A DNA stretch of 64,000 nt from Nocardia flavorosea NBRC 108225 (GCF_001613385.1 NZ_BDCG01000001.1:1-64000); one strand, 5' to 3'; positions 1-64,000 are shown, counted from the stretch's first letter. A program made the numbers and translations. Notes: a model not told the origin generated them from the sequence alone.

Positions 1-234
1 AGTGTCGAGAGCGGATCAACCGGACCGCGCCGGGTCCCCCCCAGCAGCCACGCAGGGGCGCGGTCGTGGTCCGTGCGGATCGCAGGCGCGGGAATCCGGC
101 CGCCATCCCGCCGGCCCGCCCCGGCCTTCCGCACCCGCGCACCCGGCCGGACCGAGTCCGGTCGGCCGCCGAGGGGCGCGCCCTTGCGACTGCGCTCGTT
201 CTTACGGCATCGGGATCGAAGGAAGAAGGACACC
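1..234. other. Leader region without a recognised gene
   Basis: No coding region is supported here; the open frames carry no recognisable protein motif. The last 15 bases hold a purine-rich ribosome-binding site (GGAAGAAGGA, 221-230) four bases before the ATG at 235. The stretch is probably the 5' region of the first gene or the end of something outside the window. Confidence 0.5.
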
Positions 235-1287
235 ATGACCGCAACCCTCTCCGCTTCCGGACGGCATCCGCTCGCCCCGGTCGCCCCGCCCAGCATCGTC
301 GCCGATCTCTATTCGAGCGCCGAGATCGCGGCCTTGTTCGGGGTGATCGCCGAGCACGGGCCGTGGCCGCTGGTGCTGGCGCACCATTTCACGTCGACCG
401 AGGAGTATCTGGCGGTATCCGGCGGGGCAGACCGCAAAGCGGATGCGAAGCTCTCGGATTTCGCCGCCCCGGTGTTCCGCGGCTACCTCGCCAAAGAGGG
501 CGTGGCCTTCTACGACGAGATCCGTGATATCTACCTGAGCCGCATGCTGCTCGAGCATGCGAAGAGCGTGCACGGTGCCCGTTACGGTATGGCCCATCAC
601 ATGCTGTTCAATATGGCAGTCCCTTCGCACAGCTTCGACGCCGGTCATTTCGACAGCGGCAACTGGCGGGGGATGAGTTCGGTGGATACCCCGATCTGGT
701 TGCTCAGTGTGATGGCGAAATCGGGTCTGTTCGACGAGTGGGAGGTCAAGACCTCCCAGGTGATCACCTACTTCTACGATTCCGACATCGACGGCGGGTT
801 CACCTACTGGCCCGACGGGCCCGACCGCGCGCCGCAGCGACTGGCGGCGCCGTTCTGGAATACCGCTGTGCTCTCGGACAATTCGAAGATGTACCACCGG
901 CGCGAGGCCAACGGCCCGCGGGACCGCCGCGATATGCCCGAGCTGGAAATGCATACGCGACTGCACGGCGACAACGGTCAATGGGTGGTGCGCAACGGTG
1001 ATACGGAGCTCGGCCGGTACACCGACGGTGACGTCCGGACCCTCTTCCACTACACCGCACTCGTCTTCGACGACCGGCGCGACGCCGACCGCTATCTCGA
1101 CCACACCGACGACCTCACCGCCGCCAAGGTCTTCGATGTTCTCGGCGACGACCTGAAACGCCGCGGTATCGAGTTCGATTTCCCGGCGGATCCGATGACC
1201 GACCGGGATTTCATCGCGCTGCTCACCGCCACCTACGCCATGGCTCCCGCCGAGTACCCGGCCGACGCCCCACTCGACATCAACTGA
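235..1287 (+). CDS. Unknown protein with a possible Fe(II)/2-oxoglutarate-oxygenase-like metal triad
   Basis: A 350-residue soluble protein without signal peptide or membrane segment. The ATG at 235 is chosen over an upstream in-frame codon because it follows GGAAGAAGGA by four bases. I do not recognise the family with certainty. Visible candidates for a double-stranded beta-helix metal site are His138-x-Asp140 (in GHFDSGNWRG) and His221 (in NSKMYHRREANG), followed by several Arg residues. This is the spacing order HxD...H...R of 2-oxoglutarate oxygenases. That assignment is inference from motif shape only. The gene precedes a P450/ferredoxin/SDR operon by 620 bp on the same strand and may share its substrate. 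It could equally be a non-catalytic cupin-like or uncharacterised catabolic protein. Confidence 0.6.
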   Translation: MTATLSASGRHPLAPVAPPSIVADLYSSAEIAALFGVIAEHGPWPLVLAHHFTSTEEYLAVSGGADRKADAKLSDFAAPVFRGYLAKEGVAFYDEIRDIYLSRMLLEHAKSVHGARYGMAHHMLFNMAVPSHSFDAGHFDSGNWRGMSSVDTPIWLLSVMAKSGLFDEWEVKTSQVITYFYDSDIDGGFTYWPDGPDRAPQRLAAPFWNTAVLSDNSKMYHRREANGPRDRRDMPELEMHTRLHGDNGQWVVRNGDTELGRYTDGDVRTLFHYTALVFDDRRDADRYLDHTDDLTAAKVFDVLGDDLKRRGIEFDFPADPMTDRDFIALLTATYAMAPAEYPADAPLDIN

Positions 1288-1910
1288 CCACCGCCGCGAT
1301 GCGCCGGCGAGCCATGGCCGCCGGGCCGGACGTCCACGACGGACTTCCGCAAACGCTCTTATGCGCTTTCGGGCCCGCCCAGCCGGATGAGGCGCAGATC
1401 GTCCGGGATCAGAACGCCCGGTAGCCCGGCCTGGGCACGGCGTCCGGCGGGCAGTCGTCGCCGACCGGGACCCGACGCTGCATGCTGTATCGCGCCGGCG
1501 CGGGCGCCCAACGGCCGGGTCCGAATCCGGTTGCGGTGGTGTCTGAACTGTGGGTTTCACTCCTCTCGGCGGCGAGTTTTCCCGCTGAATGGGAGGCCGT
1601 CGATCGGCCCCTCGCGCAGACCCTATCGTCCTGTCATGCCACGGACTTGTGACGCAGTTCACCGACGGAGATCCCGCTCGCCGAACCGCTCACACCGCGG
1701 CAATCCGCCCGCCGTAGGACGCCATGGGCCGTTGAACCGCTCGGTAGCGCCGGCGGCTCGGCCTCGCGAATGGGCGACCCGACGGCTTGTGCGCGCCGGT
1801 TCCACCGCCCGTGGCTGCCACCCGATCACTCTCCGGGGCCGACCCGATCGCCCGCTGCCGCGGGGATAGACCTCGGCTCACCGGTCATTGCCCTCGAAAG
1901 GCCCCGCATC
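1288..1910. other. Intergenic stretch, no gene recognised
   Basis: 623 bases between two + strand genes. All open frames look like out-of-frame shadows rich in Arg, Pro and Gly, with no domain signature. The region presumably carries the promoter of the operon beginning at 1911. I see no strong inverted repeat in it. Confidence 0.5.
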
Positions 1911-2858
1911 ATGACAAACCCCGTCGATACCGTAGCCGCCGCCGTCTCCGCGGCCGGCGCTCCGACGCTGGGGGCCCGCCGGGTCTCCGCCGGCTACTCC
2001 TGGCCGGAGTGCCCGCGATGGCACGCGGGCACCTTCTGGTTCTCCGATATGTACACGGGCACACTGAAAACGCTCGACGCCGAGGGCAACGCCACCGTCG
2101 TGGTGGACGCGACCGGACGCGCCGCCGGTACCGAGGTGCCGATCACGCTGGGCGGATTCGGCTGGCTGCCGGACGGGCGCCTGATCGTCGTGTCTATGCA
2201 CGAGAAACTCGTGCTGGTGCACAACAGCGGAGCCCCCGACGACCTGAGCGTGTACGCCGATATCTCCGAGTACACCCTGGCCGCCGCCAACGATATGGTC
2301 GTCGACGCCGACGGCCGCGCCTACATCACTCAGCTCGGGTTCGACCTCTTCAAGGGCGACGAGCCGGTGGCCTCCCCGCTGATCGTGGTGGAGCCGGACG
2401 GCACCGTGTCGACCCCGGCCAAAGTCGGTCCGCTGATGTGCGGCAACGGTATCGCGATCAGCGACGACGGCACCGAGGTCTACGTGGCCGAGGTGATGGC
2501 CTTCAAGATCACGGTGATGGATCGCGCCGCGGACGGCACCCTGTCGAACCCGCGGGATTTCGCCACCTGCCCGTTCATGCCCGACGGGATCGGTCTCGAC
2601 GCGGACGGCGGTGTCTGGGCGGCCATGCCCGGCGGCGGCTACGTCGCGCGTTTCACCGGCCAAGGGCTCACCCACGCGGTTTCGCTGCCGCTGGAGGACG
2701 GGATCGGCTCGGCCTGCCTGCTCGGCGGCCCGGACCGCAAAACCCTGTATATAACCGCTGGATTCGAGGTGTTCGACTTCGCGAAATCGGCCCGGGAAGC
2801 GCAGGGAACCATCTGGGTGGCCGATGTCGAGCATTCCGGCGGCGCCACCCGCCCCTGA
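1911..2858 (+). CDS. SMP-30/gluconolactonase/LRE-family protein, putative lactonase
   Basis: A 315-residue six-bladed beta-propeller of the SMP-30/gluconolactonase/luciferin-regenerating family, whose members hydrolyse lactones or similar esters with one divalent metal. The expected metal ligands are recognisable: Glu in SWPECPRW near residue 27, Asn in AANDMVVD, Asn in CGNGIAIS and Asp in PDGIGLD. Length is normal for the family and there is no signal peptide, so it should be cytoplasmic. It starts an operon that continues through an SDR, a P450, a ferredoxin and its reductase. With two Baeyer-Villiger-type monooxygenases further along the window, a role opening a lactone intermediate is attractive, but this is inference. 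The ATG at 1911 is used; an ORF extension upstream has no homology. Confidence 0.85.
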   Translation: MTNPVDTVAAAVSAAGAPTLGARRVSAGYSWPECPRWHAGTFWFSDMYTGTLKTLDAEGNATVVVDATGRAAGTEVPITLGGFGWLPDGRLIVVSMHEKLVLVHNSGAPDDLSVYADISEYTLAAANDMVVDADGRAYITQLGFDLFKGDEPVASPLIVVEPDGTVSTPAKVGPLMCGNGIAISDDGTEVYVAEVMAFKITVMDRAADGTLSNPRDFATCPFMPDGIGLDADGGVWAAMPGGGYVARFTGQGLTHAVSLPLEDGIGSACLLGGPDRKTLYITAGFEVFDFAKSAREAQGTIWVADVEHSGGATRP

Positions 2859-2892
2859 TCTGTCCGCAACCCATAGAAACTCTGAGGAAGAC

Positions 2893-3798
2893 ATGGCAAC
2901 ACTGGACTTCTCCGACCGCGTCGTCATCGTGACCGGCGCCGGCCGTGGTATCGGTCGCGCCCACGCGCTGCTGCTCGCTTCCCGCGGCGCATCGGTCGTG
3001 GTCGGTGATCTCGGCGCCCGCATCGACGGCGGCGGGGTCGACGGAGACGACCCGGCGGCGGAGGTCGTCGCGGAGATCACCGCCGCCGGCGGCAAGGCCG
3101 TCGCCTGCACCGGCGATGTATCCACCGAAGAAGGAGCTCGCGCGCTGGTCGATACGGCGGTCAGCTTCTTCGGTGGGCTGACCTCCGTCGTCAACAACGC
3201 CGGGATCGTGCGCACTGCCCCCTTCGCCGAAGTACCGGACGAGGAGTACCAGCGGCATCTCGACGTCCACTACTTCGGTGCCCTCCGGGTCATCCGCGCC
3301 GCGTGGCCGCACCTGCTGCAGGCCACCGCACCACGCATCGTGAACACCATTTCCCAAGCGATGCTGGGTAATCCGGGAATGTCGCACTACGGCGGTTCCA
3401 AGGGGGCGCTGTTCGGCCTCACCCGCAACCTCGCGCTCGAGGGCCTGGAAGCGGGTATCAAGGTCAACGCGATCGCGCCCGGTGCCGGTACCCGGATGGC
3501 CGAGGCCGCCGCCGGCACCTTGTCGCCGGAAGTCATGGAATACATGCGCACGGCGCTGCTGCCCGAGCACGTCGCCCCCGTCGTCGCCTACCTGCTACAC
3601 CCCACTTGCGAGGTCACCGGCGAAGTGTTCAATGTGGCCGGCGGCATCGTGAACCGGCTGGCGCTGGTCAACACCGTGGGCATCCACGATCCCGGGCTCA
3701 CCGTGGAAACCGTGGCCGACCGGTTCGACACGATCATGGCGATCACACCGGAAGCCATCCCCCAGGTCGTCGCGCCCGCGCAGCTGCCGGCCTCCTGA
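2893..3798 (+). CDS. SDR oxidoreductase, multifunctional-enzyme (hydroxyacyl-CoA dehydrogenase) type
   Basis: A 301-residue NAD(P)-dependent short-chain dehydrogenase. It shows the cofactor motif TGAGRGIG at the N-terminus, the structural NNAG, and the catalytic pair Tyr166-x3-Lys170 (YGGSK) with an upstream Ser. The long loop after the first strand (GDLGARIDGGGVDGDDP) and the 300-residue length resemble the dehydrogenase part of peroxisomal multifunctional enzyme 2 and its actinobacterial relatives. These oxidise 3-hydroxyacyl-CoA or steroid alcohols. The gene starts 34 bases after the SMP-30 gene (ATG 2893 after GAGGAAG) and lies 33 bases before the P450, so it is operonic. It probably oxidises the alcohol made by the P450 or an equivalent intermediate; the substrate is unknown. 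Confidence 0.85.
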   Translation: MATLDFSDRVVIVTGAGRGIGRAHALLLASRGASVVVGDLGARIDGGGVDGDDPAAEVVAEITAAGGKAVACTGDVSTEEGARALVDTAVSFFGGLTSVVNNAGIVRTAPFAEVPDEEYQRHLDVHYFGALRVIRAAWPHLLQATAPRIVNTISQAMLGNPGMSHYGGSKGALFGLTRNLALEGLEAGIKVNAIAPGAGTRMAEAAAGTLSPEVMEYMRTALLPEHVAPVVAYLLHPTCEVTGEVFNVAGGIVNRLALVNTVGIHDPGLTVETVADRFDTIMAITPEAIPQVVAPAQLPAS

Positions 3799-3831
3799 TC
3801 CTCTACTCACAGCACATATTGGAGTGATCCG

Positions 3832-5070
3832 ATGAGCACAACCGAGACGGCCGGCAATGTCGTGAGCACCGAATACCCGTTCCCGCCGGTGGCGCCGGAC
3901 GAAGCACTGGAGCGATACCATGCGATCGCCGCCGATCGGCCGATGACCATGATGACCATGCCGTTCGGCGGCGACGTCTGGGTGATCCACCGCAACGCCG
4001 CGGCCCGGGAGATGCTGAGCGACGGTCGGTTCGTCCGCGAGCCGTTCCGGACCGGCGAGCGGGTGGTGCCGTATTTCGTGGAGTTCCCCGACTTCCTGAG
4101 GACCACCCTGCAATTCGAGGATCCGCCGCATCACACCAAGCTGCGGAAGCTGGTGCAGCGCTCGATCTCTCCGAAACGAGTGAAGGCAATGCGTGATTCG
4201 GCGGTGGAATTCGCCAACCATCTCATCGACGAGATGATCGCCAAGGGTGCACCGACCAACCTGGTGCACGACTACGCAGTCGCACTGCCGATCCAGATGC
4301 TGGCCAATCTGCTCGGCGTGCCTCCCGAGGATCGACCTAAGTTCCAGAAGTGGAGCTCCTCGACGCTTGCGGTGGCGAATATGCCGGAGGAAGCGGTCGT
4401 GGCGAACATGACCGAACTGGTCGTGTACATGATGAGCCTGATCGAGGAACGACGGAAGGAGCCGCGCGAGGATCTACTCAGCGATCTGGCCAACGCCCGG
4501 GACAAGGACGACAGCCTCACCGACGGTGAGATCCTCCCGATCGCACTGGTGCTCATCATCGGCGGATTCGACAATACGGCGAACTTCATCTGCGCGGGAG
4601 TGCACTCGCTGCTGAGTAATCCCGATCAGCTCGAGCTCTTCCGCGCTGATCCCGATGGTCTGGCGCCGACCGCGGTGGAGGAGATCCTGCGGCACGGCCG
4701 GATGGCGGTGGGGTCGACCGTCGCCGGTGGTGGCGGATTGGTGCCGTTCGTAGCGACAGAGGACGTGGAGCTGGACGGAAGACCCATCGCGAAAGGCGAA
4801 GCGATTCTGGTTGATCCGGGCTCGGTGAACCACGACGGCGTGGTCGTCGAGAACGACGGGGTGTTCGATATCCGGAGGTCGAACAATCCGCACTTGACCC
4901 TGAGCTACGGTCTGCATCACTGCCTCGGTGCGCCGCTGGCACGGATGGAGATGCAGGTCGGACTCGCCGAGCTGTTCAAACGACTGCCGAGCCTCCGTCT
5001 CGAGGGCGAGGCCGTGATCGATATGGACAACCTGACCCAGGCGGTCACCGATCTGCCGGTGTCCTGGTAG
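3832..5070 (+). CDS. Cytochrome P450 monooxygenase
   Basis: A 412-residue bacterial class I P450. The I-helix oxygen-activation segment is GGFDNTAN (residues 244-251), so Asp247 replaces the usual acidic residue but Asn248 sits where Thr is common, with Thr249 next. The ExxR motif is Glu284-I-L-Arg287 and the heme-thiolate Cys364 is in SYGLHHCLGAPLAR, with Tyr replacing the usual Phe. No membrane anchor is present. The next two genes encode its likely electron donors, a [2Fe-2S] ferredoxin (9 bases downstream) and a ferredoxin reductase, which makes a complete three-component system. It probably hydroxylates a hydrophobic polycyclic or terpenoid substrate. I cannot assign a CYP family by eye. 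Confidence 0.95.
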   Translation: MSTTETAGNVVSTEYPFPPVAPDEALERYHAIAADRPMTMMTMPFGGDVWVIHRNAAAREMLSDGRFVREPFRTGERVVPYFVEFPDFLRTTLQFEDPPHHTKLRKLVQRSISPKRVKAMRDSAVEFANHLIDEMIAKGAPTNLVHDYAVALPIQMLANLLGVPPEDRPKFQKWSSSTLAVANMPEEAVVANMTELVVYMMSLIEERRKEPREDLLSDLANARDKDDSLTDGEILPIALVLIIGGFDNTANFICAGVHSLLSNPDQLELFRADPDGLAPTAVEEILRHGRMAVGSTVAGGGGLVPFVATEDVELDGRPIAKGEAILVDPGSVNHDGVVVENDGVFDIRRSNNPHLTLSYGLHHCLGAPLARMEMQVGLAELFKRLPSLRLEGEAVIDMDNLTQAVTDLPVSW

Positions 5071-5079
5071 GAGCGCCCG

Positions 5080-5400
5080 ATGCCGAAAGTGTTCTACACC
5101 CAGCCCGACGGCGCGGTGAAGGTGATCGACGGCGCCGTGGGGGATTCGGTGATGTCCACCGCAGTGAAGAACGGTGTGCGTGGCATCGTCGGTCAGTGCG
5201 GCGGCACCCTGTCGTGCGCAACGTGTCACGTGTACGTCGAGCGTGCCGAGCTGGGATATTTTGCCGGTCCCACTGAGGACGAGGACGATATGCTCGAATG
5301 CACCGCCGCCGACCGTGCGGACAATTCCCGGATGTCGTGTCAGCTGACCTTGGCCGACGGCGTGGACCTGCACGTGACCGTCCCCGATGAGCAGGTCTGA
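5080..5400 (+). CDS. [2Fe-2S] ferredoxin, adrenodoxin/putidaredoxin type
   Basis: A 106-residue ferredoxin with the vertebrate/bacterial P450-type cluster pattern: Cys40, Cys46, Cys49 and Cys87 (C-x5-C-x2-C...C). The acidic helix around residues 65-72 (TEDEDDML) is the usual docking surface for P450 and reductase. It begins nine bases after the P450 stop and ends two bases before the reductase start, so the three genes are almost certainly co-transcribed. It should carry single electrons from the reductase to the P450 in the cytoplasm. It might also serve the Rieske oxygenase elsewhere in this window, for which no dedicated reductase is visible. Confidence 0.95.
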   Translation: MPKVFYTQPDGAVKVIDGAVGDSVMSTAVKNGVRGIVGQCGGTLSCATCHVYVERAELGYFAGPTEDEDDMLECTAADRADNSRMSCQLTLADGVDLHVTVPDEQV

Positions 5401-5402
5401 CT

Positions 5403-6698
5403 GTGCGGGAAGCGGAAACGGTGCGCGCCGGAATGCCGCCGCGCAGCGTCGTGGTGGTGGGTGCCTCACACGCTGCGGTTCATTTTGCGGACCGCCTGCG
5501 CGAGACGGGCTTTACCGGAGAGATCACCCTTGTCTCCCACGAACCGCGACTGCCGTATCAACGGCCGCCTTTGTCCAAAGGATGGTTGAAAGGCGAAGTG
5601 ACCAGCGAGTCGCTGCTGCTCCGCGATCCCACGCACTACGCCGACAAGGAGATCGAACTGATCACCGGTGCGCGGGTCGAACAGGTGACCCGCACACCGG
5701 CAGGGATCCGGATCGAATTCGCCGGCGAAGGCGGATCGTGCACCAGGGAGTTCGATCGACTGGTCTTGGCCACCGGCGCGCGCGCCCGGACCCTGGCGCT
5801 GCCCGGATCCGAACATCCCGATGTCGTGCGCCTGCGCGACCTCGGCCACGCCTCCGTATTGGCCGACCGGGTCCGCAAAGGTCCGATCGTGGTCATCGGC
5901 GGCGGCTTCGTCGGCCTGGAGGTCGCCGCCACCGCGCGGACCCTGGGTACGGAAGTGACCGTGATCGAGGCCGGGTCGCGATTATTGGGTCGTTCGGTGG
6001 GAGAAGTCACCGCGGAGGCGTTGCGTGCCGCGCACCGGGCCATCGGCACCGATATCGTCCTGGACGCGCAGCCGACGGCCATCACGATCGCAGACAACGG
6101 GATCCGCGGCGTCCGGCTCGACGACGGACGCGAGATTACCGCCACCACGGTACTGGTCGGGATCGGCGCCGAGCCGCGCACCGAACTGGCCTTCCAGCTT
6201 GGTCTGCGCTGCGCAGGCGGTGTGGTGGTCGACAATCGGTGCCTGACCTCCGACGGCCGGACGCTGGCCATCGGCGACTGCACCACCCGGGTATCGCCCA
6301 CCGGCGGCCACTACCGGCTCGAATCGGTGGACAATGCCACCACCCAGGCCGAGGTCGCGGCCGCGGTACTGGCGGGGAGTACCGCACCGGTCCCGGCCGT
6401 ACCGTGGTTCTGGTCGGACCAGGGCGACCAGAAACTGCAGATCGTCGGCCTGATAGGCGATCACACGTCGGTGGTGGTCCGCACCGATCCGGACAAGCCG
6501 CGGAGGCGGGTCGCACTGTACTTCGCGGGCGACGGCCTGGTGGCCGCCGAATGCCTGAACGCTCCGGCGGATTTCGTGGCACTGCGAGCGGCGCTGGGGC
6601 GCGGGCGACGACCGGGACCCGAAGAGTTGTCCGACAGCACTGTCCCGCTGAAGAAGCTGCTGACCTCCGGTGGCAGTGGCGCGATTGCGCGTCCGTGA
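5403..6698 (+). CDS. FAD-dependent ferredoxin reductase (putidaredoxin-reductase family)
   Basis: A 431-residue NAD(P)H:ferredoxin reductase. It has the first dinucleotide fold VVVVGASHAAVHFA (a variant of GxGxxG with Ala), the FAD-contact segment LPYQRPPLSKGWLKG, a second NAD(P)H fold VVIGGGFVGLEVAA near residue 165, and the late FAD motif LAIGDCTTR. These mark the putidaredoxin/rubredoxin-reductase family rather than adrenodoxin reductase. The GTG at 5403 begins two bases after the ferredoxin stop; an internal ATG at 5433 is a possible alternative start. It completes the P450 electron-transfer chain encoded at 3832-6698. Confidence 0.93.
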   Translation: MREAETVRAGMPPRSVVVVGASHAAVHFADRLRETGFTGEITLVSHEPRLPYQRPPLSKGWLKGEVTSESLLLRDPTHYADKEIELITGARVEQVTRTPAGIRIEFAGEGGSCTREFDRLVLATGARARTLALPGSEHPDVVRLRDLGHASVLADRVRKGPIVVIGGGFVGLEVAATARTLGTEVTVIEAGSRLLGRSVGEVTAEALRAAHRAIGTDIVLDAQPTAITIADNGIRGVRLDDGREITATTVLVGIGAEPRTELAFQLGLRCAGGVVVDNRCLTSDGRTLAIGDCTTRVSPTGGHYRLESVDNATTQAEVAAAVLAGSTAPVPAVPWFWSDQGDQKLQIVGLIGDHTSVVVRTDPDKPRRRVALYFAGDGLVAAECLNAPADFVALRAALGRGRRPGPEELSDSTVPLKKLLTSGGSGAIARP

Positions 6699-6774
6699 AG
6701 TAGGCCGGGGAACCGTGTTCGCCGCGCTTGGACCCGTGAATCGGTCACCGGTCTCATAGAACAGGAGAGATCAA

Positions 6775-8244
6775 ATGTCGGATGTGAGTGTTCACCCCGA
6801 GCGGCTCGTCACAGTGGCCGAATGGGACTACGAGGCCGATGTCGTGGTCGTCGGCTACGGAGTCGCGGGAGCAAGCGCGGCGATCGAGGCGGCCCGTGCG
6901 GGTGCCGATGTACTGGTGCTCGAGCGCACCGGGGGATGGGGTGGTGCGGAGGCGTTATCGGGTGGATTCATCTACCTCGGCGGCGGCACCGCCCTACAGC
7001 AGGCCCTCGGTTTCGAGGATTCGCCAGAGAACATGGAACGATTCCTGATGGCCGCACTCGGTCCGGGCACCGACGAGGCCAAGATCCACGACTACTGCCA
7101 GGGAAGTGTGGAGCATTTCGATTGGCTTGTCGCGCAGGGTGTTCCGTTCAAAGAGGAATTCTGGGGTGAACCCGGCTGGGAGCCGCCGGCCGATCAGGGC
7201 CTGATGTATTCCGGCGGCGAGAATGCCGCACCGCACAACACCCTCGCCGCACCGGCGCCGCGCGGTCATCTCCCGGAGATGGCGGATAAACACACCAGCG
7301 AGAAGGGCGGCGGTTTCATGCTGATGAAACCGCTCACCGATACCGCCACGGCGCTGGGTGTGCGCGCCGAATACGATCTGCGGCTGCAGCGCCTGATCGT
7401 CGACGAATCCGGCCGGGTGACCGGAGTGATGGCGAAGCGTTACGGCAAACCGGTGTACGTTCGCGCGCGCCGAGGCGTGGTGCTGGCAACCGGTAGCTTC
7501 GCCTACAACCAGGAGATGGTCGAGGCCTACACTCCGCTGCTCGTCAACCGGCCCGCCGCCGCCATCGAGGAACACGACGGTATCGGTATCCGGGTGGCGC
7601 AAGCCTTGGGCGCCCAACTGGCGCATATGGACGCCATCGAGGTCGCCATCTTCGCCGATCCGCAGATGATGGCGCGCGGAATTCTCGTCAACGGGCGCGG
7701 CCAGCGCTACATTCCCGAGGATTCCTACCCCAGCCATATCGGCCAGTCGACGCTGATCCGCCAGAACAACGAAGCTTTCCTGATCATCGACGAATCCGCC
7801 CTAGAGGAGGCGAACAACACCGTCTCGAGCAGTGCGGCGATGCGCAGCGTGCCGCCCACCTGGGTCGCGGAATCGGTGGAAGAGCTGGAATCGGATATCG
7901 GTTTCCCCGCCGGGGTTCTGCAGGCGACCGTCGAGGTCTACAACCGGCATGCGAAAGACGGCGCCGACCCGCTGCTGGGTAAGAAAACCCAGTGGGTGAA
8001 ACCGATCGGCACCCCGCTGGCGGCCTACGACCTACGAAATCGCACGGGCGGCTTCACCCTCGGCGGATTGCGGACCGATCTCGACTCCCGGGTCGTGCAC
8101 GTCTCCGGTGACCCGATCCCCGGCCTGTTCGCCGCGGGCCGCTGCACCTCGGGAATCAGCGCCGGCGGGTACGTCAGCGGGGCTTCCTTGGGGGACGGTA
8201 GCTTCTACGGTCGCCGCGCCGGTCGCGCGGCTGCCGGATCCTGA
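6775..8244 (+). CDS. FAD-dependent dehydrogenase, fumarate-reductase/KstD-like flavoprotein
   Basis: A 489-residue flavoprotein of the family that contains fumarate reductase and 3-ketosteroid dehydrogenases. The N-terminal FAD fold reads VVVGYGVAGASAAIEAARAG, followed by a Glu-Arg at the end of the second strand (VLVLER) and a GGAEALSGG contact. The C-terminal FAD motif is PGLFAAGRCTSG...SGASLGDG. No signal peptide is seen, so it is cytoplasmic and not a periplasmic fumarate reductase. It lies 76 bases after the ferredoxin reductase with a GGAGAG site before ATG 6775. It probably dehydrogenates or reduces a C-C bond in a cyclic ketone. It is the shortest and most divergent of three such flavoproteins in the window, so a Delta1-dehydrogenase activity is less certain here. 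Confidence 0.85.
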   Translation: MSDVSVHPERLVTVAEWDYEADVVVVGYGVAGASAAIEAARAGADVLVLERTGGWGGAEALSGGFIYLGGGTALQQALGFEDSPENMERFLMAALGPGTDEAKIHDYCQGSVEHFDWLVAQGVPFKEEFWGEPGWEPPADQGLMYSGGENAAPHNTLAAPAPRGHLPEMADKHTSEKGGGFMLMKPLTDTATALGVRAEYDLRLQRLIVDESGRVTGVMAKRYGKPVYVRARRGVVLATGSFAYNQEMVEAYTPLLVNRPAAAIEEHDGIGIRVAQALGAQLAHMDAIEVAIFADPQMMARGILVNGRGQRYIPEDSYPSHIGQSTLIRQNNEAFLIIDESALEEANNTVSSSAAMRSVPPTWVAESVEELESDIGFPAGVLQATVEVYNRHAKDGADPLLGKKTQWVKPIGTPLAAYDLRNRTGGFTLGGLRTDLDSRVVHVSGDPIPGLFAAGRCTSGISAGGYVSGASLGDGSFYGRRAGRAAAGS

Positions 8245-8785
8245 CGTCCGCGGAAACGCCGACCGATGAATTCGGAACAGGCCGACTGGTGACCGAACCT
8301 GTACGAGGCATCCCTTCGCGGAGACCGAGCTGATCGGCCGACTGTTCTCCCGTGAAGGCGGGGCACCGAGATCCCGGTGCGGATTCCGCACGGTGGGATG
8401 AGCGGCGCATGCCACTCGGGCCACCTCTCCGGGTGGGCGGCTGTTGTGGCGCGCGGCTGGTAGAGGGCGTTGACCGCGAGATCACCGGTGCCCTCGGGCG
8501 CGGTGATCACCGGCGCGGGTGTTCCTGGTGTACGGCCGGGGGGATGCGTGCTGACCGTGTTGGGCTGCCGGCTGGTCCGCCGGCCCGCATACATCCAGTG
8601 CCGGATTGTCCGGTCGGCTCGGTTGCTTCTCATCGTCCTGCACGCGTGAGGTCATTGTGTCGAGTCCGCCTGAGTGCCGTGCCGGGTGGAAGGCGCATGA
8701 TCACCGGATCCTTTGCAGGAGGTCGGTGTTGAGTCGCCGAACCAGTGCGCGCAGGCGTTCGTGCGAGGTGCCGCAGGTCGATCAG
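8245..8785. other. Intergenic stretch, no intact gene recognised
   Basis: 541 bases downstream of the flavoprotein and upstream of a truncated MpaB-type gene. Open frames on both strands give only low-complexity Arg/Gly/Pro proteins. The missing N-terminal half of the following gene is not recognisable in any frame here, so it was either lost by deletion or has decayed beyond recognition. Confidence 0.45.
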
Positions 8786-9376
8786 ATGCCGGCCGGGATG
8801 ATCGACCTGTATCTCCTGGTCCTCCAAGTGCACCGGCAAGGGCGCACCGAGTTCACCGCCAGTGAGCGAGCCCAGGTGGAATTCAGCCGCTACCGCTGTT
8901 TCCTGCTCGGGCTCCCCGAGGAATTGCTACCGACCACGCCCGCGGAGATCATCCACGTATTCCACGCCCGCGCCGTCCTTCTGCGTGACGCCTTCGACGA
9001 CACCACCTGCGGCGAACTGATCCGCTCGACGATGGCCGCCTACCTCCGGCCGAACGACTCGTCGTACGACCGGATCGCCGACGCAGTCGAGAAGAGCTAC
9101 AGCAAAGCAGGTTTCGTTGTGGCGTTCTGCCGCGGCAACCTGCGCATCGCCCGAGGTATGGGCGTATCCCTGGATCCGGCCGATATCGCGCGGATCGCAG
9201 TGACCGCCCCCTTCATCATCGGGCGGCTGCTGATCGTGGACCGCGCCCGCCGCATCCCGCGACTGGCGCCGATTGTCGACCGCTACCTGATCGGACTCAT
9301 CGAGCGCCGGTTGGCCACCTACGGCAAACCAGAATTCGTCAGCGACGCCCGCACCTACACCCCGGCTCTGGGCTGA
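8786..9376 (+). CDS. Oxygenase MpaB/latex-clearing-protein family (DUF2236), C-terminal fragment
   Basis: 196 residues matching the second half of DUF2236 proteins, heme-type enzymes that include MpaB and latex-clearing protein. The recognisable part runs from LYLLVLQVHRQG through GLPEELLPTTPAEI, a typical mid-domain signature, to the C-terminal helices ending in IVDRYLIGLIERRLATYG. Full-length members are usually at least 260-300 residues and carry the conserved His and substrate-site residues upstream of this point. Those are absent, and residues encoded upstream in the same frame (8606-8785) look non-coding. The ATG at 8786 is the first plausible start. I therefore regard it as an N-terminally truncated, probably inactive relic, although a short expressed paralogue cannot be excluded. 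Confidence 0.5.
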   Translation: MPAGMIDLYLLVLQVHRQGRTEFTASERAQVEFSRYRCFLLGLPEELLPTTPAEIIHVFHARAVLLRDAFDDTTCGELIRSTMAAYLRPNDSSYDRIADAVEKSYSKAGFVVAFCRGNLRIARGMGVSLDPADIARIAVTAPFIIGRLLIVDRARRIPRLAPIVDRYLIGLIERRLATYGKPEFVSDARTYTPALG

Positions 9377-9494
9377 CCGCGCAATCGATCCGGCCGCTGT
9401 GGCCCGGCCGCGTGGCTCTGACATGCCCGGTCCGCCCCTGGAACCGAGACAGCGCGCGGCACCGAAACCGGCTTCCACCGGATCTGACGACCGG

Positions 9495-10379
9495 TCACAG
9501 TGCGTTCCAAACCCATGGCTTCGCAATGTATCCGCGTAGACAGGCGATGCGGTGCGCGGCTTCCGCTCGTGCGGATTCATCGCGGTGGGATAAACCGATC
9601 GCGAAGGTCGTCCAGCGTATTTCCTGGATATCGGCGAAAAGGCGGAACATCGTGGATGTGGTCATGTCATGGCCGCCGTAGGCGGCGACGAAGGACCGGT
9701 AGTCGGCGGCCGTGAGGCGAGTGAAATCGGTGTGGTCGACGGCAAGTTGAACCAGATCCCATTCGGGTCGGCCTATAGAGACTTTGTCGAGGTCGAGGAA
9801 GACCGGTGTGCCGGAATGGGAAACTATGAGGTTTCCTTGCCAGGCGTCGCCGTGGATTACCGCTTTTCGTTCGGCGGGCGGAAGCTGCTCGTATTGCTGC
9901 CGAAGCGTCGAATAGTGCTGGATCAACCACTTCTGGTCCTCGTCGCCGATTGCCGTTGCCGCGGAGAGCTCCTCCAGGACACGGGCGAACGGCTGGTATT
10001 GCGGCAGTTCGAAAGTGGTCGGCGGGTCGAGCACATGGAGCCGGCGAAGGGCAGCACCGAGCTCGGCGGGGGTGGAGGGGCGGTGGTCGGGAATCAACCG
10101 CCACCAGGTGACAGGGCGGTTGTCGACAACGGTCGGCCGGTAGCGAGATTCCGAGGCTTCGACCGTGGGAATCCCGGATACGTTGAGCCATCGGGAAACT
10201 TGTAATTCCCGTTCTGCTGTGTCGATGCTGTTCGGCTTCCCGATCCGGGCGATGATCCCGTTTCTCAATTCAAAAATGTCATTGGATCCCGTCCGTAGCG
10301 GTGCTGCGTCGGTGGGATCGATTCCTGCGGCGGCGGCTGCCCGCCGGAGGATATCTGCCGATGCCGAGGCCGGGGTCAT
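9495..10379 (-). CDS. APH-family phosphotransferase (kinase-like)
   Basis: A 294-residue protein of the aminoglycoside phosphotransferase/choline kinase fold. The catalytic loop is VIHGDAWQGNLIV (HGDxxxxN) and the metal-binding DFG-equivalent is VFLDLDKVSIGRPEWDL. The N-lobe includes LRTGSNDIFEL as nucleotide-loop equivalent. It overlaps the upstream HTH regulator gene by four bases (ATGA at 10376-10379), so the two are translated together. Proteins of this family phosphorylate small hydroxylated molecules, and many are not antibiotic-resistance enzymes. With a partner regulator rather than a biosynthetic cluster, a role in a small-molecule-responsive switch is possible but unproven. Confidence 0.88.
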   Translation of the reverse strand: MTPASASADILRRAAAAAGIDPTDAAPLRTGSNDIFELRNGIIARIGKPNSIDTAERELQVSRWLNVSGIPTVEASESRYRPTVVDNRPVTWWRLIPDHRPSTPAELGAALRRLHVLDPPTTFELPQYQPFARVLEELSAATAIGDEDQKWLIQHYSTLRQQYEQLPPAERKAVIHGDAWQGNLIVSHSGTPVFLDLDKVSIGRPEWDLVQLAVDHTDFTRLTAADYRSFVAAYGGHDMTTSTMFRLFADIQEIRWTTFAIGLSHRDESARAEAAHRIACLRGYIAKPWVWNAL

Positions 10380-11671
10380 GACGCCGCCTCGGGCGCCGGC
10401 AGAGTCCCGATGGTGCGGCGGAGCTCAGCGACCTCGGTTATTCGCCGATAGGGCGCCGCGGCGGCGGCAAGACCTCGAAGCTCGTCGCGGATGCGCCGGG
10501 AGTGGAATTGCGCGGCGTCGGTCGTGATGCTGGTTCCCATGACGGCTGCCGCGCGGGGCTCGCCGAGTTGCATGGTGAGTGTGGCCAGCCGGATACGGGA
10601 GAAGGTCCTCGAGCGGGGATAACTCTCCGCTTGTAGTCGAATGGCTTCCTGGAGCCGGCGCGCGGCCAAGTCGGTGCGTCTGCGCGATACAGCAACAGTG
10701 ACAAGGGCTTTGCCGGTACTTCCGAGGTGCTCGGCGTGGTCGTAGTAGCACATCCATGGTGCGTCCTCATCGGGCCGGCGGGTGGCGAAGTACTCGTCGG
10801 CGCGCGCGACCTCCGAGAGTGACTCGTCGGTGCGCTCGACTGCGGACAGAAACTGGGCGCGCAGTGCGGTGAGCATTGCACGGGTCGTGGCGGTGAGCCG
10901 GTCGGAGCGGACTTGTGCCAGTTCGATCAGTGACAGTGCGCCGTCGCTGTTGCCGATATAGGCGGTTTTCCGCGCCATATCGGCCAGAGTCGCCGCGCGT
11001 AACTCCCAGGATCCCGCGGCGTCGGCACACCAGAGTGCGAACCGGAAGCGTCGCTCGGCCGCGGGATAGTCGGCGATATCGAAGGCCGAGTAGGCGGCGA
11101 CAGCGCTGAGGTTGCCGACTGCCTCGAACAGTGCCCGTCGTGTCGAAGGTGATGCCCGGCCGCGGAGGAGCGGCGCGAAAGCGCGCAGATGACCGGCTGC
11201 GCTCTCGGAAACCAGTCCACCACCGTGAAGGTTCTCCACCGAGGCCACTCGGCCAACGGCGTACTGGACCTTCTTTACTTCGGACAGCCCTACTCGAATC
11301 GGGCTCTGCGTTCCACGCAGGTAATCCCCAGGCACCAGCTCCGGATCGAACGGGCTGAACAAGTTGATCGCCAGCGCGTCCCGACGATCCTGGTCCGTTG
11401 TCCGGCGTACTGCTGCGAAGCCCAGCTCGGTTTCTGTCGCATTCAGAACGGCGCACAGCGCTTGGCGGTAATCCTTGCCCGGCCAGCGCACCGCGCCGCG
11501 CTCGTAGCGGGCGATCGTGTGAGCGTCGAGTTCGCAGCGCCGGCCTTTGGTTCGCCACAGGTAGTCGTTGACCGCCTCGGCCAATTCGGCGCGGGTCATC
11601 GACCGTTCCGCCGCGGTCGGCGACGGAGTCGCCTCTCGACGTTGCTGAAGTTTCAGATTCGGTGTCGACAT
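10376..11671 (-). CDS. XRE-family HTH regulator with C-terminal TPR-like region
   Basis: 431 residues starting at ATG 11671, which follows GAAGGGG by four bases; the longer frame upstream has no support. The N-terminus holds a Cro/C1-type helix-turn-helix (MTRAELAEAVN...HTIARYERGAVRWPG, about residues 25-70). The rest is a long all-helical region with repeated Ala-rich helices (FRFALWCADAAGSWELRAATLADMA-like segments), resembling the TPR-like sensor part of actinobacterial XRE regulators. It is co-translated with the APH-type kinase through a 4-base overlap. It faces the small gene at 11911 across a 240-base divergent region containing an inverted repeat, where it may bind. The ligand is unknown. 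Confidence 0.85.
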   Translation of the reverse strand: MSTPNLKLQQRREATPSPTAAERSMTRAELAEAVNDYLWRTKGRRCELDAHTIARYERGAVRWPGKDYRQALCAVLNATETELGFAAVRRTTDQDRRDALAINLFSPFDPELVPGDYLRGTQSPIRVGLSEVKKVQYAVGRVASVENLHGGGLVSESAAGHLRAFAPLLRGRASPSTRRALFEAVGNLSAVAAYSAFDIADYPAAERRFRFALWCADAAGSWELRAATLADMARKTAYIGNSDGALSLIELAQVRSDRLTATTRAMLTALRAQFLSAVERTDESLSEVARADEYFATRRPDEDAPWMCYYDHAEHLGSTGKALVTVAVSRRRTDLAARRLQEAIRLQAESYPRSRTFSRIRLATLTMQLGEPRAAAVMGTSITTDAAQFHSRRIRDELRGLAAAAAPYRRITEVAELRRTIGTLPAPEAAS

Positions 11672-11720
11672 CTCGCCCCTTCGATAGGCCAGGGCCAGTC
11701 TATTGACCCGACAGACCTCG

Positions 11721-11739
11721 GATCGGTTTCCGTCCGATC
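11721..11739. promoter_or_regulatory. Inverted repeat in the XRE/small-ORF divergent region
   Basis: GATCGG (11721-11726) and CCGATC (11734-11739) form a 6-base inverted repeat around a 7-base spacer. It lies 50 bases upstream of the XRE start and about 170 bases upstream of the divergent gene at 11911. Position makes it a candidate operator for the XRE protein; the repeat is short and could be chance. Confidence 0.3.
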
Positions 11740-11910
11740 TGCCCCGCAACTTGCCCTCCACGGACCGTCGGCGATCTACAAGGCTTGGTGGGCAGCTCGA
11801 GAACGAGCCGGTTCAGGCAGACAACCTGATCCCGGCCGCTCGAAAAGATCGAGCACCGCTTCGTGGCGGCAGGCGACAGCCGGCCGGGGAGATGACAGGG
11901 AGACGATGTG

Positions 11911-12210
11911 ATGCGGCCGATTGCGTTCGGTTGGATCGACCATGACACGAGCATCTCGCCCCATTGGGACCGGGCGCAGGTGCTACGCCTGGCAAAGCGA
12001 CTCGGCTATCGCCTCATTTGGCCGGACGAACTTTCGGTGCTGTCCGTGGCCGACCAGGTCCGCAATTCCGGGGCGGACGTGGTGATTCTTCCTGCCCCCG
12101 ATCATCTCGGCCCGCTGGAGTTGAATCGGGTCATGGGCGTTGCCGACGTGGAGACTGTCCTACCGCGTCTCAGTTTCGCACGCTGGGCGTTCGGGAAGGT
12201 ATCGCCGTGA
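11911..12210 (+). CDS. Small conserved-looking hypothetical protein
   Basis: 99 residues, with either ATG 11911 or the adjacent GTG 11908 as start (GGGAG at 11898-11902 serves both). The sequence has alternating helices and strands: an HWDRAQVLRLAKRLGY helix, a GADVVILPAPDHLG strand-loop and a C-terminal VADVETVLPRLSFARW motif. From memory this resembles small nocardial proteins with a degenerate resolvase-like fold that occur beside XRE regulators, but I cannot confirm this and no catalytic Ser of a recombinase is evident. The stop overlaps the start of a 29-residue membrane peptide gene (GTGA at 12207-12210). Divergent placement from the XRE gene suggests joint regulation. Confidence 0.65.
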   Translation: MRPIAFGWIDHDTSISPHWDRAQVLRLAKRLGYRLIWPDELSVLSVADQVRNSGADVVILPAPDHLGPLELNRVMGVADVETVLPRLSFARWAFGKVSP

Positions 12211-12296
12211 GCGCCCCGGTAATTGCAGGCTTCGCGATCGCGATTGGGCTTCCGGTACTCGTAATCGTGGCGACGATTTCGTGGCCATCGCGATGA
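12207..12296 (+). CDS. 29-residue single-span membrane peptide, translationally coupled
   Basis: GTG at 12207 overlaps the stop of the preceding gene by four bases (GTGA) and opens a 30-codon frame. The peptide starts MSAPVIAGFAIAIGLPVLVI, continues as VATISWPSR and ends in Arg. It has one uninterrupted hydrophobic segment of about 20 residues and a short basic C-terminus, the profile of a single-pass membrane microprotein. The coupling, the amphipathic end pattern and the immediate downstream terminator-like hairpin support a real gene, but there is no homology evidence. Chance occurrence of a short hydrophobic frame remains possible. Confidence 0.5.
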   Translation: MSAPVIAGFAIAIGLPVLVIVATISWPSR

Positions 12297-12313
12297 CCGC
12301 TACCGAAGCAGTG

Positions 12314-12333
12314 CCGCCGGGAGTGGCCGGCGG
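12314..12333. terminator. GC hairpin between convergent genes
   Basis: CCGCCGG (12314-12320), a 6-base loop and CCGGCGG (12327-12333) form a perfect 7-bp GC stem. It lies between the + strand microprotein gene (ends 12296) and the - strand transporter gene (ends 12342), a position suited to bidirectional termination. No U-run follows, as is common in high-GC actinobacteria. Confidence 0.5.
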
Positions 12334-12341
12334 TGTGGGAT

Positions 12342-13301
12342 CTACATCACGATGGTTGTCCAGACCGGGAGCAGTAGCAGCGCCACGAATGTGGTTTTGA
12401 CTACTACCGATCCGGCGAAGTCGAGATCGCCACCGTAGCGACCGGCGAGAACGAAAACGTTCTGCGGCGTGGGCATCGCCGCGAGCATCGTGAGATAGGC
12501 CGGCCACGGATCGCTGATGGGAAGGACGTACTCGGCGAGACCGAAGACCATCAGCGGAAATATCACGCATTTGACGACGATGATCGCGTTCTCGTCCGGA
12601 GTCGCGCCGCGCAGGCGCAGTGTCGAGCCACCGAGGTGGAGGCCGAGGGCGATCAGCGCGACCGGAGACGCCGCCTCCCCGGCAAACGACAGGCCCGAGA
12701 GGACAGTTTCGGGGACCGTCAGCGACATGATGTTGCAGGCGATGGCAGCAGCGCAGGCTATGACGACGGGTGTTGTCAGGGCGGCCGTTACCGAGCGGGC
12801 GACGCTCACCGCGGGATGGCGGCCGGCAGTGCGGTGGTTCTCGGCGAGTTCCAGGATGATCAGCACGAGGACCGTCTGACAACAGACCTGCAGGACCAGG
12901 ACGGGAAGGACAGGTGCGGCGTCGTCGAACAGTTGCACGAAAACGGGTATGGCGAAATAGGCGGTGTTGATCTGGCAGGCCGCCATCATTCGCAGTGCCG
13001 TACCCGCGGCGCCGACGTTGGTGAAGCGCCGGCAGAGTCCGCCGACGATCACCATGCCGGTCAGCGAGACCCCCGCATAGGTGGCGATCGCCTGGATATC
13101 GAAGAGTTGCCGGAGATCGCTCGCGTACAACTCCGGAAAGAGGAAGGCCGGGATCAGCAGCAGGAAAGTCAGGTCGCACAGCGGTTTCGAGACCTCGGCG
13201 GCGATGATTTTGCGGTGCGCCAGCCACCACCCGGCGACGACGAGTACAGCGATGGGTACGAGCTGGATGACTGTGCCGGCAACGCCGTTCACCGTGCCCA
13301 C
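12342..13301 (-). CDS. AEC-family (auxin efflux carrier-like) permease
   Basis: A 319-residue integral membrane protein with about ten hydrophobic segments, beginning VIQLVPIAVLVVAGWWLA and ending FVALLLLPVWTTIV. Family features include the N-terminal SKPLCDLTFLLLIPAFLF segment with its conserved Pro, the central NTAYFAIPVF segment, and the C-terminal MPTPQNVFVLAGRYGGD loop, a hallmark of AEC/Mem_trans permeases. Members export or exchange organic acids or auxin-like molecules. The start is GTG at 13301. It sits 190 bases downstream of the esterase gene that ends the CoA operon on the same strand, so it may transport a metabolite of that pathway. Its substrate is unknown. Confidence 0.88.
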   Translation of the reverse strand: MGTVNGVAGTVIQLVPIAVLVVAGWWLAHRKIIAAEVSKPLCDLTFLLLIPAFLFPELYASDLRQLFDIQAIATYAGVSLTGMVIVGGLCRRFTNVGAAGTALRMMAACQINTAYFAIPVFVQLFDDAAPVLPVLVLQVCCQTVLVLIILELAENHRTAGRHPAVSVARSVTAALTTPVVIACAAAIACNIMSLTVPETVLSGLSFAGEAASPVALIALGLHLGGSTLRLRGATPDENAIIVVKCVIFPLMVFGLAEYVLPISDPWPAYLTMLAAMPTPQNVFVLAGRYGGDLDFAGSVVVKTTFVALLLLPVWTTIVM

Positions 13302-13491
13302 TCGGCGGCGGCGGGTACAACGGGGCGTCTATCGCGGCGCCGGGGAGTCGAAGTCGAACGCACCGAACCAGCATCGCGGCGATTCAGGGGTCCGGCCCGG
13401 TGTGTTCCCGCTGAGCAAGAGGGCAACGGGTTCTGCGGCTGGAAACATTGTCGGGCAATGAACCGCGCCCGTGAGTCCTCGAATTGCGCAG

Positions 13492-14448
13492 TTATCGGAA
13501 TCGTGCCGCGACCAGGGCGCCCACCTCTGATATCGCCGCCCGCGCCCGGGCAACCGACGGGGCCTGCATAGCAAACCCGTGGCCCATGCCGGGGTAACGG
13601 AGCTGGGCAGTGGGGACGCCGGCCGCGCGGAGTCGATCGCCGTAGGCCTCTACGGCGTCGCGGAGGGGGTCGCCGTATCCGACGGCGAGGATTGCCGGGG
13701 GGAGGCCTGCCAGAGAGTCGGTGAGGGCGGGGACACCGTAGGAGTCGTCGGTGGCGGGGTCGTCGCCGAGGTAGAGGTTCTTCATCCAGTCGATGTCCTC
13801 GGCGGTGAGGAACGGTGAATCGCCGAACTCGCGCATGGAGGGGCGGTCGGTGCGGCGTTCGAGGCCGGGATAGAACAGCACCTGCTGGGCGATGGCCGGA
13901 CCGTTCTCGTCGCGGCTGCGCAGGGCGGTGGCGGTGGCCAGGCTGCCGCCGGCACTGTCGCCGCCGACGCCGATGCGGGCCGGGTCCACGCCCTGGTCGG
14001 TGGCGTTGTCCGTGAGCCAGTGCAGGGCGGCGTAGGCCTCGTCGTTGGCGACGGGGTAGCGGTGTTCGGGGGCGAGCCGGTAGTCGACATTGCAGACGAC
14101 GGCGCCGGTGGCGTCGGCGATATCGCGGGCCAGGCGGTCGAACGAGTGCAGCGAACCCATGATCATGCCGCCGCCGTGGAACCACACCAGGGCCGGTGCG
14201 TTCTCCGGCGGGGCGGCCGGTGGGCGGTATAAGCGCAGCGGGATCGGGCCGTGCGGGCCGTCGACGGTGGCGTCGCGGACCGACTGCATCTGGGGCCCGG
14301 CTGGGCGTTCGATCGATTCCAGCGCGCGGCGGGCGCCCTCCACTCCGACGGCACGCAACGATCCGGACCGGCTCGAACGCGCGATGATCGCGGCCACGTC
14401 GGGATCCCAGGTCGGCTGGGCGGGGGTGGTATCAGTCGGTGTGGACAT
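13492..14448 (-). CDS. Alpha/beta-hydrolase, hormone-sensitive-lipase-type esterase
   Basis: A 318-residue carboxylesterase of the HSL family. It has the oxyanion-hole motif HGGGMIMG, the nucleophile elbow GDSAGG (Ser about residue 161), the acid in YGDPLRDAV and the catalytic His in GMGHGF. There is no signal peptide, so it is cytosolic. It begins three bases after the stop of the GntR gene, making it the last gene of a tight - strand operon with CaiB, two acyl-CoA dehydrogenases and enoyl-CoA hydratase. It probably hydrolyses a carboxylic ester formed or imported in that pathway. It is a paralogue of the esterase at 29622-30593. Confidence 0.92.
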   Translation of the reverse strand: MSTPTDTTPAQPTWDPDVAAIIARSSRSGSLRAVGVEGARRALESIERPAGPQMQSVRDATVDGPHGPIPLRLYRPPAAPPENAPALVWFHGGGMIMGSLHSFDRLARDIADATGAVVCNVDYRLAPEHRYPVANDEAYAALHWLTDNATDQGVDPARIGVGGDSAGGSLATATALRSRDENGPAIAQQVLFYPGLERRTDRPSMREFGDSPFLTAEDIDWMKNLYLGDDPATDDSYGVPALTDSLAGLPPAILAVGYGDPLRDAVEAYGDRLRAAGVPTAQLRYPGMGHGFAMQAPSVARARAAISEVGALVAARFR

Positions 14449-14451
14449 CGG

Positions 14452-15180
14452 CTATTCCTCGCGGTCGGCGGGGTCGGGCGGTCTGCGCACCATGGTGCGG
14501 GTGGCGCTGAGCATGACCTCGGCACTGGTTTCCCCGCCCCGGCGGTGCAGGTTCATCAATTCCCCGAGGCGGTCGTTGTCGTGGTCGTCGAGCGCCTCGA
14601 TCATCTGGTCGTGTTCGGCGATCACCCGCGCGCGGGCGGCGGGGTCGTACAGGTACGCGGCGTGGTACGGCATCGCGAGCGTCCACAGCCGGCGCACTTC
14701 GGCGACGACCAGGTTCAGCGGGGACTGTTCGAAAATGGCGAAGTGGAAGGCATGGTTGTGCAGCCGCATCGCCAGCAGATCGCCGTGTTCGGCGGCTTCG
14801 ACGACGAGCTCGCCGAGGCGGCGGACCTCGTCGAGCGCCTCGTCGGTGAACCGGGGCAGGGTGGCGATGATCTCCCGTTCGAGAGCTGCCCGCATCAGAT
14901 AGATCTGGTCGAAATCCGATTGCCGCAGCCGCGCGACCGTGTAGCCCACATTGTGTTCGTGGTCGACCAGCCCGGCCGCGGCGAGCTGGCGCAGCGCCTC
15001 CCGGATGGGGAGCCGGCTGACGCCGAGGCGTTCGGCCATCAGCACTTGGCGGATCGGCTGTCCGGGCAGGAGTTCACCGGTGACGATGAGTCGTTCGATC
15101 TCTTCGACGACTCGTGCCGCCGCCCGTTCGCTGTCGCGCCCGCGGTCGGCGGGCGCGGTATCTCCGCTGGGTCTGCTCAC
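14452..15180 (-). CDS. GntR-family regulator, FadR subfamily (FCD domain)
   Basis: 242 residues with an N-terminal winged helix (about residues 22-85; QVLMAERLGVSRLPIREALRQL is the recognition region). A C-terminal helical FCD domain follows, with potential metal/ligand His residues in HNHAFHFAIF, MPYHAAYLYD and IAEHDQMIEAL. Such regulators usually repress their own operon and release DNA on binding an organic acid or acyl-CoA. The GTG start at 15180 overlaps the CaiB stop by four bases. The likely target is the palindromic AT-rich element at 19523-19565 in front of the operon. The inducer is probably a CoA thioester or acid of this pathway, which is inference. Confidence 0.9.
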   Translation of the reverse strand: MSRPSGDTAPADRGRDSERAAARVVEEIERLIVTGELLPGQPIRQVLMAERLGVSRLPIREALRQLAAAGLVDHEHNVGYTVARLRQSDFDQIYLMRAALEREIIATLPRFTDEALDEVRRLGELVVEAAEHGDLLAMRLHNHAFHFAIFEQSPLNLVVAEVRRLWTLAMPYHAAYLYDPAARARVIAEHDQMIEALDDHDNDRLGELMNLHRRGGETSAEVMLSATRTMVRRPPDPADREE

Positions 15181-16451
15181 GGGTGTCCGAAGATACCAGC
15201 CCCGCGGAGTTCCTCGATGCGATCGGTGCCGTAACCCATCGCGGCGAGGACAGCGGTCGTGTCGGAGCCGAGGGGGACGGCGGGCCGCGGCCGGCGCCGG
15301 GGCGATCGGCCCAGGGCGATCGGGACACCGATTCCGCGATAGTCGTCGTCATCGATGAACAGGCCGCGATGCCGGACTTGTGCGGACTGCAGCGCTTCGG
15401 CGACCGTGTGGACCGGGCTCGCGGGTACGCCGGCTTCTTCGAGCCGCCGGCCCAGGTCCTCGCGCGAATACTGCGCGATGCGCTCGCCGAGCATTGCCAC
15501 TAATTCTTCCCGGTGGGCGTAACGATCGCTGTTGTCCGCGAAGCGTGGATCGTCGGCGAGACCGGGGAGCCCGAGAGTTTCGGCGAGCGAACGGAACTGG
15601 CGGTTGTTGGCCGCGCTCACGAAGAAATCGCCGTTCGCGGCCCGGAAAACCTGGTACGGCGCCACGGTCGGATGGAAATCGCCGGTCCGCTGGGGCACCT
15701 TGCCGCCCACCATCCAGTTGGACGCATGCGGGTGCAGGATGGAGACGACGGAGTCCAGAAGCGTGATATCAACCAGCTGCCCCAGCCCGCTGCGCCCGCG
15801 TTCGAGCATCGCCAGCAGGATGCCGCTCACCGCCATATTGGCGGCGACGATATCGACGATGGGGATCCCGACCCGCAGCGGGTTGCCGTCGGGATAGCCG
15901 TTGATGCTCATCAGGCCGCCGAAGGATTGCAGTACCGCGTCGTAGCCGGGCAGTCCCCCCATCGGCCCGTCTACACCGAAACCCGTGATCCGGCAGTAGA
16001 TCATCTGTGGATGCTGTTCACTGAGCAAGGTTTCGTAATCGAATCCCCAGCGCGCCATGGTGCCCGCCTTGAAGTTCTCGATCACGATATCGGCGCCGGC
16101 GAGCAGGTGCGCGAGGATCTCCCGGCCCGCGTCGGTGCGCAGGTCCAGACTGATGTTGTCCTTGCTGTGGTTGAGGCTCGCGTAGTAGGCGCTGCTCGCA
16201 CCGGATTCGAGGAAGGGTGGGCCCCAGCCGCGGGTCTCGTCCCCGGTGGGCGCTTCCACTTTGATGACCTCGGCGCCGTGGTCGGCCAGGATCTGGGCGG
16301 TGTAGGGACCGGCGAGTACTCGGCTCAGGTCGAGTACCCGCACTCCGGTGAGTACCCCCTTGCCGGTGGCCGTGTCTGCGGCGCGCCAGGCGGCCCGGCC
16401 GTCGATAGCAGGCGCGGTCGGATCGTGCGCGGCGTGCGTGGTGACGGTCAT
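15177..16451 (-). CDS. CaiB/BaiF-family CoA-transferase
   Basis: A 424-residue family III CoA-transferase. The N-terminal core VRVLDLSRVLAGPYTAQILADHGAEVIKVE and the catalytic Asp in GLPGYDAVLQ are present, as is the small domain with NGDFFVSAANNRQFRSL. These enzymes move CoA from one acyl-CoA to another carboxylate without ATP. It overlaps the GntR gene and the preceding acyl-CoA dehydrogenase gene by four bases at each end. In this operon, which lacks an acyl-CoA ligase, it is the most likely step that activates a carboxylated substrate as its CoA ester. A racemase (AMACR-like) role, as in isoprenoid side-chain degradation, is the main alternative. Confidence 0.92.
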   Translation of the reverse strand: MTVTTHAAHDPTAPAIDGRAAWRAADTATGKGVLTGVRVLDLSRVLAGPYTAQILADHGAEVIKVEAPTGDETRGWGPPFLESGASSAYYASLNHSKDNISLDLRTDAGREILAHLLAGADIVIENFKAGTMARWGFDYETLLSEQHPQMIYCRITGFGVDGPMGGLPGYDAVLQSFGGLMSINGYPDGNPLRVGIPIVDIVAANMAVSGILLAMLERGRSGLGQLVDITLLDSVVSILHPHASNWMVGGKVPQRTGDFHPTVAPYQVFRAANGDFFVSAANNRQFRSLAETLGLPGLADDPRFADNSDRYAHREELVAMLGERIAQYSREDLGRRLEEAGVPASPVHTVAEALQSAQVRHRGLFIDDDDYRGIGVPIALGRSPRRRPRPAVPLGSDTTAVLAAMGYGTDRIEELRGAGIFGHP

Positions 16452-17554
16452 CGAGTGTTCCCTTCTGCCGCCGCGGCGGTGCCCTCGTGACCGGAGCCGG
16501 TCACGAGGTCCCAGACGTCGGCGCCGCCCTCGAGGATTCGGCCGGCCAGGACACCGGCCCAGTAGCGTTCCGAGCCGTACCGTTCCCGCCAGGCCAGCAG
16601 TGCCGTGGTGGATCGGCCGAGCGGATGTTCGGCGGTGAAACCGATCGCGCCGTGGAGCTGGTGGCCCGCGGCGGCGATCTCCCGGGCCGATTCGGAGGTC
16701 ACCACTTTGGCGGCGGCGATCGCGGTCCGGGCCCGGTCCGGGTGCGTGCCGGCTTTCTCGGCCACCGCGGTTTCGGCGGCTGTTTCCGTGAGCGCGGTCA
16801 GTGCCGCCAGGCCGGCGAGCCGCTGCTGCACGGCCTGGAATTTGCTCAGCGGGCGACCGAACTGGGTGCGCTGTCCGGCGTAGTCCACGGTCCGGTCGCA
16901 GACCGCGCGCGCTGCCGCGGCCAGCGCGACGGCGTAGGCCAGTGCTCCGCGTTCACCGAGTTCGGTGCCGTCTACCGGGGATTCGGCATACGACTCGACC
17001 GCGGCGGCATCGAAGTCGTAATCGGCCATCGCGGCACCGAGCAGATCTGTCCCGGGGGTAGCGGTGACGCCGGTGCCGGCGGGGGAGAGGATCGCGACCG
17101 CGGGGCGGCGGTCGGCGGCGTCCGTGTCGAGCAGTATCACCAGCCGGTCGGCGTCGGGGCCGTGCACCACCGCTCGCGCCGAGCCGTCCAGCACGAGCCC
17201 GCTGTCTTCGGTTTCACGGATCACGGCATCGGTCTCCGCGCGGGCGATCGTCGCTGTATACGCGCCCAGGGAAATACCGCAGCGGGCCGCCAGCCAGCGG
17301 GCCAGCACGGTGTGCTCGATGAGCATGGTGAGCGCACCGCCGGTGACCGCGGCCGAGACGACGGTGAGCGCCTCCGCGAGGGTGCCGCCGCTGCCGTCGT
17401 GGTCTTCGGGGATACCGACCCCGGTGAAACCGGCCTCGGTGAGCGCCGACCAGACAGCACTGTCCACACCGGCGGCGGGAGTGGTGGTGTCCACGCCCGC
17501 CCGCTCGATCATCGCCCGGGTCGTCGCGCGTAGTTCGGAATTCGGGTCCGTCAT
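16448..17554 (-). CDS. Acyl-CoA dehydrogenase-family protein (probable partner subunit)
   Basis: A 368-residue acyl-CoA dehydrogenase relative. The C-terminal half is clear: RTQFGRPLSKFQAVQQRLA, then AAGHQLHGAIGFTAEHPLGR, a signature of FadE proteins that form hetero-oligomers. The N-terminal domain is shortened and divergent, without an obvious catalytic Glu. It overlaps both neighbours by four bases, and the adjacent gene encodes a second dehydrogenase. Actinobacterial steroid pathways use pairs of this sort as alpha2-beta2 enzymes with split FAD and substrate sites (ChsE1-ChsE2, ChsE4-ChsE5). I infer the same here. Confidence 0.88.
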   Translation of the reverse strand: MTDPNSELRATTRAMIERAGVDTTTPAAGVDSAVWSALTEAGFTGVGIPEDHDGSGGTLAEALTVVSAAVTGGALTMLIEHTVLARWLAARCGISLGAYTATIARAETDAVIRETEDSGLVLDGSARAVVHGPDADRLVILLDTDAADRRPAVAILSPAGTGVTATPGTDLLGAAMADYDFDAAAVESYAESPVDGTELGERGALAYAVALAAAARAVCDRTVDYAGQRTQFGRPLSKFQAVQQRLAGLAALTALTETAAETAVAEKAGTHPDRARTAIAAAKVVTSESAREIAAAGHQLHGAIGFTAEHPLGRSTTALLAWRERYGSERYWAGVLAGRILEGGADVWDLVTGSGHEGTAAAAEGNTR

Positions 17555-18711
17555 CGCAATCCCATTCCGCGGGCGACGATTCCGCGAAGAATCTCGTTCG
17601 TCCCGCCACGTAGTGTGAACGCCGGAATATGCAGCATGCTGTTCGCCAGCAGGCGGGCGAAGGGATCGCCGCCGGTGCGCCGGGGGTCGGTGGTGCAGGC
17701 GGCCCGCACCGCCTCCACGAGGTCGCCCTCGAAGGCCGAGCCGAGGTCTTTCACCATCGCCGCGCGCACATCGGGCCGGCCTCCCGTGGCCAGTTCGGTC
17801 GCCACCGACAATGACATCCGGCGCAGCGCCCAGGCGCGCGCGGTGAGCGAACCCAGCGTGACCCGCTGTTCCTCGGTGGCTCCCGACCGGCGCAGTTCAT
17901 CGGCCCAGGCCCGTAGCAGCGGCATCGTGGACAGGTACCGTTCGGGACCGGAGCGTTCGAACGCGAGCTCACGCATCACCTGGGCCCAGCCTTCGCCCCG
18001 CCGGCCCAGCAGTGCTTCCGGCCCGACGTGCGCGTCGTGGAAGATCACCTCGTTGAAATGCGCCTCGCCGTCGATACTGCGCAGCGGTCGCACCTCGATA
18101 TCAGGGTGGGGCAGGTCCACCAGGAACTGGGACAGCCCGGCCTGCCGGTCACCGGGTTCGCCGTCGCTGCGGGCGAGGAGCACCATGGCGTGCGCCATAT
18201 GCGCGCCGGTGGTCCACACCTTGGTGCCGGTGAGTGTCCAGGAGCCGTCGTCGTGGGCAACAGCCCGGGTGCGGACGGCGGCGAGATCGGACCCGGCATC
18301 GGGTTCACTCATGCCGATCGCGAAGAACAATGTCCCCGCGGCGATGCCGGGCAGATAGCGCTTCTTCTGCTCCTCGGTGCCGTTGGCGAGGATCCCCGGT
18401 GCCATCTGGCGGTCGGCGATCCAGTGCGCGGCGACAGGGGCACCGTGGGCGAGGAGTTCCTCGGTCACCACGAAACGTTCGACCGGGGATCTGTCGTGAC
18501 CGCCGTAGGCCGGCGGCAGTGTCATCCCGAGCCAGCCCTGCTCTCCGAGCCGGGCACTGAACTCCGGATCGAATCCGCTCATCCAATTGTCCACGGCCGG
18601 AACGAAAGCGCCCGACGCGAGCTGATCGTTCAGGAACGCGCGCACCTCGGTGCGCAGCGCGTGCAGTTCCGGGCTCTCGGCCACCGGCGATCCGGCTTCG
18701 GCGGCCGTCAT
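17551..18711 (-). CDS. Acyl-CoA dehydrogenase (FadE family)
   Basis: 386 residues starting at ATG 18711, which overlaps the enoyl-CoA hydratase stop by four bases. The much longer open frame upstream is a shadow of that gene. FAD/substrate motifs are FAIGMSEPDAGSDLAAVRTRA and TGTKVWTTGAHMAHAMVLLA, with LRGGTNEILRGIVARGMG at the C-terminus. The position that carries the catalytic Glu in medium-chain enzymes (E-G-T) is Gly here (G-G-T). As in steroid-side-chain FadE pairs, the base must therefore lie elsewhere or in the partner subunit at 16448-17554. It should form the alpha,beta-double bond in a bulky CoA ester. Confidence 0.92.
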   Translation of the reverse strand: MTAAEAGSPVAESPELHALRTEVRAFLNDQLASGAFVPAVDNWMSGFDPEFSARLGEQGWLGMTLPPAYGGHDRSPVERFVVTEELLAHGAPVAAHWIADRQMAPGILANGTEEQKKRYLPGIAAGTLFFAIGMSEPDAGSDLAAVRTRAVAHDDGSWTLTGTKVWTTGAHMAHAMVLLARSDGEPGDRQAGLSQFLVDLPHPDIEVRPLRSIDGEAHFNEVIFHDAHVGPEALLGRRGEGWAQVMRELAFERSGPERYLSTMPLLRAWADELRRSGATEEQRVTLGSLTARAWALRRMSLSVATELATGGRPDVRAAMVKDLGSAFEGDLVEAVRAACTTDPRRTGGDPFARLLANSMLHIPAFTLRGGTNEILRGIVARGMGLR

Positions 18712-19508
18712 CGGCCCGGACCACGCGACGACCAGGATGCCTGCCCCTTGCGCGACATCGACCACATCTGCACGCCGCGTTCGATCTCGAGTGCCGACGA
18801 CCAGCTGACCGCCGGCGGCCCGAGTTCGAGGCGGGCGCTGGTCATGATCCGCCGGGCGAGTTCGGGATCGGCGGCCGGCGCGGCGGTGAGCTCGGCGATG
18901 AGCGTATCGAGATCGGCTTCGGGGACGGCGGCATAGGCGAGGCCGCAGGCGGCGGCCTCGGTGCCGGTCATCGAGCGTCCGCATGCGGCCAGTGCCACGG
19001 TCCGGGACCAGCCGACCGCGCGGCCGAGCAGGGCGAGGTGGCCGCCGCCGGGGTGGATATTGCGGGCCAGGAACCCGCTGTCCAGCACCGAATCCGGGGT
19101 CACCACCATGATGTCGGCGGCCAGAGCCAGGTTGAGGCCCGCGCCGACGGCGCCGCCGACGACCCGGGCGATCGTGGGCACCGGCAGGGACCCGACGCGC
19201 ACGAAGGCGCCGTAGACCGCCGAGGTACGGCGCACGGCCTCGGGAGACGCCGGATCGGCGGAGGAGGCCGCGAGATCGCGGGTATCCGCGCCACTGCAGA
19301 AGTACGCGCCGGCGGAACGGACGACTACCGCGCCGATGGTGGGATCGTTTTCCACCCGATCGCAGAATTCGCCGATGAGCGCGGCCATCTCGAGGGTGAT
19401 CGCGTTCTTGCGGCGGGGATTGTCGAGGGTCAGCTGCGCGACACCGCCGGTGAACTCGGTCGAAACCGAGGCCACCGGCGGATCGCCGACCGGATCGTCT
19501 GGCATCAT
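18708..19508 (-). CDS. Enoyl-CoA hydratase/isomerase family protein
   Basis: A 266-residue crotonase-fold protein, first gene of the - strand CoA operon. The fold core TLDNPRRKNAITLEMAALI, the oxyanion-hole loop YFCSGADTRDL and the GGAVGAGLNLALAADIMV segment are typical. The second catalytic position falls in the RNIHPGGGHLALLGRAVG region, where the usual catalytic Glu pair is not obvious, so isomerase or hydratase activity cannot be decided. Two ATG codons (19506 and 19503 on the complement) follow each other. It ends in a 4-base overlap with the acyl-CoA dehydrogenase gene. Expression should start from the AT-rich divergent region at 19509-19640. Confidence 0.88.
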   Translation of the reverse strand: MMPDDPVGDPPVASVSTEFTGGVAQLTLDNPRRKNAITLEMAALIGEFCDRVENDPTIGAVVVRSAGAYFCSGADTRDLAASSADPASPEAVRRTSAVYGAFVRVGSLPVPTIARVVGGAVGAGLNLALAADIMVVTPDSVLDSGFLARNIHPGGGHLALLGRAVGWSRTVALAACGRSMTGTEAAACGLAYAAVPEADLDTLIAELTAAPAADPELARRIMTSARLELGPPAVSWSSALEIERGVQMWSMSRKGQASWSSRGPGR

Positions 19509-19522
19509 GGACCCGACCGTAG

Positions 19523-19565
19523 CAGATTGGATCCAAAATAAAATCCACTATTGATTGACAATCTG
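19523..19565. promoter_or_regulatory. AT-rich palindromic element, candidate GntR operator
   Basis: Between divergent genes starting at 19508 (-) and 19641 (+). CAGATTG (19523-19529) and CAATCTG (19559-19565) form a perfect 7-base inverted repeat. Nested within the left arm lies the perfect palindrome TTGGATCCAA (19527-19536). The stretch is markedly AT-rich for this genome and should also hold promoter elements for both directions. The GntR/FadR protein of the downstream operon is the obvious candidate binder. This is inference from position and symmetry. Confidence 0.55.
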
Positions 19566-19640
19566 TGGTGCGGGCCCGGAAGGTTGGCAGCAGCGAAAAG
19601 CGCCCCCGGGGCTCTCCGGCGGCGGCAGAGAGGAGCACTC

Positions 19641-20399
19641 GTGTTCGAGTTGAACGGGCGGATCGCCCTGGTGTCCGGAGCAGGTCAGAGCGTCGGTGAA
19701 GGGATCGCGACCGTTCTCGCGCGCCAGGGCGCCACGGTGATCGTCAACGATCTGTTCGATGAGCGCGCCGACCGGGTTGCCGCGAAAATCGTTGCCGAGG
19801 GCAACAAGGCGATCGCGAAGGCGTTCGACGTCACCGATTACGAGGCGACCGTCGCGGCCGTCCGCGCCGCCGAAGCCGAACTGGGCGGGCAGGTGAACAT
19901 CCTGGTGAACAATGCCGGGGTCGCGGAGACGAGAGTTATCAAGCCGTTCCGCGAGCTCACCCCGGATCAGTGGCCGCCGTCGATCGATCTCAACATCTAC
20001 GGTGCGATGAACTGCATCAAGGCGGTGCTCGACGGTATGTGTGATGCCGGTTGGGGCCGGATCGTGCAGATCTCGTCGGGCTCGGCGCGAACGGGGCAGA
20101 ACATCAACTACTCGATGTATGCCACCGGCAAGAGCGGTATCGAGGGTTTCATCCGGCATCTGGCGGCGGAGAACGGCCGGTACGGGGTGACGGCGAATAT
20201 CGTCGCACTCGGTCAGCAGGCCAACCTGGCGGAGAAAATGACCCCGGAGATGATCGACAAGATCATCGCGACCATCCCGATCGGGCGGCTCGGCGATCCG
20301 ATCGAGGTCGGGGCTTTCTGCGCGTACCTGGCCTCGAACGAGTCCGGGGGGATGACCGGCCAGACCCTGGACTTCAACGGTGGGTCGCAGACCCGATGA
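19641..20399 (+). CDS. SDR oxidoreductase
   Basis: 252 residues from GTG 19641 (preceded by AGAGGAG). It shows the cofactor motif SGAGQSVGEG (variant of TGxxxGxG), NNAG, and the catalytic Tyr-x3-Lys as YATGK after a Ser-rich strand (IVQISSGSA). The C-terminal GMTGQTLDFNGG is the usual end of classical SDRs. It is transcribed divergently from the CoA operon and overlaps the next gene, a VOC protein, by four bases. It probably oxidises a hydroxyl group of a pathway intermediate; a 3-hydroxyacyl-CoA or a ring alcohol is equally possible. Confidence 0.88.
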   Translation: MFELNGRIALVSGAGQSVGEGIATVLARQGATVIVNDLFDERADRVAAKIVAEGNKAIAKAFDVTDYEATVAAVRAAEAELGGQVNILVNNAGVAETRVIKPFRELTPDQWPPSIDLNIYGAMNCIKAVLDGMCDAGWGRIVQISSGSARTGQNINYSMYATGKSGIEGFIRHLAAENGRYGVTANIVALGQQANLAEKMTPEMIDKIIATIPIGRLGDPIEVGAFCAYLASNESGGMTGQTLDFNGGSQTR

Positions 20400-20806
20400 G
20401 CGGTACATCGGCACCGGCCGCAACGGTCCTGTCACTGAGCGCGTTCCGGGTCACCGACCTCGCGAAATCGACGGAGTTCTACACCGCCGGATGCGGCTTC
20501 GAGGTGGAACGTGAGTTCGCCACGGCCACCTTCGACGCGGTGATCCTGCGTGCCGGCCCGGCCGGCATCGAACTCGTAGCACCGCGCGACGAGCCACAGC
20601 CTCCGCAACCCGGCAATATGTTCGTGAAGCTCGTTCTCAACACTCCGGACGTTCCCGGACTCCTCGCCCGCGCCTGCCGGTACGGCGGCACCGAGGAGAA
20701 ACCGGTCACCGTGCTCCCAGAATTCGGTGGGGTGACCATAGCCATCCTGAGAGACCCCGACGGGTACCAGATCGAACTGGTCGGGCGGCCGAGCGAATCG
20801 GTGTAA
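20396..20806 (+). CDS. VOC-superfamily (glyoxalase/bleomycin-resistance fold) protein
   Basis: 136 residues. The ATG at 20396 overlaps the SDR stop (ATGA). A typical VOC start (LSAFRVTDLAKSTEFYTAGCGF) and end (GVTIAILRDPDGYQIELVGRP) are visible, so it forms one pair of beta-alpha-beta-beta-beta modules. A Glu in the last strand (IELV) matches the common metal-ligand position, while the other ligands are not obvious. Possible roles are isomerase, epimerase (for example methylmalonyl-CoA epimerase-like) or dioxygenase-like. Its location between an SDR and a KstD-type flavoprotein suggests a catabolic step, not resistance. Confidence 0.82.
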   Translation: MSGTSAPAATVLSLSAFRVTDLAKSTEFYTAGCGFEVEREFATATFDAVILRAGPAGIELVAPRDEPQPPQPGNMFVKLVLNTPDVPGLLARACRYGGTEEKPVTVLPEFGGVTIAILRDPDGYQIELVGRPSESV

Positions 20807-20886
20807 CCACTCAGCGGGAGCAGGCCGGTACCACGCCTCAGCCCTCCTCTAACGTCTCGGCATCTCACCGGGAACAGTGGCAGGGA

Positions 20887-22464
20887 GTGCAGTCGACGAT
20901 GACGTGGGACAAAACGTATGACGTAGTGGTGGTGGGCTCCGGCGGGGCCGCCCTCGCCGGAGCGCTGGCCGCCGCCCACCGGGGTCTGTCGACCTGCGTG
21001 ATCGAGAAGACGGACCGTTTCGGCGGAACGTCGGCGTATTCGGGCGGCAGCGTCTGGCTGCCCGGAAACCATGTGCTCGCGCGGCAGGGCGTGGACGACA
21101 CCGTCGAGAAGGGACTCACCTACTTCGGCGCCGTGGTCGGCGACCGGACGCGGCCGGAGGTGCAGCGGGCCTACCTCGAAACCGGTCCGGTCGTCGCCGA
21201 CTTTCTCGAGAACACCGTGGGCATCCCGCTCGACCACCGGCCGTTCCCTGATTACTTCGACGCACCCGGTCGAAGCGATAACGGCCGCAGTATTTTCGCC
21301 GGCCCCATCTCGGCCGGCGAGGTCGGTGATCGGCTGGCCGATGTGCGGCCGACGGTGGCCGCTGACCAGTTCGGCGCAGCCGCCGACCGGTCCACCCTCG
21401 ACGGGGGCCAGGCCTGGATCGCGCGAATGGTGCTCGCCCTGGATGCGACGGGGCGCGCCGACCTGCTGTTGTCGACCGGTGCCGAGCGTCTGGTGCAGGA
21501 CCAATCCGGCGAGGTGACCGGAGTGGTTGCGGCCACCCCCGACGGTGCCCAGACGCGGATTCGGGCGCGGGCCGGGGTCCTGCTCGCCGCGGGTGGGTTC
21601 GAACGCTCGGCGGAGCTGCGCAAACGCTGGCAGAACATGCCGACGGCCGACTGGTCGTCCTCGCATCCACGCACCGGCGGCGGTGACGCCGTCGTGATGC
21701 TGAGCGCGGTAGGCGCCGCGCTCGACCTCCTGGATCAATCGTGGTGGTGCCCCGCGACCCCGTTTCCCAACGGGCATGCTGCCTTCACTCTCGGCATGCG
21801 TTCCGGGATCATCGTCGATGGGCGGGGTCGCCGGTTCGCCGACGAGATGCTGCCCTATGACCAGATGGGCCGTGCGATGCGCGCGCAGATGGCGGCCGGC
21901 AGCGAGGAATTCTGGTTCGTCTTCGACAACAGCTCCGGTGACCGGCTGCCCGCGATCTGCGTTCCCGAACCCGACCGCGGCGAGTTGACGGCGGCCGGCC
22001 TGTGGCATACCGCCGAGACCGTCGCGGATCTCGCCCGGTCGCTGGGTATCGACCCGGCGGAACTGAGTGCGACCGTCGACCGGTTCAATGAACTGGCCGA
22101 GCGCGGTTCGGACGAGGATTTCCACCGCGGCGAGGACCCGTTCGGGCGGTTCTTCGTCGGTGCGACCGATGCGGCGCAGTGCCTGCGGCCGCTCGGTGGA
22201 ACCCGGTTCCATGCGGTGCGGCTGGTCGCCGGTGACCTCGGAACGAAGGGCGGTGCGGTGATCAACCGGGATGGTGCGGTGCAGCGGCCGGACGGCTCGG
22301 TGATCACCGGCCTCTACGCCGCGGGCAACTCCTCCGCCTCGGTCTCGGGTGAGGTCTACCCCGGTCCCGGTGTCCCACTCGGCTCCGGCATGGTGATGGC
22401 CTATCGCGCCGTGGCGAAAATGGCCACACGGATAGGCGAGACAGGGGCCGTCACGCCGTCCTGA
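20887..22464 (+). CDS. 3-ketosteroid Delta1-dehydrogenase-like flavoprotein
   Basis: 525 residues with the N-terminal FAD motif VVVVGSGGAALAGALAAAHRG, the GGTSAYSGGSVWLPGN contact loop typical of KstD, and the C-terminal YPGPGVPLGSGMVMAYRAV. The spacing Tyr-x3-Gly in YPGPG matches the active-site Tyr and Gly that bind the 3-keto group in KstD. The start is uncertain: GTG 20887 or ATG 20899. It follows the VOC gene by 80 bases on the same strand. It would insert a 1,2-double bond into ring A of a 3-ketosteroid-like substrate with FAD as acceptor. It is one of three such enzymes here. Confidence 0.88.
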   Translation: MQSTMTWDKTYDVVVVGSGGAALAGALAAAHRGLSTCVIEKTDRFGGTSAYSGGSVWLPGNHVLARQGVDDTVEKGLTYFGAVVGDRTRPEVQRAYLETGPVVADFLENTVGIPLDHRPFPDYFDAPGRSDNGRSIFAGPISAGEVGDRLADVRPTVAADQFGAAADRSTLDGGQAWIARMVLALDATGRADLLLSTGAERLVQDQSGEVTGVVAATPDGAQTRIRARAGVLLAAGGFERSAELRKRWQNMPTADWSSSHPRTGGGDAVVMLSAVGAALDLLDQSWWCPATPFPNGHAAFTLGMRSGIIVDGRGRRFADEMLPYDQMGRAMRAQMAAGSEEFWFVFDNSSGDRLPAICVPEPDRGELTAAGLWHTAETVADLARSLGIDPAELSATVDRFNELAERGSDEDFHRGEDPFGRFFVGATDAAQCLRPLGGTRFHAVRLVAGDLGTKGGAVINRDGAVQRPDGSVITGLYAAGNSSASVSGEVYPGPGVPLGSGMVMAYRAVAKMATRIGETGAVTPS

Positions 22465-22471
22465 CGCGAAA

Positions 22472-22494
22472 GAGTCCGAACCTGGGTCGGATTC
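22472..22494. terminator. Hairpin between convergent genes
   Basis: GAGTCCGA (22472-22479) and TCGGATTC (22487-22494) pair over 8 bp with one G-T wobble around a 7-base loop. The hairpin lies eight bases after the KstD-like stop. A run of eight T residues at 22599-22606 lies about 100 bases further and is too distant to belong to it. Confidence 0.5.
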
Positions 22495-22706
22495 GAACCT
22501 TGTTCTTGCTGTGCTCATTCGACATACAAGGCCATTCCGCCCGGGGCGATCGCATATCCCGCTGAACGGGTCTCTGGATACCAGAATTCTGTCGAAAGTT
22601 TTTTTTCAGAAATTCTCTGCTGATCCGCGCGGTCTGCCCACGCGAGGACGACGAGCGTGGATTCTGCCGCCGTGTGGCTGTCCGGGCGCAGCAGGGTGAC
22701 GACGGC

Positions 22707-23507
22707 CTAATGGGACGCGAGGTCCATCGCGACGCACCGATCCCAGATCTCGCGCGCCGCTACCCGCACCTGGCCCACCAGTGTGCGGTAGTCGAGCGAG
22801 GTGACCGGTGCGCACACCGAGATCCCGGCCAGGTTGCCGTAGACGTGGTCGGGCGGCCCGAGGGAGACGCCGACGCAACCGAGACCGGGGAATGCCTCAC
22901 CGCGATCGAACGCCGCGCCCCGATTACGGACGGCAGCCAGATCGTCCGCGAGCTGGGCCTCGGTGGTGACACTCTGTGGTGTGCGCCGGGCCGGTGCTCC
23001 CTCGCCGGTGCGCCGGAGTTCGCCGAAGAGCGGCCGGCGGCCGGACTGTTCGGCGAATGCGAGCTGTGCCTTACCCACCGCGGTGAGATGGGCGGGTACC
23101 CGCTGCCCGACGGCCGTGGGAGTGGGACCGGAGGCGCGGCCGTTGACTTTGGCCAGATAGACGGTGTCGCCGCGGCTGATAACGGCGAGCTGGATGGTGA
23201 GCCCGGTGCGGTGCGCGAACGCCTGCATGATCGGCCGGGCGCCGTGCAACAGGCGGTTCTGGTTGAGCGCGGCCTGGCCCATTTCGTAAGCCTTGACCCC
23301 GAGCTCGTAGGTCTGTTCGGGGGAGCGTGCGAGCCAGCCGGTGTTCGTGAGCTGTTCCAGGAGCCGATGGACCGACGAGCGCGGCAGGCCGGTGCGGGAG
23401 GTGACCTGGGCGAGAGTGAGCGGACCCGCTCCGTTGAAGGTCTCCAGCACGAGGGATATCCGCTCGACCACCGAGACCGGCACCCCGGCGGGGCTTGATG
23501 TTCTCAT
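22707..23507 (-). CDS. IclR-family transcriptional regulator
   Basis: 266 residues. The ATG at 23507 is preferred because GGAGG stands directly upstream; in-frame GTG/ATG codons 21 bases earlier are possible. The N-terminal winged helix (about residues 10-65, TLAQVTSRTGLPRSSVHRLLEQL) is followed by the IclR effector domain (HLTAVGKAQLAFAEQ, GRASGP, GEAFPGLGCVGVSLG). It faces the KshA-type Rieske oxygenase gene across a 317-base region with a double inverted repeat at 23525-23548, within 20-40 bases of its own start. It probably controls itself and the 23825-27225 operon in response to an aromatic or steroid intermediate. Confidence 0.9.
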   Translation of the reverse strand: MRTSSPAGVPVSVVERISLVLETFNGAGPLTLAQVTSRTGLPRSSVHRLLEQLTNTGWLARSPEQTYELGVKAYEMGQAALNQNRLLHGARPIMQAFAHRTGLTIQLAVISRGDTVYLAKVNGRASGPTPTAVGQRVPAHLTAVGKAQLAFAEQSGRRPLFGELRRTGEGAPARRTPQSVTTEAQLADDLAAVRNRGAAFDRGEAFPGLGCVGVSLGPPDHVYGNLAGISVCAPVTSLDYRTLVGQVRVAAREIWDRCVAMDLASH

Positions 23508-23524
23508 TCGACCTCCAGCACGCA

Positions 23525-23548
23525 TCACAGCTCTGTGACGTGAGTCAC
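23525..23548. promoter_or_regulatory. Two overlapping inverted repeats, candidate IclR operator
   Basis: TCACAGCTCTGTGA (23525-23538) is a perfect 14-base palindrome, and GTGACGTGAGTCAC (23535-23548) holds perfect 5-base arms around GTGA; the two overlap by four bases. They lie 18-41 bases upstream of the IclR start and 277 bases upstream of the Rieske oxygenase. The remaining 23549-23824 shows no gene; it ends in the site CAGGAGG before GTG 23825. Confidence 0.55.
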
Positions 23549-23824
23549 GGTACTACCGCGTGTGGGTCCTGTTCAAAGCACCGTGACGAGCGTCGTGCTC
23601 GACGATGGCATGCGTCCGCATCCGGAGCCGAGCGAGTCTCCCGATCAGCGAGACGCCGGCCCGGATCGCCTCGGCCCGGACCGTAGGCTGCCGGAGGCCC
23701 GTGCCCGGCCCGGTCGGAAAAAGGTCCCACTCAGCAGGAGATCCGCGTCACACCGCCTTATCGGCTGCGAAGGTGGACACACTGCGACGAGGTCCGCGGT
23801 CGCAACATCTGACCAGGAGGTATC

Positions 23825-25003
23825 GTGAGTCCCACGACCAACACCGGCAACCAAGTCCGTGTCATCGACACCGGCGCGCCGCCCGCGCGTTATGCCCGGG
23901 GCTGGCACTGCCTCGGTCTGACCCGTGACTTCGACGATGGCCGCCCGCATCAGATTTCCGCATTCGGCACCGAACTCGTCGTATACCGCGGCGAGGACGG
24001 GAAGGTGAATGTCCTCAACGCGTTCTGCCCGCATATGGGTGGCAATCTGGCCCACGGCACCGTGAAGGGCAACGATATCGCCTGTCCGTTCCACGACTGG
24101 CGGTGGCGGGGGGACGGGAAATGCGCGTCCATCCCGTACGCCCGCCGCGTGCCGCCGCTGGCGCGGACCAAGGCGTGGCCGACCTTGGAGGTCAGCGGGC
24201 AGTTGTTCGTCTGGAACGACCCGCAGGGCAGCAAGCCGCCCGCCGAGCTGGAGATTCCGGCGATCCCCACCTACGGCGATCCGGGATGGACGGACTGGGT
24301 GTGGAACTCGATCGTGGTCGAGGGTTCGCACTGCCGCGAAATCGTCGACAACGTCGTCGATATGGCGCATTTCTTCTACGTCCACTACGGCATGCCGACC
24401 TATTTCCGGAACGTCTTCGAGGGTCATACGGCGACGCAGATCATGCGGTCCCGCCCGCGTGCCGATGCGGCGGGAGTCAGTACCAGTACGAACTACAGCA
24501 CCGAAAGTCAGTCGGATGCCTCCTATTACGGGCCTTCGTACATGGTGGACAAGCTCTGGAGTGGCGGCCGGGCCGGCGCCGGTGAACCCAATATCTACCT
24601 GATCAACTGTCACTATCCGATCACCCCGACCTCGTTCCGGCTGCAGTACGGCGTGATGGTGGAGAAGCCGACCGGGATGGATGATGCCGCGGCGGAGGAG
24701 GTCGCCGCCGCCGTGGCCAAAGGCGTCGCGATCGGCTTCGAACAGGACGTGCAGATCTGGCAGAACAAATCGCGGATCGACAATCCGCTGTTGTGCGAAG
24801 AAGACGGCCCGGTCTACCAGTTACGCCGTTGGTATGAACAGTTCTACGTCGATATCGAGGACATCAAGCCGGAGATGGTCAACCGGTTCGAGTTCGAAAT
24901 CGATACCGAACGGGCCCTGCAGAATTGGCAAGCCGAGGTCGACGCAAACCTGGCCGCGGGCCGCAGCGCCATCCCGGCACACCTTCAGGCCGCGTCCGCC
25001 TGA
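23825..25003 (+). CDS. kshA: Rieske oxygenase, 3-ketosteroid 9-alpha-hydroxylase KshA homologue
   Basis: 392 residues from GTG 23825 (GGAGG six bases before). The Rieske [2Fe-2S] ligands are Cys68-x-His70 and Cys87-x2-His90. The mononuclear iron site is in DNVVDMAHFFYVHYG, with Asp179, His182, His187 and a third ligand near Asp308 (EQDVQIW). The segments ARGWHCLG, ACPFHDWRW, NPLL and YQLRRWYEQFYVDIEDIKPEM match KshA of Mycobacterium and Rhodococcus closely from memory. KshA hydroxylates C9 of 3-ketosteroids; with Delta1-dehydrogenation this opens ring B. Its reductase KshB is not in the window, so the ferredoxin/reductase at 5080-6698 or a distant KshB must supply electrons. First gene of an operon with HsaA- and HsaC-type genes. 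Confidence 0.9.
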   Translation: MSPTTNTGNQVRVIDTGAPPARYARGWHCLGLTRDFDDGRPHQISAFGTELVVYRGEDGKVNVLNAFCPHMGGNLAHGTVKGNDIACPFHDWRWRGDGKCASIPYARRVPPLARTKAWPTLEVSGQLFVWNDPQGSKPPAELEIPAIPTYGDPGWTDWVWNSIVVEGSHCREIVDNVVDMAHFFYVHYGMPTYFRNVFEGHTATQIMRSRPRADAAGVSTSTNYSTESQSDASYYGPSYMVDKLWSGGRAGAGEPNIYLINCHYPITPTSFRLQYGVMVEKPTGMDDAAAEEVAAAVAKGVAIGFEQDVQIWQNKSRIDNPLLCEEDGPVYQLRRWYEQFYVDIEDIKPEMVNRFEFEIDTERALQNWQAEVDANLAAGRSAIPAHLQAASA

Positions 25004-25054
25004 CCACTGACCCGAACCGATCCAGATTTCCAGATACCCGGACCAGGAGTTCCG

Positions 25055-26239
25055 ATGTCCTACGAAGTGCTCGACAAAATCGTCGCCATCGCCGACGAGA
25101 TCTGCGCCGGCGCGGCCGAGGGGGATTCCCTCGGCCGCCTGCCCGACGATATGGCCAAAGGCCTGAAGGACGCCGGGATCATCCGGTTGTTGCAGCGCAA
25201 GAAATACAACGGTTACGAGGCGCATCCGCGCGAGTTCGCCGAAACCGTGATGAAGACCGCGAGTATCTACGGTTCCGCCGGTTGGGTCGGCGGCATTGTG
25301 GGTGTGCATCCCTGGCAGCTCGCTTTCGCTGATCCCAGGGTGCAGGAGGAGATCCTCGGCACCGACAGCGATACCTGGCAGGCCTCGCCGTACATGCCCG
25401 GCGGTGTCGCCGTGCCGACAGGCGACGGTTATGTGATGAACGGCCGCTGGCAATTCTCCTCCGGCACCGATCATTGTGACTGGATTTTCCTCGGCGCCAT
25501 GGTGGGTGGCGCCGACGGCAAACCGTTGATGCCGCCGCAGAGCCTGCACGTCATTCTGCCCCGGACGGACTATGAGATCGTCGCGGATTCCTGGGATGTA
25601 GTCGGCCTGCGCGGCACCGGCAGCAAGGACATCATCGTCGAGAACGCCTTCATCCCGAACTACCGGGTGATGGACGGGGGGAAGGTTATCGACGGTACTG
25701 CGGCGAAAGATTACGGCGTCACGGAAACGCTCTACAAAATGCCCTGGTCCACCATGTTCCCGCTGGGTATCACCTCTGCGACGATCGGTATCTGCGAGGG
25801 CGTGCTCGCGGCGGGCGTCGACTATCAGCGCAACCGGGTCGGTGCGACCGGCACGCTCGTCAAGGACGATCCGTACGTTCTGCACGCGCTCGGCGAGGCC
25901 GCCTCGGAGATCGATGCGGCCCGCCAGCAACTGCTGGCCAATGTCGACCGTATCTGGGACAAGGTCGACCGCGGCGAGGAGATCGACTTCGAAACCCGTG
26001 CCGCGGTACGCCGCGATCAGGCCCGCGCCGCATGGCGGGCGGTCCGCGCCGCCGACGAGATCTTCGACCGGGCGGGCGGCAACGCGCTGCGGATGGACAA
26101 CGCACTCCAGCGGTTCTGGCGCGACGCCCACGCCGGCCTGCACCACGCCATCCACGTCACCAGCACCACCTATCACGCGGCGGCCATGGCGTCGCTCGGT
26201 GTGGAGGTCCCCGAGGGACCACTGCGCGTGATGATCTGA
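25055..26239 (+). CDS. hsaA: Flavin-dependent hydroxylase, HsaA-type (3-HSA hydroxylase oxygenase)
   Basis: A 394-residue group D flavin monooxygenase with acyl-CoA-dehydrogenase fold. Family segments are RLLQRKKYNGYEAHPREF, YGSAGWVGGIVGVHPW, WQFSSGTDHCDWIFLG, DVVGLRGTGSKDIIVENAF and, near the end, QRFWRDAHAGLHHA. They align well with HsaA, which hydroxylates the phenolic ring of 3-HSA (a 9,10-seco steroid) next to the existing OH to give a catechol, using FMNH2/FADH2 from the reductase HsaB. No HsaB-like gene is in the window. The gene follows the Rieske oxygenase by 51 bases and precedes the ring-cleavage dioxygenase by 29. Related enzymes act on other phenols, so the exact substrate is inferred from context. 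Confidence 0.9.
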   Translation: MSYEVLDKIVAIADEICAGAAEGDSLGRLPDDMAKGLKDAGIIRLLQRKKYNGYEAHPREFAETVMKTASIYGSAGWVGGIVGVHPWQLAFADPRVQEEILGTDSDTWQASPYMPGGVAVPTGDGYVMNGRWQFSSGTDHCDWIFLGAMVGGADGKPLMPPQSLHVILPRTDYEIVADSWDVVGLRGTGSKDIIVENAFIPNYRVMDGGKVIDGTAAKDYGVTETLYKMPWSTMFPLGITSATIGICEGVLAAGVDYQRNRVGATGTLVKDDPYVLHALGEAASEIDAARQQLLANVDRIWDKVDRGEEIDFETRAAVRRDQARAAWRAVRAADEIFDRAGGNALRMDNALQRFWRDAHAGLHHAIHVTSTTYHAAAMASLGVEVPEGPLRVMI

Positions 26240-26268
26240 CCAGCCCCGGAAAGGAATACAGACACACG

Positions 26269-27225
26269 ATGACGGAAATCAAAGCGCTCGGATACGTACG
26301 GGTTCAGGCCACCGATATGGAACGCTGGCGCGAACTCGGATTCGACGTCCTGGGTTTCGCACCGGGTTTCGGTGACGAAACCGACGCCCTGCACTTCCGG
26401 ATGGACGAGCGCGCCTCGCGCATCACCGTCGAACACGGTGAGGTCGACCGGGTGACCGCGGTCGGCTGGGAAGTGCGGGACGCGCTCGCGTTGCGCCGGC
26501 TGACCGCCACCCTGGACGAGGCCGGGTTCGCGTATACGCCCATGACCCAGGAGCTGGCCGACCGGCGCAAAGTCGAGGCCGGTATCTGCATGAAAGACCC
26601 CGGCGGCACACCGCTGGAATTCTTCTACGGGGCCGTGCTCGAGCACAGCCCGGTCATCACCAAGTACGGCCAGAAGTTCGTCACCGGCGAGCAGGGCCTG
26701 GGCCATGTGGTGATGCCCACGACCAACTTCGACGAATCGTTCACCTTCTACACCGAGACACTGGGCTTCCTGTCCCGCGGCGCCTTCCGGATGCAGGCCC
26801 CGCCGGAAGCAGGCCCGCTGCGGATCCGGTTCATGGGCGTGAACCAGCGCCATCACAGCCTGGCGATCATGCCCAGCATGGAGGGTCGCGATCCGGGACT
26901 GATCCACGTCATGGTCGAGGTGGACGAGCTCGACGCGGTCGGCCGCGCCTACGACCAGGTCATGGCCCGCGATTTCCCGGTGTCCTCGACATTGGGCCGG
27001 CATACGAACGACAAGATGATCTCCTTCTACGTGCGGGTACCCGGCGGCTGGGATATCGAATACGGCACCGGCGGCCGGCCCGTCGACGAGACCTACTACA
27101 CCGCCGAGGAGATCACCGCCGACAGCTACTGGGGTCACGAATGGCTGTGGGCCCGGGAGATGAAGGAAGCGCAGCGGGCCGCGGCGGCAGCGGAAGCCGG
27201 CGAGGGGGAAACGGCGCGAGCCTGA
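26269..27225 (+). CDS. hsaC: Extradiol (meta-cleavage) dioxygenase, HsaC-type
   Basis: A 318-residue type I extradiol dioxygenase made of two VOC-type domains. The Fe(II) ligands are His146 (GEQGLGHVVM), His213 (GLIHVMVEV) and Glu264 (WDIEYGTGG). The conserved His195 (NQRHHSLA) and His245/Tyr254 region (GRHTNDKMISFYV) complete the active site. Start and domain order match HsaC, which cleaves 3,4-DHSA, the catechol made by HsaA. The last 15 residues are Ala/Glu rich and poorly conserved. It is the third gene of the operon; a hairpin at 27318-27345 follows. Confidence 0.92.
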   Translation: MTEIKALGYVRVQATDMERWRELGFDVLGFAPGFGDETDALHFRMDERASRITVEHGEVDRVTAVGWEVRDALALRRLTATLDEAGFAYTPMTQELADRRKVEAGICMKDPGGTPLEFFYGAVLEHSPVITKYGQKFVTGEQGLGHVVMPTTNFDESFTFYTETLGFLSRGAFRMQAPPEAGPLRIRFMGVNQRHHSLAIMPSMEGRDPGLIHVMVEVDELDAVGRAYDQVMARDFPVSSTLGRHTNDKMISFYVRVPGGWDIEYGTGGRPVDETYYTAEEITADSYWGHEWLWAREMKEAQRAAAAAEAGEGETARA

Positions 27226-27925
27226 ACCCGCGGCAATTCCGGTGAGCACCCCCCCGGGCGGCCGAGTGTCCCGGGACGGTACACAAGCACCACAGGAGCC
27301 GTAGTCCTACTGACGGGCCGGCCGACGAATCTGCGAGTCGGCCGGTCGCCAGGCAGAGTCGGTGTGCCGAAGGGGTCGTGCCCGCTGCGCGGTCGATGGC
27401 GCCGGGGCACCGGACGGGCCGTGCCAGGCCGTCGAACCGGTGGGCCAGGCCGTCGAGCCCGGACAGGGGCGTATCCGCGGGACTTGCCTCTCGAGCCGAG
27501 AGAAACTATTCGGCCATACGGGTCATTGCCACGGGAGCCGGCCGCGCCGGGCGGGTTGACCAGGGCACGCGGCTCGGCAACCCGGGCGGGCCTCCGGCGG
27601 TATCGCAGGTCGCCACCGTGCGCACCACGGCCGCGAGCCGTCGGCGGAGCTCGGCGGCCGTGTCCGGAGGACAACCGCCGCCATGGGTTCAGGCGCGGGT
27701 GGCCGCTGCCGATGAAACCCCGCCGCCGAATCCGGTGCGGGCCCGGCGGGCGATTCCGAAGCCCGGAGGTACGACCCGCGGTGTCGCCACCGGGACGATC
27801 GCCACCCCGCCGGCGGTACGACTCGAATTGGAGGACCGCTGGGTGGGAACACACGCTCGACTCGCGCCGTGGGGCCCTTAATTTTGGCTTCGAACGCAGG
27901 TACCTCAGCGAGGGAAGTGAATGTT
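27226..27925. other. 700-base intergenic stretch, no gene recognised
   Basis: Apart from the hairpin at 27318-27345 nothing is assignable. Frames on both strands give Arg/Pro/Gly-rich sequence without motifs. The last 50 bases become AT-richer (CTTAATTTTGGCTT near 27880-27893) and probably contain the promoter of the Baeyer-Villiger operon. Confidence 0.45.
27318..27345. terminator. 9-bp hairpin downstream of the hsaC-type gene
   Basis: CCGGCCGAC (27318-27326), a 10-base loop and GTCGGCCGG (27337-27345) make a perfect 9-bp stem about 90 bases after the dioxygenase stop. It is a likely intrinsic terminator separating the kshA/hsaA/hsaC operon from the following one. Confidence 0.55.
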
Positions 27926-29551
27926 GTGACAACCCAGGACAGCGATTTCGATGCCGTCGTCGTCGGTGCCGGGATCTCCGGCCTGTACGCGGTGTACAAG
28001 TTCCGGCAGCGCGGTATGCGCGTGCAGGGCTTCGAATCCGCCGAGGGAGTGGGCGGCACCTGGTATCACAATCGGTACCCGGGTGCCCGATGCGATGTCG
28101 AGAGCATCGATTACTCCTACTCGTTCGACGACCAGTTGCAGCAGGAATGGACCTGGACCGAACGGTTCGCCACGCAAGAGGAGATCCTGCGCTACCTCGA
28201 CCATGTCGCCGATCGTCACGATCTGCGGTCGGCCTACGATTTCCTGACCCGGGTGACCTCGGCGGTCTACGACGAGAAGGCCGGACGGTGGACGGTCACC
28301 ACCGATACGGGAAAGACAATTACCGCCCGATTCTGCATTCTGGCGACGGGCGTACTGTCGGCCACCAACAAACCGGATATCCCGGGCCGGGACACCTTTG
28401 CGGGCGAGAGCTATCACACCGGTGAATGGCCGCACGAGCCGGTAGATTTCGCCGGAAAGCGCGTGGGCGTGATCGGAACGGGATCATCCGGTATCCAGGC
28501 GATACCGGTTATTGCGGAAGCGGCCGATCAGGTCGTCGTATTCCAGCGCAGCCCCAATTATTCGATCCCGGCGGGGAATCGGCGATTGACCGATGATGTC
28601 CTCGCCGAGGTGAAGGCCAATTATGCCGAGCGGCGCCGGTTGTCCCGGATCAGTGGTGGTGGCACACCGAACAGTCCGCACCCCAAAGGGGCGATGGAGG
28701 TCGACGAGGCCGAACGGACCCGGGTGTACGACGAATGGTGGCAGCGCGGTGGATATCTGTTCACCAAGGCGTTCCCGGATCAGATGGTGAGCAAGGCGGC
28801 AAACGACACCGCGCGGGTATACGTCGAAGCGAAGATCCGGGAAATGGTGGCGGACCCGGAGGTCGCAGAGCAGTTGATCCCCGACGATCACCCCATCGGC
28901 ACCAAGCGGATCGTCACCGATACGGGGTATTTCCAGACCTACAACCGGGACAACGTGACACTGGTCAACCTGCGGCGCACGCCGATCACCGAGATCACCG
29001 CGTCCGGTGTGCGGACCGGCGAAGCGTCCTATGACCTGGATATTCTCATCTTCGCGACCGGATTCGACGCGATGACCGGTTCGCTGTCGCGGATCGATAT
29101 ACGCGGCCGGGACGGCCGGGCACTGACAGCCGAGTGGTCTGCGGGGCCGCGAACCTACCTCGGGCTGGCCGTCGACGGTTTTCCGAATATGTTCATCCTC
29201 TCCGGTCCCGGCAGCCCCAGTGTGCTCGCGAATATGGTGCTGATGGCCGAGCAGCACGTCGACTGGGTCGCGTCCTGTATGGACCATCTGGATTCCCACG
29301 AGATCGCAACGATCGAGGCGACCCGGGAAGCGGCCGACGACTGGGTGGCCGAATGCAATGCCAAGGCCGCGGGGACCCTGTTCCCGACCGCGAATTCCTG
29401 GTATATGGGCGCGAATATCCCCGGTAAGCCACGCGTTTTCATGCCCTATATCGGTGGTTTCGGCAACTACAACACGATCTGCGCCGAAGTAGCGGCGGCC
29501 GGATACAAAGGTTTCGCACTCGACGGCCGGGCCGCGTCGGCGGACAACTGA
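27926..29551 (+). CDS. Baeyer-Villiger flavin monooxygenase
   Basis: 541 residues from GTG 27926 (GTG 27917 is an alternative). FAD motif G14-A-G-I-S-G19, the GGTWYHNRYPGARCDVES segment, the Baeyer-Villiger fingerprint FAGESYHTGEWP (residues 158-169, FxGxxxHTxxWP) and the NADPH motif GVIGTGSSGIQ are all present. These enzymes insert oxygen next to a ketone to give an ester or lactone. An HSL-type esterase and an SDR follow directly. The order monooxygenase, esterase, alcohol dehydrogenase matches conversion of a methyl-ketone side chain to an acetate ester, then an alcohol, then a ketone (as in progesterone degradation). That specific pathway is inferred, not shown. Confidence 0.95.
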   Translation: MTTQDSDFDAVVVGAGISGLYAVYKFRQRGMRVQGFESAEGVGGTWYHNRYPGARCDVESIDYSYSFDDQLQQEWTWTERFATQEEILRYLDHVADRHDLRSAYDFLTRVTSAVYDEKAGRWTVTTDTGKTITARFCILATGVLSATNKPDIPGRDTFAGESYHTGEWPHEPVDFAGKRVGVIGTGSSGIQAIPVIAEAADQVVVFQRSPNYSIPAGNRRLTDDVLAEVKANYAERRRLSRISGGGTPNSPHPKGAMEVDEAERTRVYDEWWQRGGYLFTKAFPDQMVSKAANDTARVYVEAKIREMVADPEVAEQLIPDDHPIGTKRIVTDTGYFQTYNRDNVTLVNLRRTPITEITASGVRTGEASYDLDILIFATGFDAMTGSLSRIDIRGRDGRALTAEWSAGPRTYLGLAVDGFPNMFILSGPGSPSVLANMVLMAEQHVDWVASCMDHLDSHEIATIEATREAADDWVAECNAKAAGTLFPTANSWYMGANIPGKPRVFMPYIGGFGNYNTICAEVAAAGYKGFALDGRAASADN

Positions 29552-29621
29552 CCGATCCGTACCGAATTCCGTGGCGCGAGCGCGCCTTTCCTATACGACG
29601 AAATGTGAGGACGTGGTCGAG

Positions 29622-30593
29622 ATGGGCGGACAACGAAGGTCCGACCTACATCCGGATGTCGAAGCGATGCTGGCGGCACTGGAATCGTTTCCGGATGTCA
29701 CCCAGCACACGGCGGCCGAGTTACGCGAGATCATCGCCTCGCGCCGCGCACCGTTGACGCGAGAGCCGCAGATGCGGATGGCGCGGGAGCGGATGATCGA
29801 CGGCCCGGGCGGGGAACTGGCAGTCCGCGTGTACGTACCGCACGGCGGCACCGGTCCGCGGCCGGTGGTGGTGTTCGCCCACGGCGGCGGCTTCGTCTTC
29901 TGCGATCTCGACAGTCACGACGAGTTCTGCCGGTCGATGGCCGCGGCAGTCGACGTCGTGGTGGTCTCGGTCGATTACCGGCGGGCCCCCGAGCATCCCG
30001 GACCGGCCGCGCTGGAGGATATGTACGCCGCGGTGCAGTGGACCGCCGGACACGCCGCGGAGTTCGGCGGCGACCCGAACCGGCTGGTGGTCGCCGGTGA
30101 CAGTGCCGGTGGAAATCTGGCGGCGACCGTGAGCCTGGCCGCCCGCGATCGCGGTGGGCCGGCGATCGCGGCGCAGGTTCTGCTCTACCCGGTGATCGAC
30201 GACGATTTCACCACCGAGTCCTACCGGCTCTACGGCGAGAACTACTACAACACGACCAAGGCGATGCGCTGGTACTGGCAGCAGTACGCCCCGCACGGAA
30301 CCGACAGCCCGTATCTGGTCCCGACCCGCGCCGAATCATTGGCCGGACTGCCCCGGGCGATCGTCGCGACCGCCGAACTCGATCCGCCGTGCTCGGCCGG
30401 CGACGACTACGCCCGGCAGCTCGCGGACGCCGGGGTTCCGGTCACTGCGCACCGTTTCGACGGGCTTTTCCACGGTTTCCTGACCTTCCCGTCGCTATCG
30501 CTCACCGGGCAGGCCCGCGAAAAGCTGTGGCAGATGATGCGGGACGTGCTGGCGGCCGATACGGCCACCGAGGTGAGCGGTGCGGCCGGGTGA
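29622..30593 (+). CDS. Alpha/beta-hydrolase, HSL-type esterase
   Basis: 323 residues; ATG 29622 is chosen, although in-frame GTG codons upstream (29571, 29613) exist and GAGG lies at 29607-29610. Motifs are HGGGFVFCDLDSHD (oxyanion hole), GDSAGGNLAA (nucleophile Ser), the acid in AELDPPCSAGDDYA and His in DGLFHGFLTF. It is cytosolic, without signal peptide. It lies 70 bases behind a Baeyer-Villiger monooxygenase, whose ester product is the natural candidate substrate. It is about the same length as its paralogue at 13492-14448. Confidence 0.93.
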   Translation: MGGQRRSDLHPDVEAMLAALESFPDVTQHTAAELREIIASRRAPLTREPQMRMARERMIDGPGGELAVRVYVPHGGTGPRPVVVFAHGGGFVFCDLDSHDEFCRSMAAAVDVVVVSVDYRRAPEHPGPAALEDMYAAVQWTAGHAAEFGGDPNRLVVAGDSAGGNLAATVSLAARDRGGPAIAAQVLLYPVIDDDFTTESYRLYGENYYNTTKAMRWYWQQYAPHGTDSPYLVPTRAESLAGLPRAIVATAELDPPCSAGDDYARQLADAGVPVTAHRFDGLFHGFLTFPSLSLTGQAREKLWQMMRDVLAADTATEVSGAAG

Positions 30594-30637
30594 CGAGAAC
30601 CGGGGCGGACGCCGAATCAATGAGTACGGAGAGGGAT

Positions 30638-31528
30638 ATGACGCAGCGATTGGCAGGCCGCACCGCCCTGGTGACCGGTAGCAGCCGTGGAATAGGCCGC
30701 GCGATCGCGCAGCGGCTGGCGGCCGAAGGTGCGACCGTCGTCGTCACCGCCCGGTCGGCATCGGCCCCGGCTCCGTCCGTGCGGGACGGCGCGACCCATC
30801 TGCTGGCCGGTTCGCTCGGCGAGACGGTGCAGGCGATCGAGAACGCCGGCGGCAAAGCGATCGCGATCCCGGCCGACCTCGAGGATCCCGAGCAGCGAGC
30901 CGGACTGGTCGACCAGGTTGTCGAGGCGGCCGGTGGCCTCGATATCCTGGTGAACAACGCGGGCTTCGCCGATTACAGCACGATCGCCGAAATGAGCGAC
31001 GCCACCTTCGATCGCACGATCGAGCACTATCTGAAAGTCCCGTTCATTCTCGCCCGCGCCGCGATCCCGCATATGCGCGAACGTGGTGCTGGCTGGATCG
31101 TCAATATCGGGTCCTCGACCGGGCTCGGCACCATCCGGCCGTTCCGTGCTTACAACAAGACCGCCGGTGATGTCATCTATGCCTCCGCGAAGGCCGGTCT
31201 GCACCGGCTCACTCAGGGGCTGGCCGCGGAAATGCTCGACGACGGTATCGCGGTGAACGCGGTAGGACCGTCGACGGCGATCATGACACCCGGTGCGTCG
31301 GCTCTGCTGCCGGACGGCTACGAAACCGAACCCGTCGAATACCTCGTGCAGACGGTGCTGGAGATGTCGACCGTGCCCGCCGTCGAACGCACAGGTCTGG
31401 TGGCTTTCAGCCTGCACTACCCGTACGCGACGAACACGCCCGTCATGTCGCTCGACGGGCGTACCGAACTGCCGCGGCGTGAACCCCCGGCGTGGGCGAA
31501 CCCGAATATCCTCCCGGAGGGTATCTGA
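30638..31528 (+). CDS. SDR oxidoreductase
   Basis: 296 residues from ATG 30638, preceded by GGAGAGGG; a second in-frame ATG at 30620 is less well placed. It carries TGSSRGIGRA, NNAG and the catalytic YASAK, with a Ser-rich strand (IVNIGSSTG). A long insert between the first strand and the Asp of the adenine pocket (SASAPAPSVRDGATHLLAGS) and an extended C-terminus with DGRTELPRREPP are unusual for a classical SDR. Third gene of the Baeyer-Villiger operon, ending one base into the next SDR start. It would be suited to oxidise the alcohol liberated by the esterase. Confidence 0.88.
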   Translation: MTQRLAGRTALVTGSSRGIGRAIAQRLAAEGATVVVTARSASAPAPSVRDGATHLLAGSLGETVQAIENAGGKAIAIPADLEDPEQRAGLVDQVVEAAGGLDILVNNAGFADYSTIAEMSDATFDRTIEHYLKVPFILARAAIPHMRERGAGWIVNIGSSTGLGTIRPFRAYNKTAGDVIYASAKAGLHRLTQGLAAEMLDDGIAVNAVGPSTAIMTPGASALLPDGYETEPVEYLVQTVLEMSTVPAVERTGLVAFSLHYPYATNTPVMSLDGRTELPRREPPAWANPNILPEGI

Positions 31529-32412
31529 TGGCCGCCACCGCGAAGGAGCGCTTCGCGGTGGGAACCGCCGTGGTTACCGGCGCCGCGGCGGGGATCGGTA
31601 AGGGTTTGGCGCAGCGGCTCGGCGAGTACGGGATGTTCGTCGTCGTCGCCGATATCGATACCGGACGTGCTACTGAGGTCGCGGCGAAGATCGTCGAAAG
31701 CGGCGGCCGTGCCGAGGGTTTCGGCGTCGATGTCGCCGACCCGGACCAGGTGGAGACGCTGGCGGCGACGCTCTTCGAGCGCTACGGCAGCGTGGAACTG
31801 CTGATCAACAATGCCGGTGTCGAATCGGCCGGCCTGCTGTGGGAGATCGACCCACAGCGGTGGCAGCGGGTGATGCAGATCAATGTGGACGGCGTCTTCT
31901 ACTGCCTGAAGTCGTTCGTGCCGCGCATGATCGACGCCGGCGCACCGGCCTGTATCGCAAACCTCTCCTCGGTCGGCGGGATCAACACCGTCGCCGTGCA
32001 ATCGCCCTATATCGTCAGCAAATTCGCGGTCCAGGCGATGACCGAATGCCTGCACCAGGACCTGTCCGTCGTGGGTGCGCCGATCCAGGTCAGCGCCGTC
32101 GTACCGCATTCCATCCGCAGCGAGATCTTCCTCACGGCACAGCGCGAGGCACCCACCACCAACCCCACCGCGAACGCCGTCTTCGCTGCCATGCAGCGCG
32201 ACAACGTAGAGAAAGGCCTCGATCCCCTCGACGCGGCCGCCCATATGCTCGAACAGATCGCCCGCGGCGATTTCTGGGTCTTCTCCGACGACGAGATGTG
32301 CACCGCCGCGGTGACTCGGCGCGGCCGGCAACTCGTCGGCCAGGACCCGCCCTCGAGCCCACGCGATATGCTCGCCCGGATGGGCGTGCCGCTCCCGGAA
32401 GGCAGCTCATGA
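31528..32412 (+). CDS. SDR oxidoreductase
   Basis: 294 residues from ATG 31528 (TGATG junction with the previous gene, CCGGAGGG site). The cofactor motif is TGAAAGIGKG, with NNAG and catalytic YIVSK preceded by NLSSVGG. A C-terminal extension (RDNVEKGLDPLDAAAHMLEQIARGDFWVFSDDEM) of the type seen in SDRs of cyclic ketone degradation is present. It ends with a 4-base overlap into the second Baeyer-Villiger-type gene. The cofactor pocket (ADIDT after strand 2) favours NAD+. Substrate unknown. Confidence 0.88.
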   Translation: MAATAKERFAVGTAVVTGAAAGIGKGLAQRLGEYGMFVVVADIDTGRATEVAAKIVESGGRAEGFGVDVADPDQVETLAATLFERYGSVELLINNAGVESAGLLWEIDPQRWQRVMQINVDGVFYCLKSFVPRMIDAGAPACIANLSSVGGINTVAVQSPYIVSKFAVQAMTECLHQDLSVVGAPIQVSAVVPHSIRSEIFLTAQREAPTTNPTANAVFAAMQRDNVEKGLDPLDAAAHMLEQIARGDFWVFSDDEMCTAAVTRRGRQLVGQDPPSSPRDMLARMGVPLPEGSS

Positions 32413-34382
32413 CAGGCACCATCGATACCGGTATCGACGCCACGGCCGATCCGGAAACCCTCCTGCACAACGCGATAGCGGAAGCCGAACCCGCTCCGCT
32501 GCTGATGTCGATGGTGCACGCCACCGGTGATACCGGTCTGCTCGAAGAATTCGGTGCGCGACTGACGCTCGAAGAACCCGGCAACCACTACCGCACCGGT
32601 ATCCGTCCGACCACCCCACCCGGCACCTATCCCGACGATGTCGCCGCCGATATCCGGGCCCGCGCCCGCGAGGTGCTCACGCCCGGGCTCGAACCGGAAC
32701 TCGGTGTTCCTGACGACGAGCTGTTCCGCTGGATGGCCGCCATCTGCACCGCGCAGCGGGTGGACGCCGAATTCGTTCCGATCCTGCTGGAACAGTCGGG
32801 TTTCACGAAGGACCGGCGCCATGTGCCGGTGACCGTCACCCCGCCCGCCGATTTCGAGGTCATCGTGATCGGCGCGGGAATGGTCGGGATCAACGCGGGA
32901 ATCAAGCTGGGCGAGGCCGGTTTCCCGTTCACCATCCTCGAGGAACGCGACGATATCGGCGGCACCTGGCATCGCAACACCTATCCCGGGGCAGCGGTGG
33001 ACACCCCCAGCCACTACTACTCCTACTCGTTCGAACTGAATCCGAACTGGTCGAAGTACTACCCGACCGGTATCGAATACCAGGACTACCTGCTCGATGT
33101 CGTCGAGAAGTACCGGTTACGCGAGCACATCCGGTTCGGCACCCGGGTTCGGTCGGCCACCTGGCTGACCGAAGAGAACCGGTGGGAAGTGGTGACCGAG
33201 GACAGTGCCGGCACGGTGCGCCGGCACCGGGCGCGCGCGGTCGTCACCGCGCTGGGCATGCTCAACGCCGCGAATATCCCCGATGTGCCGGGAATGGACA
33301 GCTTCGCCGGCACGATCACCCACACTGCCGAATGGGATACCGATCTCGACCTGCGCGGTAAACGGGTCGTAGTGCTGGGGACGGGTTGCACCGCGGTGCA
33401 GGTAGTGGCGAATATCGTCGACGAGGTCGAATCCCTGGACGTCGTCGTCCGCAGCCCGCACTGGCTGGTCCCTGAGAAAACCGTCGGCGGCGATGTGCCC
33501 CCGGGGGAGAAATGGGCGATGGCCAACCTGCCCTTCTACGACCGGTGGTTCCGGCTCCGCACGTACTGGTTCGCCTCGGACAACCTCTACGTGCTGCCCC
33601 GCATCGACAAAGAGTGGGCGGCCACGCACCTGTCGGCCTCACCGGCCAACGATATGGTGCTGAACACGGCGCTGGAGTACCTGCAGATGAGCTTCCCGGA
33701 CCGCCCCGACCTGGTCGAGAAACTCACCCCCGATTTCCGTCCGTACTCGAAACGGATCGTGAAGGATCCCGGATTCTTCGCGGCGCTCAACCGGGAGCAT
33801 GTGAGCCTGCACCGGGCCTCCTTCCGGGAGATCACCCCGGACGGTGTCGTCACGACGGACGGGACATTCATCCCCGCCGATGTGATCGTGCTGGCTACCG
33901 GTTTCCGGCTCCAGTTCACCACCGCCATCGATATCACCGGCCGGGACGGCCGCACCCTGGCCGACATCTGGAAGGGCGGTGAGGACCCCCGCGCCTATCG
34001 AGGCGTCCAGGTATCGGGTTTCCCGAACCTGTTCATCACCTCCGGGCCCAACTCGGCCCCGAACCACGGCGCGGGCCACAACATCACCGGTGAGGAACAG
34101 GTCCACTATCTCATCGAATGCCTGCAGTACCTGCTCGAGAACGACCACGCCGCCATGGACGTCGTACAGTCGGCGCAGGACGAGTACAACCGCCGGGTCG
34201 ACGAAGCACTCGACAAGACCGTATGGGTACATCCCGGCGCGGAGACCAACGGGTACTACCGCAACAGTTCGGGCCGGGCTGTCGTGCCGTGTCCGTGGCG
34301 TCTCGTCGACTACTGGACCCTGATGCGGGAACCGCAGCCCGAAGACCTCACATTCCTCCCGACCGGGAGGGCCGCCGAATGA
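32409..34382 (+). CDS. Baeyer-Villiger monooxygenase with N-terminal extension (HAPMO-like)
   Basis: 657 residues from ATG 32409, which overlaps the SDR stop. An N-terminal helical extension of about 150 residues precedes the FAD motif G155-A-G-M-V-G160, as in 4-hydroxyacetophenone monooxygenase and relatives. The fingerprint FAGTITHTAEWD (residues 299-310, FxGxxxHTxxWD) and the NADPH motif VVVLGTGCTAVQ are intact. It is a different subfamily from the monooxygenase at 27926, so the operon probably performs two distinct oxygen insertions, for example side chain and ring D. It overlaps the next gene by four bases. Confidence 0.95.
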   Translation: MTGTIDTGIDATADPETLLHNAIAEAEPAPLLMSMVHATGDTGLLEEFGARLTLEEPGNHYRTGIRPTTPPGTYPDDVAADIRARAREVLTPGLEPELGVPDDELFRWMAAICTAQRVDAEFVPILLEQSGFTKDRRHVPVTVTPPADFEVIVIGAGMVGINAGIKLGEAGFPFTILEERDDIGGTWHRNTYPGAAVDTPSHYYSYSFELNPNWSKYYPTGIEYQDYLLDVVEKYRLREHIRFGTRVRSATWLTEENRWEVVTEDSAGTVRRHRARAVVTALGMLNAANIPDVPGMDSFAGTITHTAEWDTDLDLRGKRVVVLGTGCTAVQVVANIVDEVESLDVVVRSPHWLVPEKTVGGDVPPGEKWAMANLPFYDRWFRLRTYWFASDNLYVLPRIDKEWAATHLSASPANDMVLNTALEYLQMSFPDRPDLVEKLTPDFRPYSKRIVKDPGFFAALNREHVSLHRASFREITPDGVVTTDGTFIPADVIVLATGFRLQFTTAIDITGRDGRTLADIWKGGEDPRAYRGVQVSGFPNLFITSGPNSAPNHGAGHNITGEEQVHYLIECLQYLLENDHAAMDVVQSAQDEYNRRVDEALDKTVWVHPGAETNGYYRNSSGRAVVPCPWRLVDYWTLMREPQPEDLTFLPTGRAAE

Positions 34383-35572
34383 CCACCACCCCCGTCCCCG
34401 ACGTCCTCGCTCCGGCGAGGTTGGGCCCGGTGACCCTGCGGAACCGGATCATCAAGTCGGCGACCTTCGAACACATGGCGCCCGGGGCGCTGGTCAGCGA
34501 TGAACTCATCGATTTCCATCGCCGGCTGGCCGTCGGCGGTGTCGGGCTGACGACCGTCGCGTATTGCGCGGTGGCGCCGGAAGGCCGGACCGAAGCGGAC
34601 CAGCTCTGGATGCGCGACGAGGCCGTCCCTGGATTGCGGCGACTCACCGACGCGGTCCATGAGCACGGCGGCGCTGTTTCCGCGCAGATCGGCCATGCCG
34701 GGCCGGTCGCGAACGGGAAATCGAACGGGCTGCCCGCACTGAGCGCGTCCCGGCGGATCACCCCGCTGGGGCCCCGGATCACGCATGCCGCGACACTGGC
34801 CGATATCGCCAGAATCCGGGAAGCACACGGTACGGCTACCCGGCTCGCTATCGAATCGGGGTTCGACGCGGTCGAAATCCATTTCGGCCACAATTATTTC
34901 GCCAGTTCCTTCCTGAGCCCGCTGCTCAACACGCGCACCGACTCCTACGGTGGTTCGCTGCGCAACCGGGCTCGGCTGGTGCGCGAAACCGCCGCGGAGG
35001 TCCGGGCCGCCGCCGGCGACCGGATCGCGGTCATCGCGAAACTCAATATGGACGACGGGGTCCCCGGCGGTTTCTGGCTCGACGAAGCGATCCAGGTCGC
35101 GCGGTGGCTCGAGGAAGACGGCAGCCTGGATGCCATCGAACTGACCATCGGCAGTTCGCTGCTCAACCCGATGTATTTGTTCAAGGGCGACGCGCCGCTG
35201 GCCGAGTTCGGTGCGGTGATGTCGCCGCTGATGCGGTTCGGGGTGAAGGTGGCCGGGAAGTACTTCCTGCACAGCTACCCGTACGAAGATCTGTTCATGC
35301 TCGACGCGGCCCGCCAGATCCGGGCGAGCGTGGATATGCCGCTGGTCCTACTGGGCGGAATCACCGATAAAGCAGCGATGGACACAGCGATGGCCGAGGG
35401 CTTCGAATACGTGGCCATGGCCCGGGCACTGCTGCGCGAACCCGACCTGATCAACCGGATCAGTGCGGACCACGCGGCGAAATCGCTGTGTATCCACTGC
35501 AACAAGTGCATGCCGACGATTTTCTACGGTACGCACTGCCCGCTGGCCACACCCCGGATGGCGGGGAACTAG
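34379..35572 (+). CDS. Old Yellow Enzyme-family NADH:flavin oxidoreductase with Cys cluster
   Basis: A 397-residue TIM-barrel FMN enzyme. It begins with the typical LAPARLGPVTLRNRIIKSATFE and contains IHFGHNYFASSFLSPLLNTR...YGGSLRNR, the substrate-site region. The C-terminus has C-x2-C-x2-C-x9-C (CIHCNKCMPTIFYGTHC), resembling the [4Fe-4S] site of 2,4-dienoyl-CoA-reductase-type members but with one residue less between the second and third Cys and without the following FAD/NAD domains. It should reduce or dehydrogenate an enone or dienone. The ATG at 34379 overlaps the monooxygenase stop. It is the last of four tightly overlapped genes. Confidence 0.9.
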   Translation: MTTTPVPDVLAPARLGPVTLRNRIIKSATFEHMAPGALVSDELIDFHRRLAVGGVGLTTVAYCAVAPEGRTEADQLWMRDEAVPGLRRLTDAVHEHGGAVSAQIGHAGPVANGKSNGLPALSASRRITPLGPRITHAATLADIARIREAHGTATRLAIESGFDAVEIHFGHNYFASSFLSPLLNTRTDSYGGSLRNRARLVRETAAEVRAAAGDRIAVIAKLNMDDGVPGGFWLDEAIQVARWLEEDGSLDAIELTIGSSLLNPMYLFKGDAPLAEFGAVMSPLMRFGVKVAGKYFLHSYPYEDLFMLDAARQIRASVDMPLVLLGGITDKAAMDTAMAEGFEYVAMARALLREPDLINRISADHAAKSLCIHCNKCMPTIFYGTHCPLATPRMAGN

Positions 35573-35755
35573 CCGGATCTGCCGGGCGCCGGCGCGAACC
35601 GAGACCGGGCGGTTCCGGTCACCGGGAGGACCCGGCTGCGCCGGTGGAGGAGCCGGTACCGTCGCATGTGCCGGCGCCGGGCGCTTCGTCGCCGCGGCCG
35701 GCGGCGCAAACCGGCCCTCACGATCACGCGCGATCCCGCCGGAAAGGGGCAGGTA

Positions 35756-36016
35756 ATGACGATGCGTCCGCTCGCCTGCGAGCGGTGCGGTACCCGGGTA
35801 CTGGTGGAGAAATTCAGTCCCGTCCACACCGCGGTGCAATGGACCTCCGACGCCCGGGAATGCCCGGTGATCTCGTCTCTCCACCTGGGGATCGGCGACC
35901 GCGAACGCGAATGCGAGGCGCTGCATCGCAGTATCGATCGCGCGGTGCGCGAGCACGAACTATCCGAATCGCGGATCGAACCGCCGCGCGGCGAGGCGAT
36001 TCCGCGACTTCATTGA
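35756..36016 (+). CDS. Small Cys-containing protein, possible zinc ribbon
   Basis: 86 residues from ATG 35756 (GGGGCAGG upstream). It begins MTMRPLACERCGTRVLVEKF and has Cys8-x2-Cys11, then further Cys residues near positions 36 and 53 (DARECPVIS, RERECEAL). The VLVEKFSPVHTAVQW segment is distinctive, and from memory related small proteins occur next to actinobacterial monooxygenase genes, usually annotated hypothetical. It could be a zinc-ribbon scaffold or a small electron carrier; four Cys would suffice for one metal centre. It lies in the Baeyer-Villiger operon between the OYE gene (183 bases) and the HsaD-type hydrolase gene (90 bases). Confidence 0.7.
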   Translation: MTMRPLACERCGTRVLVEKFSPVHTAVQWTSDARECPVISSLHLGIGDRERECEALHRSIDRAVREHELSESRIEPPRGEAIPRLH

Positions 36017-36106
36017 GGTGCCGTCCGCGACCGTCCCGGACACGCTGTGCCGCTCACCGGGAGTATGCGCCGACAGACCGCCGCGCCGATGGCAGGCTCG
36101 ATATCC

Positions 36107-36973
36107 ATGAGTACCCCAGTCGATACCCGAACCGTCCCCGAATTGCGTGAACTGCCGACCGAGCGCGGCGTCCTGCGGTACCGCGAGGCCGGGGACGGAC
36201 CGCCCCTGCTCCTGCTGCACGGGTCCGGTCCCGGCGTCACCGGATGGCGCAACTTCGGCGGTAACTTCGCCACATTCGCCGAGCACTACCGGACGCTGGT
36301 CCTGGAATTGCCCGGATTCGGTGTCAGCGACGACTTCGGTGCTGTGCACCCGATGATGTCCGCCCAGCAGGCGGTCACCGCTTTCCTGGACGGACTCGGA
36401 CTCGACCGGGTCCGCATCATCGGCAACTCGATGGGTGGCTTCGTAGCCACCGATTTCGCGCTCGCCGCACCCGACCGGGTCGAACGGCTGGTCACCATCG
36501 GCGGTATCGGCACGCCGGTGCTCAGCCCGCAGCCGGGCGAGGGGATCATCCGGCTCAGCGAGTTCGTCGACAACCCCACCCGGGAGGCGCTCGTGGCGTG
36601 GCTGCGCTCGATGGTGTTCGACCAGGCGCTGGTGACCGAGGAACTGATCGAACAGCGCTGGCAGCAGGCCACCGACCCGGCGACGTTGGAGAATTCGCGC
36701 CGCATGTACAGCAGTGCGGCGCTGGCGCGGATGGCCGCCGCCGCGCGCAGTGTGGACAGCACGCCGAACTGGGCCAAACTGGGCGGGCTCGCGGTACCGA
36801 CCCTCGTCACCTGGGGCCGTGACGACCGGGTCAGCCCGGTCGATATGGCGTTGCTGCCGATGCGCACCCTCCGTAACGGAGAGGTGCACATCTTCCCCAA
36901 CTGCGGCCACTGGGTGATGATCGAGCAGAAGGAAGCCTGGGAAGCTACCGTCCTGGCCTTCCTCCGCCGCTGA
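36107..36973 (+). CDS. hsaD: Meta-cleavage product C-C hydrolase, HsaD/MhpC-type
   Basis: 288 residues from ATG 36107. An upstream in-frame ATG at 36047 would add 20 unsupported residues. Motifs are LLLHGSGPGVTGWRNF (oxyanion loop), GNSMGGF (Ser108 nucleophile), WGRDDRVSP (Asp) and FPNCGHWVMIE (His). The region GEGIIRLSEFVDNPTREALVAWL closely resembles HsaD. It should hydrolyse the C-C bond of the extradiol cleavage product made by the HsaC-type enzyme, giving a dienoic acid and the C/D-ring acid. It is separated from hsaC by an entire operon, an arrangement that differs from the compact hsaACDB order. Confidence 0.88.
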   Translation: MSTPVDTRTVPELRELPTERGVLRYREAGDGPPLLLLHGSGPGVTGWRNFGGNFATFAEHYRTLVLELPGFGVSDDFGAVHPMMSAQQAVTAFLDGLGLDRVRIIGNSMGGFVATDFALAAPDRVERLVTIGGIGTPVLSPQPGEGIIRLSEFVDNPTREALVAWLRSMVFDQALVTEELIEQRWQQATDPATLENSRRMYSSAALARMAAAARSVDSTPNWAKLGGLAVPTLVTWGRDDRVSPVDMALLPMRTLRNGEVHIFPNCGHWVMIEQKEAWEATVLAFLRR

Positions 36974-36994
36974 CGCGGGGACTTCCGCCGCGGG

Positions 36995-37672
36995 TCACGC
37001 AGGCTCCGGCGCCGGGGCGATCACCGGCGCCGGAATCGTGCAGAAGCTATGGCAGATACGGTCTTTGACGATTTGATCCGGGCTTTCCGGATCGAACCAT
37101 TGATCCACCAGGGCCCAGTGCACAGGGTGATTCATATAAGGCCCGAGCAGGCCCTCGACATCGCCGAATTCCTGCTCCCAGACATGGGTCCACTGGGAGG
37201 TACCGGCGGCGCGATCGACGCGGCTGAGCTGCCACGCCTGGATCGCCGGAATGTGGCGGGGCATCTGCAGGGTGGCGTGCTCGAAGCGGGCGATCTCCGC
37301 CGGAGCGGCCGTATCGTCTACGCGTAAGAGCAGAGCGCGGTAGACCGTGGACGGATTCGCATCCTCGCGGCGGCCGGAGCGCCCGTCGCCGGGAGCGGCA
37401 CCCGGGTACTCGACGGAGTCGATATGGTCGATCGCCGGGCAGATCATGGCTTCGCCGATGGTCTCGCGGTGTGACAGCCACTCGGATTTCGACGCGAACC
37501 GGAAATGGGCGAGGAGATCGCCACCGTTGCGTACCCCGGGCAGGGTCCGGGCGACCAGCGGATGCCTCACCCCCACCGCTTCCGCGGCGGCGGTGAGGCG
37601 TTTGACGGTCATCTCCGTGGTCATGGCATCGGCGGGATCGGCCAGGTGCAGCAGGCACGTCACCTTATACAT
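36995..37672 (-). CDS. Double dimeric alpha/beta-barrel (Dabb-like) protein
   Basis: 225 residues starting MYKVTCLLHLADPADAMTTE at ATG 37672. A longer frame from 37690 is less likely because the upstream gene ends inside it. Two successive ferredoxin-like alpha/beta modules are visible: residues about 1-105, and 115-215 with YRALLLRVDD, HIPAIQAWQLSRV and WTHVWEQEFGDVEGLLGPYMNHPVHW. The second half has the spacing of stress-responsive A/B-barrel (Dabb) domains. Its start overlaps the previous gene by eight bases, so both are co-translated. Dabb proteins include cyclases, oxygenases and binding proteins; no catalytic residue can be assigned. Confidence 0.7.
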   Translation of the reverse strand: MYKVTCLLHLADPADAMTTEMTVKRLTAAAEAVGVRHPLVARTLPGVRNGGDLLAHFRFASKSEWLSHRETIGEAMICPAIDHIDSVEYPGAAPGDGRSGRREDANPSTVYRALLLRVDDTAAPAEIARFEHATLQMPRHIPAIQAWQLSRVDRAAGTSQWTHVWEQEFGDVEGLLGPYMNHPVHWALVDQWFDPESPDQIVKDRICHSFCTIPAPVIAPAPEPA

Positions 37673-38012
37673 CGCACAGTCCTTCCACATCCTCGGCGCA
37701 GCTCGCCATGGAACGGGTTCGTTCGACGATCACCGGCGCCATCGATTCCCACCACCGGGCCGGTCCGGGATCGTGCCGGGCCCCGACTGCCGCCGCCCAC
37801 CAGGCTCTGGGGCCCGGTACCGTCCAGGTGGCGGTGACGGTGTTGGTTTCACCGTCGATCCAGGCCGGCGGGCTCACCAGAATCCGATCGAGCGTCAGGC
37901 CCCGTTCGCGCGCCTGCGGCGCATAGCCGCTGAGATACGCGTCGATGAATGCGCGTGCGCTGCCGGGTCTGAGCACGATCCGATCGATGATGTAGATGGT
38001 GCGGTCGTCCAT
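37665..38012 (-). CDS. Single-module alpha/beta-barrel protein
   Basis: 115 residues from ATG 38012, starting MDDRTIYIIDRIVLRPGSAR. The pattern strand, helix (ARAFIDAYLSGYAPQARERG), strand (LTLDRILVSPP), strand (NTVTATWTVPG) and helix fits a ferredoxin-like dimeric barrel subunit of EthD/Dabb type. A C-terminal WWESMAPVIVERTRSMAS helix follows. It ends inside the start of the double-barrel gene. It is divergent from the PadR regulator (93-base gap), which probably controls the pair. Function unknown. Confidence 0.7.
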   Translation of the reverse strand: MDDRTIYIIDRIVLRPGSARAFIDAYLSGYAPQARERGLTLDRILVSPPAWIDGETNTVTATWTVPGPRAWWAAAVGARHDPGPARWWESMAPVIVERTRSMASCAEDVEGLCDV

Positions 38013-38105
38013 GTTCCGAACGTAAGCGCTACCGTCTGGGCCGGTGCCGGCCTCTCCCGGTGGCCGGGAGCCCGCACCACCGGATGCCTTGTAGGCTGCA
38101 CGATC

Positions 38106-38774
38106 ATGGCCGCCGACCCCGATTCCTACCCCAATCTGCCCGCGACCAGCTGGGCTGTCCTGGGCATGTTGTCCTTCGGTGAGGAACTGACCGGCAACGA
38201 CCTGAAGAAATGGGCAGACTGGAGTATCGGCTTCTTCTATTGGAGTCCGTCGGTGAGCCAGGTCTACGGCGCGCTGGAAAAGCTCGAGGATCTCGCGCTG
38301 GTACGGTCCCACGTGGTCGCCGACGAGGGTGTGCGCGGCCGGCGGCTCTACGGGATCACCGATGCCGGCCTGCGCGCGTTGCGGAACTGGTCGCACGGTG
38401 CCGAGGTCGATATGCCGGTGCTCAAACACGGTGTGATGCTTCGCCTTTACATGGGGCATCTGCACGATCCTGACCATTTGAAGGAGATCGTCCGCAGGCA
38501 TATCGAGAACCTGCGTGAGCGGGCCCGGCAGGCGCAGTTGCATGCCGACCACTCCGACCCGGAACCCGGCTGGGTGTTCACCCAGATGAGCCTGCGGTGG
38601 TCGCAAAAGTATTTCGCGGCGGAGATCGAACTGGCCGAAGAGTTGCTCGCCGAAATCGACGACGCGGCCGCCCGGTATCGGGAATCGGCGGTGCGCGACG
38701 AACACGATATGCCGATACCGCGGCAGCCCGGTAGGTGGCGCACGGTCAGCGAGGAGCGCCCCGACGGTTCGTGA
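38106..38774 (+). CDS. PadR-family transcriptional regulator
   Basis: 222 residues with an N-terminal winged helix (LPATSWAVLGMLSFGEELTG, VSQVYGALEKLEDLALV, GRRLYGITDAG, residues about 10-95). A Vir-type helical C-terminal dimerisation domain follows (HIENLRERARQAQLHAD, EIELAEELLAEIDDAAARY). PadR proteins sense phenolic or other small ligands. It is divergent from the two barrel-protein genes and convergent with the IclR gene that follows (20-base gap). The likely targets are its own promoter and the 38012 promoter; I see no clear ATGT-ACAT palindrome in the 93 bases between. Confidence 0.9.
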   Translation: MAADPDSYPNLPATSWAVLGMLSFGEELTGNDLKKWADWSIGFFYWSPSVSQVYGALEKLEDLALVRSHVVADEGVRGRRLYGITDAGLRALRNWSHGAEVDMPVLKHGVMLRLYMGHLHDPDHLKEIVRRHIENLRERARQAQLHADHSDPEPGWVFTQMSLRWSQKYFAAEIELAEELLAEIDDAAARYRESAVRDEHDMPIPRQPGRWRTVSEERPDGS

Positions 38775-38793
38775 CGACCGTGCGCCGGCCGGG

Positions 38794-39573
38794 TCAGCCC
38801 TCGGCGAGGACGCTCGGCGCGGTGGGCAGCGAACGCAATATGTTGCGGCGCTGCAGGGTCGGGGTGACCCGCACGCCGGCGCAGACGCTGCGCCAGATCG
38901 CGTGTGCGGTCAGCTGGACCGGGCTGGTCATCCGGCTGTCGAAGGTCATCTTGACCAGCGGCCCGCAGATGGAGACCGCGGTGGTCGCTTCGCCGAGGGG
39001 ACCGATCGGTGCCGCGATACACCCGAAGCCGGGCACGGCGTTGTTACGCTCGGCGGCGTAGCCGAGATCGCGAATGCGGGTGTCTTCCGGCCTGTTACCG
39101 CCGTTGAAGGCCAGTAGCGCCTTGCCGAGTGCTGTCTGCGCGGCCGGTAGCCGGCCGCCCACCCGGGTCGGCACATGTGCGGCGAGCCGGCCACCGATTT
39201 TGTCGAGATAGACGACATCGTCGCCGTCGAGGACCGCCAGGTGCACGACCAGGCCGGTCGCCCGGTAGAGGTGGTGCAGGTGTTCGCCGGAGGCGGCGTG
39301 GATCCGATCCTGGTGCACCGCCAGCGAACCCAGCTCGACCAACCGGATTCCGAGACTGTAACTGCGGCCTTCCCGCCGCAGCCAGCGCAACCCGACGAGC
39401 CGGTCCAGCATCCGGTGGGCGGAGGAACGGGGCAGTCCGGTGCGCAGGACGACCTCCGCCAATCCGAGACTTTCGCGCCCGTCGAAGGCGTCCAGTACGA
39501 GCGAAATGCGGTCGAGGATGGCGCTGGGGGTCGCGGCCGTACCGGTGTGCATCTCCTGAGGGGTGATCGTCAT
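38794..39573 (-). CDS. IclR-family transcriptional regulator
   Basis: 259 residues from ATG 39573 (GGGAG upstream). The N-terminal winged helix GLAEVVLRTGLPRSSAHRML and the IclR effector domain (TALGKALLAFNGG, NNAVPGFGCIAAPIGPLGE, VKMTFDSRM) are clear. It is divergent from the kstD-type gene at 39786 and flanks a perfect inverted repeat at 39615-39633 that is well placed as its operator. It is a paralogue of the regulator at 22707-23507. Two IclR proteins thus guard two parts of the pathway. Confidence 0.92.
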   Translation of the reverse strand: MTITPQEMHTGTAATPSAILDRISLVLDAFDGRESLGLAEVVLRTGLPRSSAHRMLDRLVGLRWLRREGRSYSLGIRLVELGSLAVHQDRIHAASGEHLHHLYRATGLVVHLAVLDGDDVVYLDKIGGRLAAHVPTRVGGRLPAAQTALGKALLAFNGGNRPEDTRIRDLGYAAERNNAVPGFGCIAAPIGPLGEATTAVSICGPLVKMTFDSRMTSPVQLTAHAIWRSVCAGVRVTPTLQRRNILRSLPTAPSVLAEG

Positions 39574-39614
39574 GCTTGGCTCCCTTGCCTACCTGCGCCA
39601 TCCCCCTGACATGG

Positions 39615-39633
39615 CTATTTCTATTAGAAATAG
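39615..39633. promoter_or_regulatory. Perfect inverted repeat, candidate IclR operator
   Basis: CTATTTC (39615-39621), spacer TATTA, GAAATAG (39627-39633). Outside this core, ATGG (39611-39614) and CCAT (39636-39639) extend the symmetry with an offset of two bases. It is an AT-rich island 42 bases upstream of the IclR start and 153 bases upstream of the kstD-type gene, likely overlapping a promoter. Binding by the adjacent IclR protein is inferred. Confidence 0.6.
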
Positions 39634-39785
39634 TGCCATAGACCCGTCAGTATGTGAAGCAGCTCACGAAGTTGGGAGGTCAGGAGGGGTTCCCGCTCAA
39701 TGGACACGTGGGCTGGTCCACCGGCTCGCGCGGCCTACGTTTATCTCCACTTGTCGTCCCGATCGGAATGTGGAGCCAGGACCAG

Positions 39786-41510
39786 ATGGTGAAAAAAATG
39801 CCCCCGCTCGTACCCGCCCACGACACGATCGTCGATCTTCTCGTCATCGGTTCGGGTACCGGGATGTCCGCCGCGCTCGCCGCGAAGGAACTGGGACTGT
39901 CGGTGGTGATCGCGGAGAAGACGGCCTACGTCGGCGGTTCGACCGCGCGTTCCGGCGGGGCCTTCTGGATACCGGGCAGTTCGATCCTGCCGGAACCGCG
40001 CGACCAGGGAGTGACCGAGGCCGGGACCTACCTGCAGGCCGTCGTCGGGGATTCGGCCCCGGCCGAACGCGGCACCGCCTTCCTGAACGCGGGCGCCGAA
40101 ACCGTGGCGATGCTGGAGCGGGCGACGCCGATGCGTTTCTTCTGGGCCGAGGGCTATTCGGATTACCATCCCGAGAAACCTGGCGGCCGGGCCGCGGGCC
40201 GCACCTGCGAATGCCGTCCGTTCAACGCCTCGGTGCTGGGCGAGCAGCGGCCCAGACTACGGCCTGGCGTGATGAAGGCGTCGCTACCGATGCCCGTGAC
40301 AGGCGCCGACTACAAGTGGATGAACCTCGTCGCGCGCAAGCCGCTGAAGGCCCTGCCGCGCATAGTCCGGCGGGCGGCACTCGGCATCGGCGGCATGCTC
40401 ATCGGGCGGGAATACCTGGCCGGCGGGCAGGCGCTCGCCGCGGGTCTGTTCGCGGGTGTCCTGCGCGCAGGGATACCGGTGTGGACCGAGACGAGCCTGG
40501 TGCGGCTGGTGCACGACGGGGGCCGGGTCTCCGGAGCCGTGCTGCGACAGGGCGAGCGCGAGGTCACCGTACGGGCCCGCCGCGGTGTCGTACTGGCAGC
40601 CGGCGGTCTCGACCACGATATCGACGCCCGGCACAAGTACCAGTCCCCGACGCTGGCCCCGCACGCCAGTCTCGGCGCCGAGGGGAACACCGGCGACGCC
40701 ATTGAAGCGGCGCGGGAACTCGGCGCCGATACCGTCTCCATGGACCAGGCCTGGTGGTTCCCCGCCTTCGCACCCCTGCCCGGTGGTGCACCCGCGGTGA
40801 TGCTCGCGGAACGCTCGCTGCCGGGTTCGTTCATCGTCGACCAGACGGGCCGGCGGTTCATCAACGAAGCCACCGACTACATGACCTTCGGCCAGCGGGT
40901 GCTGGCCCGCGAGCAGGCCGGCGACCCGGTCACCGAGATGTGGCTGATCTTCGACCAGCGCTACCGCAACAGCTACATCATGGCCGGCGGCCTCTTCCCC
41001 CGGCAGCCGCTACCGGAGGCCTGGTACGAGGCGGGTATCGCGCACCGCGCCGACGCCCCGGCCGCACTGGCCGAGGCCATCGGTGTGCCGGTGGATGCGT
41101 TCACCGACACCTTCGCTCAGCACAACGACTATGCCGATGACGGGAAGGATCCCGAATTCGACCGCGGTGCAAGCGCTTACGACCGTTACTACGGCGACCC
41201 CACGGTGACGCCGAACCCGAACCTGTCCGCGCTGGGCAGCGCGCCCTATTACGCGGTGAAGATGATCCTCAGCGACCTCGGCACCTGCGGCGGTGTCGTC
41301 GCCGACGAGCACGCACGAGTGCTGCGAGAGGACGGAAGTCTCATCGAGGGCCTGTATGCCATCGGCAATACAGCGGGCAACGCCTTCGGTGCGTCCTACC
41401 CCGGCGCCGGCGCCACCATCGGGCAGGGTCTAGTCTACGGCTACATCGCCGCCCGGCACGCCGCGGCACATGGCGCGGCCGAAACCGTGGCACCCGCATC
41501 CGGCGAGTAG
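39786..41510 (+). CDS. kstD: 3-ketosteroid Delta1-dehydrogenase (KstD-type)
   Basis: 574 residues from ATG 39786 (CCAGGA five bases upstream; ATG 39768 possible). Features are the FAD motif LLVIGSGTGMSAALAAKELG, the ring-contact GGSTARSGGAFWIPG, a central FINEATDYMTFG segment with an active-site-like Tyr, and the C-terminal ASYPGAGATIGQGLVYGYIAARHA. The Tyr-x3-Gly in YPGAG matches the residues that bind the C3 carbonyl in KstD. Length is within the KstD range (about 510-575). It is the most canonical of the three KstD-type proteins and is probably controlled by the divergent IclR. Expected reaction: 1,2-desaturation of a 3-ketosteroid. Confidence 0.9.
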   Translation: MVKKMPPLVPAHDTIVDLLVIGSGTGMSAALAAKELGLSVVIAEKTAYVGGSTARSGGAFWIPGSSILPEPRDQGVTEAGTYLQAVVGDSAPAERGTAFLNAGAETVAMLERATPMRFFWAEGYSDYHPEKPGGRAAGRTCECRPFNASVLGEQRPRLRPGVMKASLPMPVTGADYKWMNLVARKPLKALPRIVRRAALGIGGMLIGREYLAGGQALAAGLFAGVLRAGIPVWTETSLVRLVHDGGRVSGAVLRQGEREVTVRARRGVVLAAGGLDHDIDARHKYQSPTLAPHASLGAEGNTGDAIEAARELGADTVSMDQAWWFPAFAPLPGGAPAVMLAERSLPGSFIVDQTGRRFINEATDYMTFGQRVLAREQAGDPVTEMWLIFDQRYRNSYIMAGGLFPRQPLPEAWYEAGIAHRADAPAALAEAIGVPVDAFTDTFAQHNDYADDGKDPEFDRGASAYDRYYGDPTVTPNPNLSALGSAPYYAVKMILSDLGTCGGVVADEHARVLREDGSLIEGLYAIGNTAGNAFGASYPGAGATIGQGLVYGYIAARHAAAHGAAETVAPASGE

Positions 41511-41904
41511 CCGGGCGGTCGTCTGTATGGCCGGGGCCGGGCCGCGATCTGTACGAGTCGAGACCCGGTCCTGGGCAGGCCCCGGCGCCGTCCTCGGGTG
41601 GCCTCTCACTTGCTGGGAGGGTTGCTGCCGCTGCACTGGCAGACCATGGCGTGGGCGAGCAGCCAGGTCAGGGCGGCGGTGATTCCCGGGGCGGCGAATA
41701 CAGCTGTCCGACCGTCGAGTGACGGAGCCCCGCTCCCGGCCGGCCGCGTTCCGGGTGCGCCCGGATGTGCTGTCGGCGCGGCCCGGTTTGTGCTCTGCGG
41801 CCGAGGTGGCCGGCGGGATTCCGACGTGCGCGGTGATGTGTGCGGAGTGGGCCGGATGCGTACGGCATCCGGCTCCCACGCGTGCACAGTGCTGGAGTAG
41901 CAGG
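41511..41904. other. Intergenic stretch between convergent genes
   Basis: 394 bases between the kstD-type gene (+) and an SDR gene (-). No domain is recognisable in any frame. A 5-bp hairpin CTGCC...GGCAG near 41626-41643 is too weak to call a terminator. Confidence 0.4.
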
Positions 41905-42705
41905 TCACATATGCGAGCCGCCGTCGACCCGGACTTCTGTCCCGGTGACGAAATAGGCGTCCGGTGAACCCAGCATGGCCACCACCGAGGCCACCGCATC
42001 CGGACCGGCAAAGATCGCGCCGCCGTCGAGCGGTAGCGCCGGTGACGCTTTGGCGAACATTCCGAAGTCGACGTCCTCGGGCAGTCCGGGGCCGATGCTC
42101 TGTTTGGCCGCGCCGGTGCCGTCGGTCATTCCGGAGGAAATCGAACCGGGCTGTACGGCGTTGAACCGGATCCCCTGTTTGCTGAACTCCAGGGCCAAGG
42201 CGTGGGTCATCGCCTGGATACCGCCCTTGGACGCGGCGTAGGCGGACATATAGGGATGCGCGAAGGCCGCCGATGTCGAACTGAAGTTCACCACCGCCGG
42301 GCCCACGCCCTGCCGCAACGCGGCGATCGATTCCCGGGTCACCAGGAACGTGCCGACGAGATTGATACGCACCACCTGCTCGAAATCGGCGAGGGTGGTC
42401 TGCTCGAAATGGGCCGAGCGCAGCACACCGGCCGCGTTGACGAGGGTGTCCAGGCCGCCGAGCCGCTGCACCGCGTCGGCGACACCGGCCCGGACCGACT
42501 CTTCGTCGGCGATATCCATGGTCAGGGTGGTCAGTGCGGTGGAGTCCGCCTTGCCGGCGGTATCCCGCAGGCCGGCCTCGCTGATATCCGCCGCGACCAC
42601 CTGGCCGCCTTCCTCCAGGATGCGTAGTACGCAGGCCTGGCCGATACCCGACCCGCCACCCGTGATCAGAACTCGACGGCCGGTATACCGCTGGAGAACG
42701 CCCAT
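41905..42705 (-). CDS. SDR oxidoreductase
   Basis: 266 residues with TGGGSGIGQA, the catalytic YAASK preceded by VNFSSTSA, and VTGTEVRVDGG at the end. The structural NNAG is NAAG here (LVNAAGVL), a tolerated variant. ADISE after strand 2 suggests NAD+. It has an insertion around GPGLPEDVDFGMFAKASPALPL before the last helix, the substrate lid. It stands alone on the - strand, divergent from the thioesterase gene. Role inferred: oxidation of an alcohol intermediate. Confidence 0.88.
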   Translation of the reverse strand: MGVLQRYTGRRVLITGGGSGIGQACVLRILEEGGQVVAADISEAGLRDTAGKADSTALTTLTMDIADEESVRAGVADAVQRLGGLDTLVNAAGVLRSAHFEQTTLADFEQVVRINLVGTFLVTRESIAALRQGVGPAVVNFSSTSAAFAHPYMSAYAASKGGIQAMTHALALEFSKQGIRFNAVQPGSISSGMTDGTGAAKQSIGPGLPEDVDFGMFAKASPALPLDGGAIFAGPDAVASVVAMLGSPDAYFVTGTEVRVDGGSHM

Positions 42706-43071
42706 ATCGGTTTGCTCCTGTGCTCAGGGGCGGAACTCACTCGGCGGTGCCGCCCGGACTGCCGAGAGTGGCACAGCCCTGACGGGATAGGGCCAACTGG
42801 TTCCGCTCAGCGGGTACGGACCGATCTCCAGGCGGACCTGGGCCGGAACCGTCGCAGGGCGCAGGTAGGAGCCATCTCCACTGGGCATCCCGCCGTGCCC
42901 GGACCGGGGCTCCGATTCCTTTGCCGACCTGCCCGCTGTCCGGAGGGGATAGGAAACTCCTGGATCCGTATGGCCGTTGGGGCAGGCGTCCGAGGCCGCG
43001 GTCGACGGATGCCGTTTCGGTGAGCGGGCACCCGCGGGCGGAGACGATCGGGCGTAACGGAGGATCGGGGC
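42706..43071. other. Divergent intergenic region
   Basis: 366 bases between an SDR (-) and a thioesterase (+). No gene is recognisable. It presumably holds both promoters, but no clear -10/-35 or operator palindrome stands out. Confidence 0.4.
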
Positions 43072-43575
43072 ATGGGACAAGGTCTTCCGACAGCTCAGCA
43101 GATCCGTGAGATTCCGGCCGCGCTCGCCGCGGCGGTGACCGGCCGCGAGATCGACAACAACGGTCATATGAATGTGGTGCACTACCTGGCTCTCGGTTCA
43201 CAGGCCGCGGATGTGCTGATGCGCGAGCTGGGGGTGGACGACAGCTACCGCGAGGACCGGCGGCTGGGCGTGTTCACCGCCGAACACCATCTGGTCTACT
43301 ACAGCGAACTACGCGAAGGCGATCCGTTCACCGTGCACGTCCGGGTCCTCGAACGCAGCGATAAAGCGATGCACCTGATGGCATTCCTGGTCGACGACAA
43401 GCGTGACAAACTGTCCAACACGCTCGAGATCATGCTCGTGCACGTCGATCTCGACGAGCGCCGCGCAAGCCCCCTACCCGGCGACCTCGCGGCCGCCCTC
43501 GATCGCAAGATCGCCGACGATGGGGCGCTGACCTGGCCGGCGCCGACCTGCGGTTCGCTGCGTATCCGGCGCTGA
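43072..43575 (+). CDS. Hotdog-fold acyl-CoA thioesterase
   Basis: 167 residues of the 4-hydroxybenzoyl-CoA thioesterase type. The active-site region is TGREIDNNGHMNVVHYLALG, with Asp/Asn-Gly-His-Met-Asn before the long hotdog helix. The strands HHLVYYSELREGDPFTVHVRV and MHLMAFLVDD follow. Thioesterases of this kind release CoA from dead-end or bulky acyl-CoA esters, which would relieve CoA trapping in the steroid/CoA pathway. It is convergent with the sugar-enzyme gene that follows and is separated from it by a strong hairpin. Confidence 0.85.
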   Translation: MGQGLPTAQQIREIPAALAAAVTGREIDNNGHMNVVHYLALGSQAADVLMRELGVDDSYREDRRLGVFTAEHHLVYYSELREGDPFTVHVRVLERSDKAMHLMAFLVDDKRDKLSNTLEIMLVHVDLDERRASPLPGDLAAALDRKIADDGALTWPAPTCGSLRIRR

Positions 43576-43737
43576 CCGCCAGGAAGCCCGGGCCGCGAGC
43601 ACGCCAGTCGGGTTCGTGGTCGACGTCGTCGGTGTTGCGTGTCCGTCCCGGTATCCGCTGATGATGGCCGGGGTCCGCGGCGGCGGATCGCCCGAACGCC
43701 TGTGCGGAACCGATGGAGATCATGGTGCCACAAACCG

Positions 43738-43777
43738 AAGGGCTTATCGCTGCCGGTATCGGCAGCGATAAGCCCTT
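43738..43777. terminator. Perfect 18-bp hairpin between convergent genes
   Basis: AAGGGCTTATCGCTGCCG (43738-43755), loop GTAT and CGGCAGCGATAAGCCCTT (43760-43777) pair without mismatch. The position between the thioesterase (ends 43575, +) and the aminotransferase-like gene (ends 43797, -) suits a bidirectional terminator. The - strand gene ends 20 bases from it. Confidence 0.85.
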
Positions 43778-43796
43778 GTCCGGGACTCGACTCGGC

Positions 43797-45020
43797 TCAG
43801 TCGGTGGCCGATATATGGCCGCTTGCGAATTCGTGAACGGTGGCGACGACGTGGTCGAGTTCTTCGGCGGTCATGCCGTGGCTCATGCCCAGCGACATAC
43901 CGCGTTCGAAGACCTCGTCGGCGTTCGGCAGACCGCCCTCGGGCACCCGGTATTCGACGCCGCGCATCATCGGATGCCGGGTGACGTTGCCGCTCCAGAC
44001 CGTGCGGGTGTCGATACCCGCGGCCTCCAGGTGTCCTTGCAGATCGGAGCGGGCGAATCCGGCGTCCTCGCGGATGGTGACCGGGTAGCACAGCCACGCG
44101 GTGTGGAAATCTGGGTTCTGCCGGGGCAGCCGGAACAGGGACGGGTAGGCGCCGAAGGCACCGTTGAAGGCATCGAAGATTTCGGCGCGGCGCTGGTAGT
44201 TCTTATCGAGTTTGGACAGCTGGACGAGGCCGAAGGCGGCACCGAGTTCCGAAGGTTCGAAGTTCCAGGGGAGTACGTCGAAAATGAAATCGTTGTCGTA
44301 GGCGACGCCGTCGAGATCTTCGCGGAAGACACGTCCGGTGCGGGCGGCCTGCGAGCCGAAGAGGTGCGGTTCGGAGCGCCGGCCCCAGCGGCGCAGCATA
44401 AGACCCTTGTCGCGGAGCTTCTCGTCGTCGACGCAGACCATGCCACCGTTGCCCGCACAGGTGATGATGTGGGACATCGCGAAGCTGGTGACGGTGATAT
44501 CGGAACGGCTGCCGGTCTTGGTGCCGCGCAGCGTGGTGCCGATGCAATCGCAGGAGTCTTCGATGATCTTCAGGCCGTGCCGGTCGGCGATATCGCGGAT
44601 GGCGTCCCAGTCAGGAGCGTTGCCGGCGAGATTCGGTAGCAGGATGGCCTTGGTCTTATCGGTGATCAGCGCCTCGATGGCCGCGGGGTCGGCGTTGTAG
44701 GTATCGGGTTCGACGTCGACGAACACCGGGATCCAGCCGCCGCGGACGATGGGGGAGGCGTCGGTGGAGAAGGTCAGTGGCGAGGTGATGACCTCGGCGC
44801 CCTTGGGCAGGTCCAGCAGTTCCAGGGCGAGGTAGAGCGCCGAGGAGCCGGAGTTGCACATCAGCCCGAGCTTTTTACCGTAGAGTTCGGCGACACGGCG
44901 TTCCATCTCGGCGACATTCTTGCCGATCTTGAGCGCGTACGGCCCGCCCTGCAATACCTCCAGGCAGGCGTTGATCTCCGCTTCGTCGTGGACGCTGCGT
45001 GCATAGATGACCCTGGTCAC
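43797..45020 (-). CDS. DegT/DnrJ/EryC1-family PLP protein, 3-dehydratase-like (Lys replaced by His)
   Basis: 407 residues from GTG 45020 (GAGGAGA upstream). It has the fold of sugar aminotransferases: PLP-phosphate loop NSGSSALYLAL, aspartate in IIEDSCDCIG (Asp155), and the region SFAMSHIITCAGNGGMV, where the Schiff-base Lys should stand. At that point the residue is His184. A His in this place is the hallmark of PLP-dependent sugar 3-dehydratases such as ColD and the E1/RfbH enzymes, which remove a 3-OH instead of transaminating. It lies alone among catabolic genes; no sugar-nucleotide genes are nearby. The function is therefore a deoxysugar step or something new. Confidence 0.85.
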   Translation of the reverse strand: MTRVIYARSVHDEAEINACLEVLQGGPYALKIGKNVAEMERRVAELYGKKLGLMCNSGSSALYLALELLDLPKGAEVITSPLTFSTDASPIVRGGWIPVFVDVEPDTYNADPAAIEALITDKTKAILLPNLAGNAPDWDAIRDIADRHGLKIIEDSCDCIGTTLRGTKTGSRSDITVTSFAMSHIITCAGNGGMVCVDDEKLRDKGLMLRRWGRRSEPHLFGSQAARTGRVFREDLDGVAYDNDFIFDVLPWNFEPSELGAAFGLVQLSKLDKNYQRRAEIFDAFNGAFGAYPSLFRLPRQNPDFHTAWLCYPVTIREDAGFARSDLQGHLEAAGIDTRTVWSGNVTRHPMMRGVEYRVPEGGLPNADEVFERGMSLGMSHGMTAEELDHVVATVHEFASGHISATD

Positions 45021-45204
45021 GATAGATCTCCTCGTAGTGAAACCGGAAAGGGAAATGTCGCCTGGTGTGGCGTCTCGCCCGGCTCCTGTCCGCTCGCAGC
45101 GCAAGTGGCCAGTGCCGGTGATGCTGCCGGGTCCGGAAACGAACCCGGTGCGGCCGGCGTGATCCGCCGGCCGTGATGTCGCGGTGTGTGCCGTGCCGAG
45201 GACT

Positions 45205-46500
45205 TCATCCGTCGGCGAGGTGATCACGCAGGGTGGTGCCCCGGTACTTCGTGCGCAGCAGGCCACGGTCCTGCAGCCGGGGTACGACCTCGCCCACGAA
45301 TATGTCGAGCCCGAGTGGCAGGTCGGCGGGGAGCACGATGAATCCGTCGGCGGCGCCGGCCTCGAACCATCGCTGCAGGTCGTCGGGGACCGTATCGGGC
45401 GAACCGACGAGCGTACGGTGACCGATGCTGAGCCCCACCCGCTGGGCGAGCTGGCGAACGGTCAGTTTCTCCCGCAGAGCGACCTCGGTCAGCAGGGTCG
45501 GCCGGCCCAGACTGGCGTTGCCGGGCAACGAGTCCCGCAGATCCGGGAAGGGTTTGTCGAGGTCGAACCGGGACAGATCGATACCGCCGAAGGTCTGGTT
45601 CAAGAACTTCAGGGTGGTCTGCTCGCTGATCAGCGACCCCAGTTCGAGCCCGAGATCGCGGGCTTCCTCATCGGTACGGGCGATGATCGGGGTGACACCC
45701 GGGAGTACCTTGACCGCCGAGCGTTCCCGGCCCGCGGCTTCCGCGAGCGTGCGCATGCCGTCGGCGAATTCGAGCGGGACATCGATCGAATGCTGTGTCG
45801 CGAACACCAGGTCGGCCACCCGGGCGCCGAGTTTCATCCCGGTCGGTGAGGAGCCCGCCTGCGCGAGCGGGATCCGGCCTTGCGGGGAACGTGGGATCGT
45901 GAGCGGTCCCGCAACATCGAAGTACTGTCCGTGATGGTCGATGCGGTGCAGCTTCGCCCGGTCGACCCAGATCCCGGCCTCCCGATCGGCGACGATGGCA
46001 TCCGGTTCCCAGCCGTCCCAGAGCGCCCGGACGATATCGACGAATTCTTCGCCGCGCACATAGCGGTCTGTGTGTTCGGGCAGCCCGGCCGCACCGTAGT
46101 TCTCGGCGGCGGCCGGAATAGCGGTGGTCGCCACATTCCAGCCGGCGCGGCCGTCGCTGAGGTGGTCCAATGTCGCGAACTGCCGCGCGACCGTGAAGGG
46201 ATCGTTGTAGGTGGTCGAACTCGTACCGATCAAACCGATGCGGTCGGTGACCACCGACAGCGCGGAAAGGATCGGCAGTGGATCGGGACGATCGGTGGCA
46301 TGGGTTTCGATCGCGGTCGACAGATTCAATGCGTCTGCGATGAAGAACGCGTCGAAACAGCCGCGTTCGGCCGTCCGGGCGAGATGTGCCCAATGGCCGA
46401 AGGTGTGCATCCGGTCCGGGGCGGTGCGCGGCGACCGCCAGACCGACTGGCCGACGCCGACTCCCTGTGCGAATACGGCCAAATGCATGAGTCTGCTCAT
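45205..46500 (-). CDS. LLM-class flavin monooxygenase (NtaA/SnaA/DszA family)
   Basis: A 431-residue luciferase-like TIM-barrel enzyme using reduced FMN. Typical segments are WRSPRTAPDRMHTFGHWAHLARTAERGCFDAFFIADAL, GLIGTSSTTYNDPFTVARQFATLDHLSDGRAGWNVATT and RGEEFVDIVRALWDGWEPDA (given here in shorter form: DRMHTFGHWAHLARTAERG, TSSTTYNDPFTVAR, RGEEFVDIVRALWDGW). The family oxidises aminopolycarboxylates, thiophene sulfones, pristinamycin or ketones. It needs a separate flavin reductase, not seen here. It is followed (78 bases) by no closer - strand partner than the aldo-keto reductase upstream, with which it may be transcribed. Confidence 0.9.
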   Translation of the reverse strand: MSRLMHLAVFAQGVGVGQSVWRSPRTAPDRMHTFGHWAHLARTAERGCFDAFFIADALNLSTAIETHATDRPDPLPILSALSVVTDRIGLIGTSSTTYNDPFTVARQFATLDHLSDGRAGWNVATTAIPAAAENYGAAGLPEHTDRYVRGEEFVDIVRALWDGWEPDAIVADREAGIWVDRAKLHRIDHHGQYFDVAGPLTIPRSPQGRIPLAQAGSSPTGMKLGARVADLVFATQHSIDVPLEFADGMRTLAEAAGRERSAVKVLPGVTPIIARTDEEARDLGLELGSLISEQTTLKFLNQTFGGIDLSRFDLDKPFPDLRDSLPGNASLGRPTLLTEVALREKLTVRQLAQRVGLSIGHRTLVGSPDTVPDDLQRWFEAGAADGFIVLPADLPLGLDIFVGEVVPRLQDRGLLRTKYRGTTLRDHLADG

Positions 46501-46578
46501 GGGACCGGTCTCCTTTCTTCGAATGCGGCCTGCCGGCAGAGGTCGGCGCTCGTGTGGTCTCGAGAATCACCTTGTCGG

Positions 46579-47181
46579 TCAGGGGCCGGTCTCATCCGGT
46601 GCGTTGAGCAGGGCCATTTCGTCGGGTGTGAGTGTCAGTGAGATCGCGGCAACCGAATCGAGGACCGACTCGGGCCGGGACGCGCCGGGTATCGGGATGA
46701 CGACCGGGGACTGGTGGAGCTGCCAGGCGAGAGCGACCTGATGAATGCTCACGCCGCGGGCTCGAGCGACCTCGGCAAAGGGCGAACCGCCGTCCCCGAG
46801 ACTCTTGGCCTGCCGCATTCCGCCGAAGGGGCCCCACGACAGGAAGGCGAGTCCGCGCTCCTCGCACGCCCGGATCTCCCGCTCCGAAGCCCGCGCGCCC
46901 GGTGAGTATTCGTTCTGCACCGATACCAGTGCGTCGGGACCGGGCCAGGAGCGCAGCGCGTCCATCAGTGCCAGCTCGTTCACTCCGTCGCCGCCCCCTG
47001 CCGGGCCGTACACATCCGCAGTGTCGAACAGCCGGACGCCGGCGTCGAGGGCGGCATGAACCGTCCGTCGCCCGCGGTCGACGTCGTAGCCGGCCACCTG
47101 GGTGATCGTCATGGCGCCGAATCCGATCGCCGGCACCGTGAGATCGCCCAGTTTCCGGTGCGGCAACGAGGTAGCGCTCAT
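46579..47181 (-). CDS. Aldo/keto reductase with internal deletion (probably inactive)
   Basis: 200 residues, well short of the usual 280-330. The N-terminus is normal (KLGDLTVPAIGFGAMTI, catalytic Asp53 and Tyr58 in LFDTADVYG). After ALMDALRSWPG the sequence jumps straight to VSVQNEYSPGARASEREI, a segment normally about 100 residues further on. The strand with the catalytic Lys (TKxG) and the one with the active-site His are missing. The C-terminal NADPH-binding half (GVSIHQVALAWQL, VVIPIPGASRPESVLDS) is intact. An in-frame deletion is the simplest explanation. It overlaps the SDR start by four bases, so it is still translated. Confidence 0.8.
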   Translation of the reverse strand: MSATSLPHRKLGDLTVPAIGFGAMTITQVAGYDVDRGRRTVHAALDAGVRLFDTADVYGPAGGGDGVNELALMDALRSWPGPDALVSVQNEYSPGARASEREIRACEERGLAFLSWGPFGGMRQAKSLGDGGSPFAEVARARGVSIHQVALAWQLHQSPVVIPIPGASRPESVLDSVAAISLTLTPDEMALLNAPDETGP

Positions 47182-47900
47182 TTGCCGACCGTCGTCCAGC
47201 CACCGTCTACCGGCAGGCATACACCGGTGACAAAGGTGGCGTCGAGTGCGAGATTTTCGATCGAACGGGCCATTTCGTCCGGAGTGCACAAGCGACCCAG
47301 CGGTGTCCGTGCCTCCGTAGCCGATATGTCGTAGCCGTTGTCGATGAGGTCCTGGACCATCGGCGTTCGCGTATGGCCGGGCGCGACACTGGTGACGCGG
47401 ATCAGGGGCGCCCACTCCATGGCGAGGTTGCTGGTGAGCTGGCGCACCGCGGCTTTGGCGGTACCGTAGTCGGCTTGCCGGTGCCAGCCGCCGTAGGCAG
47501 TGGTCGACGAGATCGTGACGATCGATCCGTTCGTGCCGTCCGCCAGCAGCGGTCGTGCGAACGCGGAGGCCACGAGAAAGGTCCCCAGGACATGCACGTC
47601 GAAGAGACGGCGGAGACGTTCGGGATCGAGTTCCAATGCCGGAACGAAGGATCCACGGATTCCGTGGCTGGTCACCAGCACATCGGGAGCCGGCGACTGT
47701 GCGGAGGCCTGCGCCATCGCCGACTCCACCGCACCGCGGTCGGTCACATCCACCCGGTAGTAGTCCACCCCCTCGCGGGCCGGTGCGGACTCGCCGAGAT
47801 CGAAAACACTCACCTTCAGACCCCGGTCGAGGAATCGTTCGACGACGGCGGCGCCGATTCCGCCGGCTCCGCCGGTGACGACGGCATGGTGTGCGACCAC
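47178..47900 (-). CDS. SDR oxidoreductase
   Basis: 240 residues from GTG 47900, with AGGAG eight bases upstream. It carries TGGAGGIGAA, the catalytic YGTAK preceded by IVTISSTTA, and FVTGVCLPVDGG at the end. The usual NNAG is replaced by SHG (VLVTSHGIRG), an uncommon variation in the structural motif. It is co-translated with the shortened aldo-keto reductase. Substrate unknown; the FDLGE after strand 2 suggests NAD+. Confidence 0.87.
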   Translation of the reverse strand: MVAHHAVVTGGAGGIGAAVVERFLDRGLKVSVFDLGESAPAREGVDYYRVDVTDRGAVESAMAQASAQSPAPDVLVTSHGIRGSFVPALELDPERLRRLFDVHVLGTFLVASAFARPLLADGTNGSIVTISSTTAYGGWHRQADYGTAKAAVRQLTSNLAMEWAPLIRVTSVAPGHTRTPMVQDLIDNGYDISATEARTPLGRLCTPDEMARSIENLALDATFVTGVCLPVDGGWTTVGK

Positions 47901-48666
47901 GATTGCTACTCCTAGTTTTTTTAAAGCCGTTGTCCCCAGTCACTTTCGGATACGTCGCCGAAGGATTCGCTGCGCCGCCGTGCCGTGGGCGGGCTCGAAC
48001 TCGCCGGCAGCAACAGTGGCGTTTCGCGCTGATCGAACGACTCCCGCCGGGGCCGGTGCCGGGGCGATCCGCCGGACGGGGTGAAACCTATTACCGGTAC
48101 TGGTGGGCAGCAACCGAGGTTTCCACAGGGCGGAACACCACGATCGGCTTCAGCGCGCGGGCACGGCGACCTCGTCGCGCAGATCCTCGCCGCACAGCGC
48201 TACGGCCTGGTGCGATCCGAGCATCCGGCCGCAGATTTACTGCCCGCCGCATGAATTCGCGCATTCGCTGATCGACAGCCGCTCGGCTCAGGGGCGCCCG
48301 CAACGCCATATCGCAGGAGATCGCCGAACTCTCGGCGCGTAGCGGCTCATCGGGAAGACACTTCGCCGATCTTCTCGTCTGATCCCGGAGACGAACGGCC
48401 GCTGGCCCCCACAGCGAAATCGGTCTCGATCCCGCCGGGCGATGAGGGCCTGAGCACGGACCGTACCGGTACCGCCGGTGCCCATTCAGTGGAAAGACCG
48501 GCGGACGCAGCGGGGTACCCGCGTCATGATCGAGAGGGTACGGTCTCGCCCAGTGTGCCGCCTGTGTACCGGCGACTCACGAATGCCACCTGCGGGGCCG
48601 GTCGCCGGAAACCATCTGGAAATTGTTCATCCAATCCAATCCAATCCAATCGGAACGGCAGGCTCT
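47901..48666. other. 766-base intergenic stretch, no gene recognised
   Basis: Divergent region between an SDR (-) and a barrel protein (+). A seven-T run follows the SDR site (47919-47925 area). In one + frame near 48150-48230 the words ARGHGDLVAQILAAQRYG resemble the end of a GntR FCD domain, but no flanking homology supports a relic. A pentanucleotide tandem repeat lies at 48631-48650. Confidence 0.4.
48631..48650. repeat. Tandem CCAAT repeat (4 units)
   Basis: Four exact copies of CCAAT in a row, ending 16 bases before the ATG at 48667, where a promoter spacer or ribosome-binding region would be expected. No Shine-Dalgarno sequence better than CGGAACGG follows. Pentanucleotide tracts can change length by slipped-strand replication, and such a change would alter expression of the next gene. 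Confidence 0.85.
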
Positions 48667-49449
48667 ATGTTCTCGGAACACGCGTTCTTCTCCTTCATCG
48701 ATCTCACCGATCCCAGCGTGCATCGCGAATACAACGAATGGCATCAGCTCGACCACCGCCCGGAGAATCTGCTGCTGCCGGGCGTGGCCTGGGGTGATCG
48801 ATGGGCCAGGCCGGCCGAGTACGCCGCGCTGGACCGGTCTTCGTCCCAGGAACTCGCCGATGTCGACTATGTGGCGATGTACTGGTTCACACCGCCCTAT
48901 GAGGAGAGCGTCGCGGCCTGGACGAAACTGGGCGAGGACTCCTTCCAGTGGGGCCGAGGTCCGCAACTGCCCGGGGTTGTGCGACCGCTGCTCGGATTCT
49001 TCACACCTGTCAAGGGTTACGCGGCACCGCGTATCGGCGTGTCGGCGGACGCGCTGCCCTTCCGGCCCAACCGCGGATTGCATCTCACCGTCACCCATTT
49101 CGCGGAACCACACGGAGCCGACGTGCACGAGCAGTTCCGCTGGGACGACCGTGTCGGAATTCCCGCGCTACTCGAACTCCCGGGAGTGGCGGGTGCGTGG
49201 ACCTTCTCGCTGCATTCGATGCAGAAGCATCCCACCCTGCCGCTCGGTGCCGGCAATCGCGAGTTCGCGCCGGGATCGGTCCGGATCCGACTGCTGTACC
49301 TCGACGCGGACCCGGCCGAGGTGACCGGCTCGGTGGTGGAGTTGGACCAGAGCCTGGCCACCGCGGGCGACGGTGCGCCGCGGCCGGTCGTCGGGGACAC
49401 CCTGTTCGACGGCCCGCTGCGGACGATCATTCCCTGGCAGGACTGGTAA
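48667..49449 (+). CDS. Unknown protein with two ferredoxin-like barrel modules
   Basis: 260 residues from ATG 48667. The first module (HAFFSFIDLTDPS, REYNEWHQLDHRPENLLLPG) contains the YNEWHxxxHxPE-like pattern of small dimeric alpha/beta-barrel proteins. The second (LHLTVTHFAEPHGADVHEQF, IPALLELPGVAGAWTFSLH) repeats the fold. Length and layout parallel the double-barrel protein at 36995-37672. Conserved-looking His in WHQLDHR could be functional. It is monocistronic, with a hairpin terminator 13 bases downstream and a CCAAT tandem repeat in its leader. No function can be assigned. Confidence 0.7.
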   Translation: MFSEHAFFSFIDLTDPSVHREYNEWHQLDHRPENLLLPGVAWGDRWARPAEYAALDRSSSQELADVDYVAMYWFTPPYEESVAAWTKLGEDSFQWGRGPQLPGVVRPLLGFFTPVKGYAAPRIGVSADALPFRPNRGLHLTVTHFAEPHGADVHEQFRWDDRVGIPALLELPGVAGAWTFSLHSMQKHPTLPLGAGNREFAPGSVRIRLLYLDADPAEVTGSVVELDQSLATAGDGAPRPVVGDTLFDGPLRTIIPWQDW

Positions 49450-49615
49450 CAGGTCGCCGGCCTCGCCGGCCTGCGATGAGCAGGCCGGCGAGTACCGCGG
49501 CGGCCGCGGTGGTACCGGTCGCGATCCATAACATGGTGGCAAAGGCCGTCTCTGCGGGATAGTGCTGGGCGCCGATCGTGAGGGTTACCCTCGCGGGGAC
49601 GGCCCGGACGTACAC
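49427..49615 (-). pseudogene. Short hydrophobic relic, possibly the C-terminal end of an MFS exporter
   Basis: A 62-codon frame encoding ETAFATMLWIATGTTAAAAV and LAGLLIAGRRGRRP. This is one membrane span followed by a basic tail, as at the C-terminus of DHA2-type drug exporters. It is in a different frame from the TetR relic 40 bases upstream and overlaps the terminator hairpin at 49462-49492. TetR-exporter pairs are common, so a deletion that removed the end of the regulator and most of the exporter would explain both relics. The exporter assignment rests on hydropathy only. Confidence 0.35.
49462..49492 (+). terminator. 12-bp hairpin after the barrel-protein gene
   Basis: CTCGCCGGCCTG (49462-49473), a 7-base loop and CAGGCCGGCGAG (49481-49492) pair perfectly, starting 13 bases after the stop codon at 49449. 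Strong intrinsic-terminator geometry without a U-run. Confidence 0.75.
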
Positions 49616-49654
49616 GTGGGATCTGGCTGTCCGGGCATGCGTTCGAGTACGTTA

Positions 49655-49923
49655 TCGCGGCAGCAGGAGTCGGCAAATCCCCGGTCGGTTCTGCCTGGTC
49701 TCGGTCCGAATGTGCGATCGCGGCCGATATCAGCTCGGCCTTGTTGGTCCATCGCCGATAGACCCAAGGCTTCGATACCCCGCTTTCCTCCGCGATCCTG
49801 GCGATACTCAGCGCTTGATAACCCACGCGGGGGAGGCAGGTCCAGCGCCGTTTCGAGGATGTGTTCGTCGGCGTGCACACGGGGACGACCGACCCGCGGC
49901 GGCTCCGGTGTCTCATCGAGCAT
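49655..49923 (-). pseudogene. TetR-family regulator, frameshifted and truncated
   Basis: From ATG 49923 the frame reads a TetR start (MLDETPEPPRVGRPRVHADE, then HILETALDL). It leaves that frame at a run of five C (complement of G5 at 49829-49833). Removing one C restores RVGYQALSIARIAEESGVSK and PWVYRRWTNKAELI, the complete helix-turn-helix and start of helix 4. Homology fades after about residue 75 (AEPTGDLPTPAAA), so the ligand domain is gone. A single-base sequencing error could explain the frameshift but not the truncation. Confidence 0.75.
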
Positions 49924-50428
49924 GCCGGTCGCGGCTCGGTCTCCCCTGCGGGGAACTCCTTCGGGAGCGCAGGTGGACGGTGGTTCCAGTGTCCCACCGG
50001 GGACCCGGCCACCGGCGTTGTGCACCGGTCAGGCCCGGCGACCGGTCTTCCGGGGCCCGGCGACAGCACGTCCTGTATCTCGAAGTCGACCCGCCGGAAC
50101 AGCCCGACTTCTAGAAGGTGATGCCGCCCCCGTACTGCTGGGGGTTCCGTGGGTAGAGCATGACTTTGCAGGTGTTCCGGGCGACGATATGCCCTCGGTC
50201 TCATGACCGCGGCGAAGTTGTCGCGGCTCCTCGTTCCGTGGACAGCTCCCGGTCCAGGCCTGATGTGTAGCGGCGTGGTCGCGCTTCGGCAGCGTCCCAC
50301 TCGCGGTCGGGAACCCCGCCTGCCGCACGCGCGCCACCCCTCAGCTGCATGTGTGCCGGAACAGGGTGACAGTGACTCACCGGTGCACCACACTGAGAGG
50401 GTTTGGTATATGCGGGAGGAGAGTCGTT
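49924..50428. other. Intergenic stretch, no gene recognised
   Basis: 505 bases between the TetR relic (-) and the terpene cyclase (+). No motif in any frame. The last 30 bases hold the strong site GGGAGGAGAG for the cyclase. Confidence 0.4.
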
Positions 50429-51568
50429 ATGGCTTCTCGGTACACAGCGGCGGTCGAGCGTGAGATCACCGATATGCGAGCACAATACGACGAGTGGGCG
50501 AACACCGCAGAACCCTGGTCATTGCGGGAAATTTTCAGCACAGCGGACTTCGATATCGCAGAGTACTGCAGAGAGTTCCGTCCCAGCGAGTTCGGTGCGC
50601 AGACTTGTGATGATGTGGAAAGTTACTGCCGCGCACACGATATCTGGCTGGAACCCGCCGGTGCGCACTACAACAGCATGACGCCGTATCTGCATCCGGG
50701 AGCGGTCAGTGCGCGGCGGCTGACGGCGATCGGATTGTTCAACGCGATCCTGTTCTGGCTCAACGATACTGTGGGCCGGGAGAAGTACGGACACCTGTCG
50801 GAGGCCGAACAAGGCAGGGCGCGTGACGAACTCGCGCGCCTGTGCCGCCTGCTGGAAACCCGGAAACCGGCCGTCGACCCGACCCCGGTCGAAGCGGCGA
50901 CGGTCGATTTCCTATCGCAGGTCGGCGAGTTGTCGGACCCACGATGGCTCGACGAATTCCTCGCTTCGACCGTGGAACATCTGCGCACCGCGATCCGCGA
51001 CCAGAACGCCCGCGCCCGTGGTGATCTGCTGACCGTCGCGGAGTACATCGATCTGCGCGCGCAGGTATCGGGGATGTATCCGGCCATCGCCCTGTGCGAG
51101 TTCGGCCGCGACAGCTACCTGGATGCGGAACAGCTGGTACGGGTGGGGCTCGCCCCGGACCTCCGTCGATTACGTGTGCTCACTGCCGAAATCGGTGCAT
51201 TGATGAATGACATGTTCTCCTTCGAAAAGGAGTGCATTGCGGACCGGTCGGATTTCAACCTGATCCCGGTCTGCCTGCTGAACACACCCGGCGCGACCTT
51301 GGCCGACGCCGTACGCGACGCGGGCACCATCGTGCGCGATCGAATCACCGAGTTCCGGCATCGGCACGACGCGCTGGCGGACCGCTGCCATGCGCCGGGC
51401 CTCGCCGATACCGATCTGGCCGCGCAACTGCTCGAGTACCTCACCGACCTCACCGGCTGTGTCCAGGCGAGCTGGGTATGGCAACTGACCACGACCCGGT
51501 ACAAGGGGACGAGTATTTTCTCGGAGAACCACCCCCCACCCGGCCGGAGCCTGGCCGATGAGCAATGA
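50429..51568 (+). CDS. Class I terpene cyclase
   Basis: 379 residues from ATG 50429 (GGGAGGAGAG seven bases upstream). The second metal motif is canonical: Asn260-D-M-F-Ser264-F-E-K-Glu268 (NDxxSxxKE), and the C-terminal TTTRYKG supplies the Arg-Tyr pair that contacts diphosphate. The first, aspartate-rich motif is altered: FWLNDTVGREKYG, with Asn112-Asp113 instead of Asp-Asp and Glu118 further on. Bacterial mono- or sesquiterpene synthases of about this size cyclise geranyl or farnesyl diphosphate. No prenyltransferase, P450 or methyltransferase is adjacent, so it probably makes a volatile hydrocarbon or alcohol from the general prenyl pool. Confidence 0.9.
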   Translation: MASRYTAAVEREITDMRAQYDEWANTAEPWSLREIFSTADFDIAEYCREFRPSEFGAQTCDDVESYCRAHDIWLEPAGAHYNSMTPYLHPGAVSARRLTAIGLFNAILFWLNDTVGREKYGHLSEAEQGRARDELARLCRLLETRKPAVDPTPVEAATVDFLSQVGELSDPRWLDEFLASTVEHLRTAIRDQNARARGDLLTVAEYIDLRAQVSGMYPAIALCEFGRDSYLDAEQLVRVGLAPDLRRLRVLTAEIGALMNDMFSFEKECIADRSDFNLIPVCLLNTPGATLADAVRDAGTIVRDRITEFRHRHDALADRCHAPGLADTDLAAQLLEYLTDLTGCVQASWVWQLTTTRYKGTSIFSENHPPPGRSLADEQ

Positions 51569-51662
51569 TAGTGATCATCGAGGGTAGCCACCCGACCTTT
51601 CGCTAGGCGCTGTTGTATGGCTGCGAACGGGGCGGTGGCGGGCACAGCAGCGAAGGGGAGCG

Positions 51663-52985
51663 ATGGAGCCGGAGCACAGCGAACTGGTTCGAGCATGGTC
51701 TGCGGCCCTCCATGCGACCAGCGGCTCCGCCCCCTCCGATCCGAGTATCCATCACCTGCTCAGCTGGCTGGTGCACGATCTCGCGCATGCACTCACCACC
51801 ACACCGTTCGATTTCGGTGCCGGGGCCCGGGCCGGGGCCGCCCTGGCTGCCGCGGATCTGCCGGCACCCGATGTGGTGGCCACCTCGGTCCCGGTGCTGT
51901 GGTCACTCGCGAGTCCGGTCGGCGACCCCGAAACGACCCGGAGAATGGCGGTCCTGCTGGCCAAACTCGGCGAAGGCTTCGGTATCCGGCGGCAGATGTT
52001 GTTCGCGCCGCCCGATGCTCCGGGCGAGGTCTCGCAACGGATGGACGAACGTTTCCGGGTCGTTTTCGACAATGCGGCGGTGGCCATCGCCATCGGCGAT
52101 ACCAACGGTGTTCTGCTCAATGCCAACCGGGCACTCGCGGATATGATCGGCGTCCCCGCCGACGACCTGCGCGGTATCTCGGTGTACGAATTCGCTCATC
52201 CGGAGGATCGGGAACGTATTCGCCGGATGGTCTACGAGCGGTTGGTGCCGCACAAGCAGGGCGCGGTGAAACTGGAACAGCAGATCGGGCGGGCCGACGG
52301 CAGCTACGGGTGGGCCGCCTTCTCCATCACCTTCGTCGAGGGCCGCGACGGGCATCCGGACTATCTGCTGGCTGTCGGCGAAGACGTCACCGAACAGCAC
52401 CGGATGCGCGAGGAACTGCACCGGCAGGCACGCCATGATCTGCTGACCGGGCTGCCGAACCGGCGTCAGCTGCTCGAATGGCTGGATTCGACGATCCGCG
52501 ACGCCGGTCCGCAGGACCGGATCGGGTTGTGTTTCGTGGACCTGGACCGGTTCAAATACATCAACGATCGCTACGGTCACGGCACGGGTGACAAGGTCCT
52601 CACCGCCGTGGCGAACCGGTTGAACGACAGCGTGGTGGAGCTGGATTGCCTGGTCGCGCGGATCGGCGGCGACGAATTCGTGACACTCGTCCCGCCACCC
52701 GTCGACGACGACCGGATGACCGAGGTGGCCGAGCGGCTGCTCGGCGCCCTGTCCGATCCGGTCACCACGGGGGGCCATCGGTTGACCGTCTCGGCCAGTA
52801 TCGGCGCGGTGGTGACCACGGTCGAAGGCGGACAAGCGGAGGCATTGCTGGACGCCGCCGATACCGGGCTCTATCACGCCAAGAACAGTGGAAAGGCGCA
52901 GTGGGTACTGCATACCCTGCCGGTCGACGGGGGCACCGATCCGGATCCTGTCGACGGTGGCGGACCTGCCGGCCAGGCCCGGTGA
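51663..52985 (+). CDS. PAS-GGDEF diguanylate cyclase
   Basis: 440 residues. A helical N-terminal region (about 1-135), then a PAS domain (FRVVFDNAAVAIAIGDTNGVLLNANRAL split here as FRVVFDNAAVAIAIGD and GVLLNANRALADMIG), about residues 140-260, then a GGDEF domain (from LTGLPNRRQLLEWL; active motif ARIGGDEFV). The signature GGDEF is intact, so synthesis of c-di-GMP is expected. An RxxD inhibitory site is not obvious. No EAL domain or membrane segment is present; the protein is cytoplasmic and its PAS domain probably senses a small ligand or redox state. It is 94 bases behind the terpene cyclase. Confidence 0.93.
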   Translation: MEPEHSELVRAWSAALHATSGSAPSDPSIHHLLSWLVHDLAHALTTTPFDFGAGARAGAALAAADLPAPDVVATSVPVLWSLASPVGDPETTRRMAVLLAKLGEGFGIRRQMLFAPPDAPGEVSQRMDERFRVVFDNAAVAIAIGDTNGVLLNANRALADMIGVPADDLRGISVYEFAHPEDRERIRRMVYERLVPHKQGAVKLEQQIGRADGSYGWAAFSITFVEGRDGHPDYLLAVGEDVTEQHRMREELHRQARHDLLTGLPNRRQLLEWLDSTIRDAGPQDRIGLCFVDLDRFKYINDRYGHGTGDKVLTAVANRLNDSVVELDCLVARIGGDEFVTLVPPPVDDDRMTEVAERLLGALSDPVTTGGHRLTVSASIGAVVTTVEGGQAEALLDAADTGLYHAKNSGKAQWVLHTLPVDGGTDPDPVDGGGPAGQAR

Positions 52986-52995
52986 CCCCGAGCGG

Positions 52996-53724
52996 TCAAG
53001 CGGTCATGGTGCCGACGAGCCCGCCATCGATGATCAAGTCTTGACCGTTGATGCATGAGGCCTCGGAGGAAGCCAGAAAGGCCACCGTGTCGGCGACCTC
53101 GCCGGGACGCCCGGATCGCCCGGCCGGAACTCGGCTTCGGTCGGCGGCTGCGACCTGCGCGGGAAGCTCGGCCTCGGGGTACATCGGGGTATCGATATAG
53201 CCGGGGCTGACGGAGTTGACGCGGATACCGCGTGGAGCGAGTTCCGTGGCAAGAGTTCGAGCCAGATTATGGACCGCGGCCTTGGTTGCGGGGTAGAGGC
53301 GCAGTCCGTCGACACCCCGGTGCAGGGTCCACGAGGCGTTGACGAGGATTGCGCCGCCGTCGGGGATGAGGGACAGCGCCTTCTGGATGGTGAAGAAGAC
53401 CCCTCTGAAGTTGATTGCCACGGAACGGTCGAAATCCTTCTCGGTGATCTCCCGGATCGGTGCGAAGATGCCGACTCCGGCATTCGCGACGACCACGTCG
53501 TACCGGTCACGAATGTCCTGCATGAGCGCGTCCAGGGCGGTCAGGTCGGCGACGAATCCGTGCGCCCGGTCGCCGAGATCGGCCACCGCCGCCTCCAGCC
53601 GGGCGGCGTCGCGCCCGGTGACGACCACCTGTGCGCCCTCGCCGATGAGGCGTTTCGCCGTGGCGATCCCCATTCCGCTGGTGCCGCCGGTGACCAGTGC
53701 GATCTTGTCGGTGTATCGAGCCAT
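52996..53724 (-). CDS. SDR oxidoreductase
   Basis: 242 residues with TGGTSGMGIA, NAGVG (variant of NNAG), catalytic YPATK preceded by LVNASWTLH and CINGQDLIIDGG at the end. Arg after strand 2 (VTGRDAARLEA) indicates NADP(H). It is convergent with the GGDEF gene (10-base gap). SDR genes of this kind are often paired with MmyB-type HTH regulators; the tail of such a regulator survives just upstream in the relic at 53821-54047. Confidence 0.9.
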   Translation of the reverse strand: MARYTDKIALVTGGTSGMGIATAKRLIGEGAQVVVTGRDAARLEAAVADLGDRAHGFVADLTALDALMQDIRDRYDVVVANAGVGIFAPIREITEKDFDRSVAINFRGVFFTIQKALSLIPDGGAILVNASWTLHRGVDGLRLYPATKAAVHNLARTLATELAPRGIRVNSVSPGYIDTPMYPEAELPAQVAAADRSRVPAGRSGRPGEVADTVAFLASSEASCINGQDLIIDGGLVGTMTA

Positions 53725-53820
53725 CGGAACAGACTCGGTGATCGAACGGCGCCTGAACAGACCGAGCTGATGCTGGGTGTGACATCACCAGGCATCGTGG
53801 GCCCGCGGCCCTGGCTCAGC

Positions 53821-54644
53821 TGATCAGGCCGGACTCCTCGGCGAAGGTTTCCAGCCATTCCAGCGTGCCGGTGCCGGGAGTCGGATTGTGCAGAACCAAG
53901 TGGTGACCGGGATGCTCCGGCAGGGAAGCCGGGTGTACTCGAAATGCAGGTCGCCGCCGTGCGGATGAGTGATGGCCTTGGTGCCCTTCGCCGATTCGGT
54001 GACATCGTGCCGGGCCCACAACCGGTCGATACGCCAGAGTCGGCCGGTATTGCTCTGCACCGACAGCAGATACCGGCCGACGGCGAGGATGCCGTTGAGA
54101 TTGTGCTCGCCGTGTATCTATTCGATGGCCGTCTGGTCGATATCGAGCCAGGGATCCATCTGCCGGCGGCCGTCGCGTTCGGTGATCCGGTAGATCATCG
54201 GCAGGAAGGAATCGGTGACGTAGGCGGTGCCGCCTTCCGCGACGGATACCTCGTTCACGAAACCACCTGGGAGACCGTGAAGTTCGCTGAGCAGTTCGCC
54301 GCTGCCGGGGTCGTAGACCCGGGTGATGTTGCTGTCGGCGCCGTTGACGAACAGTCGTCCCGCGGCGTCCATCGTCATTCCGGAGGTGAGGGTTCGTCCG
54401 TCGGTTCCGTGTGGGGACCACGGCTCCGCGTCGGGCCGGTCCACATGGCCGCGATACAGCGCGCCGTCCGCGGCTCTGCCCACGAAATAATGCCCGGTCC
54501 CGGGGTCGTAGGCGAGCCCGGTGGGAAATGCCCGGTCGCCGGGGATGACATAGTGGCCGGGCGGTTCGGCCGGTGCGGGGGAGGTGCAGGCGAGAGCCAC
54601 CGACGCAGTGAGCCGAGGATGAGATGGCGTATACGAACGCGCAT
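53821..54644 (-). pseudogene. SMP-30/NHL-like lipoprotein relic fused to an MmyB-regulator tail
   Basis: ATG 54644 (GAAAGGA site) begins a signal sequence MRVRIRHLILGS. A one-base loss then shifts the frame, since the rest (TASVALACTSPAP with lipobox Cys, PTGLAYDPGTG, SGMTMDAAGRLFVNG, GFVNEVSVAEGGTAYVTD) lies in another frame. An in-frame TAG follows at 54118-54120, after which the propeller continues (HNLNGILAVGRYLL, NTGRLWRID). It then changes without a frame change to RLWARHDVTESAKGTKAITH, the ligand domain of MmyB-type HTH regulators. After another frameshift near 53925 it ends as HHLVLHNPTPGTGTLEWL. At least three lesions and a gene fusion make it non-functional. Confidence 0.75.
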
Positions 54645-54728
54645 GGCGGCCGTCCTTTCGGGGATGCGATCTTCCGCATCATCTGCCGTCCGCGACGATT
54701 CTCCCGATACCTGTCGATACAGGTGTTC

Positions 54729-54759
54729 CCGTGCCTGGGTGTGGGAAACCCAGGCACGG
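54729..54759. promoter_or_regulatory. 12-bp hairpin upstream of the SMP-30/MmyB relic
   Basis: CCGTGCCTGGGT (54729-54740), a 7-base loop and ACCCAGGCACGG (54748-54759) pair perfectly. It lies 85 bases upstream of the relic's ATG and 32 bases beyond the cold-shock terminator. It may be an operator, a leader structure or a second terminator. Confidence 0.45.
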
Positions 54760-54791
54760 CGGACGCCGGTCACCGTGGTGAACCGACGAGA

Positions 54792-54822
54792 AAGGCTCCG
54801 CACCCGTGGGGTGCGGAGCCTT
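54792..54822 (-). terminator. Intrinsic terminator of the cold-shock gene
   Basis: AAGGCTCCGCACCC (54792-54805), loop GTG and GGGTGCGGAGCCTT (54809-54822) form a perfect 14-bp stem. On the - strand it follows the cspA stop by 14 bases and is followed by TTTCTC, an acceptable U-rich tail. Confidence 0.85.
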
Positions 54823-54836
54823 CAAGTCACACGAAA

Positions 54837-55040
54837 TCAGATCGCGCGGACGTCCTGAGCCTGCGGGCCCTTCTGGCCCTGGCCGATCTCGAACTCGACC
54901 CGCTGACCCTCTTCGAGGGTCTTGAAGCCCGAGCCACCGATGGCCGAGTAGTGCACGAAGACGTCAGGGCCGCCTCCGTCTTGGGCGATGAAGCCGAAGC
55001 CCTTCTCGCCGTTGAACCATTTCACGCTGCCTTGCGCCAT
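54837..55040 (-). CDS. cspA: Cold-shock protein, CspA family
   Basis: 67 residues, one OB-fold domain with the nucleic-acid-binding motifs RNP1 (KGFGFI) and RNP2 (VFVHYS) and the start [10 protein letters not shown]. It binds single-stranded RNA/DNA and acts as an RNA chaperone in the cytoplasm. The gene is monocistronic with a strong terminator. The preceding 220 bases up to the next gene are non-coding and probably include a long structured 5' untranslated leader, as is usual for cold-shock genes. Confidence 0.97.
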
Positions 55041-55266
55041 GCTTTAATACTTCATTCCTGTAGATGAGCCGCGCAGATCACTTTGATAAGCGCAGTCTCG
55101 ATGAGCCAGTGTGCCACACGCATGGGTGATCCGTCCAGGGGGGTGGACCCCAGGCGGCAACGGCGCGCCGTCTCTGCTTGGGGGCCCGGCTGGTCGTGGA
55201 CCTGCTAAGGACTATGAAAGACATTGACGGAGAACATGATCAAGGCAATCCGAGCGGAGGTTCCCG

Positions 55267-55401
55267 TCAGCGGCGCTTGGGGTCGAACGTGGACTCGACA
55301 TCGGATTTCGCGACGGCCTTGGCCTTCTTTTCCGCACGCTTTTCCTTCAGCGTTTTTCCGGATTTCTTGGTGGCGCCGCCACGGGGAGATTTATCGGACA
55401 T
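55267..55401 (-). CDS. Small, highly basic conserved protein
   Basis: 44 residues from ATG 55401 (the upstream frame extension has no support). It begins MSDKSPRGGATKKSGKTLKE, continues with KRAEKKAKAVAK and ends with DPKRR. It is Lys/Arg-rich, mostly helical and without Cys. Small proteins with this KxLKEKRAxKxAK pattern are widespread in Mycobacteriales and carry no known function; nucleic-acid or ribosome association is a reasonable guess. It lies between the cold-shock gene and the ABC-F gene, both on the same strand. Confidence 0.75.
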   Translation of the reverse strand: MSDKSPRGGATKKSGKTLKEKRAEKKAKAVAKSDVESTFDPKRR

Positions 55402-55512
55402 GATCGTCCTTCGTTTAGCCGGACCTGAACGGTCCCGTTGGCTCCACCGTACGCGACACCGCCGGATCCGGTGCGGAAACAACCCGGTGTCGGGCCGGCC
55501 TTCGGGCCCGGG

Positions 55513-57153
55513 CTACTCCTCGCTGAGCCGGCCTGCCGTCATATGCCAGCGGCGGGTCGCGTGCACGGAATCCAGCATGCGGCGGTCGTGGGTGACCAGC
55601 AGAAGGGTGCCGGTGAAGGAGTCGACCGCCTGCTCCAGCTGTTCGATGGCCGGTAGGTCGAGATGGTTGGTGGGTTCGTCGAGGACCAGCAGGTTGACGC
55701 CACGGGCCTGCAGCAGGGCCAGCGCGGCGCGGGTGCGTTCGCCGGGTGAGAGCGTGTCGCAGGCACGGGTGACGTGCGGTCCACGGAGCCCGAACTTGGC
55801 GAGCAGCGTCCGGATATCGGCATCCGGCCAGTCGGGGATGGCCGCCCCGAAGGTCGCGGCGAGTGTACCTGCACCGCGGAACAGGCCGCGGGCCTGGTCG
55901 ACCTCCCCGATCTGCACGCCGGAGCCGAGCGCGGCGGTGCCGGCATCGGGGGCGAGTTTGCCCAGCAGCAGGGCGAGCAGCGTCGATTTACCGGAGCCGT
56001 TCGTGCCGGTCAGCACGATGCGGTCGGCCCAGTCGATCTGGGTCGTGACGGGTCCGAGCGTGAAGTTGCCGCGGGTGACAGTGGCATTGATCGCCGTCGC
56101 GACCACCGAACCGCTCCGCGGCGCCGCCGCGATCTCCATCCGCAGTTCCCACTCCTTGCGCGGTTCCTCCACGACGTCGAGCCGTTCGATACGGCGCTGC
56201 GTCTGCCGGGCCTTGGCGGCCTGTTTCTCGGTGGATTCGGCCCGGGTTTTCCGGGTGACCTTGTCGGAATCGTTCTTGCTCTTGCGGCGCGCATTGCGGA
56301 CACCGTGTTCGAGCCAGTTGCGCTGCCTCCGCGCCCTGGCCTCCAAAGCGGCTTTGGTATCGGCGAATTCGTCGTAGGCCTCGCGGGCGTGCCGGCGCGC
56401 GATCTCACGTTCGGTCAGGTAGGAGTCGTAGCCGCCATCGTAGAAGTTGATCTGCTGCTGGGCGAGATCCAGTTCGAGGACGGCGGTCACCGTGCGGGTC
56501 AGGAATTCGCGGTCGTGGCTGATGATCACGAGCGGTACCCGGACACCGGTGACGAAACGTTCGAGGCGGTCGAGACCGTCGAGGTCGAGGTCGTTGGTGG
56601 GTTCGTCGAGCAGCAGGATATCGAAACGCGACAGCAGAACCGAGGCGAGACCCGCGCGGGCAGCCTGCCCACCGGACAATCCCGTCATCGGGGTATCCAG
56701 CCCGCCCGCGAGGCGGGCGGTGAGCCCCAGATCGGCGGCAACCTCCGCGGCACGCTGTTCGAAATCGGCGCCGCCGAGCGCGAGCCAGTGTTCGAGGGCG
56801 GGGGAGTAGTCGTCGTCTCCGCCGTCGGCGAGTCGTTCGGCGGCGGCGTCCATGATGCGCTGGGCGTCGGCGACACCGGTCCGGCGGGCGAGATAGCCGA
56901 GTACGGATTCACCCGCGGTGCGCTCGGGCTCCTGCGCCAGATAGCCGACGGTGGCGGCGGGCGGACTGAGGGTGATACTGCCTTCCCCCGGGGCACCGTC
57001 AGCGAGCATGCGCAGAAGCGTCGATTTTCCCGCGCCGTTGACACCGACCAGCCCGATCACATCACCGGGAGCGAGAGTCAGATCGAGGTCGGCGAACAGG
57101 GTGCGTTCGGCGTGCCCGGCCGAGAGACCACTGGCCTGCAATGTTGCGCTCAC
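55513..57153 (-). CDS. ABC-F family ATPase
   Basis: 546 residues from GTG 57153. Two ATPase domains without membrane segments: first Walker A GVNGAGKST with signature LSGGQAAR and Walker B LLLDEPTNDLDLDG, second Walker A GTNGSGKST with signature LSPGERTR and LLVLDEPTNHLDL. They are joined by a charged linker (ARRQRNWLEHGVRNARRKSK) of the P-site tRNA-interaction motif type. ABC-F proteins act on the ribosome, some giving resistance to antibiotics of the exit tunnel and others regulating translation. The subfamily cannot be decided by eye. Confidence 0.93.
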   Translation of the reverse strand: MSATLQASGLSAGHAERTLFADLDLTLAPGDVIGLVGVNGAGKSTLLRMLADGAPGEGSITLSPPAATVGYLAQEPERTAGESVLGYLARRTGVADAQRIMDAAAERLADGGDDDYSPALEHWLALGGADFEQRAAEVAADLGLTARLAGGLDTPMTGLSGGQAARAGLASVLLSRFDILLLDEPTNDLDLDGLDRLERFVTGVRVPLVIISHDREFLTRTVTAVLELDLAQQQINFYDGGYDSYLTEREIARRHAREAYDEFADTKAALEARARRQRNWLEHGVRNARRKSKNDSDKVTRKTRAESTEKQAAKARQTQRRIERLDVVEEPRKEWELRMEIAAAPRSGSVVATAINATVTRGNFTLGPVTTQIDWADRIVLTGTNGSGKSTLLALLLGKLAPDAGTAALGSGVQIGEVDQARGLFRGAGTLAATFGAAIPDWPDADIRTLLAKFGLRGPHVTRACDTLSPGERTRAALALLQARGVNLLVLDEPTNHLDLPAIEQLEQAVDSFTGTLLLVTHDRRMLDSVHATRRWHMTAGRLSEE

Positions 57154-57580
57154 CGCGCATATTCTGCCCGGACCGGCCGCAACGCTCGGAACCGGCTGTC
57201 GAGAGCGTACGCGGTGGTACAGAAGGAGACGGTTACCCGCACCGCGACCGTGGCCGGTCGGGATCGGTCGAGGCGCCGGCGGCACTCCGCAAGCGGATTC
57301 GGCATGGGGCGTGGGCTTGCCCCGCGATCGGAACGCGATGCCCTCGTATCGGATCTCGGCGGACCAACGGATCGCGGGGATAGCCGGCTCGGGTCTACGG
57401 CGACGAGACCGTTTGCCGACCCGCCGTCCCAGCCGCCGGGTTAGGGCCCGCCTCCGCACTACACGAAGGTCCGGCTGGCGGATGAGGGATTCCACGCTCC
57501 CGCGACATGGGAGCGTGCTCAGAGATAACAAAAGAAGGTGTTGCGTGGGACAGGTAGCCGGGCCGGGCTCTCGCGGAGGC
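57154..57580. other. Intergenic stretch with one terminator
   Basis: 427 bases between the ABC-F start and the end of the molybdenum-hydroxylase operon. No gene is recognisable; the first part must contain the ABC-F promoter. A hairpin at 57493-57517 is listed separately. Confidence 0.45.
57493..57517 (-). terminator. 9-bp hairpin after the molybdenum-hydroxylase operon
   Basis: CACGCTCCC (57493-57501), a 7-base loop and GGGAGCGTG (57509-57517) pair perfectly. The hairpin lies 64 bases beyond the stop of the large subunit on the - strand. Confidence 0.65.
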
Positions 57581-59689
57581 TCAGGGCCTTGCGGGGTCGG
57601 CCCGGAGGGTGTCGGCGGTGATCGGGAGCGCACGCACACGGACCCCGGTGGCATGATGAATCGCGTTGGCGACCGCGGCGGCCGCGCCGACGATCCCGAT
57701 CTCGCCCGCGCCGCGCGACCCCATCGGGTTGGTGTGCTCGTCCACTTCGTCCAGCCAGATCGCGTCGATGTCCTGGACATCGGCGTGCGCGCTGATGTGG
57801 TAGGACGCCAGGTCGTGGGTGACGATATGGCCGAACCGGTGGTCGCGCACGCTGTCCTCGTGCAGGGCCCCGGAAACACCCATTGTCATGCCGCCGATCA
57901 GCTGCGAACGCAGGGTGCGCGGGTTGATCGCCCGACCGATGGAGAAGACGCCCAGCATGCGTGGGATACGGATCTCGCCGGTGTCGCGGTGGACCCGGGC
58001 TTCGACGAACTGGGCGCCGAACGAGTGCAGAGCGAACTTTTCGGCGTCCGGATTCCCGGCCGCCCGGGCGCTGGTGCGCGAGCCCGTGGTGGGGGTTTCG
58101 CCGTGCTCGCGCCGGAAGGCCTGGGCGGCGGCGACCACAGCCGATCCCCACGAGCCGATTCCGGTGGATCCGCCGGCAACGCTGGCCTCGGGCAGGTAGG
58201 TATCGCCTATCCGCAGCCGCACCGCGTCCGGGGCGCAGCCCAGTGCGTCGGCGGCGATCTGGGTCAGCGCCGTCCAGGTACCCGTGCCGATATCGGCGGC
58301 ACCGATATCGACGGTGTAGTGCTCGTCGGCACCGAATTCGATCCGGGCGGTGTTACCGGGCATCGCCATGGCGGGGTAGGTGGCCGCCGCGACCCCCGTC
58401 CCGACCAGCCAATCACCATCGATTCGTGCGCGCGGAGCGGGATCGCGTCCGGCCCAGCCGAGATGTTCGGCGCCGGTGCGCAGGCATTCGACGAGATGCC
58501 GTCCCGACCACGGCAGGCCCGTCTCCGGATCGGTTTCCGGCTCATTGCGGATGCGCAGCTCGATCGGGTCGATACCGCAGGCCACGGCGAGTTCGTCCAT
58601 CGCCGATTCCGCCGCATACATACCGGGACATTCCCCCGGCGCGCGCATCCAGAACGGCACCGGCACATCCAGCGCGACCAGGCGATGGGAGGTCCGCCGG
58701 TTCGGGGTGGCGTACATCGTCCGGGAGGCGACCGCGGTCTGCTCGGCGAATTCCTTGATCCGGGAGGTCGTCTCGACCACCTCGTGCGACAGCGCGGTGA
58801 GCCTGCCCTCGCGATCCGCGCCCAGGCGCATCCGCTGCACGGTCGGTGTGCGGTAGCCGACCAGTGCGAACATCTGCTGCCGGGTGAGCGCAAATTTCAC
58901 CGGCCGTCCCGCGCAACGCCGGGCAGCCAGCAGCGCGAGCACATTGTGGGCATGGGGCGCCCCCTTGGAACCGAACCCGCCGCCGACGTGGGGCGCCAGC
59001 ACCCGCAGCTGGGAAGGTTCGAGCCCGAACAGCGGTGCCAGCGTCGACCGGACGGTGTGCACACCCTGCGTGGAGTCGTAGAGCGTGACCTCCGGCCGGC
59101 CGGTCGATTCGTCCCACAGCGCAATACAGGCGTGCGGTTCCATCGGGTTGTTGTGCTCGGTGGGCGTGGTGTAGGTCCGGTCGATACGCACCTCGGCCGC
59201 CGCGAATCCCGCTTCGACGTCACCGTCCTCGGTATCGGTCGGGAAAGTCGGATTCACCTGCTCGGGCGCGTAGCGGCCGGGGTCGTCGGCGCGCAGTTCG
59301 GTGTGATGTGGCTCGGACTCGTACTCGACCCGCACCAGATCGGCACCGTGACGTGCGATTTCGGCGCTCTCGGCGAGTACCGCGCCGATCAGTTGCCCGC
59401 GGAAGTGCACACGGTCGTCCTGGAGGATGCTCAGTTCACCGTCGGAGGCATCGGCGAGAGCGGGAGCGTCGAACACGGTAAGTGCCGCAACCACTCCCGG
59501 GAGACGCAGTGTATCGCCGGTGTCCATGGAATCCACCCGGCCCCGGGCGACGGTGGCCTGGACCGGATGGAGATACAGAGGATTGTCCACGGGATGTTCG
59601 ACGGCATACGACGCCGTACCGGTGACCTTGGCGTGCCCATCCAGCCTGGTCAGCGGCGTACCCATCGATTCGGCCGGTATCAGTGTCAT
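57581..59689 (-). CDS. Molybdopterin-binding large subunit, PaoC/xanthine-dehydrogenase family
   Basis: A 702-residue molybdenum-cofactor subunit. It begins TRLDGHAKVTGTASYAVEHP and has the MCD-cofactor contacts HVGGGFGSKG and GSTGIGSWGSAV. The catalytic Glu is in GSRGAGEIGIVGAAAAV (GxxGxGE). Together with the two smaller subunits it should oxidise an aldehyde or N-heterocycle with water as oxygen source. The FAD subunit's [4Fe-4S] Cys pattern points to the PaoABC (YagTSR) aldehyde oxidoreductase group. No Tat signal is visible on the small subunit, so the complex is likely cytoplasmic here. It overlaps the FAD subunit gene by four bases. Confidence 0.93.
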   Translation of the reverse strand: MTLIPAESMGTPLTRLDGHAKVTGTASYAVEHPVDNPLYLHPVQATVARGRVDSMDTGDTLRLPGVVAALTVFDAPALADASDGELSILQDDRVHFRGQLIGAVLAESAEIARHGADLVRVEYESEPHHTELRADDPGRYAPEQVNPTFPTDTEDGDVEAGFAAAEVRIDRTYTTPTEHNNPMEPHACIALWDESTGRPEVTLYDSTQGVHTVRSTLAPLFGLEPSQLRVLAPHVGGGFGSKGAPHAHNVLALLAARRCAGRPVKFALTRQQMFALVGYRTPTVQRMRLGADREGRLTALSHEVVETTSRIKEFAEQTAVASRTMYATPNRRTSHRLVALDVPVPFWMRAPGECPGMYAAESAMDELAVACGIDPIELRIRNEPETDPETGLPWSGRHLVECLRTGAEHLGWAGRDPAPRARIDGDWLVGTGVAAATYPAMAMPGNTARIEFGADEHYTVDIGAADIGTGTWTALTQIAADALGCAPDAVRLRIGDTYLPEASVAGGSTGIGSWGSAVVAAAQAFRREHGETPTTGSRTSARAAGNPDAEKFALHSFGAQFVEARVHRDTGEIRIPRMLGVFSIGRAINPRTLRSQLIGGMTMGVSGALHEDSVRDHRFGHIVTHDLASYHISAHADVQDIDAIWLDEVDEHTNPMGSRGAGEIGIVGAAAAVANAIHHATGVRVRALPITADTLRADPARP

Positions 59690-60684
59690 CGCTGTGCCTG
59701 TTCGGTGAGGGTCTGCAGGGTCGATACCAGGGTGCGGTGGGCGAGTCCGACCTTGAACTCGTTACCGTCCAGCGGCTGCGCGTCGGCGAGTTCGGCATCG
59801 GCGGCTCGTTCGAAGGTCTGCCGGGTCGCCGGGGCCGCGGTCAGTTCTGCTTCGGCCCGCCGCGCACGCCACGGTCGGTGCGCGACTCCGCCGAGCGCCA
59901 GCCGCGCGGACCGGATCGTGCTGCCGCCGGGTTCGAGGGCGAGTTCGGCCGTCACCGAGACCAGTGCGAACGCGTAGGAGGCACGGTCACGCACCTTGCG
60001 ATAGTCCGCAACCACCCCGTCCGGTGGTGCGGGGATCTCGATCGCGGTGATCAACTGGCCGTGGTCCAGAACGGTGTCACGTTCGGGATGGTCCCCGGGC
60101 AGCCGGTGGAACTCGGTGATCGGGACCCGCTGTTCGCCGCCGGTGTTCTCCGTGACCACCGCGGCATCCAGTGCCGCGAGCGCGACCGCCATATCCGACG
60201 GATGCACTGCCACACAGTGCTCGGATGCCCCCAGGATCGCGTGATAGCGGACGTACCCGCCGAGTGCCGCGCAACCGCTGCCGGGCTCGCGCTTGTTACA
60301 CGGCGTCGACACATCCTGGAAGTACACGCATCGGGTGCGTTGCAGCAGGTTGCCACCGGTGGTGGCCAGATTGCGCAGCTGTCCCGACGCCCCGGACAGC
60401 AGCGCGCGGGCCAGCGCCGGGTAACGGGCCCGGACCACCGGATGCGCCGCCAGATCGCTGTTGCGGACGGCCGCGCCCACCCGCAGCCCGCCGTCCGCGG
60501 TCTCCTCGATCTCGTCCAGCGGCAGCCGGCTGACATCGACCAGCAGTTCCGGCGCGGCTATGCCCAGTTTCATATGGTCGACGAGGTTGGTGCCGCCACC
60601 GAGGAACGCCGCCGCCGGTCGTTCGGCCACCGCCGCCACCGCCTCCCGGGTGCTCGCCGCGCGCCGGTACTCGAACGGGATCAC
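59686..60684 (-). CDS. FAD-binding medium subunit with extra [4Fe-4S] site, PaoB-like
   Basis: 332 residues from GTG 60684 (GTGA overlap with the small-subunit stop). The FAD motifs are FLGGGTNLVDHMK and ATTGGNLLQRTR. An insertion follows with CVYFQDVSTPCNKREPGSGC and a later Cys in LGASEHCVAVHPSD, the four-Cys pattern that ligates a [4Fe-4S] cluster in PaoB and hydroxybenzoyl-CoA reductase relatives. It passes electrons from the small subunit's [2Fe-2S] clusters to NAD or another acceptor. The C-terminal CO_deh_flav_C domain (ALGGVAHRPWRARRAE) is intact. Confidence 0.93.
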   Translation of the reverse strand: MIPFEYRRAASTREAVAAVAERPAAAFLGGGTNLVDHMKLGIAAPELLVDVSRLPLDEIEETADGGLRVGAAVRNSDLAAHPVVRARYPALARALLSGASGQLRNLATTGGNLLQRTRCVYFQDVSTPCNKREPGSGCAALGGYVRYHAILGASEHCVAVHPSDMAVALAALDAAVVTENTGGEQRVPITEFHRLPGDHPERDTVLDHGQLITAIEIPAPPDGVVADYRKVRDRASYAFALVSVTAELALEPGGSTIRSARLALGGVAHRPWRARRAEAELTAAPATRQTFERAADAELADAQPLDGNEFKVGLAHRTLVSTLQTLTEQAQR

Positions 60685-61202
60685 CGGGCCGCCGCCTGCC
60701 GGATCGCCGCCACGATATTCGGGTAGGCCGCGCAACGGCACAGGTTGCCGCTCATCCGTTCCCGGATCTCGGCACTGTCGAGTTCCGCGGCGGCCGTGAG
60801 ATCAGGGGTGACGTAACTGGGATTCCCGGCCTTCGCTTCCGCCAGCATCCCCACCGCCGAGCACACCTGCCCGGGTGTGCAGTAACCGCATTGGAAGCCG
60901 TCGTGCTCCAGAAACGCCTGCTGGACGGGGTGCAGGGTCTCGCCGTCGGGCAACCCGGCCGCGGTGACCACCTCGGCCCCGTCGTTGGCCGCGGCGAAGG
61001 TGAGGCAGGTGGTGGCACGCCGGCCGTCGAGCAGTACCGTGCACGATCCGCACTGTCCGTGATCGCAGCCTTTCTTGGGAGCCGTGACACCGAGCTGCTC
61101 ACGCAGCGCGTCCAGCAGGGTGGTGCGGTTGTCCACGCGCAGCGTCCGCCGCTGCCCGTCCACGTCCAGCGCGATATCGCTGTGATTTTCGGCAGCTGTC
61201 AT
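60681..61202 (-). CDS. [2Fe-2S] small subunit, PaoA-like
   Basis: 173 residues from ATG 61202. The plant-type cluster is CDHGQCGSCTVLLDG...TTC and the C-terminal helical cluster is CGYCTPGQV...GNLCRCAAYPN. It begins MTAAENHSDIALDVDGQRRT without a Tat-type twin-Arg signal, unlike E. coli PaoA. First structural gene behind xdhC (20-base gap) and overlapping the FAD subunit gene by four bases, giving the order xdhC, small, medium, large. Confidence 0.95.
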   Translation of the reverse strand: MTAAENHSDIALDVDGQRRTLRVDNRTTLLDALREQLGVTAPKKGCDHGQCGSCTVLLDGRRATTCLTFAAANDGAEVVTAAGLPDGETLHPVQQAFLEHDGFQCGYCTPGQVCSAVGMLAEAKAGNPSYVTPDLTAAAELDSAEIRERMSGNLCRCAAYPNIVAAIRQAAAR

Positions 61203-61222
61203 GGCCGCCGGATACCCCCGGC

Positions 61223-62350
61223 TCACGCCCCAAACCGGAGACCTTCGCAACGAATCGCGGTCGTGTCACCGGCGTGATGGATGGGACTGCCGAGATCACG
61301 CAGCCGCGCACCGCTGCCGTTGCGCCGCTGCGCGACGATCTCCGCGGCAATGGACACCGCCGTCTCCTCCGGGCTGTCGGCCCCCAGATCCAGGCCGGTC
61401 GGCGCGGCGAGACGCCCCAGTTCGACTTCGGTGACCCCGGCGTCACGCAGCCGGCGCACACGATCGGCGTGGGTGCGCCGGCTTCCCATCGCACCGATAT
61501 ACCCGGCCTCGCTGCGCAACGCCGCCGCGAGGAGCGGCACATCGAACTTCGCGTCATGGGTGAGCACGCAGATCACGGTCGATTCGGTCACGGGCGTCTC
61601 CGCGAGATACTCGTGTGGCCAGCGCACCACGACCTCGTGTGCCGCCGGAAACCGCGAGGCGGTGGTGAAGGCCGGCCGGGCATCGCAGAGGGTGACCCGG
61701 TAGCCGAGGAATCGGCCCATGCGGGTGAGCGCGGCTGCGAAATCGTCGGCACCGAAAATGAGCATGCGCGGTGGGGCGGGAAAGGACTGGACGAATACAC
61801 GCATGTCGCATGCGGTATCGGTACCCGGTAAGTCGAGTATCCGGGTGGTAGTCGTATCGGCGAGTGCCCGCACCCGATCCAGCGAGGCATCCGTCGCAGA
61901 GCGGCCGTCACCGGGACGAGCCGGGATGAGTGTATGACGTGGGGCCGAAGCGTTGGCTCCGGCGACGATCGTCGCCAGCGCGACCGGCTGACCGTCCCGA
62001 ATCGCTGCTAACAATGGCGCGAGCACTGCGCGCAGCGATTCGTTCACAGGTTCGACGAACACGTCGAGCCTGCCACCACACGGCAGACCCGGGGCCGAGA
62101 AGTCCCCGGCCCCGCCGTCGTACCGCAGCTGCTCCGGAACACCGCTGCGCATGACCTCCTGCGCCCGTGCGCAGATATCGCCGTCGACACACCCACCGGA
62201 AATACTGCCCACGATCCGACCAGAACCCGAAACTGCCAGCGTGGCCCCGGGCGGGCGCGGACCTCCGGACCAACTGTCCACCACTCGCGCCAAGGCGGAC
62301 CGCGAACCTGCACGGGTCCACTTCAAGGCTGCTTCCCAAGCCGTATTCAT
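61223..62350 (-). CDS. XdhC/CoxI-family molybdenum-cofactor insertion protein
   Basis: 375 residues. The N-terminal XdhC/CoxI domain (GATLAVSGSGRIVGSISGGCVDGDI, given in two parts: GATLAVSGSGRIVGSIS and GGCVDGDI) with its Cys is followed by a Rossmann-like C-terminal XdhC domain (MLIFGADDFAAALTRMGRFL, VLTHDAKFDVPLLAAAL, GYIGAMGSRRTHADR). Such chaperones bind and sulfurate the cofactor and load it into the large subunit. It is the first gene of the operon, as PaoD is dedicated to PaoABC. Confidence 0.92.
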   Translation of the reverse strand: MNTAWEAALKWTRAGSRSALARVVDSWSGGPRPPGATLAVSGSGRIVGSISGGCVDGDICARAQEVMRSGVPEQLRYDGGAGDFSAPGLPCGGRLDVFVEPVNESLRAVLAPLLAAIRDGQPVALATIVAGANASAPRHTLIPARPGDGRSATDASLDRVRALADTTTTRILDLPGTDTACDMRVFVQSFPAPPRMLIFGADDFAAALTRMGRFLGYRVTLCDARPAFTTASRFPAAHEVVVRWPHEYLAETPVTESTVICVLTHDAKFDVPLLAAALRSEAGYIGAMGSRRTHADRVRRLRDAGVTEVELGRLAAPTGLDLGADSPEETAVSIAAEIVAQRRNGSGARLRDLGSPIHHAGDTTAIRCEGLRFGA

Positions 62351-62526
62351 CGGCTTGTGGGCATCGGCCGAGTGAGCCGCGAATGTGTGCGGACCGGCGG
62401 GTATCTCTGTGGTGCCGGAGTCTGCTTGTTGCTCATCCGTCTCGCCTACCCACCGAGGCCACTTTCAGTCCTCCGGCGATGCATTACGATCGCGGCAGCT
62501 GATCGGCGGGTCAGGCAGTGGAAAGT

Positions 62527-63774
62527 TCAGAGCCTCCACTGCGGGGAAGGCGGGAAGACCATCGGCAGGTTCGTCAACGCTCGGTGGAACGGGCCGGGGC
62601 GCCAGACGAGCTGGTCCACCGGGACTGCCAGTGTGATCTCCGGCAATGCATCCAGGAGCTGGTCGATGATTTCCTGGGCGAGCAGGTAGGAGAACGGCCG
62701 GGCGTGCGCAGGGCACGCGTGCGGCCCGGTGCTCCAGGCGAGGTTCCACCCATTGTCCAGGAATTCGCCCGTGTTCATCTCCGGGTCCGTATTGCACGCC
62801 GCCATACTGATGATCACCGGCTGATTCGCCTGCAGCCATACGTCCTCGATCAGGATCGGCTGGCGAGGGTAGGTGATGCAATAGTTCGCCATCGGTGGAT
62901 CGGTGGCCAGCCGTTCATCCAGCGCCGTCTTGGTGGACAGGTGGAACTTGTTCTCACTGCTGGTGTAGCGGGGATCGGTCAACATCAGAACCAGAGTGTT
63001 GGCGATCAGGTTCAGAGGCGGTTCGACACCGGCCGCGAACAGCAGCACCAATTGGTGCACCATCTCTTCATCGGACAGTCCTGATTCGTGCTGGACCATC
63101 CTCGTGGTGATGTCATCACCCGGATGAGAGCGCTTGAGATGGGTGAGTTCGAGCAACGCTTCGCCCATACTGGCATTGACCGCGTCGGTGTCCACGCTGT
63201 CGAACATCGCCGCACTGGCCGCCGCGACCCGCTCACCGATATCCTGCGGACAGCCGAGCACCTGGCAGAACACAGAGAAGACCATCGGGGCGACATATTC
63301 ATTCAACACATCGGCCTGCCCTCTTTCGCAGAACGTGTTGATGACCGTCATAGCGGATCGCTCCACCATCGGCCGCAGCGTGTTCAGGTCGATCCCGGCC
63401 AGGGCATCGTTCATCGCGCTGCGGTAGCGGGCGTGTTCGGCGCCGCTGGTGCGGATCGCGTTCGGCCGGTATTCGATCATCGGCATGATCGGGCTATCGA
63501 CGGGCGCTGTCTTCTGCCAGATGCTCGGATCGGCCGGGAACCGGTCCGGATCGTTGAGAATGCGCACGGCGGTGCGATACTTGATCACCATTGTCGCCGG
63601 CACGCCCGGCCACATCTCGACCGGCACCAGCGGTCCGTAGTCTCGCCGCATCTGGCGGTATGCCCGGTGGGGATCGGCCGCAAATTCTGCACTGTAGATA
63701 GGGATCCGAGGACCGTCGTCGATCGACGCAGGCGAGTCGACGGGTGCGCCCTGGTGCGCGTGCTGCGGATACAC
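62527..63774 (-). CDS. Cytochrome P450, conservon-associated (CYP157-like) type
   Basis: 415 residues from GTG 63774 (AAGGAG upstream). The heme-thiolate Cys354 is in WSTGPHACPAHAR, and the C-terminal WRPGPFHRALTNLPMVFPP end resembles P450s of actinobacterial conservons (CvnE). Two hallmarks are absent. The ExxR motif is replaced by TALDERLATDPP (no Glu three residues before the Arg), and the I-helix AAGVEPPLNLIANT has Pro where the oxygen-activating Thr normally stands. Members of CYP157 are known to deviate at ExxR. No roadblock, GTPase or kinase gene of a conservon is in the window; they could lie beyond 64000. Confidence 0.85.
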   Translation of the reverse strand: MYPQHAHQGAPVDSPASIDDGPRIPIYSAEFAADPHRAYRQMRRDYGPLVPVEMWPGVPATMVIKYRTAVRILNDPDRFPADPSIWQKTAPVDSPIMPMIEYRPNAIRTSGAEHARYRSAMNDALAGIDLNTLRPMVERSAMTVINTFCERGQADVLNEYVAPMVFSVFCQVLGCPQDIGERVAAASAAMFDSVDTDAVNASMGEALLELTHLKRSHPGDDITTRMVQHESGLSDEEMVHQLVLLFAAGVEPPLNLIANTLVLMLTDPRYTSSENKFHLSTKTALDERLATDPPMANYCITYPRQPILIEDVWLQANQPVIISMAACNTDPEMNTGEFLDNGWNLAWSTGPHACPAHARPFSYLLAQEIIDQLLDALPEITLAVPVDQLVWRPGPFHRALTNLPMVFPPSPQWRL

Positions 63775-64000
63775 GTAAATCTCCTTGATATCGTTTGCGG
63801 CAGCATAGTACCCAAGGTGTAGACCTCCGGGCGCCTATGTCGTTCCCTCACAATAGATTTCTGTCGCCGTGCAAGCGATTCGACCACGCATCGCAGATCG
63901 TTCATGCCGCGGGCCCGGCCGACCACGCTGCGGCAGGATGCCAGCCGAAACTGCAGTCACGTGGCTCTGACCGAGCCGGGGTCGGCGGTAACATCACCCG
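63775..64000. other. Upstream region of the P450 gene
   Basis: 226 bases to the window end, with AT-richer patches (TAGTACCCAAGG and ACAATAGATTTCTG) that may contain the P450 promoter. No gene is recognised. Confidence 0.4.

Follow-up and report, generated by a model that had tools for sequence, protein, structure and literature searches.

A second steroid A/B-ring gene set of Nocardia flavorosea, joined to a steroid-monooxygenase-type operon, is a candidate for pregnane degradation

The DNA analyzed here is a stretch of 64,000 nucleotides from Nocardia flavorosea NBRC 108225, which we call the window. In profile searches of the window, every gene named in the original prediction was found at the coordinates listed in Table 1, with an intact reading frame and a family match. 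The kshA gene, which has a GTG start with AGGAGG upstream, and the hsaA- and hsaC-like genes are tightly spaced and co-directional; that is, they form the operon (23825-27225) of the original prediction. The run from BVMO1 to OYE is likewise tightly spaced and co-directional, and gaps of 0.7 kb and 0.5 kb precede BVMO1 and the hsaD-like gene, respectively. The BVMO, esterase, SDR and OYE genes that had been predicted, with the hsaD-like gene behind them, were all present, up to position 36973. KstD, the two IclR regulators and the conserved upstream CoA-ester operon, which spans 15177..19508 on the minus strand, were absent from that prediction. A Dabb-domain gene is kept with the cluster in related loci.

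Table 1. Features of the N. flavorosea cluster and its upstream region (positions in the window).
Feature	Coordinates	Strand	Evidence or remark
Second HSL-type esterase	13492-14448	-	Pfam; kept with CoA-ester operon on pRHL1
GntR regulator	14452-15180	-	Pfam; kept with CoA-ester operon on pRHL1
CoA-transferase III, CoA-ester operon	15177-16451	-	Pfam, NCBIfam
Two acyl-CoA dehydrogenases, CoA-ester operon	17551-~18690; 16448-17554	-	Pfam, NCBIfam
Enoyl-CoA hydratase, CoA-ester operon	18708-19508	-	Pfam, NCBIfam
SDR, upstream part of conserved region	19551..20399	+	adh_short_C2
KstD-like FAD dehydrogenase	20887..22464	+	FAD_binding_2; best NCBIfam 426 bits, cut-off 675
iclR1, IclR-family regulator	22707..23528	-	Divergent from kshA; Pfam IclR_C, HTH_IclR
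KshA, 3-ketosteroid 9alpha-hydroxylase oxygenase	23825..25003	+	Pfam KshA_C 287 bits, cut-off 23.3
HsaA-like flavin monooxygenase (3-HSA hydroxylase, oxygenase part)	25055..26239	+	NF045629 375 bits, cut-off 450
HsaC-like extradiol dioxygenase	26269..27225	+	NF045631 328 bits, cut-off 450
BVMO1, steroid-monooxygenase type, predicted C17-C20 Baeyer-Villiger oxidation	27917..29551	+	Fingerprint FAGESYHTGEWP
HSL-type esterase, predicted 17beta-acetate hydrolysis	29571..30593, start maybe 29622	+	Abhydrolase_3 246 bits; GDSAG
SDR1, candidate 17beta-hydroxysteroid dehydrogenase	30638..31528	+	adh_short
SDR2, candidate hydroxysteroid dehydrogenase	31528..32412	+	adh_short
BVMO2, long type I BVMO, candidate ring-D lactone-forming	32409..34382	+	FMO-like; fingerprint FAGTITHTAEWD
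Old-yellow-enzyme family ene-reductase (OYE)	34379..35572	+	Oxidored_FMN
HsaD-like C-C hydrolase	36047..36973, start maybe 36107	+	NF045632 250 bits, cut-off 400; tree
Dabb-domain protein	36995..37690	-	PF07876; same place in related loci
iclR2, second IclR-family regulator	38794..39573	-	IclR_C, HTH_IclR
Perfect 17-bp palindrome TATTTCTATTAGAAATA, candidate IclR operator	39616..39632	.	Between iclR2 and kstD
KstD, 3-ketosteroid delta-1-dehydrogenase	39654..41510	+	NF009479 1024.7 bits, cut-off 793

Motif scans detected the BVMO fingerprint in BVMO1 and BVMO2, the Rieske motif in KshA, GNSMG in the HsaD-like protein, and HGGG together with GDSAG in the esterase. The esterase reached 348.7 bits with the LipP1 model (cut-off, 350). 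Neither HsaB nor KshB was among the annotated window genes, for which part of the window ORFs were scanned.

A separate canonical cholesterol locus was sought in the genome, and hsaACD and kshA were found on contig C4. All 37 MCE-domain matches of the genome lie outside contig C1, which carries the window; no mce4-type genes had been seen here in the original prediction either. The canonical cluster uses the same ring-opening families, but its identity to the second cluster is only 40% for HsaA, 46% for HsaC, 37% for HsaD and 56% for KshA. In addition, HsaA, HsaC and HsaD of contig C4 all exceed the NCBIfam equivalog cut-offs, whereas those of the second cluster all fall below them (Table 1).

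KshA is 61% identical to R. rhodochrous KshA1 and 56% identical to Mtb KshA and KshA5, and it forms its own clade in the tree with these proteins. The nearest solved structures to KstD are 3-oxosteroid 1-dehydrogenases. Because KshA and KstD both exceed their cut-offs, 3-ketosteroid substrates are favored. The HsaD-like protein scored 250 bits with the HsaD model and 179 with the BphD model. The HsaC-like protein is 46% identical to Mtb HsaC and 40% and 36% identical to BphC, and it stands apart from BphC in a tree made by a quick method, for which the tool gave a long-branch warning. In the trees, KshA, HsaA, HsaC and HsaD all fall into non-cholesterol steroid clades, and HsaC and HsaA group with proteins of further such clusters, away from BphC and distant paralogues. 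That is, the phylogenetic check grouped the proteins with steroid enzymes and not with BphC-type aromatic degraders. Sequence comparison thus confirmed the locus as a second, conserved steroid A/B-ring gene set besides the canonical cholesterol genes of the same genome, and the view that the pathway is a second, differently organized one held to that extent.

BVMO1 shares 64% identity with R. rhodochrous STMO (PDB 4aos) over 531 residues, compared with 52% for PAMO, and it has the fingerprint and both Rossmann motifs in common with STMO. It belongs to the STMO clade (99% SH-aLRT), which includes neither PAMO nor the genome's own 51% paralogue. However, BVMO1 lies in a sister clade to the characterized STMO, not in the same subclade, and its activity is predicted. 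STMO of R. rhodochrous forms testosterone acetate from progesterone; it does not lactonize androstenedione (PMC12239570). Since BVMO1 belongs to the STMO clade and is directly followed by an esterase and then two SDRs, a pregnane is the best-fitting guess for the substrate.

In order to examine conservation, we gathered 77 loci by BVMO1 alone and counted the neighbors within about 10 kb. HsaA was present in 69/77 loci, HsaC in 68/77, HsaD in 53/77 and SDR1 in 48/77. The frequencies of HsaA and HsaC indicate that the gene grouping is not due to chance. In contrast, HsaA, HsaC and HsaD were all absent from the 20 kb surrounding the 51% BVMO paralogue of contig C12. Among 98 Nocardia genomes, 15 had BVMO1 (at least 79% identity), and all 15 had HsaA at 86% or more, a level reached in only 18 of the 98; this evidence consists of counts only, and hypergeometric p-values ignore shared ancestry. 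The genes, their family placement, their conservation and their linkage are established by the sequence.

The regulators adjoining the ring-opening set are of the IclR type, and iclR1 is kept beside kshA in Nocardia, Rhodococcus and Gordonia. In 2.5 Mb of sequence, the core motif of the palindrome has five occurrences, all of them adjoining iclR2. A conserved block also lies upstream of kshA (23726). A comparison of the kshA, BVMO1 and kstD promoters for shared operator words gave only GC-rich, chance-like matches, and a single regulon for these three genes is therefore unsupported.

We think that the cluster most likely serves the degradation of C21 (pregnane, progesterone-type) 3-ketosteroids; the substrate, the sequence of reactions and what the esterase and SDRs do are inferred. 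BVMO1 would oxidize the 17-acetyl side chain by placing oxygen between C17 and C20, and from the resulting 17beta-acetate the esterase would release acetate. An SDR would then turn the 17-hydroxyl into the ketone. Rings A and B would be attacked by KstD and by KshA, with a KshB supplied from outside the cluster, which would yield the 9,10-seco phenol; ring A of this product would be hydroxylated, cleaved and hydrolyzed by HsaA (aided by a flavin reductase that is likewise encoded outside the cluster), HsaC and HsaD. Degradation of the leftover fragments would be completed by enzymes of other loci, for example those of the canonical cholesterol regulon. Several observations speak against this reading. 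The CoA-transferase/acyl-CoA dehydrogenase module, BVMO2 and OYE are superfluous to a simple progesterone route; HsaA, HsaC and HsaD miss the equivalog cut-offs, and neither HsaB nor KshB turned up in the core; BVMO1 is in a sister clade of STMO, and enzymes of type I may accept varied substrates; and the mycobacterial relatives probably belong to a cluster described for C19 steroids (PMC5962712). We found no cluster member with an assigned substrate in the literature searched.

The mycobacterial relatives lead to another reading, namely that the cluster scavenges C19 steroids (androstenedione/testosterone) like the mycobacterial C-19+ cluster, with BVMO1 as an accessory and pregnanes not as the main substrate. 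In M. neoaurum ATCC 25795, hsaC occurs only twice, and the second copy adjoins a BVMO1 (63%); the contig in question also holds KstD (66%), KshA (59%), BVMO2, OYE, an esterase and HsaD. The second steroid cluster of M. neoaurum is homologous to the C-19+ cluster of M. smegmatis (PMC5962712), and the gene order KstD-KstD-KshA resembles MSMEG_2867/2869/2870 (PMC5270728). However, the contig is equated with the C-19+ cluster by inference, and the progesterone paper (PMC12239570) gives the M. smegmatis cluster a luciferase-like monooxygenase, not an STMO. Moreover, HsaA and HsaC accompany BVMO1 in nearly all collected loci, and every BVMO1-bearing genome of the Nocardia sample has the cluster-type HsaA. 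A dispensable accessory role would be unexpected for a gene found so constantly with HsaA and HsaC, and we regard this reading as possible but unlikely.

We consider it quite improbable that the cluster handles steroids bearing an acidic side chain (bile-acid or C22-acid type), the removal of which would fall to the CoA-transferase, acyl-CoA dehydrogenases and hydratase. The CoA-ester operon is indeed kept beside BVMO1 on pRHL1, the genes of which were described as most similar to the cholate pathway (PMC4810484); the nearest KshA among solved structures is the cholate-linked KshA1 (61%); and a BVMO1 relative in R. qingshengii adjoins ACADs, MaoC-type hydratases and a thiolase. On the other hand, the CoA-ester operon of the window showed neither a thiolase nor an aldolase, a BVMO for a 20-ketone is unneeded for acid side chains, and the module could instead serve ring C/D fragments. 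Because the core is without a complete acid side-chain set and KshA and KstD indicate 3-ketosteroids, the bile-acid and triterpenoid guesses of the original prediction are without specific support, whereas its pregnane guess fits best. As for a non-steroid pathway, in which related enzymes would degrade triterpenoids, aryl ketones or other aromatic compounds, the missed equivalog cut-offs and the slightly higher score of the BphC model for the HsaC-like protein (338 vs 328 bits) could be cited. But KshA and KstD exceed their cut-offs, BVMO1 is in the STMO clade, the HsaC-like protein is apart from BphC in the tree, and the cholate-type HsaC of Prescottella equi, used as a control, is also below the cut-off with only 366 bits. 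Such a pathway is very improbable, and a non-steroid aromatic pathway was rejected on the KshA, KstD and tree evidence.

BVMO2 has an N-terminal extension of about 140 residues, and its structure model, made with ten aligned relatives, was too poor for use (mean pLDDT 50.8). No published substrate for BVMO2 was found in the literature searched. In fungi, the route from progesterone to testololactone proceeds by side-chain Baeyer-Villiger oxidation, ester hydrolysis, 17-oxidation and ring-D lactonization, an order matched by the operon. It is conceivable, although doubtful, that the BVMO1-esterase-SDR-SDR-BVMO2 operon is a bacterial catabolic route that opens ring D by a Baeyer-Villiger step in a similar manner. 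We consider this because of the gene order, because BVMO2 was detected in 14 of the 15 BVMO1-bearing Nocardia genomes and in none of the rest of the 98, and because STMO is reported not to lactonize androstenedione. In such a route, BVMO2 would form a lactone from the 17-ketone, opening of this lactone would fall to the second esterase, and the acid so formed would be broken down by the CoA-transferase/ACAD operon.

The arrangement has precedents in R. jostii pRHL1, R. erythropolis pLRE138, other Nocardia, Gordonia and Williamsia. Identities of 60-83% and the trees place the Nocardia cluster with the pRHL1 type (cluster 4 of R. jostii RHA1), of which kshA4 is ro09003 (PMC4064121). The orthologues there are KshA (78%), HsaA (81%), HsaC (70%), HsaD (62%), BVMO1 (83%), BVMO2 (80%), the esterase (73%), KstD (66-72%) and IclR (76%). 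The upstream CoA-ester operon is also present and adjoins iclR1 and BVMO1. However, the ring set and the BVMO1 operon are about 28 kb apart on pRHL1 and adjacent in Nocardia, and pRHL1 has BVMO2 and KstD in two copies each. The pRHL1 set has been described as an A/B-ring cluster for steroids whose function is unknown (PMC4810484), and in the literature searched we found no paper assigning a substrate to it. On R. erythropolis R138 pLRE138, the order IclR-KshA-HsaA-HsaC-BVMO1-esterase-SDR-SDR-BVMO2 is the same (67-80% identity), but OYE and HsaD had no match in that run. The mycobacterial C-19+ cluster (M. smegmatis, M. neoaurum) is likewise a second ring-degradation set with KshA, KstD, HsaA, HsaC and HsaD, and the M. 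neoaurum set, tentatively assigned to C-19+, also has BVMO1 (63%), BVMO2 (43%), OYE and the esterase; its gene order and orientation differ, and identities are 43-68%. The joined set is kept in Nocardia, Rhodococcus, Gordonia and Williamsia and, in rearranged form, in mycobacteria.

The pregnane reading appears to be new within the literature searched. With the ring set joined to a steroid-monooxygenase operon, the substrate class proposed for the pRHL1-type set becomes concrete and testable. The first elucidation of genes that channel progesterone into the 9,10-seco pathway dates from 2025 and concerns a proteobacterium (PMC12239570). In the pdc cluster of Caenibius tardaugens, a type I BVMO likewise converts progesterone to testosterone acetate, which feeds this pathway (PMC12239570), but the cluster has four genes only, with a luciferase-like monooxygenase and TetR and LuxR regulators, does not include the ring genes, and its BVMO is only 30% identical to STMO. 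R. rhodochrous STMO itself stands without a described surrounding pathway (PMC12239570), and the Nocardia cluster is a candidate for the actinobacterial pathway around it.

Every gene named in the original prediction proved to be real and correctly placed within the window, which is the first 64 kb of the 153.5-kb contig C1 in a genome of 7.44 Mb. HsaD lies about 0.5 kb past the run that extends from BVMO1, the first of two Baeyer-Villiger monooxygenases, to OYE, and a Dabb protein is also present among the cluster genes. Outside the limits first drawn for the cluster are a second IclR-family regulator gene, iclR2, and the gene for KstD, which is divergent from it.

Positions of the features in the window and on other stretches of the genome
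Feature	Position	Remark
CoA-ester operon	15177-19508	upstream of cluster
KshA-HsaA-HsaC ring set	23825-27225	single co-directional run; divergent IclR regulator ahead of it
BVMO1-esterase-SDR1-SDR2-BVMO2-OYE run	27917-35572	genes overlap or nearly so
Palindrome	39616-39632	between iclR2 and kstD
3-Ketosteroid delta-1-dehydrogenase (KstD)	39654-41510	1024.7 bits; curated cut-off 793
DegT-type aminotransferase and NtaA/DmoA-type FMN monooxygenase	43797-46500	between SDR3 and the gene at 48478
323-residue protein	48478-49449	no Pfam or NCBIfam match
Terpene synthase (family 2)	50351-51568	
Further KshA locus, contig C1	85668-95804	
KshA-type gene, contig C30	5858-6492	split over two reading frames
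HsaA paralogue, contig C22	178049-179212	

The cluster had been set against the classical cholesterol locus, and this contrast was borne out, with both loci in one genome. HsaA, HsaC, and HsaD of contig C4, whose hsa copies adjoin a KshA gene, exceeded the equivalog cut-offs (689, 557, and 506 bits), whereas those of the window fell below them (375, 328, and 250 bits). Compared with the C4 copies, the window proteins showed identities of 40% (HsaA), 46% (HsaC), 37% (HsaD), and 56% (KshA). A search of the genome located MCE genes on contigs C3, C4, C8, C12, C16, C22, and C42, and none on C1. The HsaA paralogue on C22 is closer to the window HsaA (61%) than the canonical copy is, and no HsaC was found beside it in the stretch read. 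The KshA-type gene on C30, with two overlapping matches to family positions 1-167 and 162-207, is a broken or mis-sequenced copy.

A score below an equivalog cut-off does not argue against a part in steroid use, because the HsaC of the Prescottella equi locus, whose KshA clusters with the cholate-linked KshA1, reaches only 366 as well. In quick trees supported by SH-aLRT only, the window KshA fell among KshA proteins from BVMO1-containing loci, apart from the cholesterol (M. tuberculosis and C4), KshA1, and KshA5 groups; the tree did not resolve the basal order. The window HsaC and the copy on pRHL1 grouped together, separate from BphC. Since the long BphC branch was flagged, identity was used as a second support: the window HsaC was 46% identical to M. 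tuberculosis HsaC, and 40% and 36% to BphC. The HsaA and HsaD trees concurred.

BVMO1 was 64% identical to the steroid monooxygenase (STMO) of R. rhodochrous and 52% to PAMO, and it lies within the STMO clade, in a sister subclade to the characterised enzyme. STMO converts progesterone to testosterone acetate and does not lactonise androstenedione (PMC12239570). Immediately downstream of BVMO1 are an esterase and two short-chain dehydrogenases (SDRs), fitting the next two steps. Mainly from the clade of BVMO1 together with these neighbours, we think with moderate confidence that the substrate is of the pregnane type. The prediction of a second pathway, possibly for a modified steroid, a bile-acid-like or pregnane compound, or a triterpenoid, was broadly correct, and with the same moderate confidence its list of substrates narrows to this one class.

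BVMO1 would convert the C20 ketone to a 17beta-acetate, which the esterase would hydrolyse, and an SDR would form the 17-ketone. Delta-1-dehydrogenation by KstD and 9alpha-hydroxylation by KshA, opening ring B, would be followed by hydroxylation of ring A by HsaA, meta-cleavage by HsaC, and hydrolysis by HsaD. No HsaB, KshB, or HsaEFG was seen among the annotated window genes; presumably they are supplied from elsewhere. Judging only from gene order and co-occurrence, BVMO2 is a candidate for opening ring D by lactonisation, the predicted structure being too poor to inform its function. If so, the second operon would be collinear with the fungal testololactone route.

The further KshA on contig C1 (65% to the window KshA) has its own IclR (58% to iclR2), and is accompanied by PadR, a KstD-like FAD enzyme, three SDRs, and a luciferase-like monooxygenase. 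These genes may form a second short-side-chain steroid module; Baeyer-Villiger oxidation of progesterone can be carried out by luciferase-like enzymes, too (PMC12239570).

BVMO1 has its closest relatives, 91-93% identical, in Nocardia carnea, N. flavorosea, N. speluncae, and N. paucivorans, which makes the host a Nocardia. Among 77 loci gathered by BVMO1 similarity alone, HsaA was present within a range of about 10 kb in at least 69, HsaC in at least 68, HsaD in at least 53, SDR1 in at least 48, and KshA in at least 24 (threshold 55% identity; lower bounds, as contig ends truncate several of the loci). No ring genes were found in a 20-kb stretch around a 51% BVMO paralogue on contig C12. Across 98 Nocardia genomes, BVMO1 (at least 79%) occurred in 15, BVMO2 (at least 82%) in 14, all within those 15, and HsaA (at least 86%) in 18, covering all 15. 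A transferable pathway would be expected to have such a patchy yet joint distribution. N. farcinica keeps HsaC, BVMO1, esterase, HsaD, and KstD together and has HsaA and BVMO2 on another replicon; thus the modules are separable.

The palindrome beside iclR2 is a perfect one of 17 bp, AT-rich in a genome of 67% GC, and is likely an operator. The 2.5 Mb of sequence retrieved contained its core, TTTCTANTAGAAA, at five places, each adjoining iclR2, and the palindrome is kept there in N. carnea and N. speluncae. Close relatives share a conserved block 5' of kshA; no operator common to the gene runs was found.

As for the neighbouring genes, the aminotransferase-monooxygenase pair looks like an insertion, because SDR3 and the homologue of the 48478 gene are nearly adjacent in two N. 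carnea loci. Copies of the 323-residue protein (51-59% identical) lie a few kb from BVMO1 in several mycobacteria, and the terpene synthase is 86% conserved immediately past the cluster in N. carnea.

Elsewhere, the R. qingshengii plasmid NZ_CP147922.1 carries an STMO-type BVMO (63%) and KshA (57%) near an ABC transporter, acyl-CoA dehydrogenases, MaoC-type hydratases, a thiolase, and an OB-fold protein; this is another side-chain module linked to the same BVMO type. Plasmids of the Sphingobium sp. Tom series (AP027312-AP027342) bear BVMO2 relatives (about 40%, six matching places each) together with HsaA relatives (about 33%).

The cluster itself is of a known kind, and its interest rests on the proposed function. 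Plasmid pRHL1 of R. jostii RHA1 carries the same gene set, and on pLRE138 of R. erythropolis the gene order from IclR to BVMO2 is identical. M. neoaurum ATCC 25795 has just two hsaC genes, the second of which adjoins a BVMO of the STMO clade; KshA, KstD, BVMO2, OYE, esterase, and HsaD lie on the same contig. According to a review, the second steroid cluster of M. neoaurum is homologous to the C-19+ cluster of M. smegmatis (PMC5962712), and we infer that this cluster and the BVMO-hsaC locus are one.
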